DNA from: Bryoerythrophyllum caledonicum
Lineage: Eukaryota; Streptophyta; Bryopsida; Pottiales; Pottiaceae
Direction of reading: 5' to 3'
Assembly (NCBI GenBank): GCA_963971425.1
Contig: OZ020523.1
Location: forward strand, 23,417,105 to 23,481,104
DNA: 64,000 nucleotides
The notes under the pieces were generated by a model. That model had not been told where the DNA came from, did no database searches, and worked only from the letters and a program-made list of their open reading frames with translations. Shown piece after piece: positions 1-64,000 of this stretch (positions are counted from its first letter, which is position 1; every line of letters begins with the position of its first letter). The translations under genes were made by a program, and so were the position numbers.

Positions 1-2
1 AT

Positions 3-3000
3 CGAATCCAAAGACCACGACCCAACCCTCCACAAACCCTCGCACTCACACAACTTCTCCCTGCGAACCTCTCCCTGCAAACCTCTCCCCATAGCGACCC
101 CTGGAACTCCCCTTGCGACCTACAAAACCTTGGTAGCGACCTTGTGAATCTTCATAGCGACCCCTGGAAATCCCCCTGCGACCTATCAATTGGTAGCAAC
201 AACCCCTGGAAATCCCCCTGCGACCTACCAATTGGTAATAGCGACCTCCCTAATCCCCCCTGCGACCTACCTAATTCCCCTAGCGACCTACCTAATTCCC
301 CTTGCGACCTACCTAATCCCCCTTGCGACCTACCTAATCGCCCTTGCGACCTACCTAACCCCACTACCAGTACATATACTGGTACGTATTCTGGTGCGTA
401 TTCTGGTACGTATTCTGGTATGTATAATCATACGAATACCGATATGAATACTGATACATATATTGATACGTATATTGGAGTACATATTGGTACGTATATT
501 GGTACGTATATTGGTACATATACTGATTCATATACTGATATGAATACTGATATGAATACCAATACAAATACTTGTACGAATACTAACACGAATACTTACA
601 CAAATATTGATACGAATACCAAGACGAATACTTACACGAATACTCATACAAATACCAAGACGAATATTAAGGCACATACTAATACGAACATACGAATGAA
701 TACAAATATAAAACCAAATACAACTACATATACACACACAAAGACAACCACACACCATCAAAGAAACACATACATATACACACACACACACAAAGACGAA
801 TACATACAATCAAAAAAGCACCAAAAAAAATACCAAAGCCACATACAAAAACACAAAATTCCAAAACAAAACAATAAACCCACCTACTACAAACTACTAA
901 TATTAATTGGAGGGGACATAAACACAAGGCCAAACACAACCAAAAAAAAATATAAACAAACACACACACACCTATACACCATTAATAAAACAAAAACAAG
1001 TACGCAAACAAACACATGGACACAAAAAAAATTAAAGATAAATACAATTACATTCAAAAAAAATATTGAATTTATAAACATCCACCTCTCTCCAAACAAA
1101 CAAGACCTCCATAACATAACAAAGCCCCAAAGAATTACAAAAAAAGAAAAAACATTAAAAAACAACACTAAACACACATATCACAAACTCCTACTACTTC
1201 TAGGAGGGGACATAGAAACTAACCCAGGACCCATGCCTAATATACTAAAAAGACACCCTACTTCACATAAGAAAAATGCAAAAATTTACTTCATACCTAA
1301 TACCATAAAACTACAACCGGAATATAGACACATTGCAAAATCTTTTGCACCTTTCTTAAAAAACACACATACATTACACCACACACATAACAACACATAT
1401 CCAAACATTGCCCGATACGTTCAACAAAAAAATGCGCATCCACCACCTCACATACTATATGCTCTAGTAGTCACTACCCATCCACACATAGATGAATGTA
1501 ACCATCTCTTAAACCCACAAAACCTGAACACAATTACATGGGTCAATACACTTCTACAAAACTTACTAAACTTACAAAATCCACCGGAACGACACATCTA
1601 CACTTCACACCCGTATACAAAGTTCCTTGAAGACAACCAAAATATTATAAACCATGAGAACTCAATACATAAGGAACTATATGACTTTTTACACAGCGAA
1701 ACAATATCTCCCTCAAATGAAACAATAAAAATAAAATTCCCCTACCTACCTAACAATCTCATCAATGAATCACTAAAATGTTTGGACCCTATACCAGAAT
1801 ACACCCACCCACCCCCACCACTTCCCTACATCTCTCCGCAAAACCAAAATATTATATCAAATCAAGAAAATACATACATAATCACATGGAATGCCTCCTC
1901 TCTAAACACTGCCCTTCCTAGCCTACAAACTTTGGTCACGCACACAAATACACCACCAGCCCTCATAGTTATACAAGAAACAAAATTATCTGCCACAAAA
2001 TCCACAAAATATATACAAAATATATTTCAAGACTATAAACTCATCTATAACAATATACATGCACTTACAAGATGCATTCAACAACGAAGACCATACACAC
2101 CAGGCCGAGGAGGTCTCCTTACACTAATACACAAAAAATATGCCTTCCCGGGCAACATCAACAAAATCCCTACCCCAATGCACATATCACCTTACATTCA
2201 AATAATCAAAATTACTAATCACCCTCTACAACCATGGTTAATCTTTCACATGTATATGCCATCTCATCCCGAAGACACTAGATTTATCATAGACATACAA
2301 AACACTATTACTTCCCAAATTCATAATAACCCTAATCACACATACCTATTGTGTGGGGACTTCAACAGAGACATAGCATTAATTGGTCGCCAAAATGGAA
2401 ATCATAACACCCCCCCTCAAACCATTGATTACCAATGGCGCCGCTTCACAGAAAACTTAAACTTCGTCTACATCGATACCGATACACAATTCTCTAGACA
2501 AGGTGGCTATAATTACAGCGACTGGAGTCTAATAGATGGATTCTACATAAATACAAACAACAATACACAATACACCTCTACAACAAACAAGGATGTTATT
2601 CTCAACTCGGACCACTCACCTATACAATTACACATTCCAAATAACACATTAATTAATAGAACTCCTACAATCCTAAAAAATGATACTATACGCATACTCA
2701 ACCCCATTCCAAAAGACAATATAGAAAAATTCAACACCAAATTCTTTGAAAAAAACTCCATACAAATAGACTCCCTCATAAACACTCTCGAAAATAACAA
2801 TCAATTATCACAAATACAATGGCAAGAAGCATGCCACACCCTAGACAAACTTATCAATGCAATCTCTGACACACTAGAACAAACTTGTAAAGCCCAACCA
2901 ATACCTCAAATGACAAACAGAACTTCTCAACAAGGAGGTTACTTACCCCGTAAACTTTCTAAAACTTGGAAACAACACCTAACCACATACCATACTATAC

Positions 3001-5123
3001 GGAAAACCATTAGAATTGTAAAAAATAACCCTCAATGGCGTAATCACCCCATATGCAACGAACTACTAACTATACAATACACCCAAATCCCTACCCCGCC
3101 ACCTTCGGACCTACCTCACGATACATGGATAAAAAATATAGCACTAATTGCAAAAAATGCCAACATACAAGCCCGCAAAATTACCTCAAAATATACCAAA
3201 GATAACATTAAAAAAGCCATTTCAAAATATAGACAACTATACGAAATTAGCCCCAAAAAAATTAACAGGAAAGTTTTTAAAAACCTTGAATATCCACCAA
3301 TGGATTGTATCACAGACCAATACAACAATATTCTAACTAGCCCAGAAGACATTGCAAATGAAATATTCAACCAACAAACCAAAAGTAATAGACCAACAGT
3401 ACCAACATGTAATTATCAACCACAACATCCATCTGAATGTACATGTGCAGTACGCCAGTACCCATGGCACGACCTCGATGGATTTACCCTTGACAAACGA
3501 GGCGAACCAGAAATCTCACTACATAAATACTTTAATATAGCCACATATGACACATGTCTTCACAATCTTGGTAACAACAAAGCCCCAGGCCCAGACCGCA
3601 TCCCAAACTCAATACTAAAAAACATGCCCCCAAGATTCCATAAACTATTATTACTATTCTTTTCTCATTGTTACAAACAAAAACAAATACCTATGTCATG
3701 GAAATCAAGTACAACAATTCTACTATACAAAAAAGGCGATCCATCTATACTACCCAACCATAGGCCAATTGCACTAGCTAACACAATATACAAACTCTTC
3801 ACTAGTACACTCACCTCTATACTATCCTCATACGGTGAAAAATTCAAAATCTTACATGATAGTCAAGAAGGATTTAGAGCAGAAAGAAGTACCGCTAGAC
3901 AAATACAAACTATAATAGCCGCACTAGAAGACGCAAGATTTACAAACCAAGATATATACATACTATACGTCGACTTCAAAAACGCCTTTGGCTCAATGGA
4001 CCATGCCCGACTATTAGCAATAATGATGGACCTTGGTTACCCAAAAGATGCAACTACACTTATTGGTAACATCTATTCTCAATCATCTACTTGTTATACT
4101 GGTGAACATTTTGGGAAAACAAAACCTATACCCATTCAAAGAGGAACTATACAAGGGGATACCCTTAGCCCATACCTATTCATTATATTCTTAGAACCAC
4201 TACTCAGATGGCTAGAACGAGGCAACAATGGATACACTTTTGGCACATCACAAGTCACAATAAATTCTGCCGCATACGCAGATGACCTCGCCGCCATAAC
4301 TAACAAAATCAAATCTATCCAAATACAACTCAACAAAATTGATAGATATTGTAAATGGACCGGAATGGACGTAGGTGTCCCAAAATGTGCCGCTACCGGA
4401 TGCCCAAACAAATCCAAAATAAACCCTACCACTTTTAAAGCCCTTATGCAAGCTTCCAGCATCAATTACCGCAATCAACCAATCCCCATATTACACCAAA
4501 ATGAACCATACATATACTTAGGTACAAATCTTGTTCCATCACTAAAATGGAAAATCCAAATCCACACCACAACGACGAAACTCATCAAACAATGCAATGA
4601 ACTAACAACATGCCCGGCCACCATGAAACAAAAAATAAAAATGATTGATACCGTACTACGTCCAGGTGTGGCATACAGTTTCTACGGTGTACCATACTCT
4701 ATGCCTGCTATCAAAAAACTTGATAAAAAAATAATAGCCATACAAAAAACCATATGTGGACTACCAAAATGCATGTCAAATGCAATAACCCAACTCCCGC
4801 ATAACCTATTCGGGCTTGAAGCTTTCTCCCTCAAAAACGCATACCTCCGTTGTATAGGTGAACAACTACAAAATGCCTTAAATGATAAAGGTAGACTTGG
4901 AAAAATATATAATGGACTAACTCATTATGTCCTTGCCCAATACGGTGGCGCAGAAAACATACCTAGAATTAAAACAAGTGACTGCATAAGATCACCGATA
5001 ACACGAACATTCTTCTTATTAAAACATATAGCTAAAGCCCACCTTAAAAGTACGCTCCCAAACTTCCTCATTAATCCTACAACACTAGAAGAAGAACGTC
5101 GGTCTCCGAAGGAGCCGGCGTGA
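3..5123 (+). CDS. E1 ORF2 N-terminal part: heptads, 2A, APE endonuclease, reverse transcriptase
   Basis: The frame is open from the window edge, so no start can be assigned; the first part is (S/C)DLPNxP heptads (about 90-365), then Asn/Thr/Tyr repeats (about 366-850). A decayed 2A-like block (LLILIGGDINTRPN) lies at 876-930 and a canonical one (GDIETNPGP) ends at 1232. The APE-type endonuclease covers about 1876-2640: WNASSL, QETKL (1971-1988), GDFN (about 2353-2370), SLIDGFYIN and SDH (about 2613-2627). The reverse transcriptase covers about 3550-4300: KAPGPDR, YVDFKNAF (Asp at 3972), GTIQGDTLSP and YADD (Asp at 4281). The frame ends in a short tail (EEERRSPKEPA, stop) that is not its own but the antisense of an inserted LINE 3' end. 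The role is target nicking and target-primed reverse transcription. The sense strand is strikingly poor in G. Confidence 0.88.
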   Translation, partial: RIQRPRPNPPQTLALTQLLPANLSLQTSPHSDPWNSPCDLQNLGSDLVNLHSDPWKSPCDLSIGSNNPWKSPCDLPIGNSDLPNPPCDLPNSPSDLPNSPCDLPNPPCDLPNRPCDLPNPTTSTYTGTYSGAYSGTYSGMYNHTNTDMNTDTYIDTYIGVHIGTYIGTYIGTYTDSYTDMNTDMNTNTNTCTNTNTNTYTNIDTNTKTNTYTNTHTNTKTNIKAHTNTNIRMNTNIKPNTTTYTHTKTTTHHQRNTYIYTHTHKDEYIQSKKHQKKYQSHIQKHKIPKQNNKPTYYKLLILIGGDINTRPNTTKKKYKQTHTHLYTINKTKTSTQTNTWTQKKLKINTITFKKNIEFINIHLSPNKQDLHNITKPQRITKKEKTLKNNTKHTYHKLLLLLGGDIETNPGPMPNILKRHPTSHKKNAKIYFIPNTIKLQPEYRHIAKSFAPFLKNTHTLHHTHNNTYPNIARYVQQKNAHPPPHILYALVVTTHPHIDECNHLLNPQNLNTITWVNTLLQNLLNLQNPPERHIYTSHPYTKFLEDNQNIINHENSIHKELYDFLHSETISPSNETIKIKFPYLPNNLINESLKCLDPIPEYTHPPPPLPYISPQNQNIISNQENTYIITWNASSLNTALPSLQTLVTHTNTPPALIVIQETKLSATKSTKYIQNIFQDYKLIYNNIHALTRCIQQRRPYTPGRGGLLTLIHKKYAFPGNINKIPTPMHISPYIQIIKITNHPLQPWLIFHMYMPSHPEDTRFIIDIQNTITSQIHNNPNHTYLLCGDFNRDIALIGRQNGNHNTPPQTIDYQWRRFTENLNFVYIDTDTQFSRQGGYNYSDWSLIDGFYINTNNNTQYTSTTNKDVILNSDHSPIQLHIPNNTLINRTPTILKNDTIRILNPIPKDNIEKFNTKFFEKNSIQIDSLINTLENNNQLSQIQWQEACHTLDKLINAISDTLEQTCKAQPIPQMTNRTSQQGGYLPRKLSKTWKQHLTTYHTIRKTIRIVKNNPQWRNHPICNELLTIQYTQIPTPPPSDLPHDTWIKNIALIAKNANIQARKITSKYTKDNIKKAISKYRQLYEISPKKINRKVFKNLEYPPMDCITDQYNNILTSPEDIANEIFNQQTKSNRPTVPTCNYQPQHPSECTCAVRQYPWHDLDGFTLDKRGEPEISLHKYFNIATYDTCLHNLGNNKAPGPDRIPNSILKNMPPRFHKLLLLFFSHCYKQKQIPMSWKSSTTILLYKKGDPSILPNHRPIALANTIYKLFTSTLTSILSSYGEKFKILHDSQEGFRAERSTARQIQTIIAALEDARFTNQDIYILYVDFKNAFGSMDHARLLAIMMDLGYPKDATTLIGNIYSQSSTCYTGEHFGKTKPIPIQRGTIQGDTLSPYLFIIFLEPLLRWLERGNNGYTFGTSQVTINSAAYADDLAAITNKIKSIQIQLNKIDRYCKWTGMDVGVPKCAATGCPNKSKINPTTFKALMQASSINYRNQPIPILHQNEPYIYLGTNLVPSLKWKIQIHTTTTKLIKQCNELTTCPATMKQKIKMIDTVLRPGVAYSFYGVPYSMPAIKKLDKKIIAIQKTICGLPKCMSNAITQLPHNLFGLEAFSLKNAYLRCIGEQLQNALNDKGRLGKIYNGLTHYVLAQYGGAENIPRIKTSDCIRSPITRTFFLLKHIAKAHLKSTLPNFLINPTTLEEERRSPKEPA

Positions 5124-5196
5124 ATAAAGTGTCTGTTCGTTCCACTACTAAGACCATGCCCACCGGACAAGGAATTAGTAAACTACAACACTAGAA
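5077..5196 (-). mobile_element. 92-bp LINE 3'-tail insertion inside E1 ORF2, with 14-bp target duplications
   Basis: The insert is 5091-5182. It is flanked by perfect direct repeats CTACAACACTAGAA at 5077-5090 and 5183-5196, and E3 has a single uninterrupted copy of this site. The insert is the reverse complement of the last part of the family 3' UTR and, over all 92 bases, matches E1's own 3' end (about 8513-8604). It is therefore an extremely 5'-truncated, minus-orientation retrotransposition of the tail. The added 106 bp shifts the frame (106 = 3x35+1) and introduces a stop, cutting E1 ORF2 in two. It could equally be a truncated SINE, since the SINE shares this 3' end, but identity to E1 favours the LINE. 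Confidence 0.93.
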
Positions 5197-5328
5197 ATAC
5201 TATGGCGCCAAGAAACACTAAATCATAACACACTCAATGCCCAACTCTCCCAAAAGCTTCTACAAAAACTCATCTCAAAAAATATTTTTGAACTAAACCA
5301 AATTACTATACCAAACGGCACACACATC

Positions 5329-8300
5329 ATGAACAATGAGGATTTCAAAACCTACCACTTCACCCCATCCAAACTAATAAAAAGTGCCCTAAATGTTGCT
5401 AAACAACTATTTTGCCACCCAACATGCCCCACTACATGTCATACTCCTTGCAACATACACCCATACTCTCATATACTTAAAGATCCATTCACCACCCTCA
5501 ACAATAACATCATCCCAAGAAATATTCCCACACCAACCAACCCCCCTAACCCTCCACATACATACCACCCCCGCCCCCCAACATACATCCCCAAAAACCC
5601 TACCACATATCCCATTAATAATATCATAAACCATAAACATATCCAACACACAGACACAAATAACATAAAAAATACATACACAAAATATTTATGTCAATGG
5701 CAACACAATGATAACACATACAATAAATGGCTTCCCCAAAGAGACCTATTTCCACGACATGACACCAACACCTCCACACATAACACAGAAAAATTAAAAC
5801 AATACTACCAAAAAATTCAAAACAAAACATACTCGGATATCATCCTAGCACACCACCCCCAAGAACAATTCTCAGACTCAAGATCCGTAACACCACCCAT
5901 AATTATCCCTCTCTTAAACATCCACACAACAGAATGCAACCCCGAAAATGATATCCTTACATCCTCAAACACAATCCAAATAAATAACAATCAAGCACAT
6001 CTATACGAAGAAAATGGCCGACATTTACATACCATCCCCATTACTAGACTCCAATGGCTATGGAATCAATACAATATAAATTTACAAACTCCTACAAACA
6101 TCGAACCAACGACCCAATCCTTTGAAACCGAAATAATCTGGCTATACCAAAGGTATAAATACCGAATACCAAAAACTGACCCCCTAAAAAATGCACAATA
6201 CACAATACCCACTCCCATCTTAGACTCATTAATCACATCCTTTAACATCGAACAAGCATACTTTTCTTCCCCGGTCACATGTTCTACCAAACTAAAAAAA
6301 TTCTACTCATCTTATGAAAGGGATAAAATATTCGGATCCCTAGGAAAGGCCTTTGACTATAAATGGATTGGTAAAGGTATAGCTCACCCCCACAACGAGA
6401 AAGATATGGAACAAGCAATACATTGGGCTCGACTTGCCGCCAAACACGATCCAAATAACACAAATACGATCATCATCACACCGAACAACAATTGGTACCA
6501 AAACAATAACCAACATTTAAATCCATTTTTAGATTCCCATATCATTGCAGTATTTGAGGCAGACACAATACCATACGAAGAACCTACTATCCCACCCGAA
6601 CTAAAAAAACCCCGAATCGAGCCATCAACATTACAAATACTATGCGTCCATCATCAAAATCAAACCCTAGGTTCCCTAGAACAACTTGCTGAACTTACCA
6701 CCATAACAAACAATTTAAACATACACCGAATATACACAAAATTGGCCCCACCAACACCCATACAAACCCCAGTAAACAAAAGTAAAAACTGGTCCAAACT
6801 AAACTATGTCAACAACACATTAAACTACTCCGTCACACCTCCCCCTCTCCCTGACTACCCAACTCATACTACACCAAAATTTAACCCCGCACACAGTTAC
6901 TACACTGACGGCTCCTTTAAACCACCAGAACAAATTAGCCCGGGTTCTTGGCGCAGAGAAAAAGCTGGCTATGGCATATTTAATTCTATCAAAGAAATTA
7001 AACTAGCCAAAAGACTCCATGGCCTACAAAACGTCCTCAGAGCAGAACTCATGGCCATTCACAAAACACTACAAATCATCACAACAAAATACAAAAATGA
7101 ACCTGCACATATATTCACCGATTGTATAAATGTACTCTACCTACTAAACACTCAAATAACACACCCTACCCTTCACAATAGCCACCCCGACCAAACCATA
7201 TTATCATCAATGGTCCAAATGTTACAAAACCGTACACAAATCACAACTCTTCACAAAGTGAAAGCCCATGCCAACATTGACGGCAACGAACAAGCAGACA
7301 AACTTGCAAAAGAAGGCCGAGAAAAAACACACAAAAATGCCAAAGATCCACACGAACATGCCCATGCCACCCCATACTACTTTCAAAAAGAAGATTGGCC
7401 TTCCAAAGAAGATACCCCCGACAAAGGCCCAATTAGATTTTTGGGCAAATATCTCAAAAAACAAGACCTCTACAACAACCTTGACACAATCTCAGAAAAT
7501 ATTCCTTACATAGAAAAATGGACTAATAATAACGACATAGACAATGAACTCTCTACAAACTTTTGGAAAAACCCCATCATCTCAGACTCACAAATAACAT
7601 GCCTCATCAAATTCCGTACTGGTCAATATATGGGAAACGCTCGCAAACAACTCTTCTTTGGAATAGAAAGGTTCCCATCCATAACATGCCCCATATGCCC
7701 CTCAACGGACCCCGACACATGGCTTCATGTTCTACTCAAATGCCAAAACCACCACATACACTCTCTAATTGTTAAAAGGCATAATAAAGCGGTAGGGGAA
7801 GTCCGGAAATTAATCACCTCCTACAATAAAGCGAGATGTTTTATACTAATGAACGCCGGCACTTTTAATAACAATCCACAAGAAAATACAGTCCCCCCTT
7901 GGCTACTCCCATGCTCATGTGTGATCCAAAGATGTCATTGCAACGCTAGGCTCAAACCGGACATCCTATGTGTTAGAGGTTTAGCATACAATGATCCGCC
8001 ACCCGACCACATTAATCAAGACTACACCATTCAATTCATTGAATTCACATATTGCAACGATAGATTTTCTCCGGAAACAATCCAAAACAAAATAGACAAA
8101 TATCAACCCCTCATTGACGACATCATTGCCTTTGGATGGAAGGTAGACCCCCTTATTGTTATCACATCTGGCGCTCGTGCCACCACCTTTATCCCATCTA
8201 TGAAAACTCTAGAAGATACCTTCAAAATACCCATTGAAACAATCAAAACCACCTTTAAAAAAATTAACACCATCGCTATTCAATATGCCATGTCCATTTT

Positions 8301-8361
8301 GCTACATAAACGTAAAATTGAAAACAACCAAGCCCTCCCCGATACTCAAGATCCCCCTTAA
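5329..8361 (+). CDS. E1 ORF2 C-terminal part: RNase H and restriction-like endonuclease
   Basis: This is the continuation of ORF2 after the 92-bp insertion. The frame is open from about 5182; 5329 is the first Met (MNNEDF). RNase H: catalytic Asp in YYTDGSF (6907), Glu in RAELMAI (7045), Asp in IFTDCIN (7120), Asp in NEQADKLA (7297), all present. C-terminal RLE: CPIC (Cys codons at 7687 and 7696), His at 7726, Cys at 7741, KRHN at 7774-7785, KPD at 7954-7962, the acidic residue in IEFTY at 8041, then KIDKYQPL. This order of CCHC finger, RHN, KPD, acidic residue and K..KY is that of R2-type restriction-like endonucleases. About 430 residues before RNase H have no recognised fold. Without the insertion the two parts would be one reading frame. 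Confidence 0.87.
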   Translation: MNNEDFKTYHFTPSKLIKSALNVAKQLFCHPTCPTTCHTPCNIHPYSHILKDPFTTLNNNIIPRNIPTPTNPPNPPHTYHPRPPTYIPKNPTTYPINNIINHKHIQHTDTNNIKNTYTKYLCQWQHNDNTYNKWLPQRDLFPRHDTNTSTHNTEKLKQYYQKIQNKTYSDIILAHHPQEQFSDSRSVTPPIIIPLLNIHTTECNPENDILTSSNTIQINNNQAHLYEENGRHLHTIPITRLQWLWNQYNINLQTPTNIEPTTQSFETEIIWLYQRYKYRIPKTDPLKNAQYTIPTPILDSLITSFNIEQAYFSSPVTCSTKLKKFYSSYERDKIFGSLGKAFDYKWIGKGIAHPHNEKDMEQAIHWARLAAKHDPNNTNTIIITPNNNWYQNNNQHLNPFLDSHIIAVFEADTIPYEEPTIPPELKKPRIEPSTLQILCVHHQNQTLGSLEQLAELTTITNNLNIHRIYTKLAPPTPIQTPVNKSKNWSKLNYVNNTLNYSVTPPPLPDYPTHTTPKFNPAHSYYTDGSFKPPEQISPGSWRREKAGYGIFNSIKEIKLAKRLHGLQNVLRAELMAIHKTLQIITTKYKNEPAHIFTDCINVLYLLNTQITHPTLHNSHPDQTILSSMVQMLQNRTQITTLHKVKAHANIDGNEQADKLAKEGREKTHKNAKDPHEHAHATPYYFQKEDWPSKEDTPDKGPIRFLGKYLKKQDLYNNLDTISENIPYIEKWTNNNDIDNELSTNFWKNPIISDSQITCLIKFRTGQYMGNARKQLFFGIERFPSITCPICPSTDPDTWLHVLLKCQNHHIHSLIVKRHNKAVGEVRKLITSYNKARCFILMNAGTFNNNPQENTVPPWLLPCSCVIQRCHCNARLKPDILCVRGLAYNDPPPDHINQDYTIQFIEFTYCNDRFSPETIQNKIDKYQPLIDDIIAFGWKVDPLIVITSGARATTFIPSMKTLEDTFKIPIETIKTTFKKINTIAIQYAMSILLHKRKIENNQALPDTQDPP

Positions 8362-8613
8362 ATGCTTCTCCGCCGAGACTTATCTTGACTGGTTGGTTTT
8401 GTGGTTTTGGCGACTTGCTTTGTTAGTTGTTACATTGGTTGTTTGTGTGCTTGGTTGGTATCAGGTCACCTGTTACATAGTGTCTACCCTCGAGAGGGGG
8501 AAGTAGTTCCAGTTTACTAATTCCTTGTCCGGTGGGCATGGTCTTAGTAGTGGAACGAACAGACACTTTATTCACGCCGGCTCCTTCGGAGACCGACGTT
8601 CTTCTTCTTCTTC
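8362..8613 (+). repeat. E1 3' UTR with terminal hairpin and (TTC)n tail
   Basis: The T/G-rich 3' UTR follows the ORF2 stop. A short stem (CCCTCGAGAGGGGG) lies near 8488. Near the end is a hairpin with arms CCGGCTCC and GGAGaCCG around a TTC loop (about 8578-8597), followed by TTC repeats to 8613. The same order is found in E3 (34864-35112) and in the SINE at 51635-51984. This is the part of the RNA that the family's reverse transcriptase would be expected to recognise. Confidence 0.85.
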
Positions 8614-11600
8614 TAGATTGTCTGTTATGGAGGTAAGTTCCGCAAGTTGTTCTAGAGAGCCAATGGTTTGATTTTGATGATGGACGCATAGTATTTGTAA
8701 TGTAGATGGTTCAGTTCGGGGTTTTTTTAGCTCGGGTGGAATGTTAGGTTCTACGTATGTTACTGTGTCTGCTTCGAATACTGCAATGATGTGGGAATCT
8801 GGGAATGGATTTGAATGTTCGTTGTTGTTTTGATACCAACTGTTGTTCGGTGTGACGATGATTGTTTTTGTGTTATTTGGATCGTGTTTGGCGGCAAGTC
8901 TAGCCCAGTGTATGGCTTGTTCCATATCTTTCTCGTTGTGGGGGTGAGCTATGCCATTTCCGATCCATTTGTGGTCAAAGGCCTTGCCTAGGGATCCAAA
9001 TATTTTGTCTCTTTCGTATGGTGAGTAGAATTTATTTAGTTTGGTAGGACATGTGATCGGGGAGGAAAAGTATGAGTGCTCGATGTTAAAGGATGAGATT
9101 AGTGAGTCTAAGATGGGGGTGGGTATTGTGTATTGTGCATTTTTGAGGGGGTCAGTTTTTGGTATTCGGTATTTATACCTTTGGTAAAGCCATATTAGTT
9201 CGGTTTCAAAGGGTTGGGTTGTTGGTTCAATGTTTGTAGGGGTTTGTAATTTTGTATGATATTGTTTCCATAACCATTGGAGCCGGGTAATGGGTATGGT
9301 GTGTAAATGTCGGCCGTTTTCTTCGTATAGATGTGCTTGATTGTTATGTATTTGAATTGTGTTTGAGGATGTAAGGATATCATTTTCGGGGTTGCATTCT
9401 GTTGTGTAGATGTTTAAGAGTGGGATAATTATGGGTGGTGTTACGGATCTTGAGTCTGTGAATTGTTCTTGGGGGTGATGGGCTAGGATGATATCCGCGT
9501 ATGTTTTGTTTTGAATTTTTTGGTAGTATTGTTTCAATTTTTCGGTGTTATGTGTGGAGGTATTGGTATCGTGTCGTGGAAAAAGGTCTCTTTGGGGGAG
9601 CCATTTATTATATGTATTATCATTGTGTTGCCATTGGCATAGATATTTTGTGTAGGTATTTTGTATGTTGTTTGTGTCTGTGTGTTGGATATGTTTATGG
9701 TGTATGATGTTATTAATGGGATATGTGGTAGGGTTTTTGGGGATGTATGTTGGGGGTTGGGGACGGGGGTGATATGTATGTGGAGGATTAGCGGGATTGA
9801 TTGGTGTGGGGATATTTCTTGGGTTGATGTTATTGTTGAGGATGATGAATGAATCTTTAAGTATATGAGAGTATAAATGTATGTTACAAGGAATACGACA
9901 TATATTGAGGCATGTTTGGTGGCAAAATAGTTGTTTAGCAATATTTAAGGCACTTTTTAATAGTTTGGATGGGGTGAAGTGGTAGGTTTTGAAGTCCTCG
10001 TTGTTCATGATATGTGTGCCGTTGGGTAGCGTAATTTGTGCTAATTCAAAAATATTTTTTGAGAGGAGTTTTTGTAGAAGCTTTTGGGAGAGTTGGGCAT
10101 TGAGTGTGTTGTGGTTTAGTGTTTCTTGTCGCCATAGTGTTTCAAGTGTTGTAGGATTAATGAGGAAGTTTGGGAGTGTGCTTTTGAGGTGGACTTTGGC
10201 TATATGTTTTAATAAGAAGAATGTCCGTGTTATTGGTGATCTTATACAATCGCTTTTTTTAATTCTGGGTATGTTTTCGGCGCCCCCGTATTGGGCGAGG
10301 ATGTAATGAGTTAATCCATTATAAATTTTCCCAAGTCTACCTTTATCGTTTAAGGCATTTTGTAGTTGTTCTCCTATACATCGGAGATATGCGTTTTTTA
10401 GGGAGAAAGCTTCAAGACCAAATAGGTTATGTGGTAATTGTGTTATTGCGTTTGACATACATTTTGGTAGTCCACATATGGTTTTTTGTATGGCGATTAT
10501 TTTTTGATCAAGTTTTTTTATGGCTGGCATAGAGTATGGTACCCCATAAAAACTGTATGCCACACCTAGGCGTAGTACGGTATCAACCATTTTTATTTTT
10601 TGTTTCATAGTGGCCGGACATGTTGTTAGTTCTTTGCATTGTTTGTTGAGCTTTGTGGTTGTAGTGTGGATTTGGATTTTCCATTTTAGTGAAGGAACAA
10701 GGTTTGTACCTAAGTATACGTATGGTTCGTTTTGGTGTAGTATAGGGATTGGTTGGTTGCGGTAGTTGATGTTAGAGGTTTGCATTAGGGCTTTGAAAGT
10801 GGTAGGGTTCAATTTAGATTTGTTTGGGCATCCGGTAGCGGCACATTTTGGAACTCCCACATCCATGCCAGCCCATTTACAATATCTATCAATTTTATGG
10901 AGTTGTATTTGGATTGATTTGATTTTGTTAGTTATGGTGGCTAGGTCATCTGCGTATGCGGCGGAGTTTATTGTGACTTGTGATGTGCCGAAAGTATATC
11001 CATTATTGCCTCTTTCTAGCCATCTAAGTAGTGGTTCTAAAAATATAATAAATAAGTATGGGCTAAGGGTGTCCCCTTGTATAGTTCCTCTTTGGATGGG
11101 TATAGATTTTATTTTTCCAAAGTGTTCGCCGATATAGCAAGTAGATGATTGGGAATAGATGTTTCCAACAAGTGTAGTTGCCTCTTTTGGGTAGCCAAGG
11201 TCTGACATTATTGCTAGAAGTCTGGCATGATCAATTGAGCCAAAGGCATTTTTGAAGTCAACGTATAGTATGTATATATCTTGGTTAGTAAATTTTGCGT
11301 CTTCTAATGCGGCTATTATAGTTTGTATTTGCCGTGCGGTACTTCTCTCCGCTCTAAATCCTTCTTGACTATCATGTAGGATTTTGAATTTTTCGCCGTA
11401 TGAGGATAGTATGTGGGTGAGTGTACTGGTAAAAAGCTTATATATTGTGTTAGCTAGTGCAATTGGTCTATGATTGGGTAGCATGGATGGATCGCCTTTT
11501 TTGTATAGTAGAATTGTTGCACTTGTTTTCCATGAATTTGGTATTTGTTTTTGTTTATAGCAGTGAGAAAAGAATAGGAATAGTAGTTTATGAAATCTTG

Positions 11601-12321
11601 GAGGCATGTTTTTGAGTATTGAATTTGGTATGCGGTCTGGGCCTGGGGCTTTATTATTTCCAAGATTTTGGAGGCATGTATCGTATGTGGCTCTGTTGAG
11701 GTATTTATGTAGTGGAATTTCTGGTTCGCCCCGTTTGTCAAGGGTATATCCGTCTAGGTCGTGCCAAGGGTATTGGCGTATTGCACATGTGCATTCTATT
11801 GTATGTTGTGGCTGGTAATTACATGTTGGTACTGTTGGTCTATTGGTTTTTGTTTGTTGGTTGAATATTTCATTCGCAATGTCTTCGGGGTTAGTTAGAA
11901 TATTATTATATTGATCTTTGATACAATCCATTGGTGGGGATTCAAGGTTTTTAAAGACTTTTTTGTTAATTTTTTGGGGGCTGATTTCGTATAGTTGTCT
12001 GTATTTTGAGATGGCTTTTTTAATGTTTTGTTTTGTGTATTTTGTGATTATTTTCCGGGCTTGTATGTTGGCATTTTTTGCAATTATCGCGATATCTTTT
12101 ATCCATGTATCGTGGGGAAGGTCCGGAGGCGGCGGGGTAGGGATTTGGATGTGTTGTATAGTTAGTAGTTCGTTGTGTATGGGGTGGTTACGCCATTGAG
12201 GGTTTTTTTTTACAATTCTAATGGTTTTACGTATGGTATGGTATGTGGTTAAGTGTTGTTTCCAAGTTTTAGAAAGTTTGCGGGGTAGATACCCACCTTG
12301 TTGAGAGGTTCTGTTTGTCAT
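8614..12321 (-). pseudogene. E2 ORF2 fragment: reverse transcriptase and following region
   Basis: Read on the minus strand from 12321 this frame encodes the RT domain (KAPGPDR, YVDFKNAF, GTIQGDTLSP, YADD, all intact) and the downstream region up to LAELTSITDNL. There E1's tail begins and the frame runs into its antisense, ending EEEEERRSPKEPA at 8572. RNase H and RLE are missing. The break upstream is a single-base deletion near 12335 relative to E1. Between 12321 and 12698 the homologous protein (SDHS, IQLHIPNN) can still be read in another frame. It is very similar to E1 and E3 in protein sequence. Confidence 0.85.
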
Positions 12322-12697
12322 TTGGGGTATTGGTGTGCTCTACAAGTTTGTTCTAGTGTATCAGAGATTTTATTGATGAGTTTGTTTAGAGAGTGGCATG
12401 CTTCTTGCCATTGTGTTTGTGTTAATTGACTATTGTTTTCAAGAGTGTTTATGAGGGAGTCTATTTGTACGGTGTTTTCTTCGAAGAATTTTGTGTTGAA
12501 TTTTTCTATGTTGGTTTTTGGGATGGGGTTGAGTATGCGTATAGTGTCTTTGTTTGGGATTGTAGGAGTTCTACTAATTAGTGTGTTATTTGGGATGTGC
12601 AGTTGTACGGGTGAGTGGTCCGAATTGAGAATAATATCTTTGTTTGTTGTGGAGGTGTATTGTGTGTTGTTGTTTGTATTTATATAGAAACCATCTA

Positions 12698-13672
12698 TTA
12701 GACTCCAATCACTATAATTGTAGCCACCTGTCTAGAGAATTGTGTACCGGTATTGATGTAAGTGAAGTTTAAGTTTTCTGTGAAGCGGCGCCATTGGTAA
12801 TCAATGTTTTGAGGGGGGGTGTGATGGTTTCCATTTTGGCGGCCAATTAGCGCTATGTCTCTATTGAAGTCTCCACATAATAGGTATGTATGATTGGGAT
12901 GATTATTAATATGGGTTGAAATAGTGTTTTGTATATCTAAGAGAAATCTAGTATCTTCGGGATGGGATGGCATATACATGTGAAAGATTAACCACGATTG
13001 TAGTGGGTGATTAGTGATTTTAATTATTTGAATGTATGGTGATATGTGCATTGGGGTAGGGATTTTGTTGATGTTGCCGGGGAATGTATATTTTTTGTGT
13101 ATTAATGTAAGGAGGCCACCGCGGCCCGGTGTGTATGGTCTCCTTTGTTGCATGCATCTTGTAAGTGCATGTGTATTGTTAAAGATGAGTTTATAGTCTT
13201 GAAATATATTTTGTATATATTTTGTAGATTTTGTGGCGGTTAGTTTTGTTTCTTGTATAACTATAAGAGCCGGTGGTGTGTCTGTGTTTGCGACTAGAGT
13301 TTGTAAGCTAGGAAGGGCAGTATTTAGTGAGGAGGCATTCCATGTGATTATGTATGTATTTTCTTGGTTTTGTCTAATGTTTTGATTTTGGTTTTGAGGA
13401 GGGATGTAGGGAAGAGGTGGGGGTGGGTGGGTGTATTCTGGTATAGGGTCTAGACATTTTAGTGATTCATTTATGAGGTTGTTAGGGAGGTAAGGGAATT
13501 TTAGTTTTATTATATCATTTGAGGGTGGTATGTCTTGACTATGTAAGAAGTCGTATAGTCTTTTATGTATTGAGTTCTCATGGTTTATAATATTTTGGTT
13601 GTCTACTAGGAATTCAGTATAGGGGTGTGGAGTGTAAATGTGTCGTTCTGGTGGGTTTTGTAAGGTTAGCAA
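12698..13672 (-). pseudogene. E2 ORF2 fragment: APE endonuclease
   Basis: Minus-strand fragment with the APE motifs WNASSL, QETKL, MYMPSHPEDTR and GDFNRD, ending where a one-base deletion (AGACAGG against AGACAAGG in E1) shifts the frame near 12730, just before the SDH part. Upstream, the piece between 13672 and 13768 carries a nonsense codon relative to E1 (ATC TAA for ATA CTA). The domain would have been functional judging from its retained catalytic residues, but the frame is disrupted on both sides. Confidence 0.82.
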
Positions 13673-13767
13673 GGTTTGTAGGAGTGTATTAGTCCATGTA
13701 ATTGTGTTCCAATTTTGTGGATTTAGAAGTTGGTTACATTCATCTATGTTTGGATGAGTAGTGATTA

Positions 13768-16700
13768 TTAGTGCATATTAGATGTGGGGTGGTGGATGCG
13801 TATTTTTTTGTTGTATGTATTGGGCAATGTTTGGGTGGGAAGTGTTTTGTATGTGGTGTAATGTATGTGTGTTTTTAGAAATGGTGCGAAGGGTTTTGCA
13901 ATGTGTTCATATTCTGGTTGGAGTTTTATGGTATTAGGTATAAAGTAGATTTTGGCATTTTTCTTATGTGGTGTAGGATGTCTTTTTAGTATATTGGGCA
14001 TGGGTCCCGGGTTGGTTTCAATGTCTCCTCCTAGAAGTAGTAGAAGTTTGTGGTATATATGTTTAGTGGTGTATTTTAAAAGCTTTATTGTGTTATTAAT
14101 GACTTGTTGGTTTGGGGGTAGGTGGATATTTGTATTTTGTGTATGAGTTGTGGGTTTATTTATTTTTATAGTAGGTGTAGTTGTTTTTGTCTTTAGTTTA
14201 TTTTTAGTCCATGTGTTTTTTGTGGTTGTTTTTGTTTTAGTAGAGTATGGATGTATGTAAAATTGGTTGTATTTTACCTTGGTTGTTTTTGTCCGTGTGC
14301 ATATGTAACTATTATGTTTAAGACTATTTGTATGTGGGTTTATGTTGGTTTTTAAAGTGGCTTTTAAATCCTTTTTTTCATATGCGATGTTATTATATAC
14401 TTTGTGGTTTGTACAATTGTTTGTTTTGATGTTTGTATTAGTATTAGGTATAAAATATGTTTTGGTATACTTTTTGTGCGAAGCGGGGTGTCTTTTTAAT
14501 ATGTTCGGCATGGGTCTTGGGTTAGTCTCCATGTCTCCTCCAATTAATATGAGTAGTTTGTAGTAGATGGGTTTCTTGTTTTGTTTTAGAATTTTTTGTT
14601 TTTGAATGTGGCTTTGGTATTTGTGTTTTTTTGATTGTGTGTGTTTGTCTTTGTATGTGTGTATGTATATGTATGTGTTTCGTTGATGGTGTGTGGTTGT
14701 CTTTGTGTGTGTGTATGTAGTTTTATGTGGTATTATATTAGTATTCTTTTGTATGTTTGTATTAGTATAAGTCACGGTTTTTGTCTTGGTATTTGTATCA
14801 GTATCTTTGTTAGTATTTGTGTTAGTATTCGTATGAGTACACGTACCACTATTTGTATTGGTATTTGCATTTGTACAAGTATAAGTATTTGTATTTATAT
14901 ACATACCAGTATGTGTATCAGTATACATACCAGTATTTGTATCAGTATATTTATAAGTATACTCATCGATGTATGTATCAGTATACGTATCAGAATACGT
15001 ATCAGTATATGTACCCGTATATTGAAAAAATGAGTTTTCTAAAAGATTTCTTTCTAAACCTAATTTGTCTAAAACTATGATTTCTAAAAACAGATTGATA
15101 TTTATTTCAATCAGATTCGTATATATTCTTACTTTTATTAGAATTTCTATTTTTAGAAAGTCTATTTTTGGCACCTTCGGCGCCCAACCGGCCGGCGAAA
15201 CATGAATCCCACCTCCAATTTTAATAATTCTACATACTCTCAACAAATTTCTACTATTTAATCGCAAACTCTCCCCAACTTTATATATATAGTTTTTAAT
15301 ATTACTATTAATTTTCCATTTATCCATGTAGTTTATATTCCAATTTCTATTTTTAATCTGTACTCTTTTATTATTCCTATCTTCTCTATTTATTTTTACT
15401 CTGTCATTTTTGTTTCTCATTACAAGTTTGGTTAATTTTCCATCCGTTATTTTTGCATTTCTTAGAATGCATATTCTATTTTTAGTATTGCTGTTTTTAG
15501 CTATAGTCTTCCTAATTGTATTCTTATTATTATTTATTCCCATTACTAATTTGGTGCAATTTCCATCCCTTATTTTTTGATTTCTTAGGAAGGATTTTCT
15601 ATTTTTAGTACTGCTGTTTATAGCTATGTTCTTCACATTTGTATTCTTATTATAACTAATTCCCATTACTAATTTGGTGCATTTTCCATCCCTTATTTTT
15701 GAATTTCGTAGGGAGCATTTTCTATTTTTAGTACTGATGTTTATAGATATGTTCTTCACATTTGTATTCTTATTATAACTAATTCCCATTACTAATTTGG
15801 TGCATTTTCCATCCCTTATTTTTGAATTTCTTAGGGAGCATTTTCTATTTTTAGTACTACTGTTTATTGTTATGTTCTTCTTATTTCTTTTCTTATGATA
15901 ATGGTTTTCTACTTTACCCTTTCTTTTCTTCTTACATATCCGCTCCATTTTTGTTATTTTATTTTTAATATTACTTGCTCTAATTAAGACTTCTGAAATT
16001 TTATAAATATCTATCTTCTTTCTATTTAATTTATTATATCTCTTTTTACTCTCCTTCATTTTTCTATTTTTAGCCATTCTAGTATTCCTTGCCTTTTGAT
16101 GGTTTTTGGGTTTAGAATCCCTTCTACCCTTATGTATCTTTATTACAAAAAATTTATGATTGTTTTCATTTATATTGTTTCCTATTTTGTTATATGTAGT
16201 TATGATACTTATTTTCTTTTTCCTTCTATTATTTATTTTAATCCCATCTTTTCTCTTATTCCTTTTATTTTTTATTTTGGTTTTGATACTTTTCTTTTTG
16301 GAATTTTTACTTAGTTTGTGTGAGAAGTAGTATATTATTATTATCATTCTTTCTATTTTGTATATTGGTTTTTGCAATGGTTGATAAGTTCTTGTTTGAG
16401 TATTTATACCTGTATCTGTATCCGTGTCCATATCCTTACTTGTATTTGTATTTACATTAGTATTTTTTTCCGTATATGTGTTTATGCTTGTATTTGTATC
16501 TGTACTTGTAGATGTATTCGTCTCTGTATTCTTATCTGTATTTGTATGTGTCTCCGTATATGTATCCGTATTTATATCGGTATCAGTATATGTTATAGTG
16601 TATTTGTCTTTAATCGTACGAGTATATATATCAGTGTACTTGCTGGTATACGTACTAGTATATTCCCTGTTGTACGTATCAGTATACGTATTACTGTTCA

Positions 16701-18006
16701 TTGTAGTTATGATACTTATTTTCTTCTTCCTTCTATTATTTATTCCATTTTTTCCCGTACATGTGTTTCTTGTATTTATTTTTACATTAGTAATTTTTCC
16801 CGTACATGTGTTTATGCCTGTATTCGTATCTGTACTTGTAGATGTATTTGTGTCCGTATTCTGATATGTATTTGTATATGTATCCATATATGTATCTGTC
16901 CCCGTACATGTATATGAAGCTGTATTTGTATACTTTATCGTATACGGTCCCGGATTTATTTCTAATTCTCCGCCTACAAGTAGTAGAAGTTTATAATGTG
17001 TGGGTTTGATATTGTGTTTCATAATTTTTTATTTTTGTGTGAATTTTAGAGCTTTTATTATTTTTATGTTGTTGAGGTTGTGTTTGTTTGAAAGCATGTG
17101 TATGTCTTTTCTACTTGCTACATAGTAAATACTAGTAAGAAGATCTATGTTGTTTTGTGTAGCATGGTATACTATAGGGTGGATGTGTATTTGTCTTCTC
17201 CATTGAGTATGAGTAGTTTGTATTAGGAGGGATTTTTTATTTTGTTTTAGGATTGCTTGTTTTTGTGTGTGGTTTTGGTGTTTTGTTTTGTACTTTTCTT
17301 TTGGTTGTGTATATTTGTCTTTGTATGTATGTATGTGTATTATTATTTTTTGGTGGTGTGTAGTTGTCTTTGTGTATGTGTGTATAGTTGTGTTTGGCTT
17401 AGTACTAGTGTTTATGTTTATGTTTATATTAGTGCGTGTCCCCATTTTTATTTTAGCATACGTATGGGTATTGGTATTGGTATTAGTACTTGTATTTATA
17501 TATGTATCAGTATTAGTATTGATGTACATATCAGTATTTATATTCGTATTCAGATTAGTATTCGTATCCGTATTCTGATCAGTATTTATATCTGTATGCA
17601 AATCAGTATTTGTATCCGTAATTGTACATGTGTGTGTATCAGTATTCATACCAGGTATTTTTGTGCAAGATAGTATATATTTGGTATACTTTATGTATTT
17701 ATTTTTAATACAACATGAGGGTAGGGTGTATGTATTGAAGTATGTGTATCCTAGGGGGTGTACGTCTGTGTATACGGCCAAGTATTTTCTTATATATTGT
17801 GCCATGTAGACTATTTTGTTCAATACCATGTATTCTACCATGTATTCTACTATGTAGGCTATCAAGTATTCTACCATGTATTCTACTATGTAGGCTATCA
17901 AGTATTCTACCTTGTATTGTCTTCTATTGTATAATGTATGGGTCTTGTGTATAAGAAGGGATGGTATGTGTATGATACCTTTTGTCTTGCGGTCTTCCTT
18001 CTTCAC
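13768..18006 (-). pseudogene. E2 ORF2 leader: low-complexity region, four 2A-like blocks, 123-bp repeats
   Basis: From 18006 (GTG overlapping the ORF1 stop; no AUG at the junction in this frame) the frame runs to a stop at 17029-17031 and continues in the same frame to 13768. It encodes Tyr/Val/Met-rich and Asn/Thr-rich repeats. 2A-like blocks in order: a decayed KLLILNGED at about 17180-17220 (readable in a shifted frame), ELEINPGP at 16945-16968, DMETNPRP at 14512-14535 (Gly to Arg, expected inactive), and canonical DIETNPGP at 14002-14025. Between the second and third lies a Lys/Asn/Arg-rich stretch made of 41-residue repeats (about 15420-15900). The N terminus is thus far longer than in E1 or E3. 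Its end near 13860 is frameshifted. Confidence 0.8.
15440..15900 (-). repeat. 123-bp tandem repeats in E2 ORF2 leader
   Basis: Roughly four copies of a 123-bp unit (41 codons, so frame-preserving). Copies of the segment reading TCTATTTTTAGTA on the plus strand recur at that spacing. The encoded repeat contains STKNR, then RDGKxTKLVMG, then YNKNTN, and is strongly basic. The same unit occurs in more copies in E4 (22440-23660), and is absent from E1 and E3. Confidence 0.85.
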
Positions 18007-21000
18007 ATGTTTGACGTCTCACCTTCAATTCTTGGGGTGGTCATAACTTTGGTGATGGCTTGCAAGGATGCGAGGGCCGTGCTCATTGACTCTTGGATGG
18101 TGATCATTTGGGCCTTCAACTCATCATGTTTCTTGTCCGCATATGCTTGCGTCTCTAGTCTTATTTTTTTGTTGTTTTCTTCCACCTTGGAATCCACAAT
18201 GGCAATGATGTCATTCTTCGTGAGGACATTTGTTGGCTCATCAATCTTGAAGGCCTCCACGGTGTTAACAATAGCTTTGTTAACATCTAGGAATCCAAAT
18301 TCCACAATTTGCTCCTTGGTCGGTGGCTCTACTCCATCAAGACTTCTTCGGTGTGGTGCAAAGTCCACGTAATGTCCTTCCATCTTGATAACTTTCCCTA
18401 CAAACTTCCTATAGATTATAGGGTTGATGCAATGAACATTAGCACTACCATTGTGTCTAATCCCATCATCCCGATGGAACCAAATGTGAGTGGCATTACC
18501 CGCTCCCATGATTTTGTGAATCTCTTCACTAGTGTCAACCATGCTCATACGAATAGGTAGTGGTGATAGGGTTAAGGTAATGGCGTCCTTCTTTGCCTTA
18601 CTCTCACGGTTGATGCCCTTTGATGTAGTTCCAACAATGTTCGTTGGTTGCAAAAGCTCGTGGTTGGTTGCCACTTTGTGGAGCTTGATTTTTGCCGCTT
18701 GTTGTGGGGTTGGTGCAATAATGAAGGCATGGGATTCCTCTTTGATTTTCTGCACACTTGTTACTTCAAACTCAAGCCCACGGTTAAAACCATTGTGAAG
18801 GATCTCCACAAAAAGATCATTAGCGGTCATGCCTCTAAGAGATTCACTTTTTATTTTGATAGAGAGGTTAGAGTTTCTTGATATATCATGGTATGTTTTG
18901 CAAACTTTGCCAAGAGCATATTGTTTGTCTAGTTTTAAGATGAAGGGTCTAAGACCTTTGAGAAGTCCAATGCCATCTATCTCTGGCTTATGCAAGTGCA
19001 ATTTGACTACCCCCGCCCATACTCCCTTTTTCCCGGCATTCTTTAAACTCATACAAAGGATGGAGATGGGATCAATTACCTTTTTGCCGACTTCAATCTC
19101 CATGAACTTTAACCTATCAATCACCATAGCTTTGACATCATCATGCATGAGTACAAGGTTAGATAACTCAAAATGAATTGAAACATGAAAGTCTAGGGCA
19201 AGCCCCGTAGTGTCATTAACCGGGATGTCAAATGGGATTTGTGTTACATTGAGGTGCTGGCCCACGATTCCTTTTCTTGCACAAGGGTAGAGGATTTGGG
19301 GGATTCTTGGGAATGCCGGAGTTGCTAAGGAGATTTCCTTGGCCTCCATTTCTCTAATTCCTCTTGTGATCATGCTAGGTATGGATTCATCACAAGTTAG
19401 TGGCTCAAGTCCCTCCTCTTTGGCCATATCTTCCATCACTTGAAAGCCCATCCAAAATTTGAGGGAGGATGCATCTAGGTCAAGAGTGTGCATCATACCT
19501 TCATTGTTGGAACTCTTCTTTTTCTTGTTGGAGAGGGATACTTCGTCTTGGCTTGTTGTGGGGGCAATGCTCGGGGATCTTTTGTGTGTCTCACCACTTG
19601 CTTCTACCTCCATGGCGTCTCCATACATGAGAGTGCGTCTACTGCTCCACTGGTCCATACTTGTGCTGTCCTGTGAGGGGAGGTCGTATTGAAATGTTAT
19701 TGGGTCGCTACAGGGATCACCTTGGTCTCTGTTGCGATCAGCAGGGTGTTTATGAGGATTAGTAGGGTCGCTGGCACGAGTAGCAAGGTCGTTGGCACGG
19801 GCAGCAGGGTCGCTGGCACGAGCAGCAGGGTCGCTGACACGGGCAGCAGGGTCGCTGGCACGAGCAGCAGGGTTGCTGGCATAATCAGCAGAGTCACTGG
19901 TACAAGCAGCAGTGTCGTTAACACCAGTAGCAGGGTCACTGGCACAGTCAGTAGGGTCGCTGGTATAAACAGCAGGGTCGCTAACATTAGGAACAGGGTC
20001 GCTGGCACAAGAAATACAGTCGTTAGCACAAGGAACACAGTCGTTAGCATAAGGAACAGGGTCGTTGGAGCGATTGACAGGATCGCTGGAGCGATCAACA
20101 GGGTCGCTGGAGTGATCAACAGGGTCGCTGGAGCGATTAACAGGGTCGCTGGAGCGATCAACAGGGTTGTTGGAGCGATCAACAGGGTTGTTGGAACGAT
20201 CAACAGGGCCGCTGGAGCAATCAACAAGGCCGCTGAAGTGAGCAACAGGGTCGCTGGTTTTATCAGCAAGGTCGTTAGTATAATTCGCAGAGTCGCTGGC
20301 ACAATTAGTAGGGTCGTTAGTATAATCAGTAGGGTCGCTGGCACAGGTAGCAGGTTCGTTGCCTCGGGCAGCAGGGTCGCTGGCATGAGCAGTAGGGTTT
20401 GGGTGAGACTTGATAGGGTCGTAACGGATGTTAGCAGGGTCGCTATACAAATCGACGGGGTCGCTATCTGTTTTAGCTAAGTCGCTACGGGTTACGGTGG
20501 GGTCTGTGGGCTGACCAGCACGGTCGCTGCAGGGATCGAGTGGGACAGTATACTGATCAGTATGGTCGTTGTCTAGGGAGAGTGAGGAGAGTAGTGGGGA
20601 GGGGGTGTTCGGGGAGGAAGAGGAGAGAGGGGAGGGAAACAGAGTGAGTGAGGAGAGTAGTGGGAGGGGCAGGGAGGGGGAGATGGACAGGGGTGGGAGG
20701 GGTGGGCGGAGTGGTGAGGGCGTGGGAAGAAACAGGGGAGGGGAAGGGAGGGCTGCAGCAGGGGATAGATGGAGGTAAGGAATGCGAGTGAAGGAAGTGA
20801 AAGGAGAAGGTGTGTTGAGTGTACTCCCTGTTGTGTAGATGAGGGTTGATCCTCGGTTCGATGATGAGTTGAATCGGTTTTTGTTGTGGAGTTGTTGCAC
20901 TTCACTTCCAGATGCAGTGTTGTTGCGTGCTGCGATCTTGGTGCGGGGATGACGTCGGTTGCAGATCTTTGTTGTGGAGGGGCAGCAGTCCACCTTTGTC

Positions 21001-21716
21001 TTCTCTGGTCTGGAGGTGCTCTCCGTTGCGTGTTGTATGTTGTTGTTGTCACCTTGTATTGTCGAGTCTTTGCTGTGAGGTCCTGTTGTGCTGTAGATGG
21101 GGTTGTCGCAGATGTGTTGGCTGTTGCGTTGTATTTTCGTCCGCTCTTGTTGCCATGTCGTTTGTTGCGGTGTTGATGGTGTGCTTCCTTGTTGTTGGAG
21201 CGAAGGTAGATTCAGATCTGGAGAAGATTTTGAGCGCTTCCGCCCGAGATCTATACACACAAGCTTATTGAAGTGTTCTGTTAGTATTATGATGTAGAGC
21301 TTTGTGCATGTGTATACATAGTGAGATTTCTGTGTACTACCTCTAGTGTGTGTGGATGTGCTGAAGTGTGTAGTGTTGCTATGGATCAGCTGAACTAGTG
21401 CAAAAAAGAGATGGAAGTGAGTAGAGATAGCCTGATATGGTGCGTTGATGTTGCCTTGGGGCAGATCTGTGAGGTATATCGTGTCTTCCTTCACTTCAGA
21501 GGTTGTTCTGCAGTGTTGTCTTTCAGATCTGATGCACAAACAACTTATACAAGCGATGTTAGATCTATTTTGTACTTTGTATGTGTTACTAAGAGAGCAT
21601 AATGATAACGTGAGTCTAACAATGATGCAATAAGGAAGAAATAAGGAGATGAGGGGGGGGTAAGAGGTGGCCTGAAGGTGATGAAGGGCGTTGATGCGAT
21701 GGCAGCAACGCTGCAC
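18003..21716 (-). CDS. E2 ORF1: unrecognised conserved LINE protein
   Basis: The minus-strand frame is open for 1237 codons. The conserved part matches E3 ORF1 and probably starts at Met 19658 (MDQWSSRRTL), giving about 551 residues; the long upstream extension, including SDPxxx heptads (plus-strand 19690-20480), is in frame and may or may not be translated. Conserved landmarks are FWMGFQ, FPRIPQILYP, GQHLNVTQIPFDI, MHDDVK, LLKGLRPFIL, RHNGSANVHC and a C-terminal charged helix likely to form a coiled coil. I see no CCHC knuckles or RRM. By position it should be the RNA-binding/chaperone partner of ORF2. It ends in SNM followed by TGA, overlapping the ORF2 frame as in E3 and E4. Confidence 0.78.
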   Translation of the reverse strand: MQRCCHRINALHHLQATSYPPLISLFLPYCIIVRLTLSLCSLSNTYKVQNRSNIACISCLCIRSERQHCRTTSEVKEDTIYLTDLPQGNINAPYQAISTHFHLFFALVQLIHSNTTHFSTSTHTRGSTQKSHYVYTCTKLYIIILTEHFNKLVCIDLGRKRSKSSPDLNLPSLQQQGSTPSTPQQTTWQQERTKIQRNSQHICDNPIYSTTGPHSKDSTIQGDNNNIQHATESTSRPEKTKVDCCPSTTKICNRRHPRTKIAARNNTASGSEVQQLHNKNRFNSSSNRGSTLIYTTGSTLNTPSPFTSFTRIPYLHLSPAAALPSPPLFLPTPSPLRPPLPPLSISPSLPLPLLSSLTLFPSPLSSSSPNTPSPLLSSLSLDNDHTDQYTVPLDPCSDRAGQPTDPTVTRSDLAKTDSDPVDLYSDPANIRYDPIKSHPNPTAHASDPAARGNEPATCASDPTDYTNDPTNCASDSANYTNDLADKTSDPVAHFSGLVDCSSGPVDRSNNPVDRSNNPVDRSSDPVNRSSDPVDHSSDPVDRSSDPVNRSNDPVPYANDCVPCANDCISCASDPVPNVSDPAVYTSDPTDCASDPATGVNDTAACTSDSADYASNPAARASDPAARVSDPAARASDPAARANDLATRASDPTNPHKHPADRNRDQGDPCSDPITFQYDLPSQDSTSMDQWSSRRTLMYGDAMEVEASGETHKRSPSIAPTTSQDEVSLSNKKKKSSNNEGMMHTLDLDASSLKFWMGFQVMEDMAKEEGLEPLTCDESIPSMITRGIREMEAKEISLATPAFPRIPQILYPCARKGIVGQHLNVTQIPFDIPVNDTTGLALDFHVSIHFELSNLVLMHDDVKAMVIDRLKFMEIEVGKKVIDPISILCMSLKNAGKKGVWAGVVKLHLHKPEIDGIGLLKGLRPFILKLDKQYALGKVCKTYHDISRNSNLSIKIKSESLRGMTANDLFVEILHNGFNRGLEFEVTSVQKIKEESHAFIIAPTPQQAAKIKLHKVATNHELLQPTNIVGTTSKGINRESKAKKDAITLTLSPLPIRMSMVDTSEEIHKIMGAGNATHIWFHRDDGIRHNGSANVHCINPIIYRKFVGKVIKMEGHYVDFAPHRRSLDGVEPPTKEQIVEFGFLDVNKAIVNTVEAFKIDEPTNVLTKNDIIAIVDSKVEENNKKIRLETQAYADKKHDELKAQMITIQESMSTALASLQAITKVMTTPRIEGETSNM
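19690..20480 (-). repeat. 21-bp (heptad) tandem repeats in E2 ORF1 leader
   Basis: Degenerate 21-bp tandem repeats encoding SDPxxRx-type heptads in the ORF1 frame (for example SSDPVDR, SSDPVNR, ASDPAAR). Because the period is a multiple of three, all frames stay open. Related heptads occur in E4 (SDLPTLP type, about 36440-36700) and at the left end of E1 (CDLPNPP type, about 90-365). Confidence 0.85.
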
Positions 21717-22152
21717 TCTTGACTCGTTGTTGTTCTCAATGGTGTTGACGAGGTCTGGATTGGAGAAGGGCGGTGGGACTCAAGGGGGGGGGCGTTCAGG
21801 TTCGGTAACCCTCTCTAGATCTACTCCAGATCCTACCGTATGATGAGCTGAGAAGTACAGATCTGTGTACCAACACGTGTGTCTCCCCGCTTCAGATCTA
21901 AACACCACTCAAAAATGACTTCAGCAGCTCTTCCACGGTTCACCTTTTGCAGATCTAGTGTTCTAAACGTCCCTGCCCAACACATGTAACTGATAGCCTC
22001 CCCTCCTCTCAAATCTGAAGCACACTAGGGACATACAACGGGCCAGCAACCTCCTGTTGTTCGTGTCTCCACTCTCTGAGACTGAGTCCCTCACCCCTCC
22101 TCACCAGAAATTTCGGAGCTCTACTCAGCCATCTTCGCTTTCTCTCCCCCCT
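21717..22152 (-). promoter_or_regulatory. E2 5' UTR / internal promoter region
   Basis: Sequence upstream of the ORF1 open frame up to the E2/E4 junction. It shares blocks with the E4 5' end (GAGCTC, then TTTCTGGTGAGGAGG, then AGTCTCAGAGAG). AGATCT-type hexamers occur near 21821, 21858, 21895 and 21952, and again further into the leader. As in other LINEs a promoter should lie here; no TATA motif was identified with confidence. Confidence 0.55.
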
Positions 22153-22188
22153 TGTATTTTTATTATACTACATACTCTCAACACATTT

Positions 22189-24612
22189 CTATTTTTTTAA
22201 TCGCAAGTTCTTCTCATCTTTATATATAACAAATTTAATGTTACTATTAACTTTCCTTATATCCCTATAATTGATATTCCAATTTCTATTTCTAGTCTGT
22301 ACTATTTTATTATTCCTCTCTTCTCTACAAATTTTGTTTCTCATTACAAGTTTGATTAATGTTTCATACGATGTTTCTGAATTTCTTAGGAAGCATATTC
22401 CATTTTTAGTTCTATTGTTTATAGCTATGTTCTTAATATTCGTATTCATATTATAATTAATTCTTATTACTAATTTCGTCAATTTTCCGTCCCTTAAATC
22501 AGATTTTCTTAGGATGCATATTCTATTTTTAGTACTGCTGTTTATAGTTATTTTCATCCTATTTGTATTCTTATTATAATTACTTCTAATTACTAATTTC
22601 GTCAATTTTCCATCCCTTATTTCTGATTTTCTTAGGATGCATATTCTATTTTTAGTACTGCTGTTTATACTTATTTTCTTCCTATTTGTATTCTTATTAT
22701 AATTACTTCTTATTACTAATTTCGTCAATTTTCCATCCCTTATTTCTGATTTTCTTAGGATGCATATTCTATTTTTAGTACTATTGTTTATACTTATTTT
22801 CTTCCTATTTGTATTCTAATTATAATTACTTCTTATTACTAATTTCGTCAATTTTCCATCCCTTATTTCTGATTTTCTTAGGATGCATATTCTATTTTTA
22901 GTACTGATGTTTATACATATTTTCTTCCTATTTGTATTCTTATTATAATTACTTCTTATTACTAATTTCGTCAATTTTCCATCCCTTATTTCTGATTTTC
23001 TTAGGATGCATATTCTATTTTTAGTACTGCTGTTTATAGCTATTTCCTTCATATTTGTATTCTCATTATACTTTTTTCTTATTACTAATTTCTTCAACTT
23101 TCCGTCCCTTATTTCTGATTTTCTTAGGATGCATATTCTATTTTTAGTACTGTTGTTTATAGCTATTTCCTTCATATTTGTATTCTTATTATACTTTTTT
23201 CTTATTACTAATTTCGTCAACTTCTCGTCCCTTATTTCTGATTTTCTTAGGATGCATATTCTATTTTTAGTACTGTTGTTTATAGCTATTTTCTTTTTAT
23301 TTGTATTCTTTTTATAATTATTTCTGCTTACTAATTTGGTCAATTTTCCATCCCTTATTCCTGATTTTCTTATATATTTAATTCTATTTTTAGCAATGTT
23401 GTTTATAGTTATGTTATCAATATTTGTACTCTTATTATAATTTATTCCCATTACTAATTTTGTTTCTTTACCATCCCTTGTTTTGGATTTTCTTAAGAGG
23501 CATATACTATTTTTAGTGCTGTTGTTTGTTGCTATGTTCTTATTATTTGTATTCTTATGATAATTATTTCTCATTACTAATTTGGTTACTTTTCCATCCT
23601 TTATTCCAAATCTTCTTAGGAAGCTTATTCTATTTTTAGAACTACTCTTTGTTGCTATGTTCTTCTTATATGTTTTCTTATGAAATTTGTTTTCTGCTTT
23701 ACCCTTTATTTTCTTCTTATATATCCTTTCCGATTCTTTCCTTTTATTTTTAATATTACGTGCTCTATTTGAAACCTTTGAAATTTTATAAATATCTATC
23801 TTCTTCCTATTTAATTTATAATATCTCTTTCTTCTCTCCTTTATTTCCCTATTTTTAGACATTTTGATATTCCTTGTCTTTTGATTGTTTCTGGGTTTAG
23901 ATTCCCTTCTACCCTTATGTATTTTTTTTACAAAATATACATTCTTGTTTTCATTATTATTGTTTCCTTTTTTGTTATATGTAGTTATGATCTTTATTTT
24001 CCCTTTCCTTTTATTGTTTTTCCTAATTTCATCTTTTCTCTTATTCCTTTTATTTTTTATTATTGTTTTGATACTTTCGTTTTTTGTTTGTATATTTAGT
24101 CTATTCCTTGGGTTAATTTTATCCTTTTCATTTTTTTTGAGTTTATGAATATTGTCCGCATTCATATTTGTATCGGTGTTCATCACCTTTCTTGTATTTG
24201 TATTCACATACATGTTTATAATTCTTCTGGCATATGTATTCTTTCCTGTATTCATATCTGTGTTTTTAACTGTTTTTGTATATGTATTCGTGTCTTTTCT
24301 TATGTATGTATTTGTATCTATAGTCGTATGTGTTTCTATATTCGTGATCGTATATGTATGTATATATATATCGGTATCTTGGTCTATGTTCGTATCTGTA
24401 GCCGTATCTGTATTTGTATACGTATTCCAATGTGTATATATATATGTGTTTTTGTATTCAGTTTTGAGGAAAATACAGTATGTGTAGTAAGTATCTAGTA
24501 TGTATCCGACGTCATATAGTGTGTAGCTACTAACTTGGGATACTATTTTTTCAGAGTTTGTATGAGAATACGAGCTAGTTGGTCTATAGTCCCTGAGATT
24601 GGTTACCTTCAC
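22189..24612 (-). pseudogene. E4 ORF2 leader fragment with 41-residue repeats
   Basis: The frame opens at the ORF1 stop (GTG at 24612 overlapping TGA). It codes a short unique segment, then Tyr/Thr/Asn repeats (about 24140-24480), then Lys-rich sequence and many 41-residue repeats (RICILRKSEIRDGKLTKLV type). One in-frame stop (AAT TAG in place of AAT AAG) lies at about 22816-22818, after which the same frame continues to 22189. Homology to E2 stops near 22160, where E2's own 5' end begins. No 2A block or enzyme domain is reached in this piece. Confidence 0.78.
22440..23660 (-). repeat. 123-bp tandem repeats in E4 ORF2 leader
   Basis: Seven well-conserved copies have the plus-strand landmark AGGATGC starting at 22511, 22634, 22757, 22880, 23003, 23126 and 23249, an exact 123-bp period. 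More diverged units lie on the right to about 23660. The period equals 41 codons, so copy-number change does not break the frame. Confidence 0.95.
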
Positions 24613-25034
24613 ATGTTTGACGGTCCTTCACCAAGTAGGTTAGGTGTTATGGTCCCCGTAATGCCTTGCATCATGCTGAATGTCACGGCCACCGTTTCTT
24701 GGATCTTCATCATTTGAAGTCTTAGTTCTTTGAGTTCTTGTGCCTTCTCTTCAGCAAGTGTTTTTGCCTCCTCTCTTAGAACCTTGTTGTTAGCTTCAAA
24801 GGCTTCTACCAGGTCTTTTTTGGTGATTACATCAGTGGGAGCTTGAAGTTTGAAGGTCTCTACTGTGTTTACTATAGCGTTGTTCACATCACTAAATCCG
24901 TATTCCACTAGTTGTGCTTGAGATGGGGGGTTAGCTCCATCGATGCTCCTAATATGGGGTGCAAATAACACAAAGTGCCCATCTACCGGGATAGTCTTGT
25001 TGACAAAGGCTCTGTAAACTATTGGATTACTGCA
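24609..25034 (-). pseudogene. E4 ORF1, C-terminal piece (split by E3)
   Basis: The minus-strand frame, read from the E3 junction, continues the ORF1 protein that breaks off at 35113 (CSNP on one side; IVYRAFV, FAPH and the coiled-coil C terminus on this side). It ends SNM followed by TGA at 24609, again overlapping the ORF2 frame. Homologous to the C terminus of E3 ORF1 (FAPHRRSLEG, FGFEDINTAIVNT). The frame was apparently intact when E3 landed in it. Confidence 0.88.
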
Positions 25035-25218
25035 AACCTCCCCCCCTCCAGAGGGCCAGGTAAGTACCCCAACCTTTTGTTTATCAATTCCTTACTCATT
25101 CATCTCAGGCCACATACAAGCTACTTCCGTAACTCAATTACTGCTGAGCTGGTTCCACTACAAGTATCCAGGCAATACACAGTATCTCACAAGGCTACAT
25201 TGGAGATTACTCACCCTT

Positions 25219-26850
25219 ATGGCTGATAACAACAAGCGACAAGTGGGCCTCGACATGGAGGTGGATTCTCCAGAGAAGAGCCTACTCAAAGCCCAAAGCT
25301 CAAAGACTACTAGGAGAGGCGGAGAAATAACAAGCTCCAACAAAAAAACCAAAGCATCCTCCACGGAGAAAGGTAAGTCAATTCAAACATCAGAACTTAG
25401 CAAGTTTAAGTTTTGGATGGGTTTTCAGGCCATGGAGGCCTTGGCGGTGGAGGAAGGGATTGAGGAGCTCTACAGCGGCGAAACAGTGATGGACATGATG
25501 ACTAGAGGCATGAGGAAGGAAGAAGCGGAAGAGGTATGTAATGCAAGACTTGCCTTCCCTAGAATCCCACAAATCCTTTATCCTATGTCTAGAATGGGAG
25601 TTGTGGGACAACACTTCAACATAACTCAAATTCCCTTTGACATCAAAACCAACGAAAACTCCGGTTTGTCTCTCACCTACCATGTTGCCATTTACTTTGA
25701 GCTCCCTAAAACCCCTCTCATGCATGATGATGTCAAAAAGATGGTTCTTGCTAGACTCAAAAAGATGGACATCGCACTTGGGGATAAAATAGTGGATCCA
25801 CTTACAATTCAATGCTTAAGTATTAAGAAAGGTGGAGTGAAAGGGGTATGGGCGGGTAACATTAAGCTTCACCTATTGAAACCCGAATGTGATGGCCTAA
25901 AGCTCCTTAAAGGAATTAGACCATTTATACTTGACATTGACAATGAGCTTGTTGTTGGGAAAGTGTGCAAGTCTTATTTAGGGATTGCAAAGAATACTAA
26001 CCTCTCCGTGAAGGTCAAAAGTGAACACTTGACGGATTTCTCAGCCCAAGCTCTCTTCAAGGAAGTCCTTGAGAGTAGTTTTCACCGTGGACAAGAATTT
26101 GAGGTCTCCGGTGTGCAAAAGGGCTATGGGGATGCACATGCATTCATCATTGCCACAACGCCTCTCCAAACCAAGAAGATGCTTGCACACAACATCACCG
26201 TGGGAGGGGAGGTGCTACAAGCAAGACAAACATTTGACAACAAGGGACCCAACGGATCGGGGGAGTCCAAGGAAAAGAAAGAAGCCCTAACCTTAACCCT
26301 TTCTCCTCTTCCCATCCATCTTGATGTCATGCATACCACTCATGAGATTTATAGAATTATGGGTGGAGTCAATGTGAGAAATGTTTGGTTCCATAAAGAA
26401 GATGGAAACTCTCACAATGGCAATGCCAACGTTTTATGTGCTAATCCTATTGTGTATAGGACTTTTGTACACAAGACATTTGTGATGAAGGGCAACTATG
26501 TGGACTTTGCGCCACATCGAAGAAGCTTAGAAGGCACTCACCGTCCTACCGAGGAGCAAGTTAAGAACTTTGGGTTTGAAGACATCAACACCGCAATAGT
26601 GAACACAATATCAACCTTCAAGATGCAAGAGAAGAACGAAACCCTCACCAAAAAAGACATGGTGGAACTCTTGGAGGACAACAACAAGAAGATTAGGAAG
26701 GAGAACCGCGAATACACCGACAAAATGCACAAGGAGCTCAAGGGAGAAATGGAAAACCTCCAAGATGCTTTGTTTGGGGTACTCAAGAGTATGGCTGCCA
26801 TCACGGGTAAGAAGAACTTGTCACTTGAAGAAGACCCGTCAAACATGTGA
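25219..26850 (+). CDS. E3 ORF1: unrecognised conserved LINE protein, 543 aa
   Basis: ATG at 25219, TGA at 26848-26850. Three copies in this window (E2, E3, E4) share the same landmarks: FWMGFQAMEALA near residue 58, FPRIPQILYP near 112, GQHFNITQIPFDI, MHDDVKKMV, LLKGIRPFIL, HNGNANVLCANPIVYR near 400, FAPHRRSLEG, then a C-terminal charged helix (KKDMVELLEDNNKK onward) that should be a coiled coil. No CCHC finger, RRM or esterase motif is seen. The N terminus is short and Lys-rich. In LINEs the protein in this position binds the RNA; that role is inferred from position only. The stop codon lies inside the conserved string AAACATGTGAAG, which also overlaps ORF2. Confidence 0.88.
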   Translation: MADNNKRQVGLDMEVDSPEKSLLKAQSSKTTRRGGEITSSNKKTKASSTEKGKSIQTSELSKFKFWMGFQAMEALAVEEGIEELYSGETVMDMMTRGMRKEEAEEVCNARLAFPRIPQILYPMSRMGVVGQHFNITQIPFDIKTNENSGLSLTYHVAIYFELPKTPLMHDDVKKMVLARLKKMDIALGDKIVDPLTIQCLSIKKGGVKGVWAGNIKLHLLKPECDGLKLLKGIRPFILDIDNELVVGKVCKSYLGIAKNTNLSVKVKSEHLTDFSAQALFKEVLESSFHRGQEFEVSGVQKGYGDAHAFIIATTPLQTKKMLAHNITVGGEVLQARQTFDNKGPNGSGESKEKKEALTLTLSPLPIHLDVMHTTHEIYRIMGGVNVRNVWFHKEDGNSHNGNANVLCANPIVYRTFVHKTFVMKGNYVDFAPHRRSLEGTHRPTEEQVKNFGFEDINTAIVNTISTFKMQEKNETLTKKDMVELLEDNNKKIRKENREYTDKMHKELKGEMENLQDALFGVLKSMAAITGKKNLSLEEDPSNM

Positions 26851-28826
26851 AGCTCCATGACCACACAATTGCTTTCATCTACTCTATAGTATATTATACA
26901 TCTACTATACGGTTTAGCATAGACAATACCACATATAGTAGAGTACAAATACACAAATACATGATAGAACATACGTATATACGGACGAGGTACAAAAAAT
27001 GTATTCAACTTTATACTCAATACAAAACAAAATACAAAACTTATACCTCAAACTATACGCAAGACAATACTAGATACAAAGACAGTACCCAAACCCCCAC
27101 ATGGAAACTACATACAAAAACAAAAACACATACAAATACCAAAACAAAAAAATACATAAAAACATACATACACAAACACACAAACAAATACAAAAATAAA
27201 CACACAAAAACATACACAAACAAACACACAAACACACACACAAACAAATACACAAACACACACACAAACAAACACACAAACACATACAAAAACACAAACT
27301 CACACACAAACAAAATCCCTTACATAAACCAAAATACATACCCATACAAAAAACCATACATAAACACAAAAACACACACAAACACAAAAACACACACAAA
27401 CACACGCATAAACACATATAGTAAAACCTACATAACCACAAGAAAACACAATGCTATAAAAATATACACACATACATGTACACACACAAATAAAATAAAA
27501 CAACTAAACACATACACACAAAAACACATACACAAAAATACACACATAAGCACGTATACAAAAAAAAACCAAAAGAAATACAAACCAATAGACCCTCAAT
27601 GGACGAACCCAAAATCAAATATATCCACCAAACTACACAACCCTCCCAAAAACCACATCAATAACCCACACTACTATAAAACACCCCTAGGAGGAAATCA
27701 AAACAAATACGAAAAGGTAAATGGAACCACACAATACCAGGATTTATCACTAAAATACACACAAAAAATAATAATTATCCTAAAAAATAACACAAAATCA
27801 AAACACTATAAACTACTACTAACCCTAGGTGGTGACATAGAAACCAACCCAGGACCCATGCCTAATATACTAAAAAGACACCCTACACCACATAAGAAAA
27901 ACGCCAAACTATACTTTATACCAAATACTATCAAACTACAACCAGAATATAGGCACATCGCCCAAACGTTTGCACCCCTATTAAAAACCACACACACACT
28001 ACACCTAACGCACAACACCATACACACAAACATTGCCCAATACATACAACAACAAAATATACACCCACCACCATTTATCTTATACGCCCTGGTAATTACT
28101 ATCCATCCAAACATAGACGAATGCAATCGCCTTCTAAATCCACAAAACCCGACTATAACATCGTGGACCAATACACTCCTACAAACCCTATCAAACTTAC
28201 AAAACCCACCCGAAAGACACATCCATACCCCACACCCCTATACAAAATTCCTTGAAGAAAACCAAAGTATCTTAAAACACGGAAACTCAATACACAAAGA
28301 ATTGTATGACTTTTTACATAAACAAACCACCCCTCCCTCATACACTACAACACAACAAAAATTCCCATACCTCCCTAATAATCTAATTCACGCATCGCTA
28401 AAGTGTTTTGACCCCATACCAGAATATATCCATCCACCACCTCTACCCCTTCACCTCCCCCCACAAAACCAAAATACTAATTCATACAATGAAAACACGA
28501 ACATAATTACATGGAACGCCGCATCATTAAACACCGCCCTCCCTAGCTTGCAAACCTTGATTACACACACAAATACACCACCAACCTTTATAGCCATTCA
28601 AGAAACAAAACTATCTGCCACAAAATCTACAAAATATATACAAAACATGTTTCAAGACTACAAACTTATTTTCAACAACACACATGCATTAACCAGATGC
28701 ATCCAACAACGAAGACCATACACACCAAGCCGAGGTGGACTACTCACATTAATACACAAAAAACATGCCTTCCCAGGCAACATCCAAAAAATCTCTACCC
28801 CAATGCACATATCCCAGAATCACTAA
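26829..28826 (+). CDS. E3 ORF2 N-terminal part: leader, 2A, first half of APE
   Basis: The frame is open from 26829 and overlaps ORF1 by 22 nt in the -1 frame; at the junction it offers GTG (26847), not ATG. The leader is almost pure Thr/Asn/Lys/His low complexity (about 26990-27600). A decayed 2A-like block (HYYKTPLGGNQNKY) is at 27668-27715 and a canonical one (LGGDIETNPGP) ends at 27857. The APE domain starts near 28495 (WNAASL, QETKL). The frame ends at 28826 because about 17 bases are missing between 28808 and 28820 compared with E1, so the endonuclease is split. Confidence 0.85.
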   Translation, partial: RRPVKHVKLHDHTIAFIYSIVYYTSTIRFSIDNTTYSRVQIHKYMIEHTYIRTRYKKCIQLYTQYKTKYKTYTSNYTQDNTRYKDSTQTPTWKLHTKTKTHTNTKTKKYIKTYIHKHTNKYKNKHTKTYTNKHTNTHTNKYTNTHTNKHTNTYKNTNSHTNKIPYINQNTYPYKKPYINTKTHTNTKTHTNTRINTYSKTYITTRKHNAIKIYTHTCTHTNKIKQLNTYTQKHIHKNTHISTYTKKNQKKYKPIDPQWTNPKSNISTKLHNPPKNHINNPHYYKTPLGGNQNKYEKVNGTTQYQDLSLKYTQKIIIILKNNTKSKHYKLLLTLGGDIETNPGPMPNILKRHPTPHKKNAKLYFIPNTIKLQPEYRHIAQTFAPLLKTTHTLHLTHNTIHTNIAQYIQQQNIHPPPFILYALVITIHPNIDECNRLLNPQNPTITSWTNTLLQTLSNLQNPPERHIHTPHPYTKFLEENQSILKHGNSIHKELYDFLHKQTTPPSYTTTQQKFPYLPNNLIHASLKCFDPIPEYIHPPPLPLHLPPQNQNTNSYNENTNIITWNAASLNTALPSLQTLITHTNTPPTFIAIQETKLSATKSTKYIQNMFQDYKLIFNNTHALTRCIQQRRPYTPSRGGLLTLIHKKHAFPGNIQKISTPMHISQNH

Positions 28827-31800
28827 TCAGCCACTACAATCATGGTTAATCCTCCACATGTATATGCCATCGCACCCTGAAGATACTAGATTCATCATCG
28901 ACATACAAAACACTATCACATCTCAAATTAACAATAACCCTAACCACACTTACTTGTTATGCGGAGACTTTAATAGAGACATAGCACTAATTGGTCGACA
29001 AAATGGAAACCATATCACCCCCCCTCAAACTGCTGATTACCAATGGCGGCAATTCACAGAAAACTTAAACTTCACTTACATAAAAACTGATACACAATAC
29101 TCTAGACAAGGTGGTTATAACTATGGTGACTGGAGCCTAATAGACGGCTTCTACATAAATACAAACAATAATACACAATATACCTCTACAACAAACAAGG
29201 ACGTCATTCTCAACTCAGACCACCTGCCCATACAACTACACATTCCAAATAACATACTAATCAGTCGCACCCCCATAATCACAAATAATGACACCATACG
29301 TATACTCAACCCCATCCCAAAAGAGAATTTAGAAAAATTCAATACCCAACTCTTTGAAGGAAACTCCATACAAATTGACTCCCTTATAAACACCCTCGAA
29401 AATAATAACCACCTAACACAAATACAATGGCAAGACACATGCCACACTCTAGACATACTTATTAATAAAATCTCTGATACGCTTGAACAAACTTGTAAAG
29501 CCCAACCTATACCTCAAATGACAAACCGAACATCTCAACAAGGCGGATATCTTCCCAGAAAACTTTCTAAAACATGGAAACAACACATAACTACATACCA
29601 TGTAATACGGAAAACTATTAGAACAGTTAGAAATAACCCTCAATGGCGCAACCACCCCATATGTAATGAACTGCTAAACTTACAAAACGACCAAATTCCT
29701 GCCCCACCTCTCCCGGATCTACCTCATGATCCATGGATAAAAGACATAGCGCTAATCGCAAAGAATGCCAACATTCAAGCTCGAAAAATTACCACAAAAT
29801 ATGCCAAAGACAACATCAAAAAAGCCATATCAAAATACAGACAACTATATGAAACTAGTCCTAAAAAAATAAACAGAAGAGTGTTTAAAAATCTTGAATC
29901 TCCACCGCTAGATTGTATCACAGACCAACATAATAACATCTTAACTAGCCCAGAAGACATTGCCAATGAAATATTCACTCAACAAACAAAAAATAATAGA
30001 CCCACAGTACCAACATGCCACTACCAACCACATCATTTAACCAAATGTACATGTACAGTACGCCAATATCCATGGCACGACCTAGATGGATTTACCCTAG
30101 ACACAAGGGGCGAACCAGAAACCCCACTACATACATACTTCAACAGAGCCACATACGACACATGTCTTCGTAACCTAGGCACCAATAAAGCTCCAGGCCC
30201 TGACCGTATACCGAACTCAATTCTAAAAAATATGCCCCCAAAATTCCATAGACTACTATTCCTCTTTTTCTCCCAATGTTATAAACAAAAACAAATACCA
30301 TCTTCATGGAAAACAAGTGTAACAATTCTACTATACAAAAAAGGAGACCCATCAATTCTACCAAATCATAGACCAATCGCATTAGCTAACACAATATATA
30401 AACTCTTCACTAGTACACTTACCTCTATACTATCCTCATACGGGGAAAAATTCAAAATTCTACATGACAGTCAAGAAGGATTTAGAGCAGAAAGAAGCAC
30501 CTCTAAACAAATACAAACCATAATAGCCGCATTAGAAGACGCAAGATTCACAAATCAAGACATATATATTCTATATATTGACTTCAAAAATGCCTTCGGC
30601 TCTATAGATCACGCTCGACTATTAGCAATAATGAACGACCTTGGGTACCCAAAAGACGCAACCACACTAGTTGGAAATATTTACTCTCAATCGTCTACCC
30701 ACTATATTGGTGAACACTTTGGAAAGACAAAATCTATTCCCATTCAACGAGGAACAATACAAGGAGATACCCTTAGCCCATACCTATTCATTATATTTTT
30801 AGAACCTCTACTTAGATGGCTAGAACGGGGTAACAACGGATACACCTTTGGTACATCAAAAACCACCATAAACTCTGCCGCATACGCAGATGATCTTGCC
30901 GTCATAACTAACAAAATTAAATCTATCCAAATACAACTTAACAAAATCCATAGATATTGCAAATGGACCGGAATGGACGTAGGTGTCCCAAAATGTGCCG
31001 CTACGGGATGCCCAAACAAATCCAAATTAAACCCTACCACTTTTAAAGCCCTAATGCAAGCTTCTAATATCAATTACCGCAATCAACCGATCCCCATACT
31101 ACACCAAAATGAACCATACAAATACTTAGGTACAAACCTTGTTCCATCACTAAAATGGAAAATCCAAATCCACGCCACAATGACGAAACTCATAAAACAA
31201 TGCAATGAACTAACAACATGTCCGGCCACCATGAAACAAAAAATAAAAATGATTGATACCGTACTACGTCCAGGTGTGGCATACAGTTTCTACGGAGTAC
31301 CATACTCTATGCCAGCTATCAAAAAACTTGATAAAAAAATAATAACCATACAAAAAACCATATGTGGATTACCAAAATGTATGTCAAACGCAATAACCCA
31401 ACTACCACATAACCTATTTGGACTAGAAGCTTTCTCCCTCAAAAACGCATACCTCCGATGCATAGGTGAACAACTGCAAAATGCTTTAAACGATAAAGGA
31501 AGACTTGGGAAAATATATAATGGATTAACTCACTATGTCCTTGCCCAATATGGTGGCGCCGAAAACATACCGAGAATTAAAAAAAGTGACTGCATAAGAT
31601 CACCAATAACACGAACATTCTTCTTATTAAAACATATAGCTAAAGCCCACCTCAAAAGTACACTCCCAAACTTCCTCATTAATCCTACAACACTAGAAAT
31701 ACTATGGCGCCAAGAAACACTAAACCATAACACACTCAATGCCCAACTCTCCCAAAAACTTCTGCAAAAACTCCTCTCAAAAAATATTTTTGAACTAAAC

Positions 31801-34800
31801 CAAATTACTTTACCTAACGGCACACACATCATGAACAATGAGGATTTCAAAACCTACCACTTCACCCCATCCAAACTAATAAAAAGTGCACTAAATATTG
31901 CTAAACAACTATTTTGCCACCCAACATGCCCCACCACATGTCATACTTATTGCAACATACACCCATACTCTCATATATTTAAAGATCCATTCATCACCAT
32001 CAACAATAACACCATCCCAAGAAATATCCCCACAGCAATCAATCCCCCTAACCCTCCACATACATACCATCCCCGTCCCCCTACATACATCCCCAAAAAC
32101 CCTACCACATATCCCATTAACAACATCATACGCCACAAACACATCCAACACACAGACACAAATAACATACAAACTACCTACACAAAATATTTATGCCAAT
32201 GGCAATACAATGATAATACATACAATAAATGGCTCCCCCAAAGAGACCTTTTTCCACGACACGACACTAATACCTCCACACATAACACCGAAAAATTAAT
32301 ACAATACTACCAAGAAATCCAAAAGAAAATATACTCTGATATCATCCTTGCCCACCACCCACAAGAACAACTTTCAGACACAAGATCTATATCACCACCC
32401 ATAATTATCCCACTATTAAACATCTACACAATAGAATGTAACCCCGAAAAAGACATCCTTACATCTTCAAATTCACTTCAAATAGATAACAATCAAGCAC
32501 ATCTATTCGAAGATAATGGCCGACATTTACACACCATTCCAGTTACCCGACTCCAATGGCTATGGAATCAATATAATACAAAATTACAAACTCCTACAAA
32601 CATCGAACCAACAACCCAACCCTTTGAAACCGAACTAATATGGCTATATCAAAGATATAAATACCGAATACCAAAAATTGACCCCCTCAAAAATGCACAA
32701 TACACAATACCCAACCCCATTTTAGACTCACTAATCTCATCCTTTAAAATCGAGCACTCATACTTTTCCTCCCCGATCACATGCCCTACCAAACTAAATA
32801 AATTCTACTCACCGTACGAAAGAGACAAAATATTTGGATCCCTAGGCAAGGCCTTTGAACACAAATGGATCGGAAATGGCATAGCTCACCCCCACAACGA
32901 GAAAGACATGGAACAAGCCATACATTGGGCTAGACTTGCTGCCAAACACGATCCAAATAACACAAAAACAATCATCGTCACACCGAACAACAATTGGTAC
33001 CAAAACAACAACCAACATTCAAACCCATTCCCAGACTCCCACATCATTGCAGTATTCGAAGCAGACACAATACCATACGTAGAACCTAATATTCCACCCG
33101 AGCTTAAAAAACCCCGAACTGAGCCATCTACATTACAAATACTATGCGTCCATCATCAAAATCAAAACCTGGGCTCCCTAGAACAACTTGCGGAACTTAC
33201 CTCCATAACAGACAATCTAGACATACAACGACCATACACAAAACCGGCCCAACCAACACCCTTACAAACCCGCGTAAACAAAAGTAAAAACTGGTCAAAA
33301 TTAAACTATATCAACAACACATTAAACTACTCCATTACACCTCCCCCTCTCCCAGACTACCCAACTCATACCACACCAAAATTTAACCCCGCACACAGTT
33401 ATTACACCGACGGCTCCTTTAAACCACCAGAACAAATTAGCCCGGGCTCTTGGCGCAGAGAAAAAGCTGGCTATGGCATATATAATTCTACCAAAGAAAT
33501 TAAACTAGCCAAAAGACTCCATGGACTACAAAATATCCTCAGAGTAGAACTTATGGCCATTCACAAAACACTACAAATCATCACAACAAAATACAACAAC
33601 GAACCCGCACATATATTCACTAATTGTATAAATGCACTTTACCTACTAAATACTCAAATAACACATCCTACCCTTCACAATAGTCACCCCGACCAAACCA
33701 TATTAACATCAATGGTCCAAATGTTACAAAACCGAACACAAATTACAACCCTTCACAAAGTGAGAGCCCATGCCAACATTGATGGCAACGAACAAGCAGA
33801 CAAACTTGCAAAAGAAGGCCGAGAAAAAACACACAAAAATGCCAAAGACCCACACGAACACGCCCATGCCACCCCATACTACTTTCAAAAAGAAGATTGG
33901 CCTTCCAAAGAAGATACCCCCGACAAAGGCCCAATTAGATTCTTGGGTAAATATCTCAAAAAACAAGACCTCTACAACAACCTTGACACAATCTCAGAAA
34001 ATATTCCTAACATAGAAAAATGGACTAACAATAACGACATAGACAATGAACTCTCTACAAACTTTTGGAAAAATCCCATCATCTCAGACTCACAAATAAC
34101 GTGTCTCATCAAATTCCGTACGGGTCAGTACATGGGAAACGCTCGCAAACAACTCTTCTTTGGAATAGAAAGATTCCCATCCATAACATGCCCCATATGC
34201 CCCTCAACGGACCCCGACACATGGCTTCATGTGCTACTCAAATGCCAAAACCACCACATACACTCTCTAATTGTTAAAAGACATAACAAAGCGGTATGGG
34301 AAGTCCGAAAACTAATCACCTCCTACAATAAATCGAGATGTTTCATACTTATGAACGCCGGCACTTTTAATAGCAATCCACAAGAAAACACGGTCCCCCC
34401 ATGGCTACTTCCATGCTCATGTATGACCCAAAGATGTCATTGCAACGCTAGGCTCAAACCGGACATTCTTTGTGTCAAAGGTTTACCATACAACGACCCA
34501 CCACCCGAGAACATCAACCAAGACTACACCATTCAATTCATCGAATTTACATATTGCAATGATAGATTCTCCCCGGAAACAATACAAAACAAAATAGATA
34601 AATACCAACCCCTCATAGACGACATCATTGCCCTCGGCTGGAATGTGGACCCCCTTATTGTTATCACATCCGGCGCTCGTGCCACCACCTTTATCCCATC
34701 TATGAAAACTCTAGAAGATACCTTCAAGATACCCACTGATACAATTAAAACTACCTTTAAAAATATCAACACCATCGCTATTCAACATGCCATGTCTATT

Positions 34801-34863
34801 TTACTGCATAAACGCAAAATCGAAAACAACCAAGCCCTCCCTGATAGGCAAGACCCCACTTAG
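28765..34863 (+). CDS. E3 ORF2 main part: APE half, reverse transcriptase, RNase H, RLE
   Basis: A 2032-codon frame in which homology to E1 ORF2 begins at about 28818. APE second half: MYMPSHPEDTR, GDFN, SDH. RT: IDFKNAF (near 30577), GTIQGDTLSP, YADD (30883-30894). Unlike E1 the region after RT is uninterrupted (TTLEILWRQ). RNase H: YYTDGSF (Asp 33409), RVELMAI, then IFTNCIN, where AAT at 33622-33624 replaces the Asp codon GAT of E1, so a catalytic carboxylate is lost; NEQADKLA is kept. RLE: CPIC, H, C, KRHN, KPD (34456-34464), IEFTY (Glu 34543), KIDKYQPL. It represents the family's near-complete enzymatic polyprotein. The start given is the frame opening, not a proven initiation site. Confidence 0.9.
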   Translation: MPSQATSKKSLPQCTYPRITNQPLQSWLILHMYMPSHPEDTRFIIDIQNTITSQINNNPNHTYLLCGDFNRDIALIGRQNGNHITPPQTADYQWRQFTENLNFTYIKTDTQYSRQGGYNYGDWSLIDGFYINTNNNTQYTSTTNKDVILNSDHLPIQLHIPNNILISRTPIITNNDTIRILNPIPKENLEKFNTQLFEGNSIQIDSLINTLENNNHLTQIQWQDTCHTLDILINKISDTLEQTCKAQPIPQMTNRTSQQGGYLPRKLSKTWKQHITTYHVIRKTIRTVRNNPQWRNHPICNELLNLQNDQIPAPPLPDLPHDPWIKDIALIAKNANIQARKITTKYAKDNIKKAISKYRQLYETSPKKINRRVFKNLESPPLDCITDQHNNILTSPEDIANEIFTQQTKNNRPTVPTCHYQPHHLTKCTCTVRQYPWHDLDGFTLDTRGEPETPLHTYFNRATYDTCLRNLGTNKAPGPDRIPNSILKNMPPKFHRLLFLFFSQCYKQKQIPSSWKTSVTILLYKKGDPSILPNHRPIALANTIYKLFTSTLTSILSSYGEKFKILHDSQEGFRAERSTSKQIQTIIAALEDARFTNQDIYILYIDFKNAFGSIDHARLLAIMNDLGYPKDATTLVGNIYSQSSTHYIGEHFGKTKSIPIQRGTIQGDTLSPYLFIIFLEPLLRWLERGNNGYTFGTSKTTINSAAYADDLAVITNKIKSIQIQLNKIHRYCKWTGMDVGVPKCAATGCPNKSKLNPTTFKALMQASNINYRNQPIPILHQNEPYKYLGTNLVPSLKWKIQIHATMTKLIKQCNELTTCPATMKQKIKMIDTVLRPGVAYSFYGVPYSMPAIKKLDKKIITIQKTICGLPKCMSNAITQLPHNLFGLEAFSLKNAYLRCIGEQLQNALNDKGRLGKIYNGLTHYVLAQYGGAENIPRIKKSDCIRSPITRTFFLLKHIAKAHLKSTLPNFLINPTTLEILWRQETLNHNTLNAQLSQKLLQKLLSKNIFELNQITLPNGTHIMNNEDFKTYHFTPSKLIKSALNIAKQLFCHPTCPTTCHTYCNIHPYSHIFKDPFITINNNTIPRNIPTAINPPNPPHTYHPRPPTYIPKNPTTYPINNIIRHKHIQHTDTNNIQTTYTKYLCQWQYNDNTYNKWLPQRDLFPRHDTNTSTHNTEKLIQYYQEIQKKIYSDIILAHHPQEQLSDTRSISPPIIIPLLNIYTIECNPEKDILTSSNSLQIDNNQAHLFEDNGRHLHTIPVTRLQWLWNQYNTKLQTPTNIEPTTQPFETELIWLYQRYKYRIPKIDPLKNAQYTIPNPILDSLISSFKIEHSYFSSPITCPTKLNKFYSPYERDKIFGSLGKAFEHKWIGNGIAHPHNEKDMEQAIHWARLAAKHDPNNTKTIIVTPNNNWYQNNNQHSNPFPDSHIIAVFEADTIPYVEPNIPPELKKPRTEPSTLQILCVHHQNQNLGSLEQLAELTSITDNLDIQRPYTKPAQPTPLQTRVNKSKNWSKLNYINNTLNYSITPPPLPDYPTHTTPKFNPAHSYYTDGSFKPPEQISPGSWRREKAGYGIYNSTKEIKLAKRLHGLQNILRVELMAIHKTLQIITTKYNNEPAHIFTNCINALYLLNTQITHPTLHNSHPDQTILTSMVQMLQNRTQITTLHKVRAHANIDGNEQADKLAKEGREKTHKNAKDPHEHAHATPYYFQKEDWPSKEDTPDKGPIRFLGKYLKKQDLYNNLDTISENIPNIEKWTNNNDIDNELSTNFWKNPIISDSQITCLIKFRTGQYMGNARKQLFFGIERFPSITCPICPSTDPDTWLHVLLKCQNHHIHSLIVKRHNKAVWEVRKLITSYNKSRCFILMNAGTFNSNPQENTVPPWLLPCSCMTQRCHCNARLKPDILCVKGLPYNDPPPENINQDYTIQFIEFTYCNDRFSPETIQNKIDKYQPLIDDIIALGWNVDPLIVITSGARATTFIPSMKTLEDTFKIPTDTIKTTFKNINTIAIQHAMSILLHKRKIENNQALPDRQDPT

Positions 34864-35112
34864 GAACTTCGCCACTCTGTCTCTTCCTGATTGGCTGCCT
34901 GTTTGGTTTTGTTTTTTGTTGTTTAGTTAGTTTGGTCGTGGTTGGTCGTTGTTGGTTGGTTTCTGGCTACTCGTTACATAGTGTCTACCCTCGAAAGGGG
35001 GAAGTAGTTCCAGTTCGCTAATTCCTTGTCCGGTGGGCATGGTCTTAGCAATGGAACGAACAGACACTTTATTCACGCCGGTTCCCTTCGGGAACCGGCG
35101 TTCTTCTTCTTC
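34864..35112 (+). repeat. E3 3' UTR with terminal hairpin and (TTC)n tail
   Basis: T/G-rich UTR with the short stem CCCTCGAAAGGGGG near 34991. The terminal hairpin has 11-bp arms CGCCGGTTCCC and GGGAACCGGCG around a TTC loop (about 35077-35101), followed by TTC units and the target duplication. The stem is better paired than in E1, with co-varying bases in the arms. Confidence 0.88.
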
Positions 35113-37990
35113 TTGGATTACTGCACACCACGTTGGCACTACCGTTGTGGCACGTTCCTACCTCTTTATGGTACCAAATGGAGCTGGCTCCATTGGCTCC
35201 TAGAATCTTGAAGATGGCGCTTGTGGTGTCATGAGTAGATAGGAGTAGAGGAAGATGGGAGAGGGTGAGGGTAAGTGCATCTTTCTTCGCCTTCTGTTCC
35301 TTGTTCATAGGCATTCTTCCTTGTGTAAACTTTGGTTGGAGGATTTCTTGGTGCGTTGTCACTTGCTGGCTCTCAATCTTCTGTGCTTGCTGTGGAGTTG
35401 TTGACATGATGAAGGCGAAAGCTTCATCTCGTTTTTTCTGCACACTCGTGATTTCAAACTCGTGTCCCCTCTTGAAGCTGGACACGAGGATTTCCTTGAA
35501 AAGGTTGTTAGCTGAGATGCCGCATAGAGAGGGAGATTGAATTTTAACTGATAGACTGGAGTTGCAAGCAATACTGTTGTAAGATTTACATACCTTGCCT
35601 ACCACGTTGATTTCGTCAATCTTGAGTATGAAGGGTCGGAGTCCCTTGAGCAGAATTAGACCATCCAGCTCAGGTCGCATGAGATGGAGTTTGATCAGTC
35701 CAGACCAAATGTGTTTCCGTCCACCTCCTGCTTTGAAACTCAAGCAGTGGATAGAGATAGGTTCTATGATTTTCTTACCTGTTGGGATGTTCATTTTTTG
35801 AAGGCGAGCAGCAACCATTGCTTTGACGTCGTCGTGCATCATGGGGTGAGCAGGTAATTCAAATTGGATTGCTATGTGAAAATCTAATGCTAGTCCGGTG
35901 TTTTCATTTACCTTGATGTTTGCAGGAACTTGAGTCAAGTTGAAATGCTGACCTCCAATACCTCCAGCAGCTCTTGATTGTGGGTAAAGAGTTTGAGGGA
36001 TGCGCGGAAATGCTATTCTGGCGTTTTTAATTTCCCAGGCTTCTTCCTCTTCAATACCTCTAGTCATCATGTCCTCAATAGATTCTCCAGAGAAGAGTAC
36101 TTCAAGTCCATCTGCTACTGCCAGCTCTTCCATTACCTGAAAACCAAGCCAAAAATTGAAGGAGGTGAAGTCAGGGACACTAATGGGGTTCTTACCTGTT
36201 TCCTCCATGACTTCTTCGATCTCAGCTCCTTTAATTTTCTTGCTGGAGGTTGAGTCGGTGTCGCTTGATTTGTCCACTCGTTCAGCTTGTAGGCGTTTAT
36301 GGGTGTCTGGCGATGGGTCAGTGTCCATTCTATCTCTGAAGGTGAGGGTTTTTCTAGCACTCCTATGTTCCATTGCTGTTGTTTTAAGGTTAGAGCTAGT
36401 CTCTTGTGTCTTGTTTGTTTCTCCGAGGTAGCAGTTTCGGGAGGTATCAATGGGAGGGTCGTTGGATAATATATGAAGGTCGCTGTGTAATCTAGGAAGG
36501 TCGCTGGGCGCTATAGGAATGTCGCTGGGCGCTACAGGAAGGTCGCTAGGCAGTATAGGTAGGTCGTTGGGTAATGTAGGAAGGTCACTAGGTAATGTAG
36601 GAAGGTCGCAGAGTGAGGGGAGGGTGTCTATGGGTAGTAGGGGGAGGTCGTTGGATAGTGGGGGGAGGTCGTTGAGTGGTAGAGGGGGTTTACTACTAAC
36701 AGGTTTGGCCTTCAGTTGGCTGGAGGGGAGTCGCCAGTGGTATGGAGTCCGTGTAGTAGAGGAGGGCTGGGGAAGGTGGTAAGGTCTTCCTGGGAGGTCC
36801 AGTCGCAGTTGGTGTTGGGGTTTACTTTTGCTTGTGCTTCTTCGATGTTTGCTAACGTCGCAGTTGTTGTGGTCTTGAGTTCGACGCTCTGTATTGTTGG
36901 TGTAGGTTGGTGCTGTTGTGTTGGGACTGGCTGCAGTTTCGGTGGAGGTGGTGTCTTCGAAATCTAGGTGTTCTGAGGACAGCCGTCTTCTTCCGTTTCC
37001 GGATGCGAATGTTCCGATGCAGTGGCTGATGTTGTTCAGAGCGGTGCTGCAGGCTTGGTATGTATTGATCTTGTTCTGCTGCACCTTCTTGTATGCGTTG
37101 TTGCTTGTAGTTACTGACTGTAGTGTGTTGTGATGTAGAAGGCGTCGCTTCTGTTCGAGGTTGACGGTGCTCGGTTTTCTGCAGCTAGGTCCGTTAGTTA
37201 GTGTGCAGTTTTTAGTGCATGAGTTGACTTGAACCTTTTTTGATCTTGTATTTGTCCTAGTTAGGCATGCATTTATAAAACTGCTGTGACTAGGGATTGT
37301 AACGTCAAAGGGAGGGAGTGTGCATATGTATTGGAATAAGTAGTGCAATGAAGCTTTATATTGGAAAAGATGGGAGGAGTTAGAAGTGACAATATCTGTT
37401 GTTTTTGTTGTTCCGATGCTGAGAGTTGTGGATGGTTCTTGTTCCTCGGCCCTTGTTCTCTCGCTTCCAGTGTTGTGGTTCTTCCGAATCTGAAGCTTGT
37501 GTATGCAGCATGGGCGGTGTTGACGTAGGCTTCTTTCGGCTGGGTTGTACTCGTGGGCGTCTCCTATACCTATAAGGAAGAACTTCAATAGTTTTGTTAA
37601 TTTTTTGTTTTTGTGCGCGGGGGTAATCTGTGATCTCCTAGTTAGTTGGTTTTTTCTGTGTGCGTGGGTTCTATAGTGATTTCGGCTGCTCTGTCTTGTT
37701 TGCTTTGGGTGAGTGGTTTCCTGATTGCTATTAGTGATGGGTGCGTGCTCAATGTGTTCGTAGTGATCTTTTCTAGTCTGGTTTCGGTAGCACTTTTGCT
37801 TTCTAGGTATTGTGTTGGATCTAAGTTTTCTACGTGTGCATGTGGTGTTTTTGCTAACTAAGAGTGTGTGAGGGTAGGTTCTAATGATGTCTGCCGTCAG
37901 CAGATCATGAACCGAACAGAAAGTAAAACATGGATCAAAACAAAGCAAGAGATATACATGACAAAGCAAATGTAGTGACAAATTTTGCAA
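35113..37990 (-). pseudogene. E4 ORF1, N-terminal piece (split by E3)
   Basis: The minus-strand frame is open from 37990 to the E3 junction; beyond the junction it reads a short antisense tail of E3 (RRRRTPVPEG) to 35069. The conserved ORF1 domain probably starts at Met 36373 (MEHRSARKTL), in line with E2 and E3, with FNFWLGFQVMEELA, FPRIPQTLYP, GQHFNLTQVP, MHDDVKAMV, LLKGLRPFIL and HNGSANVVCSNP. Upstream in frame are heptads (SDLPTLP type, about 36440-36700) and a long open extension. The protein is broken only by the E3 insertion. Confidence 0.83.
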
Positions 37991-38810
37991 TAAAGGGAAA
38001 GAACAATTAGATGTAAATACGATAGATGGGTTAGAGATAGCCTGTTCTGTGTTGCCGTGGGTTGGCCTTGATGTCGATTCGATCTGCGCTCCTTCCTGAT
38101 GTTGCTGTGAGTAGGGTTGTTGTTGGCAAGCTGAAGTTGTCGTGTTGATCTTGCGTACTGTGTGTGCTCTCCTTGGAGCTGGCTTGGTGGTATGAGTGCT
38201 CGAGTCTCGATGTTTGTCGCTGATTCCTGTCCACCTGTTTGCTAGGTCTGTCGCTGACGTACCTAGGTCGGCAGGGCTTGTGTACTTGTCTCCTTGTGTG
38301 CTGTTGTCTTCAGTGAGTCTAGAGCGCTTGCTGCTGGTGATTCTGTGTCGGGGTGTCTCTCTCTCGTGCTCTCTAGTTGCTATGCAGTGGTTGCTAGATC
38401 TCTCAATTTTGACTAGTGTGGACTGGGTTAGAGTTCGCAGAGGAGTTTGTGTGAGCTATGACGTTTCTCATGCTATCAACTATTAGATCTGGATCCGATC
38501 TAGAGTTATACTCATAAGGGTAGATCTGCAACCAACACTAAAATCCCAACGCTTTCAGCACATTTTCTTACAGATCTGCGCCTCTACTAGTATTTCTCTA
38601 TCACATTGATCCAGATCTAAGCTTCCAAGTCCTGTCCAACACACGCTCTCCCTAGCTCACACGTTTGATCTCAGATCCTAGCGTATGTGGACTCTCAACA
38701 AGGCCAGCCTTCTCTTGTTGCCATACACTTCTCTCTGAGACTAACTCCTTTGCAGCCCTCCTCACCAGAAAACGTGGAGCTCTCTTAGTTCATCTTTCCT
38801 CCCAATCCCA
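37991..38810 (-). promoter_or_regulatory. E4 5' UTR / presumed internal promoter
   Basis: Non-coding 5' region of E4, partly alignable with the 5' UTR of E2. AGATCT-type hexamers recur near 38398, 38484, 38522, 38572, 38612 and 38672 (the last as AGATCC). Promoter function is inferred from position in the element. Confidence 0.5.
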
Positions 38811-40500
38811 AAACTCTTTACTTCCATAGTAAGTTGTAATCAATTTCTACTTCATAAGGGTCTTACTTTAATGAAATTTTCCTCTCTGACATTCTCTAGC
38901 CATGGAGTCCTCAAGGAAACACATTTTTTATTAAAAAAATCAATAAAATGGTCAAAAAGCTCATTACACAAAAAATTCCAGCAAAAGCACCAGCACAGAA
39001 AATTTCAGGTAAAAACATTTAGGTGAAATTCAAATAAAAAAGTTCAAGTTTCAAAGTTGAGTAAAAAAAATTTGGTAAAAATTATGGGTAGAGAATCTGG
39101 GTAAAATATTTTAGGGTGAAATAAGTTACGGTTTTAATCTAATGGTTGATATCTCATCAAATCTTGATATTTTAATGAAAAGAATGTTCGGCACCTCCGC
39201 AAGAGTTTGGTCCAAACGAGAATTGAAACCCAAACTTCTCTCAAGGGACCAAACTCTTGGCGCCAAAACCTCCAAAAAGTGTTGCCATGTAGGCATTTTA
39301 GACGCCCTTGGCCTCTCGACCCTCGGTCCGTGTGTGAAAGCCGAGAGGCCGACCAAGGCCGATTTTGAGGTTCTAGACCAATCGAATTGCAAGTAACACC
39401 TGACCTCTCGACCCTTTGTCCGCGTGTGAAACCCCCCTTAGACTTGAGTTGGGATCTTGATAATTCATGTCAACGGAAGGTGGGGGATCTTGGCAGGCAA
39501 CTGCAAATTTTCATGACACCTAATACCCCGGATGATACCCGCTCTAAAAGTGTTGATTCACGTTTGATTTTTTTGTAAACTTAGTATTCTTAGAATTTGA
39601 ATCCAAACGGTCAATAAGAAGGTTTACACCACATATTGTTGTGGGAAAATAAAAAATAAAATACATAAATATCTCTAAGTTTTATATGGAATCTTGACAA
39701 TGTGTGGCAATTTGTAAAAATGTTTGATTTTGGTTACAAGCCTCTACTCCTTGTAGAATTGTTTTAAATATGGTACTCCTTTCTAACTCTCGACATTGGT
39801 GTACAACAAACTAATATCATGTTTAACATGATGGTAATACATTCAGCCTTATGTAGAGCAAAAATTTGACATCAAGTGAAGTCAAAGTCTAATAATCCAC
39901 CCAAGCAGGGTAGGAAATGAATTGTTTTCTCAGTTTCAAACACTATAATCTTTCAATCCGTGTTGTCAAAGTTTATGAATTTTAAGAGTATGTTACTTAA
40001 CAAGTCTTAATTGAGATCCCACAGTTGAAAATGGAAATAAAAAGTTTTGTTTTCTTAATTACTCATCGCATTAGAATCAGCAGTTTTGAAGTGTTTTTGG
40101 TGTGATTTGTGAAGGATTCTTAGAAGTCACAGTAGTCAGTTTGAACCATTCAATTGAACATGAATGACCCAAAATACTTGCATAAACATGGCCTCCGCGC
40201 ATTTCAATGAATGTGCAAGAAGTGAATCTTTGGCAGGTGAAATACACGGTGAGACAGCGGGCGAATGTGCAAAGAACTCATACTGTCATTGAATTAATGC
40301 ATGATCCATGTACGCTGATAGATTAATTTGATACAAGTCAATGTACAAGTAGAGAAGCTCCTGCTAACGCAAATGCAAAATCAGCAACTCTTGCCGAATT
40401 GAACTCTCCTCTCGCTACAACTTCCCCTCATCTATTGTTGTGCCAGGATATATATTCTAAAGCATTACGCAGTCAACTTCTCCGCCGAAAGTTCAGCTGG
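38811..40500. other. Intergenic, AT-rich, with small repeats
   Basis: No gene recognised. A G/C-richer patch at 39180-39440 contains two copies of a 28-bp segment beginning CCTCTCGACCCT (39312-39339 and 39404-39431, 92 bp apart), the first inside a potential stem between GGCCTCTCG and CGAGAGGCC. The stretch 39620-39690 resembles parts of 52085-52150 and 53200-53230, suggesting an old dispersed repeat. The short open frames here look accidental. Confidence 0.5.
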
Positions 40501-40608
40501 CCTGCATTGAAGCAGAGTGGTGTGCACACCCATTCAGCAAACGATTACTGAAACAAAATTTTCAGAACTTGACGACAAATTCAGCAATTCAATTCTACGT
40601 GACACTCT

Positions 40609-41130
<522 letters not shown>

Positions 41131-41455
41131 CTAGAAGCCGGTTGTGCTGAATTATCGATTGGTAGTCGGCATCCACTCTAGCAGAAATGGGGATGTCTCA
41201 GATTTTGCAATGGTGCGAGGTGCGTGCTTGACTGTGGTTCTGTCCTGGGTTTTGAACACACATTTAAAAGCTAGTACCTTGTGCATCGTTCCTGTTCTGC
41301 AATTTCGTTTGGTACCGTCTTTGAAATTCCGGGACTGCAGAGTACGACTCACGGAAGAGCCCCGGATGATCTAGAGAGAGTACACGAATCCAGATGAGGT
41401 GATGGAGTTGGAAGCCGCTGCCCGGTTTGAAACTATGAGACAGTTCTAGGTCACG

Positions 41456-42439
41456 ATGATCTTCGACTTTCTTCGAGGGTTCGGTGACTTTGGCCGAAGA
41501 AATATTCCACCGGATCTGCGGTCAAGCGATTTACCGAGCAAGCGCCTGCTGGGGAAAGGGCTAGCTAGCATTGGGTACGAGACAGAATGGAAAGGAGTGA
41601 GGTATGCAAGAAAAGACTTTGTGGCGGTACCAAGCGACATCTTCCGACAGGAGGCAGGTGTTTTGCTAAAGCTTCCGGATCACGAGAATGTTGTGAAGAC
41701 ACATGGTCTGACGGTTGACAAGCTGAGCTGCTCCCTTGTTTTGGATTACATGGACGATAAGCTTACAGATTTGTTGCAGAAGAGAAAGGATCTGCATGAG
41801 AGGAGTCCTGCTGGTGAACATGACCCTACCCTGCAAGAATCACTTGGTTTGATCTTACAGATTGCCAGGGCTGTGGAACACCTCCACAAACACGGAATTT
41901 TTCATGGAGGTCTTAAATCTAGAAATATTTTAGTCACTTACATGAATGATGGTGATAAGAGCTTGTTAGTGAAGTCGGTGAAAGTGGCTGATTTTGGTCT
42001 TGTTCAGACCAAAAGAAACAGCATGCCTTATGTTTCTAATCAGGTACGTAAGCTTGATATGGTTAGATGGAAAGCACCAGAGAATTTGATGGAGCTGTTT
42101 GGTGAGGCTACTTCACCGGATCCGAAATCTTCAGACTCTGACGAGGATTTTACAGGATCCGCATGCGTTACTCAAAGCGACGATGCCTACTGCTTTGGTT
42201 TGACATGCTTTCAGATCTTGACTGGTGAAGAACCGTATCCAAAGCGAAACTGGAAAGAGCTGGTGATTGATATTGTGTCCAATGAACGTGGGTTAAAATT
42301 ACCTCCGAATCTCTCATGTCCTCAAGATTTACGCGAGCTTGTGGATGAATGCTGCGATGCGAGCCCTCACAAACGACCCACCTTCTTCTGTATCCGCGAA
42401 AAATTGGAAGATATACACAGTCTACAACCGGTGTGTTGA
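41456..42439 (+). CDS. Pseudokinase, single kinase-like domain, 327 aa
   Basis: ATG at 41456 directly follows an in-frame TAG (or a splice acceptor TTCTAG). The frame covers a whole protein-kinase fold: degenerate glycine loop (LGKGLASIG), Lys53 in YARKDF at the VAIK position, the catalytic loop reads HGGLKSRNIL (residues 150-159) so the HRD aspartate is absent, the DFG motif is intact (ADFGL, Asp179), KAPEN replaces APE, and CCDASPHKRPTF is the typical C-lobe end. It lacks the four-helix domain seen in the next gene but is clearly related to its kinase repeats. Loss of the catalytic Asp predicts no or weak phosphotransfer, hence a regulatory or decoy role by inference. It may be a separate gene or the 5' part of a larger locus. 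Confidence 0.72.
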   Translation: MIFDFLRGFGDFGRRNIPPDLRSSDLPSKRLLGKGLASIGYETEWKGVRYARKDFVAVPSDIFRQEAGVLLKLPDHENVVKTHGLTVDKLSCSLVLDYMDDKLTDLLQKRKDLHERSPAGEHDPTLQESLGLILQIARAVEHLHKHGIFHGGLKSRNILVTYMNDGDKSLLVKSVKVADFGLVQTKRNSMPYVSNQVRKLDMVRWKAPENLMELFGEATSPDPKSSDSDEDFTGSACVTQSDDAYCFGLTCFQILTGEEPYPKRNWKELVIDIVSNERGLKLPPNLSCPQDLRELVDECCDASPHKRPTFFCIREKLEDIHSLQPVC

Positions 42440-43005
42440 ATTTGAACTTTACTCTGTGTTCTAAGATTTTGTAGAATCTAAGTATATATCCACAAAGATA
42501 GTATACTGAATTGTAGTCACTTAACTGTTGCTGAAACCAATGTTGAGAAAGCTACATCTTTGATATAATCATGGTGAAATCCTAATCTCACTCTTGGGCC
42601 TTACTTCTCGTTCGATTCTTGCCCTATGCAGTGGATTGTTAAGGAGGAGCGGAAGCGGTTGGAGAAAGGTACAATCTCAAACGTGGAATTTCTGTTAGCA
42701 AGAGATATTATGTTCAATGCTTGAAAATCTGCATGTTTTTATTTCCATTTTTTCTTGCAAACATACGAGAGTTTCATTTGATTACTTTTACCCGAATTTG
42801 GACTCCTTTGGACTGGACTTCTTCGGATATTCTTCAGTATGTCCTGATGGGACCTAATTTAATGATCTGAAATTAGGGTTTTGCTCTAAAGCTCCTTTCA
42901 TGTGCTCTCTTAACGATTCAGCTTATGTTCCTTCAATTTTCTTATTGGCTTGAACATTGGAATGTAGTCTGAATCGTGTAATAAGGTGGGCTGGTTTTAA
43001 TGCAG
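42440..43005 (+). other. Spacer between pseudokinase and tandem-kinase frame; probable intron/5' region
   Basis: AT-rich sequence with no long frame. It ends in GGTTTTAATGCAG at 43005, a good splice acceptor in front of the four-helix domain, so at least one upstream exon of the tandem kinase is expected here or further left. A short candidate exon between GCAG and GGTAC near 42634-42670 is too small to support. Confidence 0.45.
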
Positions 43006-46000
43006 ATTTTAATGAATTGGAGCTCAACGACGTAGTGGAATCAGTGGAGTTTATTCAGGTCTCAGAGGGCTTGAGAATAATTGAGGATGTCAACAGATTC
43101 TCTGGAAATTTCTTGATGAATAAGCATCAGTGCAAAAGGCTTGCAAATCGTTTAAACGCCATTGGTGAGCAGTTGAAAGAATTGCGAGAAGAACTGTTTA
43201 ACAAAGGCGCAAACGGCACCGATCAGATGACTCATCCTCCTTTCGACTTCCTTTTGATTATTTTGGGGAAAGCGCGAGCTTTGCTGTCTAAATATTTAGA
43301 ATGGAGAACAAGCATGGTGAGTGTGCTTGCCAGGAGAGAGGACCGAGAAGCGTTCAAAGAAATTCATGTGGACCTTGACATGTTGAAGTTGCAGTTTGAC
43401 TTTCAAGATGTAATATCTGAAATTGAGAAAGTTGCGATGCTGACGATGGATGCTGACACTGATTCAAGGGAGCTCGATGAAAGTTTGCACGATTCGGCAC
43501 ATGGTGATGACTATAAGAAAGCTGTCGAAAGCGTGAAGATGATGATTTATGAGAAGAGGTATGGAACAAGCACTAGTGACGATGCTTTGCCAAGTTATCT
43601 GAGCATTGATCTAGCCAATGTGGAGATTCGTAACCCTGTGCGCATTCCTCAAAGACTAAGCAACCATGATCCGGCACATACCTTGGACTGGGCGCTGGTG
43701 CGCATTGGCACCTACCTCGGTTGCGAGGTTGCTCTCAAGGTGTTCAAATCTGGGGATACGACTTGGAACAGGAGGGAGCTTGTGAAAGAGGTGCGCTCTC
43801 TCATGGAACTTTGCCATCCACACGTTGTCCAGATCTTGGGCTTCGGTCAAGATGATGAGAGGTGCATCATTTTGATGGAGTTGATGGATACTGATCTGCG
43901 GTGCTTCATGAAAGATCTACTGAACAAGCATCGCTTACCAGAACGACGCCCCTTCACTCGGGTTCAGGAGCTGGACATCATCTCCCAGATAGCCGAAGGC
44001 ATGTACTACGTGCACGAACAACAGTATGTGCATGGAGAGCTCAAGTGCTCTAATATTCTGGTCAAGCAACTTGGCGAACATATTGACGTGAAGATAGCTG
44101 ACTTCCGAAGCTCCCAGAAACTTGGAGTTTGGGACCCTGTGGAATTTAAGGAACGCGGCTCGCGGAGACGCCCTCGATGGACTGCGCCGGAGGTGAGGCA
44201 GTACGGGGAGTCACTTGAGCCGTCACATGAACTCTTGAAGAAAACGGATGTGTACAGTTTCGGTATGCTTTGTTTTGAAGTGGTAACGGGAAAGCTACCG
44301 TTCCAAGATGTAAGAGGGAAGGCACTGGAGAGACTGCTTGCGATAGGGGAGCTCAAGCAGGACCTTCCTGGGGAGTTGGATGGGAACCTCAGGGCGTTAA
44401 TAGAATCTTGTTGGGAACGTGACCCCGATCTTCGACCAACTTTTGAGGCGATTTGTCACACGTTAGATCATATCAGATCCTCCCAGTTTGCTCTTTCAAA
44501 GTGGCATTCTGCAGATAGCACTGTCATGCACCGCCTCATTCCCTTAGACTTGCGGCCTGGAGGTAGAGATCAACTGATGCATCCTCCCGAAATCAGTTCA
44601 TGGGAGCACATTGTCGAGCAACAAGTGGATATGGATTTGGTAGAGCCCGTTTCTGTTGCGTCACCTCAGTTTGTGAGAACAGACCCGGGCAACTTGAAGA
44701 AAGGAACATCGTGGGGGCATACACATTTGGAATGTACTCAAGAGGAAGGTGAGGGTGAAGGTGAAGATGATGCTGATGAAGAAAGTGAAGGGGAATTGGA
44801 CAGTGCAAAGGTGGGTGACAGTTTATTCCCAAGTTTTGTTCGAATTGATCCCGCGCAGCTGAAGTTAGAGGGAGTCATCGGGAAAGGATCGTTTGCGGAC
44901 GTGTACGCGGCAACATGGTTGGGCTGCAGATACGCCGTGAAGAGACTCAAGGCTATCCAGCCAAGGGACGTAGAGAAGGAGCTGAAGTTCTTGATTGAGC
45001 TTCGTCATCCTTGCCTTGTACGGATGATGGGTGCATCGGTGCGATCAGACCGCGGATGCTCAATTGTGATGGAACTGATGGGTGGTGATTTGCGAAACCT
45101 CATTAACTCTCGAATGCGAAGGAGACCATTGGCCGAGCCAGTCTTTAGCATGCAGACTGTAAAGACCGCTGCCTTCCGTAATAATCTGCAGACTCGAGCT
45201 ATTGCATTCCACCCGCACAAGCGGAACCGGTCGCGTAACCAGACCAAGTGTCTGTCGCGCAAGCGCTGCAGAACATTGAAGCCAGCGTTCAAAGCAATGA
45301 AGCCGGATCTGCAACCACACAGAGACTCGCGCAAACGGAACCGAATGCTTGATGAAGTATTGGAGGGTGCTGAGAAATTGCAGCAGCACATGGACTCGCG
45401 CAAGCCAAAGGAGATGAAACGGCCAGCGGAACCGCATAGTGACGTTGTGCCTTTTGATCCTCATGAAGCTGTGTACATCATCAAGAGAATTGCTCTAGGG
45501 ATGGCGTTTCTGCACTCCAGGGGAATAGTACACAGGGACTTGAAGGCACCCAATATACTGGTTCCAGAGCATCCCGGCTCCGTTGACGTTAAGATTACAG
45601 ACTTTGGTGTGGCAGAGATTTTTACCTCTAATAAAAAACTTTCATTAGGTGTGGGCACTGGTTTCTGGGTGGCACCAGAAATGTTTAGGAGTCGCTCAAG
45701 TGGAGAAAACCAGGGAATGTCCAGGTTCGACCTGAAAGCAGCGGATGTATATAGTTTCGCCATGACCTGCTACGAGGTTTTGACTGGTAAGTTTCCAATG
45801 GAAGACGAGATCGAACTTTTTAGCCATGGACAAGAACTGAAATTGGCAGTGGTTGGAGGGCTCAGACCGAGGCTGCCTCCTGATCTGAATCCGGACATGG
45901 ATCAGCTCATTCGGGAGTGTTGGGATAAAAATCCTGAAAAGCGACCCACTTTCTCCACCGTTTGCACTAGATTGCAAAAGATTCAACAACGACTACCTAT

Positions 46001-48524
46001 TCCTCAAGTCTTTGACGCCTTAGCAATTATCGGATATATTACCGAAATTTCCAGTAAGTTTTTGACAAATAAGCATCAGTGCGAGCGTCTGGCAGCTCGC
46101 TTTGGCGCCATCGGTGAGAAACTGAAAGATGCGTTAAAAGAATTTGTCGGTGCCAGTGCCGAATCTGACAGCAACAAGGTGGAGTATCCTGCATTTGATT
46201 CCCTCCTCACAGTTTTGAAGAAAGGGAAGGTCTTGCTGTCGAAGTACATAGAGTCAGAAGCCAGCATCTCGAGCGTGCTCACCCGGACGGAGAATCGGAA
46301 GGCGTTCGAGGAGATACATGCGGATCTAGACATCATGAATTCGTTGTTTCAGTTTGAGACCTTTGAGCATATCTCGGAGAGGACGAGGAGCGTGGTTCTC
46401 ACCCAGGATGCTGAGAAGGATCTCAGGGAGATGTCTGAAAGTTTGGACGAGTTGGCTCCAGTTTTCAAGATCCATGTGGAAGATGTGAAGTCGGTGGTTT
46501 CTGCGAAGAGCAGTACCACCAAGGATGATGAGTTGCCGTCCTATCTGATTATAAACCCAGCCGCTGTGGAAGTACATGATCCGGTGCGGAACCCGGAGAG
46601 GAAGAGCAAGCAAGATCCAATGGACCGCGACGGCTGGGTGCTTGTGCACAAGGGCAGCTGGCTCGGCTGCAAATGTGCTGTCAAGATCATTAAATCTGGG
46701 GATCCGACTTGGAACAGGAGTGAGCTCTTGAAGGAGGTATGCTCGCTCATGAAGCTCCACCACCCCCACGTCGTGCAGCTCCTGGGCTTCGCTCAAGACG
46801 ACGAGCAGTGCTTGATTTTGATGGAGCTCATGGACACTGATCTGCGCCACTTCATGAACCAGCGTTGCTCACCAAAACTACGCCCCTTCACTCGGGTTCA
46901 GGAGCTTGACATCATCACCCAGATAGCGAAAGGCACGTATTACTTGCACGAACAGGGTTATGTGCACGGGGAGCTGAAATGCTCCAACATCCTCGTCGAG
47001 CAGATTGGCGGTTACATCGATGTCAAGATTTCTGACCTCCGAAGCTCCCAGAAGCTTCAAGACGCTTGGGATCCCGTGTTGTTCAGGGAGAGGGGTCTGA
47101 GGAGGCGGCCGCGATGGACAGCGCCGGAGGTTCACCGTTATGGCGAATCACTTGAGCTGCCGACACCTGAACTCTTGAAGAAAACCGATGTGTATAGTTT
47201 TGGTATGGTTTGCTTTGAGGTAGTGACAGGAATGCTACCCTTCCAAGACATATTTGACGATGAGTTGAAGAGACGGATTGCAACAGGGGAGCTGAAGCAG
47301 GAGCTTCCAGGCGAGCTGGATCCCAAGTTGAGAGGACTGATAGAGTCTTGTTGGGAGCGTGACCCGAGTAAACGGCCATCGTTTGAGACCATCTGCCATG
47401 TGCTGAACGACATCAGAGCTTCACAGCTTGTTGCGACCAAGTCCTTTGGGAAAGAGTATGTGCAACGTCTTCTCAGGTTGATTCCGTCGATGTTGGGCCA
47501 GTTTGGAGACAGAGAAGAGAGGAGTGGAACTTCCAGCACATGGGGGATCTCACCTGTTGAAGCTGATGGATCAATGGAAGTGGATACAGATAGCGATTTG
47601 GCATTACCCGAGTTTGTGAGGATTGATCCTAGCAGCCTGAAAATGGTGCGACTCATTGGAGAGGGCCGCTTTGCGAAGGTCTACGAGGCGACATGGCTGG
47701 GCTGCAGATATGCGGTGAAGAAACTCAGGGTACCGTCACCAGTGTCGGTGCAACAAGAAGTAAACTTTCTGGTTGCGCTTCGACATCCTTCGATTGTGCG
47801 CCTGATGGGCTTAGCAGTACACTCGGACCGCCAGTGCTTGATTGTGATGGAATACATGGGCTGCAGTTTGCGGCAGCTCATTGACTCCCGCAAGCGGAAG
47901 AGGAAACTCGGCAGTTATGCAGTGCCTTTTGAGTTCAATACAGTGCCATTTGAGTTTCATGAAGCTGTGTTTATCATCACGAAAATTGCGTTGGGGATGG
48001 CGTTTCTGCACTCCAGGGGTGTAACCCACCGAGACTTGAAGGCGGATAACGTTCTGGTTCCCGAGCATTCTGGCTCCATCGATGTGAAGATCGCAGACTT
48101 CGGTTTGTCAGAGCTCATTGAGAGCGCCCAAAAACCTTGGCTAAATGTGGGCTCTGCCTTCTGGCGGGCGCCTGAAGTGTTTCCTCGACCATCAGACGCT
48201 GGAGATCACCAGCCTGCAATGATCGGCTACGACCTCAAGGCCGCGGATGTCTATAGTTTCGCCATGACATGCTACGAGGTTGTGACAGGCGCGGTGCCAC
48301 TGGACGACAAAGTCAAGGAATTAGGATTCTCAGAGGCGAGGTCGAAAGTGATTGCAGGGCTTCGACCCACGCTGCCTTCTGATCTGAACTCAGACCTGAA
48401 ACTGCTGATTGAGGAGTGTTGGGATGGGAAACCTGAGAAGCGACCCACCTTCTCCAGCATTTGCACTAGACTGCAAAAGATTCAACAAGAACTTCGGAAC
48501 TCAGCTTGTAACCTCATAGGCTAG
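43006..48524 (+). CDS. Giant tandem kinase: (four-helix domain, pseudokinase, kinase) x 2
   Basis: One uninterrupted frame (open from 42957; residues counted from there, 1855). Unit 1: MLKL-like four-helix bundle (about 20-150, NKHQCKRLANRL); kinase-like domain 1 with Lys261 but HGELKCSN (359-366) and ADFRSS instead of HRD and DFG; kinase domain 2 with IGKGSFADVY (641-650), Lys662, HRDLKAPN (Asp861), DFG (882). Unit 2: four-helix bundle (about 1014-1134, NKHQCERLAARF); kinase-like domain 3 (Lys1243, HGELKCSN at 1337, SDLRSS); kinase domain 4 with IGEGRFAKVY, Lys1588, HRDLKADN (Asp1693), DFG (1714). So each unit pairs a dead and a live kinase. Domain 2 has a basic insert of about 115 residues (717-831). 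No signal peptide or membrane span is seen. No Met is available at the exon start, so the N terminus is spliced from upstream. Tandem kinase-pseudokinase proteins and plant MLKLs act in immunity and cell death; a similar role here is inference. Confidence 0.87.
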
Positions 48525-49311
48525 CACTATGCTCTGCTCATGTATCATCCGATCCCTGGAGATTTCGTGATGTAGCATTTTGTAGCTTAGATTATTTCAC
48601 AAACCAAAAGTGTGTATGAGAGTTGTAGCAAATGAGGTCGTACAGCATGCTATGGAAATTTGAGGTGGAATAAAATTGTGGTTGAGGAGAAAAGAAAGTT
48701 TAAAGTCACATTGATCATCAAACAAAGATTTTTCGCAATGGCCTTCTCCTATCTTAAGAACTCAGCATTCATAGAACCTCAGCTTTGCAGAATTATTGAG
48801 CTGCAAGAGAGGAATATGGCAGCTGCAAGAGAGGAATATGGCAGCTGCACAACTTCGTATGAGATCAAAGTATCGTCTCGGAATCTCCAAAATGTAGGGC
48901 TACATCCATCACTACTATAAAATATTACACTCACTGATAACCTTCTGCCCACTTCCACTCCACACTGCACCAAGCTGAGGGGGTTGAGTAATCAAGGGAT
49001 AGTACAAACGAAGGCTACATCGTACCTAAAAAATAGGCGATGCAATGATCAATCAACGACCCAAAGAATTTTCCTTAACTCCAAAATGTGCAGCAGCCTA
49101 CCTTCTTGGGCCACAACACTATGGAGAGGAGTGTAGCAAACTATCACATGCACGACAAATATACATGAACCACGCACTCACGTCTACCTCTCACGAGTTG
49201 CCCGCCTCGTCTTGTGAGCTGGAAGCGCCTCCTTGAAGCTGATAAATTTGCTGCCGGTGCAGTTTCTAGAGAGGATTCAGCAAAGGTTTCACCAAATCCA
49301 AATGCAGGATC
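48525..49311. other. Intergenic; 3' flanks of two convergent genes
   Basis: Nothing coding seen. It contains a perfect 22-bp tandem duplication starting AGCTGCAAGAGAGG (48799-48820 and 48821-48842). The right part should hold the 3' UTR of the minus-strand transporter remnant. Confidence 0.5.
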
Positions 49312-50314
49312 TCACTTGAACGAAGCTTCAATCTGTTCCAGCGTGCGACCACGGGTTTCTGGTACAAACATGGCAACGAACACAACAGTGCCCACACATT
49401 CGGCAGCAAATATCCAGAACGAACCTGCACTCACAAAGTTTCAAACATCGACTGTTAGAGAATTCACGCTTCAAAAGTTCTGCATTTCCATCCATCAGGT
49501 TAAGATGAGACGTTTAGTTCTATACGCAGACAACCACATAAATTCCCAACTTTTAATTCTTTTTCGACGACCCTGCTATAGTACTTAGGCACTCAACATA
49601 GGGGTATTACCTGTTGAGCTCCAGAGAAGCATGAAGTTGAAAATCATGGCGACAGCATACGAGCAGAACCAATAGTTCAGAGTGGCAACCCTTCCAGCAA
49701 CTCCTTTCACATGCGCAGGGAAGATCTGTGCAAAGAATGACAAACCATAAGATTAATGGCAGTATTTGGAAAGCTTTAGAAATGTAGCATCGTTGCATTG
49801 AGGGGCAGCAAGTTATTACCCAGAGGGATCAAGATCAAGGCCTCACCTCAGACATGATAATCCATGGAATAGCACCCACTCCCAATGAGAACGTTGCAAT
49901 TTAAACCTGGGCGAGAAACACAATCAATGAGGTGATTAACTTGCGCCATATTTCTAAAATCATGGCTAGCAAGGAATTGGCAAGTACACGGAGTAATTGG
50001 GCTTGGACTGAAGCTTTCAAGTTTGCTTATTAGCAAGTACACAGAGTAACTGAGTATTTCTCAGATGGTCAAGCATGAAATGGAATCTAAATTTAACTTA
50101 CCAGAAGGCTGACAAGTGCCAGCTCGCAAATGAATGTGTTCAAAGCATCTGACATTTTCTCTGGCTGCAGAGTCTGTAGAAGTTGAACATTACATATCAG
50201 CGATTCATTCAATCTTTCCACCGTAAACATATAATCAGATATGGTCAAACGCAGAGTCAAAATTAAAAACCCTGGAGAGAATTGTTGAAGAACTGTAAGT
50301 CCTATTCCAGCCTT
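49312..50314 (-). pseudogene. ERD6-like sugar transporter (MFS) remnant, C-terminal half
   Basis: Minus-strand exons recognised by translation with GT-AG borders: 50102-50173 (ends ELALVSLL), 49847-49906 (IATFSLGVGAIPWIIMSE), 49611-49725 (IFPAHVKGVAGRVATLNYW), 49312-49424 (GSFWIFAAE to VPETRGRTLEQIEASFK, stop at 49312-49314). This is the last third of a plant ERD6-like monosaccharide transporter, including the diagnostic PETRGRTLEQI end. A further piece reading GIGLTVLQQFS lies at about 50272-50314, matching the mid-protein LQQF segment, but exons between are missing. The second exon starts GTT TAA ATT: an in-frame stop (49901-49903). With no N-terminal half found, I read this as a pseudogene. 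A vacuolar or plasma-membrane proton/sugar symporter was the ancestral role. Confidence 0.75.
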
Positions 50315-51623
50315 CGCTCAAAGAAACAAGTAGCTCAGTACCAACTAAATGTGCTTAAGTAGCAAATTAATATCCCGAAGTAAAAAATTCAGTATGGAAC
50401 CAAAGCATGATGATCCACGCGCATTTCCTTAAAGCATGATGATCCATGCGCATTTCAATCAATGATGAATGTGGAACATCATATTTTGCGGTAGAATCCC
50501 CGTTGGACATATATTTCAAAAAAATTGAAAATTGTATATCAATTTTTGAACCTTCTCTGGTCTTTTTTTCCAAATCAGGAAGGCTATTAATAATCTCCAA
50601 CGTGTTTAACAATGCACTATCCATGATTGGATCAACAAACCACTCATACTAAATTATATTTGATTCTAAGTATCAAGGGTGCATTGTAAAATGAACCTGA
50701 AATATGGTTCATAGTTGACACACAGCTTGGAAAATTATACGGCATTCTATGGTTTTAGTATCTTTGGCATAGTAACTTTAGTTTGTACCGACATGGACAG
50801 GAAGGTTGTTACCTTGATTGAAATGGTATGGAAGAAATGATGCTTGCACCATTTGAATGCTATCCATGATTCATGGTTGGATTGAAATGAGGGTTGTTGT
50901 ACCGGAGAAAAATTTGGCCCCTACAAATCAAATGTGGAAGCATCATTTCTTCCATACAAATTCATTTTTAACAAATATGAACATGTAGGCATCATAGATT
51001 GAAGGGGAACTTGAAATTGAAAACCAACTTGATAATCTAGAAATTGACCCTGATTTCTAGGAACCGCATCAAATTAGGCATTGTTTGATAAACTACCACC
51101 AGGCATGTAAATTTTATGAATTTCCATAATTTCCACTGATTGGAGATTGAAATGAGTGCCTCCGATGATTGCTTGAAGCCAAATCATTAACCGAGTAGTA
51201 AGCAATCAACACTCGCATAATTTAGCCTTAACAGATTTTTTCACAAGGAGAGACATCAAAGGGGAATGGGGCTTGGAAAAACCTTCATCCTTGGATATTC
51301 ATGCTTGAGGGGCTTTGGTTTGGAATCCGAAAATCTTGGGTTCATGCCACATGGTCGCCAAACGTGTTGAATATTGTAATCTGTGATTTCTTGCCGTAGA
51401 TTACTTCATTGTTATTTTGGATGTCGAATGGCCTATTCTCATTATAAATAATTTTTCGGCATGGAAATGCCAAACTAGAAGTTCACCTATGGTAGAATGC
51501 TTCAATACACTATTTTGGGTGTTGTGTAAATAGCGATAGTCACACACATTGAATGCCAGAAAAGTGCATTTGTCAATTGCTTGTACACCATTTTTTGAAG
51601 GTAGTAAAAGTTGTAGTATATTT
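50315..51623. other. Intergenic, AT-rich
   Basis: No gene recognised. A duplicated segment near 50404-50456 (two copies of GCATGATGATCCA-GCGCATTTC) is visible. A 19-bp inverted repeat, TATGGAAGAAATGATGCTT, at 50827-50845 with its complement at 50938-50956 encloses 92 bp and could be a small foldback element. Confidence 0.5.
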
Positions 51624-51995
51624 TTGAAAATGGTAAGGCACAACGGCCTTGGTGTGGTGGTTTGGGTCATGGCACATTGGTGAGGTGGTTGTGAGTTCAA
51701 GTCCTATTGCCGGCGTGGTGCCTACCGCCATAGTCCACCCAATTATGGTTGGGGGTCCTAAGGCCTTGTTGTATGGGGACCCACAAAGTCCTTGGGGGAG
51801 ATGACATGCCGGTTGTCTCTTAGGCAATTAGTAGGGAAGCACTTAGTGTAGAAAAGTGTTTGTCCTCGAGAGGGGGGAGTAGTTCTATTACACTAGCCTA
51901 TGTCCCATGGCCATATGTTTAGAGAAGAGAATGAACAAATACTATATTCATGCCGGTGTCCTTCGGGGACCGGAGTTCTTCTTCTTGAAAATGGT
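51624..51995 (+). mobile_element. tRNA-derived SINE with LINE-type 3' tail
   Basis: The body is 51635-51984 (350 bp), flanked by perfect 11-bp duplications TTGAAAATGGT at 51624-51634 and 51985-51995. The head carries an A-box-like TTGGTGTGGTGG (51649-51660) and a B-box-like AGTTCAAGTCC (51694-51704) at tRNA spacing, so polymerase III transcription is likely. From about 51858 the sequence follows the 3' end of the E1/E3 LINEs: CTCGAGAGGGGGG stem, AGTAGTTC, TTCATGCCGG, a hairpin with arms CCGGTGTCC and GGGGACCGG around TTC, and TTC repeats. The SINE therefore probably uses the machinery of this LINE family. It encodes no protein. Confidence 0.9.
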
Positions 51996-53945
51996 GTAAG
52001 TAGCTAAGGTTGAAAATTTACCTATACACATATCAAAATTTTGAGAACTAATTATATTGTAGAATGAGAACCAAAAGAGTGAAAGAGAAGGTTCATACCA
52101 TATCTTGTAGTAGTTAAAATATAAACTAAAAGCTATTAAAATCTCTAATTTTTATGGAAGAAGAAAAGTTTATAAGTACTCTGCTGAGCAATGTTTAAAT
52201 AAGTTTGACTTGTATTAAAATGGAATTTTGCATTAAAGGGACGATTTATTTTTAGAATCTCAAATAAATCAATATTGTTTATTTGTATAAACAAACTCAG
52301 TAATTACAAAAGGTTGTAGTAATATTTTGGAGCTGCTCAGAGTCCCTAGAATTGACTTTGGAGTAAGATAGAATTTATTCTAGAGGTCCAATGTGAAAGA
52401 AAACTACATTCCCATGAAGCTGCTACTATGCCACATCTCCATTGTAAAATTAAAAAATTCATGATCAAATTTGACATCATAGAACTTGCCTAAAATGGCA
52501 AAAGTCCCCCAAAGTGCAAAATGTCCTTTAAAGGTTAACCTCGGAGCGTCCAAGGAACCATAATATAGCTTCTTGGATAGCATTTTAAGGATGTTGGTTG
52601 ATGTAAAAGAGTGTTACTCTTTCAATAGTTTTTGACAACCTTAGAAGATCCACTGGCACACCATATGCTAAATGGAAGGGTCATGGAGGGGATTGATATA
52701 TTATTAAAAGAAAGAATGTTCATGTCACAAATCTTAAATATTACTTTTTAGTGTATTTCGGCAACAAAATATAGCTTATCAAGCAAAAATTATGCTCTAG
52801 CTTGATATTTTGAAAAAGTCCAAGGATTTAATCTTTTATGGCATTTTGAACTTTGGGTCTATAATCATGGTATGTTTTTTTTCTAATAATAATATGACAC
52901 TGAATTTTGGTTTCCACCATGATATCAAAAGCTGCAATATATGCCTATGGCAAAATTTCAGATATTAAAGTACATTTTGTATTTGATATAAGTTTTCTTC
53001 ACTATTTCTTCAAACTATCATTGATGATTTCAAAGTTTCACAAAAAAATCTAAACCTTTTGTATTTTATAGTGAAGATGAGATTTCATCCCTAAAAAATA
53101 GAGGCAAAAACTTCCACTTAGATTTAGTTGCAAAATTGAGCATACATGGAAAATGATTTTGAATTTGGTTACACAATCACAAGCTTTAACATTCTAGGAT
53201 TAAAGTAAAAACCAAGATCTCTAATTTTTATGAGGAAGTGAAATTTATTTTGTGTATCTTGTCTAAAAAGGTGAAAAAACTTTGACTTGTCTTGGAGTGG
53301 ACCTTCTACACTATGCAAGATATATATTTTTATAGTCTCAAATAAAATAATGTTATTTACTTGTATTAACCCTTGAGGCAAAAGTATCTCCGTGGGGGAC
53401 AAATTGGGTTCCCTTAAGTTGAGTCTCACGTTCCCTAATTTAGGCATGATTTTCATAATTTTTTGAGGTAGATGCTATTTTGTATTAGCTTCCCATCAAC
53501 ATTTTTTTTATTATAATTTATTTTTATTTTTATTGTGGATAGCTCACTTACAATGCAAATTTTACAATCAATTTTTAGTGATATACAAATTTTTACAAGA
53601 ATCTTTAGCGGTTAAAAATCACATAATGAGTTCATGTATTCTCCCTTCCTCGTCAACTTAGTGGATGTTCTGATTTTGAACTCATAGTCTTTGCAAGCAC
53701 AAATTCTTAACTGGCTTCTAAAAACTGCGTTATACTAGTTTCAAGCTCTTATGAATTGGATTACTGTCCATTCTCGGCAGACGTTGAATACATATGCTCC
53801 AAATACTTGCATATGACACTAATTCATAATGTACACATGTATAAAATATACATATTAGTACACGTAACAGGACTTCAGCTTCTAGCTTACCACCAAAGGA
53901 ATGTAGAATAGAATAAAATGAATGTAATATATTGTATGGAATGTG
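51996..53945. other. Intergenic, AT-rich, with diverged internal duplication
   Basis: No gene recognised. Segments around 52138-52290 and 53212-53370 look like diverged copies of each other (both start CTCTAATTTTTATG and later carry TCTCAAATAAA then TTATTTRTTGTAT-like blocks), and both recall 39620-39690. Probably an old, unidentified dispersed repeat. Confidence 0.45.
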
Positions 53946-55952
53946 GATATTGCCCAACAACTATTTGCTACCCTCCATGCCCCAATACATGCGCCTCACC
54001 ATGCCCTACACACCCGAACCCCTACACACTCAAAGACTCATATATCACCAACAACAACAACAACATCCAACCCAAAAACAACCCCCGGCACACTCACCCA
54101 CCGCATCCATTCCTTCCCCCCCCCCAATACACATCCTCAAAAACCCATCCACATATCCTATAAATCTCATTATTGTCCATAAACATGGAAAGCATATTGA
54201 CTCAAACAAAATCATTAAGAATGATACCAAATATTTATGCCAATGGCAACACAATATCAATACCCACAACAAATGGTTACCCCAACGGAACCTCTTCCCA
54301 TGGCATGACTAAAACACCTCTATCCATAACACCGCACAATTAACACAATACTATCAAAACGCCCAAACAAATTTTACTTAGAAATCATTCAACCACACTA
54401 CCCTCAGGAGCAATTTTGTGACCTAAGATCCGTTATCCCACCCATAAACATTCCCCTTTTAACATCCACACAACCGAATGCAACCTCAAAAAATACATTC
54501 TCACATCAAGCAATACAATTAAACTAATGAAGACGGCGCATATATATACAAAGACAACGGAAGGTATTTATTCACTATCCCTGTCACTAGATTCCAATGG
54601 CTATGGAACCAATACGACAACAAATTACAAACTCCCACAAACATAGAGCCAATAACCCAACCATCTGAAAGTGAAATAGTTTGGCTATACCAAAGATATA
54701 AATATCCCATTCCAAAAAATGACCCTCTCAAAATAGCACAATACACATTACCCACGCCCATTCTAGATTCACCAATATCATACTTCATCATCCAACACTC
54801 GAACTTTTCATCCCTAGTCACATGTTCCATCCAAATCACTAAATTCTACTCACCTTTTGAAAATGACAAATTTTTTGGCTCACTAGGAAATACCTTTAAC
54901 CACAAATGGATTGGAAATGGTATTGCACACCCCCACAATATAGAAGAAACACAAAAGCAGTACATTGGGCAAGACTTGTGGCCAAAAATGATCCAATCTC
55001 TACTTCCACTCTCATTATCACACCAGACAATAACTGGTACCAAAACTTCAACCCACACTCATGGCCATTCCCAGATTCTCACATCATTGCTCTATTAAAG
55101 GCAAATTTGGTACAATATGAAGAAGCCACTTTACTATCCAAATTATTAAATAAACCTTAGCTCGAGCCATCTACCATACAGATACTATGCATGGACCATC
55201 AAAATAATAATATTGGTACGTTGGAACAACTTGTCAGACTTACCTCAATAACAAATAACCTCAACCTACGTCGATCATATACAAAAATAGCTCTACCTAT
55301 ACCTTTCCAAACCCCAGTGAATCGCAACAAAAAATGGTTCCAATTTAGATATGACAACACAACACAAAAACACCTCACCACACCACCCCTCCCCACATAT
55401 CATGACCATATCCCCTTAAAGTTTGGCCCCGCATATAGCCACTACATAGATGGTTCCTTCAAAGAACCAATAGAAGCCAGCCGGGGACACTGGCATAGAA
55501 AAAAAGCCAGATATGGTACATATAACTCCACCAAGGAAACACAAATATCCTTAGAGCAAAAATGATGGCTCTCCATAAAACCCTCCAAATTGTCACTAGA
55601 CAATACGCTAATGAATCTGCACACATCTGTACAGATTTTATAAACATATTGTATCTATTAAACACACAAATAACACACCCTATCCTCCACAATAGCCACC
55701 CCGACCAAGCCATACTAACATCTATGGTCCAAATGCTACAAAATTGCACACGAATTACAATCCTCCATAAACTTGGAGCACATTTCAACATAAAAGGAAA
55801 CCAACAAGCGGATAAACTAGCCTAAGAAGGATCAGATAAATCCCATAGAAATGCCAAACACCTGCATGAACATGTCCACACTACCCCATACCACTTCCAA
55901 AGAGAAAGTTAGTCTTCTATGGAAGACACCTCAAACAAAGGCCCTGTCAAGA
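53946..55952 (+). pseudogene. Decayed Dualen-like LINE fragment E5 (pre-RNase H and RNase H region)
   Basis: Both ends are truncated. Homology to E1 ORF2 begins at the sequence for IAKQLFCHPTC and ends at the sequence for DTPDKGP, so it covers the unassigned region after RT plus RNase H, without RT or RLE. Many frameshifts and stops are present, and the copy is clearly older than E1-E4. RNase H motifs are still readable: HYIDGSFKEP near 55440, HICTDFIN near 55620, NQQADKLA near 55800. Sense-strand G-poverty is retained. No TTC tail or target duplication was found, so it may be a remnant left by deletion. Confidence 0.85.
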
Positions 55953-57023
55953 TCGGCCCATGGAGGCGTTTGTGTAGGTGGTTTCCGATTAGAAACCACC
56001 TAAAGAGTTGTGGAGTTACCGGAAGGCGTACAACTTAGCTCTAATTAGTGATTAGGGTTAGGGTTAATGTCGTGTGACGGCCAGGTCAACGGTGGTGTCT
56101 TTTGACACCTCATTTGAGACTTGGAGTTCAAATGACCTCCATGTGTGGCAGGATTGCTATCTTGTGAGCAGCAAGCGGCGAGTGGCGAGCATTGAGCACT
56201 AAATTTTTTCATTTTTTTTGGTAGTGTTTTTTGATGAATTTGGAAAGGGTCGCCTATGGTCGTGGATTCTATTTAGACTGTGTTGACATATGAAAAAAAA
56301 AAGTGAAATTTACGACGACAATGTACTTGGACATATGGAAGTATGAGTAGTTTAGGATTGATTGCAACAATTCAATTGAAATTGGAAGGGACGCTTGACG
56401 GTGAGGATTTAGAGTTCAGGGTACTGCGACAAGTCAATGGACTATGAAATACAATGGAAAAAATTGAAATTATATGGTTTAGGGTGGCAGGCAGTATCCA
56501 TGTGATACCTAGTTCATACCCTTATAATACCTTGGTGATATCCATATAATACCTAGGTGAATTTTTTTTGATACCATGGAGATACCCGTTGTGTTCGAAC
56601 CACTCTAAATTGAAACAATCTAATTCGAAGCGAACGGCTGTTTGAAAAAGAGCAATGTCTAAGATACAAAGCATATAAACTTAGAGGACATGTAACTAAG
56701 TTACAAAGGATATTTATAATGAATCAAATTTTAAATCGTAGATAGAACGATATCTTTTCATAACGGAGCATGCCATACGATGTTTTTTGTAAGATATACG
56801 TGAATATAATGGGATTTTGACAGGAATGAAGATGATTCACGATGGGACAATGATGAAGACAACCAGCTGGTAGTGTGATGGTAAACAGAGCAACAAACCA
56901 ATGGAGAGGAATCAAGATCCCTCCGCGAAAAGGTCATTGGAGTCAATATCGTGAGAAAAACTATCACTACTCTCCGAGCCACTAACGCAAGCCTCTCCAT
57001 CTATGAACGGACATGTAGTAAAC
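55953..57023. other. Intergenic, AT-rich
   Basis: No gene recognised. A short perfect hairpin is at 55975-56002 (TAGGTGGTTTC, six-base loop, complement). The stretch 56485-56580 holds degenerate short repeats of ATACC-type sequence (GATACCTAG, AATACCTTGG, AATACCTAGG). Confidence 0.5.
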
Positions 57024-60000
57024 CTACGTGGGACTACCGTTTGAAGATGTGGAGGGGAATGTTGTGCTGCAATGGCGTCTACAACCGGGGCATATCAAGG
57101 ATTCAAATGGAATCGTCGTGTGGGGCTCTTCACCTCCAACAACAATGGAGAAAGCACTCCAACATGAGTCCTTGACAATGATGCCATCAACGACGAAGGC
57201 CGACTGCACAAGTTAAAGTCTTGTTAAGAATTTAAGCATGAGACAAGCTAGAACTATAAACCGCATTCCAAAACTGGAACCAAATAAAGGTAGGACTTAC
57301 TCACAACGTCTCTTAGGGACAGTCTTCACCTCTGGCTCGTCGTCATCAACCTCCAAGGGGCGCTTGCGAGAGCCTTCCGCCACCATCGGTGGCGGTGCTG
57401 ACTCGACCTCAATAGTGTCAGGGATCAAAGGAAGGACTTCTTCCACCAACTCTTGGTCCTCCTCCAGTGCCAAAATGTGCCGCTTAAGAGCCTTGCAGGC
57501 CTTAATAGACACCCCTTCATGAAAAAAACAATTCATACGATGTTAGCATTAGATGTAGAAAGTAAAACAAAAGAATTCTGTAATGAAATGAACTAACCAG
57601 TAGATGTTGTAAGATCCAGGACAATGTCCTCCTCCTGTGTGCAGAGATCAATCAGAGGCTCCATGAGGTTCGTAGACTTTTCTCGTGCACCGCGCCATGG
57701 TACGTCGCTATCCGCCCTCATAGTTAGCGTCTCCTGAGTAATCAGATTGGTCATGTGACCATCTGAAGACAAGTGAATCCCGTCTCTTTGCAGCTCCATT
57801 CTATCAAAGAATGAGAATGGAACCGCGGGATCCAGTTTCCTCACGAAGCACTTTACAAGGAAGTACTTGTGAGTGCGCCCAGGGTGGCCATCGCGGAAAA
57901 GTGGTAGCCCGTTGATGGCAAACCACTTTGTCTCCTCCACAAATCCCGCCCAATCAGCCCAGGCTGAAAGTTCATTCGAGATGAACTTCGAGTCCGGGTA
58001 GAACACGATAAGCGGCGCCCCGTCACGAAGCAACGCCCCAACCATCTCAAAGGCTCGGTAAATCCAATGGGATTATTTTTTCCCTCTGTCTGATAACCGG
58101 GTTGGAAGCTTGTTCCAATTCGGTACGTCAATGCCGCCATCAATGTCGGGGACCGGTAAATCCTCTGGAACGTCGAACAGTACCATATCTGCTAAACCTA
58201 GAGTGCAATCCAGAGCCTCATGTTGCCAATGTCGTGAGCCCAAGTGCTCCTTCAAAAACAGGCGAAGCTCCTTCCAAGCTGTCGGTTCGTCACCCTCCAC
58301 GACGACACTATCAAATAGAGACATGATGGAGAGGGCACTCTCACTCATCACCTTCACAGCAGCAGAAGACTGAGGAAGATCGAATAACGGAATCGAGTAC
58401 ACTGTCTGAGAGGGCTTCACATCAAAGGTAGAAGGTCGACTACTAGCTGACGGTGAAACGCCCATTGTCAAAGTCACCGCAGGAGGGACTGCGAATCCTC
58501 CAAATCCTCCCAGTTGAGTAAACAGCTTCTGGGGTCCTTCCTTTGCCACCAACACCGCGAACTCCTTGTACCTCTCCTTTGTCTCTTTCTTCTCCTTCTT
58601 TGAACTCTCCTTCTCCAGCCTAGCAGCCTCCCTCTCTTGTTCCTTGATTACTGCCTTAGCCGCTTTCTCAGCAGCCTTGGCTTTGGCCTTCTCGGATTGC
58701 TCTTCAGACGCTGCCAACGGAGCCGCCAACAAGGGAAGGACGCTGCCAACTACAGGAGGAACCGCAATGGACTCGCAGGCCACTCGTAGCTGGACCTCAT
58801 CTCCAGGTGTGGGATCCACCTCCCGCATCTCCAAGTACCAGGGGCATTGGAGGAGGTGGTGCACAGAAAACCGACGCCTCTGAGTATCTGTGAAGATACA
58901 ATCAGGAGCAGAAGTATCTATCCACTTTGTGAAACGGATATGTAGATCTCCAGCTACCAAGGATCCATGGGCCACGAGCACGCTCCAAAAATACCGCATC
59001 ACTGCTCGCTTCAGAACCTTCTCGCAACCGTCCTGCGCCATAAACTCCTCGCCCTCCGTGTAAGAGCCCCCGTTCCCAATGTAAGTAGAAAACACCTTAG
59101 TCCACAATGTCATGCTCTTCGCCTCAATCCATTTTCCAATGGCGGAAACGGGATTCGGAAGCCCTTCAGTCTTAAGGACAATGTTGTCCTCAAGGAGAAT
59201 CTCTGCGTAGAGCTTCTCAGACTCTTCCTCTAGCTGTAAAACAAAATCAACATAGTTAGGAATTGGTCATAGTACAATCATACAAAAATTAATGTGAATG
59301 TCAAGAAAGAGTGGAGCTTACCCCAGCCCAGAACGCTGCCTTGTGAATCCAGCCACGAAGAACCTTATCTGACACTGGCGAGGCAGGGAAGTTATACTTC
59401 ATCCTGCTGCCCTTGCTCATGTTCCGCCACCTGCACCAGCGCGACTTGAACTTCGCAGCTACCTTAGCAGTGGCAATGAGCTGGAGTTTCTCGGGAGTCA
59501 TCTCGGGACGCACCTAGTAGACATCAAAGTGGCGGTTCACCTAAATCACAATATCAACCATTAGAGTGGAATTTACAATGACATGAGTAAGGAAATCAAT
59601 AAGGATTCTGTTTAAATAAATAAAATTTACCATACCTCTTTGAAGAAATCCTCTCCGTTTGGCAGGTTGGCAATTGCCAACATCCGAGTGAGCATGGTCT
59701 GGCACGTTGTCTTCTTCTTTTGCACAGCTTCAGTGCAACGGCTCACCAACTCTGCGGCACTTCCACGCCGATCTTCACTAACACCCGAGACCAAGGTGTC
59801 CTTAAACTTTTGGATCTGCTCCTCTTGAACAGCAATCAGGCCCCGCTGTGGACAAGATGAGGACGTGAAAAGTTATGAAAGTTAGTGTAGGGTAATAAAA
59901 AGGAGATGAATGGCAAGTACTACCTGGTCTTTCTGGAAGCTCAAGTACCTCGTACATGAGCTTTACAAATGCTTCCAAAGTCATGTAATACCACTTTCGT

Positions 60001-61276
60001 TGTCCCTTCCTTGTCCACTCGAGGACACTAACTTCGTAGTCTTCATCGCTTATGAGCCCCTTCAACTGCTCAAACTCTAAGAGGCCGAAATGTTGAACAC
60101 GCTTTATGTCGTGTGTGAGGTGTTGCACGACGTGATCAGCTTCTTTTTGTCTATGACAAAAGAATGTTATATTAATATAAAATGAAGTCCAGTAGTATAA
60201 GCAAGTGAAACAAACGAAGTTACGAGTAACTTAGTTCCTGCATACCTGTTCAAGTCGGTCATTATATTGAGCAGGATGTGACGGTTCTCGATAGTCGGCT
60301 CGATAATCACGGCTCTAACGGGCACGTGAAAGGCAAGATTGGATGGGTGTAGTTGGGAGATAGCCTCCGTCCAAGCCATGTGGCGATGATTGCCATCCCA
60401 CACGAAGAAGAACATCTCTGAAAATGCCGAGTACTTCGGACGAGTCTTCAACAACTCTTCGAACTTCCGGTCCTCTTCTACCCAAAGATTTGACCACATT
60501 GACCTGTCTTCTGGTTGCACCCGCTTCTTCACAAGGGAGAAACTCTTCACCGAAACGTAAAATCATGCAGAACCACGCCGATACCCGTTGACGAGCTCCC
60601 CCTTCAATTTCTCGACATCGCTCCGAAGAGGTAATCTAACCTCAGTCATGGGCACCATCCGACAGAGCGGAATGGGGAGATCACTTGCAATGGAGCAAAT
60701 ACTGCTCTGTAGGATGTCGTAAGAGGTCCCACGGATAAACCTACGAAAAGACTGAAGTGTTGGAGCGAGCCCATGCTCATCAACAAGTTCGGTGACCCTA
60801 GCGTCGTCCTCCACAATCTCGAGGTCCTCGCCCGAAGAATTTGCCCTAGGTTCCATAGCCTCAACCTGCAACTGTCACTCATTAGAAACCGTGGTAACAA
60901 ACTGAATCCAGCTTAACCATAAATTGGAATAAAAACTAGAATTGATACAAGAAACACACAGCCCCCCAGCCCATCCCACAGCCCACATCACGTGGACATG
61001 CCGCCCAAACCCCACTCCAGGTTCTCAAAACATTCACCCCCCTTGCCAGATTACAGTGCCTCACACTCACTCTCCCTCTTCTTCAACCTCCAGCCCATGA
61101 CAAGACACAAAGAACTCACACAGAAGAGGAAAGGAGAATGCCACTTTTTGACCTCACAATAACTCACGAACCACTCCCTCACCCAGTACATCCCAACACT
61201 CACTCTATAGAAGTGATCATTTCTATGAAGGGCGTGACCAGCTAGCCTGGTGGAAGAATCATGAAGCGACCAGGAG

Positions 61277-61410
61277 CTCGCGAGCAGGGGGAGGATTCCG
61301 GATTTTTTATGAAAATTAGTGACCCCTGAAAATGGCTTTCGGATCCGAAAGCCGTTTTCAGGGGTCACTAATTTTCATAAAAAATCCGGAATCCTCCCCC
61401 TGCTCGCGAG
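61277..61410. repeat. 134-bp near-perfect palindrome, copy 1
   Basis: Symmetric about GGATCC (centre 61343/61344), with outer ends CTCGCGAG on both sides. Comparing the arms base by base I find one mismatch in 67 pairs and no spacer. As RNA it would form a 67-bp hairpin; as DNA a cruciform. Confidence 0.97.
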
Positions 61411-61710
61411 GTCCTTGGCGCGCGCGCTCTCCATAATTTAAACACCTGGTTTCTAGCACTGGCTACTGTATGAAAGCAACACAATTCGACCACTACCCGA
61501 CCCCAGCCTCTACTTCATATGCGAGCTCCCGCCCGAACCCCACCCCACGACCTCACACACACTCACCCCCTCAGCTCCCTCACTCAGAACTCACACTCCT
61601 TCCACCCTCATCAACAGCCCCAAACTCATGACTTGACACACCGAACACATGCACATGTGCACAGGTCGTGACCAGCTAGCCTAGTGGAAGAATCATGAAG
61701 CGACCAAGAG

Positions 61711-61845
61711 CTCGCGAGCAGGGGGGAGGATTCCGGATTTTTTATGAAAATTAGTGACCTTTGAAAATGGCTTTCGGATCCGAAAGCCGTTTTCAGGGAT
61801 CACTGATTTTCATAAAAAAACTTAAATCCTCTCCGTGCTCGCGAG
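61711..61845. repeat. Palindrome, diverged copy 2
   Basis: The same structure with the GGATCC centre at 61776-61781 and CTCGCGAG ends, 135 bp, but with several mismatches in the right arm (for example AACTTAAATCCTCTCCG against AATCCGGAATCCTCCCC in copy 1). The left arm is close to copy 1. Confidence 0.92.
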
Positions 61846-63279
61846 GTCCTTGGCATGCGCGCTCTCCATAATTTAAACACTCGGTTTCCTCACTTACATG
61901 CACTCACCCCCCCGGCTCCCTCACTCAGCCTCACACTCCTTCCACTCTCATCAACAGCCCCAAATTCATGACTTCATACACCGAACCCATACACAAGAAC
62001 ACAGGAATCAGCCACCCGATGACCTCACAATCAAGTGCAACACCAGTCCCTCACCCCGCACATCCTGACACTCACTCACTGAGCGAAGTCGTTTCTCTGA
62101 AGGTCGTGACCAACAAGGAACACCAAGGACGTATCTCGAGTCTTCCTTCCATCGTCTGCAGTGCCTCCTCGGCTAACCTCGTACCTCCTCGCTTTTTGCC
62201 CGCTAACAAAATCTGCACTCACATTGGGACACGCTTGATTTAGAAAAACCAGTACGAATAAAATCCGACACAAGCAAATTCACGATTCAGGGTTATGCAA
62301 TGTGAGGCGACACACAAAAGGAAACACTACGCGCAATATTGGAGGGCAAGAATCCAGTAGGATGCACGTCTGGAAAGAACCAGTCTACCCACCTCACGTA
62401 CAGAGTGCACATATTCTTTCAAACCTTATCGCGATTCACCGGCGAAACCCAAGCTGAGTCTGAGGAGTGACTAATCCTCGCACAAGCTGTACCGCAGAAC
62501 CCGAGAAGTGACACGAATCTGAAACCCTAGTTATCGGGTCCACTATGACCAGAAGTAGCTCAATGACTGTAGCTAGCCACGACGAGACAAGTTGCTCATG
62601 ATCTAAGAACGGTCTTAGGGTGATGAAAGTCAATCGCATGGTGACATACCTGTCTTGGTGGGTCCCCTTCCAGTTCTAGTAAATTATCCGCGAGGTCCTC
62701 TACGCCTCTTCGAGGAGCTGTAACTCCAATACCGAATGCCTTTAATGAGGAACCGTTTCCAACCATTGTGGGGTGTGATGGATTTACACGGCTCCCATAT
62801 TCTTCACTTGAGTCACTATTTTGGCAATCAGACTGGCCTTTACTGCCTTCTGATCCCTTATCTACTTGCAGCGAGGTCTCTGTGGTACTGGATCTATAAT
62901 ACATTCTGACTCTCTTATCTTTTATAGAGTATGCCTCTTCAAGATGCTCATGAATACTAACGGAGGTGCAGGACTCCTAAATAGCAAACCAGGAGGTCAG
63001 AATCAGAGGGACCTACTGACATTCTGCTGTTCAGTCAAATCCGGTGAGATATATAAATTATAGAACAAAACATACCTTAATCCTTGATAGGACGGGATCC
63101 GGTCCCTGGTGGATACTTGACAAATCCCTAAATCGTTCGCCCAATTCCGATGTTTCCACTTCCTGGTTCTGCTCCGCCAACAATGACTGATGTCGTCGCC
63201 GCTCCTTTTGAGCCCGCGTCTGCTTCGGATTAAAGAAATTTGTACTTCGCTTCTTCCGTCCACCTATCTTAGTCATCAT

Positions 63280-64000
63280 CTACACGATAGCCAAACCAGC
63301 CCACCACACTCTCTTTCAACATCAGAAACACTCTATGAACCCAAACAACCCAGTGCAATACACCTTCGTTAAGGTATAACAGCCGTTGATCTACTTTTTC
63401 TTGCTTTTATTCACACGTGAGACCTACTATATATTCTATATCGCTTTTTCAGATCTAATAATTTACACGCTGTCTCTTAGCCCTACAATAGACGTCCTAT
63501 TAAATCTTCTGATGGCGGCATCAATTACAGGGCACTATTTAAGTTATGCATCTTCATATTTGAATAATGATGGCCAGAAATGCTAAATTTCAATTGATGA
63601 CCCATTTCAACGGGACAAGCAACAGTATTGGTAACAGGTTAAACAGCTCACGACTTCTCTATTTCAAATTAAACATGTTTTTTAATTTGTCGCTTTTGTA
63701 CTCTAAAGCCGCCAAGAGACTAGGAAAGAGAAATCCTTTATTGAATTATAGATTTCCGCCATAATCTCACTCTTTCGATTATTTTAAATTTCCGCCGTAA
63801 TCTCGTCCAGGATAGAATAATATATTTCCGCCGTAATCAAATGTTTACCAGTACATTACTTGTACGAGCTCACAAGGCTAGTCCTATCTCTCTTTCAAAA
63901 TTCCGTTGTCATTGCACATTACTAAACCTCGTAGCGCACTTGGTAGTCGATGTGCATGGCGTCTCTTACTTCTCATCAAGGCGGCCCTCCACTTGTCGTG
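63280..64000. promoter_or_regulatory. Upstream region of the ParB-like gene with three 36-bp-spaced TTTCCGCC elements
   Basis: ATTTCCGCCATAATC at 63752-63766 and ATTTCCGCCGTAATC at 63788-63802 and 63824-63838: three copies at exact 36-bp spacing with diverged sequence between. They recall E2F-type TTTCSCGC sites but do not match the consensus strictly. No other gene is seen up to the window end. Confidence 0.5.

Follow-up and report, generated by a model that had tools for sequence, protein, structure and literature searches.

Does a moss retrotransposon use a 2A, or StopGo, peptide to separate its enzyme from the protein leader encoded ahead of it? The question is raised by a 64,000-nucleotide stretch of Bryoerythrophyllum caledonicum DNA (contig OZ020523.1, positions 23,417,105 to 23,481,104), here called the window, which holds three copies of one non-LTR retrotransposon (E1, E2 and E3) and a 5' fragment (E4). 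We put the probability at roughly 0.87 that ORF2 of this element carries a 2A of the functional type that would free the enzyme from its leader, a reading built on motif, reading frame and comparison with relatives.

Architecture of the element

The order along E3 (forward strand) is ORF1, an overlapping leader frame, the 2A motif and the ORF2 body up to 34863. ORF1 is open from stop to stop at 25018..26850 (610 aa) and gave no Pfam match at an E-value of 0.001. The leader (26829..27857) is open in the ORF2 frame and overlaps the end of ORF1. The main ORF2 body (28753..34863) carries Pfam matches to an AP-endonuclease (APE; 28846-29232), a reverse transcriptase (RT; 30346-31137), a PCIF1_WW-like domain (32587-32991) and RNase H (33397-33822), followed at about 34189-34593 by a zinc knuckle and the motifs of a restriction-like endonuclease (RLE), located through aligned invariant residues. 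In E1, also on the forward strand, the low-complexity leader (3..1232) enters from before the window start with the ORF2 frame open, and the part predicted to follow the skip (1230..5123) comprises a conserved region of unknown function, an APE recognized by eye and the RT. This frame terminates within a short insert at about 5091-5182, and the remaining ORF2 (5182..8361) encodes the PCIF1_WW-like domain, RNase H, zinc knuckle and RLE. On the reverse strand, E2 has an ORF1 open from stop to stop (18003..21779) and a leader (14002..18018) with one in-frame stop near 17029. E4, likewise reversed, consists of an ORF1 tail and a leader only (leader 22189..24627, with about ten 41-residue tandem repeats and one internal stop), and inspection of these two parts found no 2A. 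A separate ORF1 thus lies directly before ORF2, and overlaps it, in E2 and E3. All three copies are damaged: E1 by its short insert, E3 by a frame break between the leader ORF and the ORF2 body at 28753-28826, and E2 by several breaks.

Some further features of the window can be recorded here. By eye, the interruption of E1 ORF2 is a 92-bp insert (region 5077-5196) between 14-bp repeats, CTACAACACTAGAA; the string ERRSPKEPA, encoded at this insert, reappears close to 8572, where the E2 frame ends. The 123-nt tandem repeats, which are Lys/Asn-rich and keep the frame at 41 residues a unit, occupy 15414-15901 of the E2 leader and 22374-23681 of the E4 leader. More fragments of the same family, an ORF1 and ORF2 3' pieces, lie at 35069-38455 (reverse) and 54523-55954 (forward). 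Residues 1-480 of a kinase frame at 42954-48524 find their best matches in the moss Ceratodon purpureus, at 67% and 58% identity and 56-60% query coverage, and the next in Sphagnum (35%); this neighbouring gene thus makes a moss, a land plant, the very probable host.

A dual-endonuclease LINE

APE, RT, RNase H and an R2-fold RLE occur together in the element, which assigns it to the dual-endonuclease LINEs of Dualen/RandI type; Dualen is described as the group with both endonucleases (PMC4640811). The E3 body gave Pfam matches to RVT_1 (5e-30), RNase_H (2.9e-10) and PCIF1_WW (2.2e-10), and E1 to these same three families only, with no Exo_endo_phos_2 match. Placement of the APE N-terminal of the RT relies on a weak Exo_endo_phos_2 match in E3 (E=5.4e-4, 20.2 bits, below the Pfam cut-off of 27.4) and on the PF03372 and PF14529 domains of three relatives (P0125, P0126 and P0002). 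C-terminal of the RT, a C-C-H-C knuckle, an R-H pair and a D..E..K series are invariant in 18 aligned sequences, and the P of the PD is nearly so. A structural model of the RLE (mean pLDDT 70.7) gave 352 PDB matches, of which the seven at E<=0.001 are all R2 retrotransposon proteins, and R2 is also the best sequence match of the RT. An RT tree that contained no named Dualen reference placed E1 and E3 in a 72-tip group with green-algal proteins, at inner and basal support of 0.29-0.65, and so fits this assignment only loosely. The claim of two endonucleases, made earlier from the bare sequence, is therefore borne out by the Pfam domains, the invariant RLE residues and the R2-like fold, and the motif's position and frame hold as well.

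The PCIF1_WW domain (PF12237) sits between RT and RNase H in E3 and E1, and is annotated as well in many relatives among the matches listed. The catalytic motif of PCIF1 is NPPF; none was seen by eye in the PCIF1_WW-like domain.

The 2A motif ahead of the enzyme

A six-frame scan of the 64 kb for D-x-E-x-N-P-G-P returned exactly three occurrences, each reading DIETNPGP and one in each ORF2 copy: at 1209..1232 in E1 (forward), 27834..27857 in E3 (forward) and 14002..14025 in E2 (reverse). The sequence-only reading had placed the signature at the same point in all three, and its coordinates were right. Since the copies are homologous, the three occurrences count as one event. Each core has LGG before it and MPNILKRHPT after it, and KLLLxLGGDIETNPGP stands in frame ahead of the ORF2 enzyme region in all three, within one continuous frame that is coding on both sides of the site. 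In E1 the 25-residue 2A region, including the upstream KLLLLLGG, covers 1158..1232 (forward), and the predicted skip would fall between Gly (1227-1229) and Pro (1230-1232). The interval first proposed for the motif, 876..1232, does end on the core, but a decayed 2A copy, at 885-935, falls within it as well. The motif had further been described as lying just before the enzymatic part; it does precede the ORF2 enzyme, but some 214 conserved residues, with the APE start set by eye in this estimate, separate it from the APE. The structural model of the region after the site is too poor to be relied on (mean pLDDT 50.2), and an Rfam search of the window gave no match at the gathering threshold.

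The StopGo core octapeptide has been defined as (D/G/C/N)(V/I)ExNPGP (PMC12846837), a definition satisfied exactly by E1, E2 and E3. The upstream hexapeptide has the leucine-rich run of motif classes 2 and 6, and this run with a G before the D resembles the L-rich upstream classes of viruses, which supports StopGo; against it, p10-p11 of the window copies read GG, in contrast to the (A/S/C)G of the viral L-rich classes (PMC12846837). At the enzyme-proximal sites of relatives these two positions read CG (P0121-P0126), SG (P0127 and P0002) or AG (P0006).

Conservation among relatives

A search with E1 residues 385-820 found eight proteins, one of which (P0001) begins downstream of the site; the remaining seven (P0121-P0127), with 53-64% identity to E1 over the searched region, all retain NPGP at the same place. 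Together with P0002, which came from the RT search and retains it too, 8/8 near relatives that span the site have kept it. Loss of NPGP from other copies had been named at the outset as the observation that would speak against a 2A; it is kept in 3/3 window copies and in these eight. GDIxxNPGP is present in all eight, with five strict StopGo cores (GDIEPNPGP in P0121-P0124, GDIETNPGP in P0127), two with His for Glu (GDIHPNPGP at the proximal sites of P0125 and P0126) and one with Gln (GDIQPNPGP in P0002). His at p14 is an active StopGo variant, and Gln at p14 is not among the variants given in the same source (PMC12846837), which counts against the motif in P0002.

Conservation is concentrated on the motif. 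Ten sequences (E1-E3 and P0121-P0127) were aligned without gaps and anchored on NPGP, which makes the identities in the leader minimum values. Averaged over all pairs, identity is 0.12 at -80..-41, 0.17 at -40..-19, 0.48 at -18..-11 and 0.90 in GDIxxNPGP. Farther out the picture is different. The strict core was found in 2 of 33 more distant relatives (P0006 and P0008), ahead of different sequence, and its lack in the other 31 counts against StopGo; these 33 are the proteins with the RT motif at residue >=1200 among the best 120 of 155 RT-search matches, chosen by their long N-terminus and not by homology of the site position. Judged from these alignments, the near lineage has the 2A throughout and the more distant relatives, among the matches listed, have it sporadically; most of the wider group, within the same matches, seems to do without it.

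Several observations were made alongside. By eye, the 2A of P0006 and P0008 lies ahead of OTU- or Josephin-like deubiquitinase domains, and P0008 has a second, NPGE-ending copy upstream. Two other LINE proteins with PF13966 (P0111 and P0113) show NVELHPGP and DVAENPGP shortly ahead of the endonuclease. A single scan of viral contigs for related loci confirmed none.

Selection on the core and on the leader

Codon comparison indicates that the 2A core is under purifying selection. Across the nine codons of GDIETNPGP (20.3 non-synonymous sites), E1, E2 and E3 differ from one another by synonymous changes only: four (E1/E2), two (E1/E3) and three (E2/E3) over 6.7 synonymous sites. These counts are small, and it is the conservation across relatives that carries the weight; selection read from damaged copies also reflects the past. 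For the leader, dN/dS is 0.66-0.91 at -45..-26 (ungapped) and about 0.5 over the last 150 codons (E1 against E3 and E2); it is about 0.07-0.12 after the 2A site and about 0.08 in the RT.

The leader is of low complexity, rich in A and C, and poorly conserved, yet it stays open in the frame of ORF2. No stop occurs in this frame in E1 (410 codons), E3 (343) or E2 (1009 codons before the site), as against 16 and 31, 24 and 14, and 97 and 111 stops, respectively, in the other two frames; further leader stretches of E2 and E4 have one stop each, which is the closing codon. Shuffles of the leader intervals were open in 0 of 500 cases for each, a comparison that, like the stop counts, is descriptive and no independent test, as the intervals were preselected as open frames.

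Tandem and decayed copies

The 2A motif is also found upstream of its enzyme-proximal position. The decayed copy of E1 at 885..935 (forward; YYKLLILIGGDINTRPN) reads GGDINTRPN, and that of E3 at 27672..27713 (forward; YYKTPLGGNQNKYE) reads LGGNQNKYE. On the reverse strand, E2 has a copy at 14512..14535, DMETNPRP (in context GGDMETNPRP), in which Gly has become Arg, a far-upstream site at 16945..16968, ELEINPGP (GGELEINPGP), two positions off the strict core, and an additional 2A-like copy with a broken frame. Among these upstream copies NPGP is kept solely at the far-upstream E2 site, and the enzyme-proximal copy is the one intact in all three elements. That upstream duplicates have mostly lost NPGP while the enzyme-adjacent site is intact speaks for StopGo; that one retains it, so that upstream decay is incomplete, speaks against.

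In two relatives (P0125 and P0126) both sites are intact, with the NPGPs 140 and 159 residues apart, and the segment that follows the lower site recurs as a diverged duplicate behind the upper one (43% over 67 and 40% over 78 residues). The upper-site segments are closer to the single site of P0002 (45% and 48%). Behind the NPRP copy of E2 the first part of the post-2A segment is repeated, in a duplicate of more recent origin (71% over 52 residues). From these alignments, the unit of 2A plus downstream segment has probably been duplicated more than once. The leaders of P0121-P0124 contain a repeated module (SAYRPRHK ... ALPNL), the upper copy of which in P0121 seemingly ends in a decayed 2A, by eye.

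Proposed release of the enzyme and competing explanations

If the site works as StopGo, a ribosome would finish the low-complexity leader and arrive at NPG, where the nascent 2A peptide in the exit tunnel would block bond formation. The leader would be released with a C-terminal Gly, and translation would resume at Pro, giving an enzyme that begins Pro-Met-Pro and comprises the conserved region, APE, RT, PCIF1-like domain, RNase H and RLE. Its purpose would be to detach the enzyme from a leader whose length and sequence both change rapidly. The skipping itself, its frequency and this purpose are what we infer; the motif, its frame, its conservation and selection, its duplication and decay, and the order of the domains are observed.

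A weak or terminating 2A might instead throttle the amount of enzyme made. This is unlikely, though it deserves some weight, and it overlaps with release by StopGo, so that the odds we attach to the several readings do not sum to one. Some viral 2A sites seem to terminate a share of ribosomes (PMC11512398; PMC5009743), and the GG of the window copies, in place of the viral (A/S/C)G, would suit a weakened site. The core, however, fits the efficient consensus, and the four upstream classes that were tested, one of them L-rich, gave about 93% or more separation in reticulocyte lysate (PMC12846837).

Could ORF2 instead begin at the ATG right after NPGP, with the upstream part untranslated or unrelated and the likeness to 2A a leftover? 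Met follows NPGP in 10 of 13 sequences (E1-E3 and P0121-P0127), a point in favour of such a start and against StopGo, but it is missing in P0002, P0006 and P0008, all of which have NPGP. A good start-codon context has a purine at -3 and G at +4, and CCCATGC has neither. The leader holds earlier ATGs, in any frame: six in E1, nine in E3 and 47 in the stretch of E2. Ahead of the candidate start, the core codons change synonymously only, in a leader whose frame is open; and in P0125 and P0126 the residues next to the upper tandem site are Ile and Pro where a start would call for Met. We consider this start, the main rival to release by StopGo, improbable as the sole explanation, although the ATG may serve as a supplementary start.

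It is highly improbable that the peptide is conserved for folding, as a structural element within an N-terminal domain of ORF2. The region that follows is well conserved too (0.69 over 25 residues), as folding would have it, but the conserved residues are exactly the StopGo core and the leucine run, with little conservation further up; the distant P0006 and P0008 keep both before different sequence; and tandem copies stand at other places in P0125, P0126 and E2. Chance likeness, for which one might cite the low-complexity, A/C-rich leader frame, is scarcely credible, as base composition predicts about 5e-5 occurrences of D(V/I)ExNPGP per window and conservation in 8/8 near relatives spanning the site contradicts it.

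A possible second recoding at the ORF1/ORF2 junction

Release by StopGo would act on ribosomes already in the leader, and the junction with ORF1 may bear on how they come there. A 16-nt block, CGTCAAACATGTGAAG, is identical at 16/16 positions in E3 (26837..26852, forward), E2 (18001..18016, reverse) and E4 (24607..24622, reverse), at the overlap of the ORF1 stop with ORF2, and was not found elsewhere in the window with up to two mismatches. Its flanks have diverged: over the 73 nt before it (3 nt between omitted) there are 24 (E3/E2), 23 (E3/E4) and 32 (E2/E4) matches, and over the 28 nt after it 11, 6 and 8, in an ungapped comparison where a small indel may lower the E3 values. ORF2 lies in the -1 frame of ORF1, and its frame in E2 opens only 2 nt before the block; any frame change from ORF1 would therefore have to fall inside the block. 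A GUG overlaps the ORF1 stop (AUGUGA), the first 44 codons of the E3 leader contain no in-frame ATG, and inspection of the conserved block by eye shows no slippery site of the classical X-XXY-YYZ form. Coupled reinitiation at overlapping stop-start codons (AUGA, UAAUG) has been described, with a LINE among the cases (PMC5972666). An identical block between diverged flanks suggests a second recoding step, with a restart at GUG or a -1 shift at the ORF1 stop as possible forms.

Taken further, one mRNA would undergo two recodings in series. The block CGUCAAACAUGUGAAG at the ORF1 stop would shift some ribosomes to -1 or restart them at the overlapping GUG; these would make the fast-evolving leader, and StopGo would then free the dual-endonuclease RT. 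Lineages with tandem 2A sites would also cut out a third, middle peptide. In that case the leader would persist mainly for the sake of its frame, as a dispensable decoy or means of ribosome delivery, and StopGo would long have belonged naturally to land-plant genomes. We offer this larger scheme tentatively, at somewhat less than even odds.

Comparison with known systems

StopGo is in use in plant biotechnology, and a 2A site from a moss would supply plant-derived 2A tags. A selected 2A in a moss retrotransposon would also show a long coexistence of plant translation with StopGo, and would place the dual-endonuclease type among the LINEs that carry 2A. A constant 2A behind a freely changing leader, together with duplicates that decay, also offers a way to test how a LINE obtains ORF1, leader and enzyme as separate products of a single mRNA.

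LINEs that bear a 2A occur in protists and animals, in clades such as Ingi, CR1, L2, Rex1 and Crack. Those of the APE type in multicellular organisms were reportedly described by Odon et al. in 2013, and 2A in LINEs is said, from the same work, to tend to accompany loss of ORF1; E2 and E3 depart from that correlation, as each has a separate ORF1. The existence of 2A-bearing non-LTR retrotransposons is also noted elsewhere (PMC4981915; PMC11512398). The moss element shares with L1Tc of Trypanosoma cruzi and the APE-type LINEs of multicellular organisms a 2A-like core in a LINE protein, and differs in its two endonucleases, its separate ORF1, its moss host and the position of the 2A after a leader of several hundred residues. 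A partial literature search, run without the Odon 2013 survey, found no report of 2A in a Dualen-type or land-plant element.

With the L-rich StopGo class of viruses the window copies share the core octapeptide and the leucine-rich upstream run (PMC12846837), and the tandem sites recall viral polyproteins that contain several 2A sites (PMC11512398); the carrier here, however, is a retrotransposon. In a large 2026 survey, nothing pointed to plant viruses using StopGo naturally, and the six plant-virus cases detected were ascribed to wrong host labels (PMC12846837). In domain content the element resembles Dualen/RandI of green algae, where a single ORF2 likewise combines APE, RT, RNase H and RLE, and its RT groups, at weak support, with proteins from named green algae; the moss element differs in its 2A, its low-complexity leader and its host. 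RandI is given for green algae in one published table, where no land-plant row with it was seen (PMC3747384). While 2A in LINEs was already known, its combination with a dual-endonuclease element, a separate ORF1, a moss host and tandem 2A modules appears to be new, as far as these literature searches reach.
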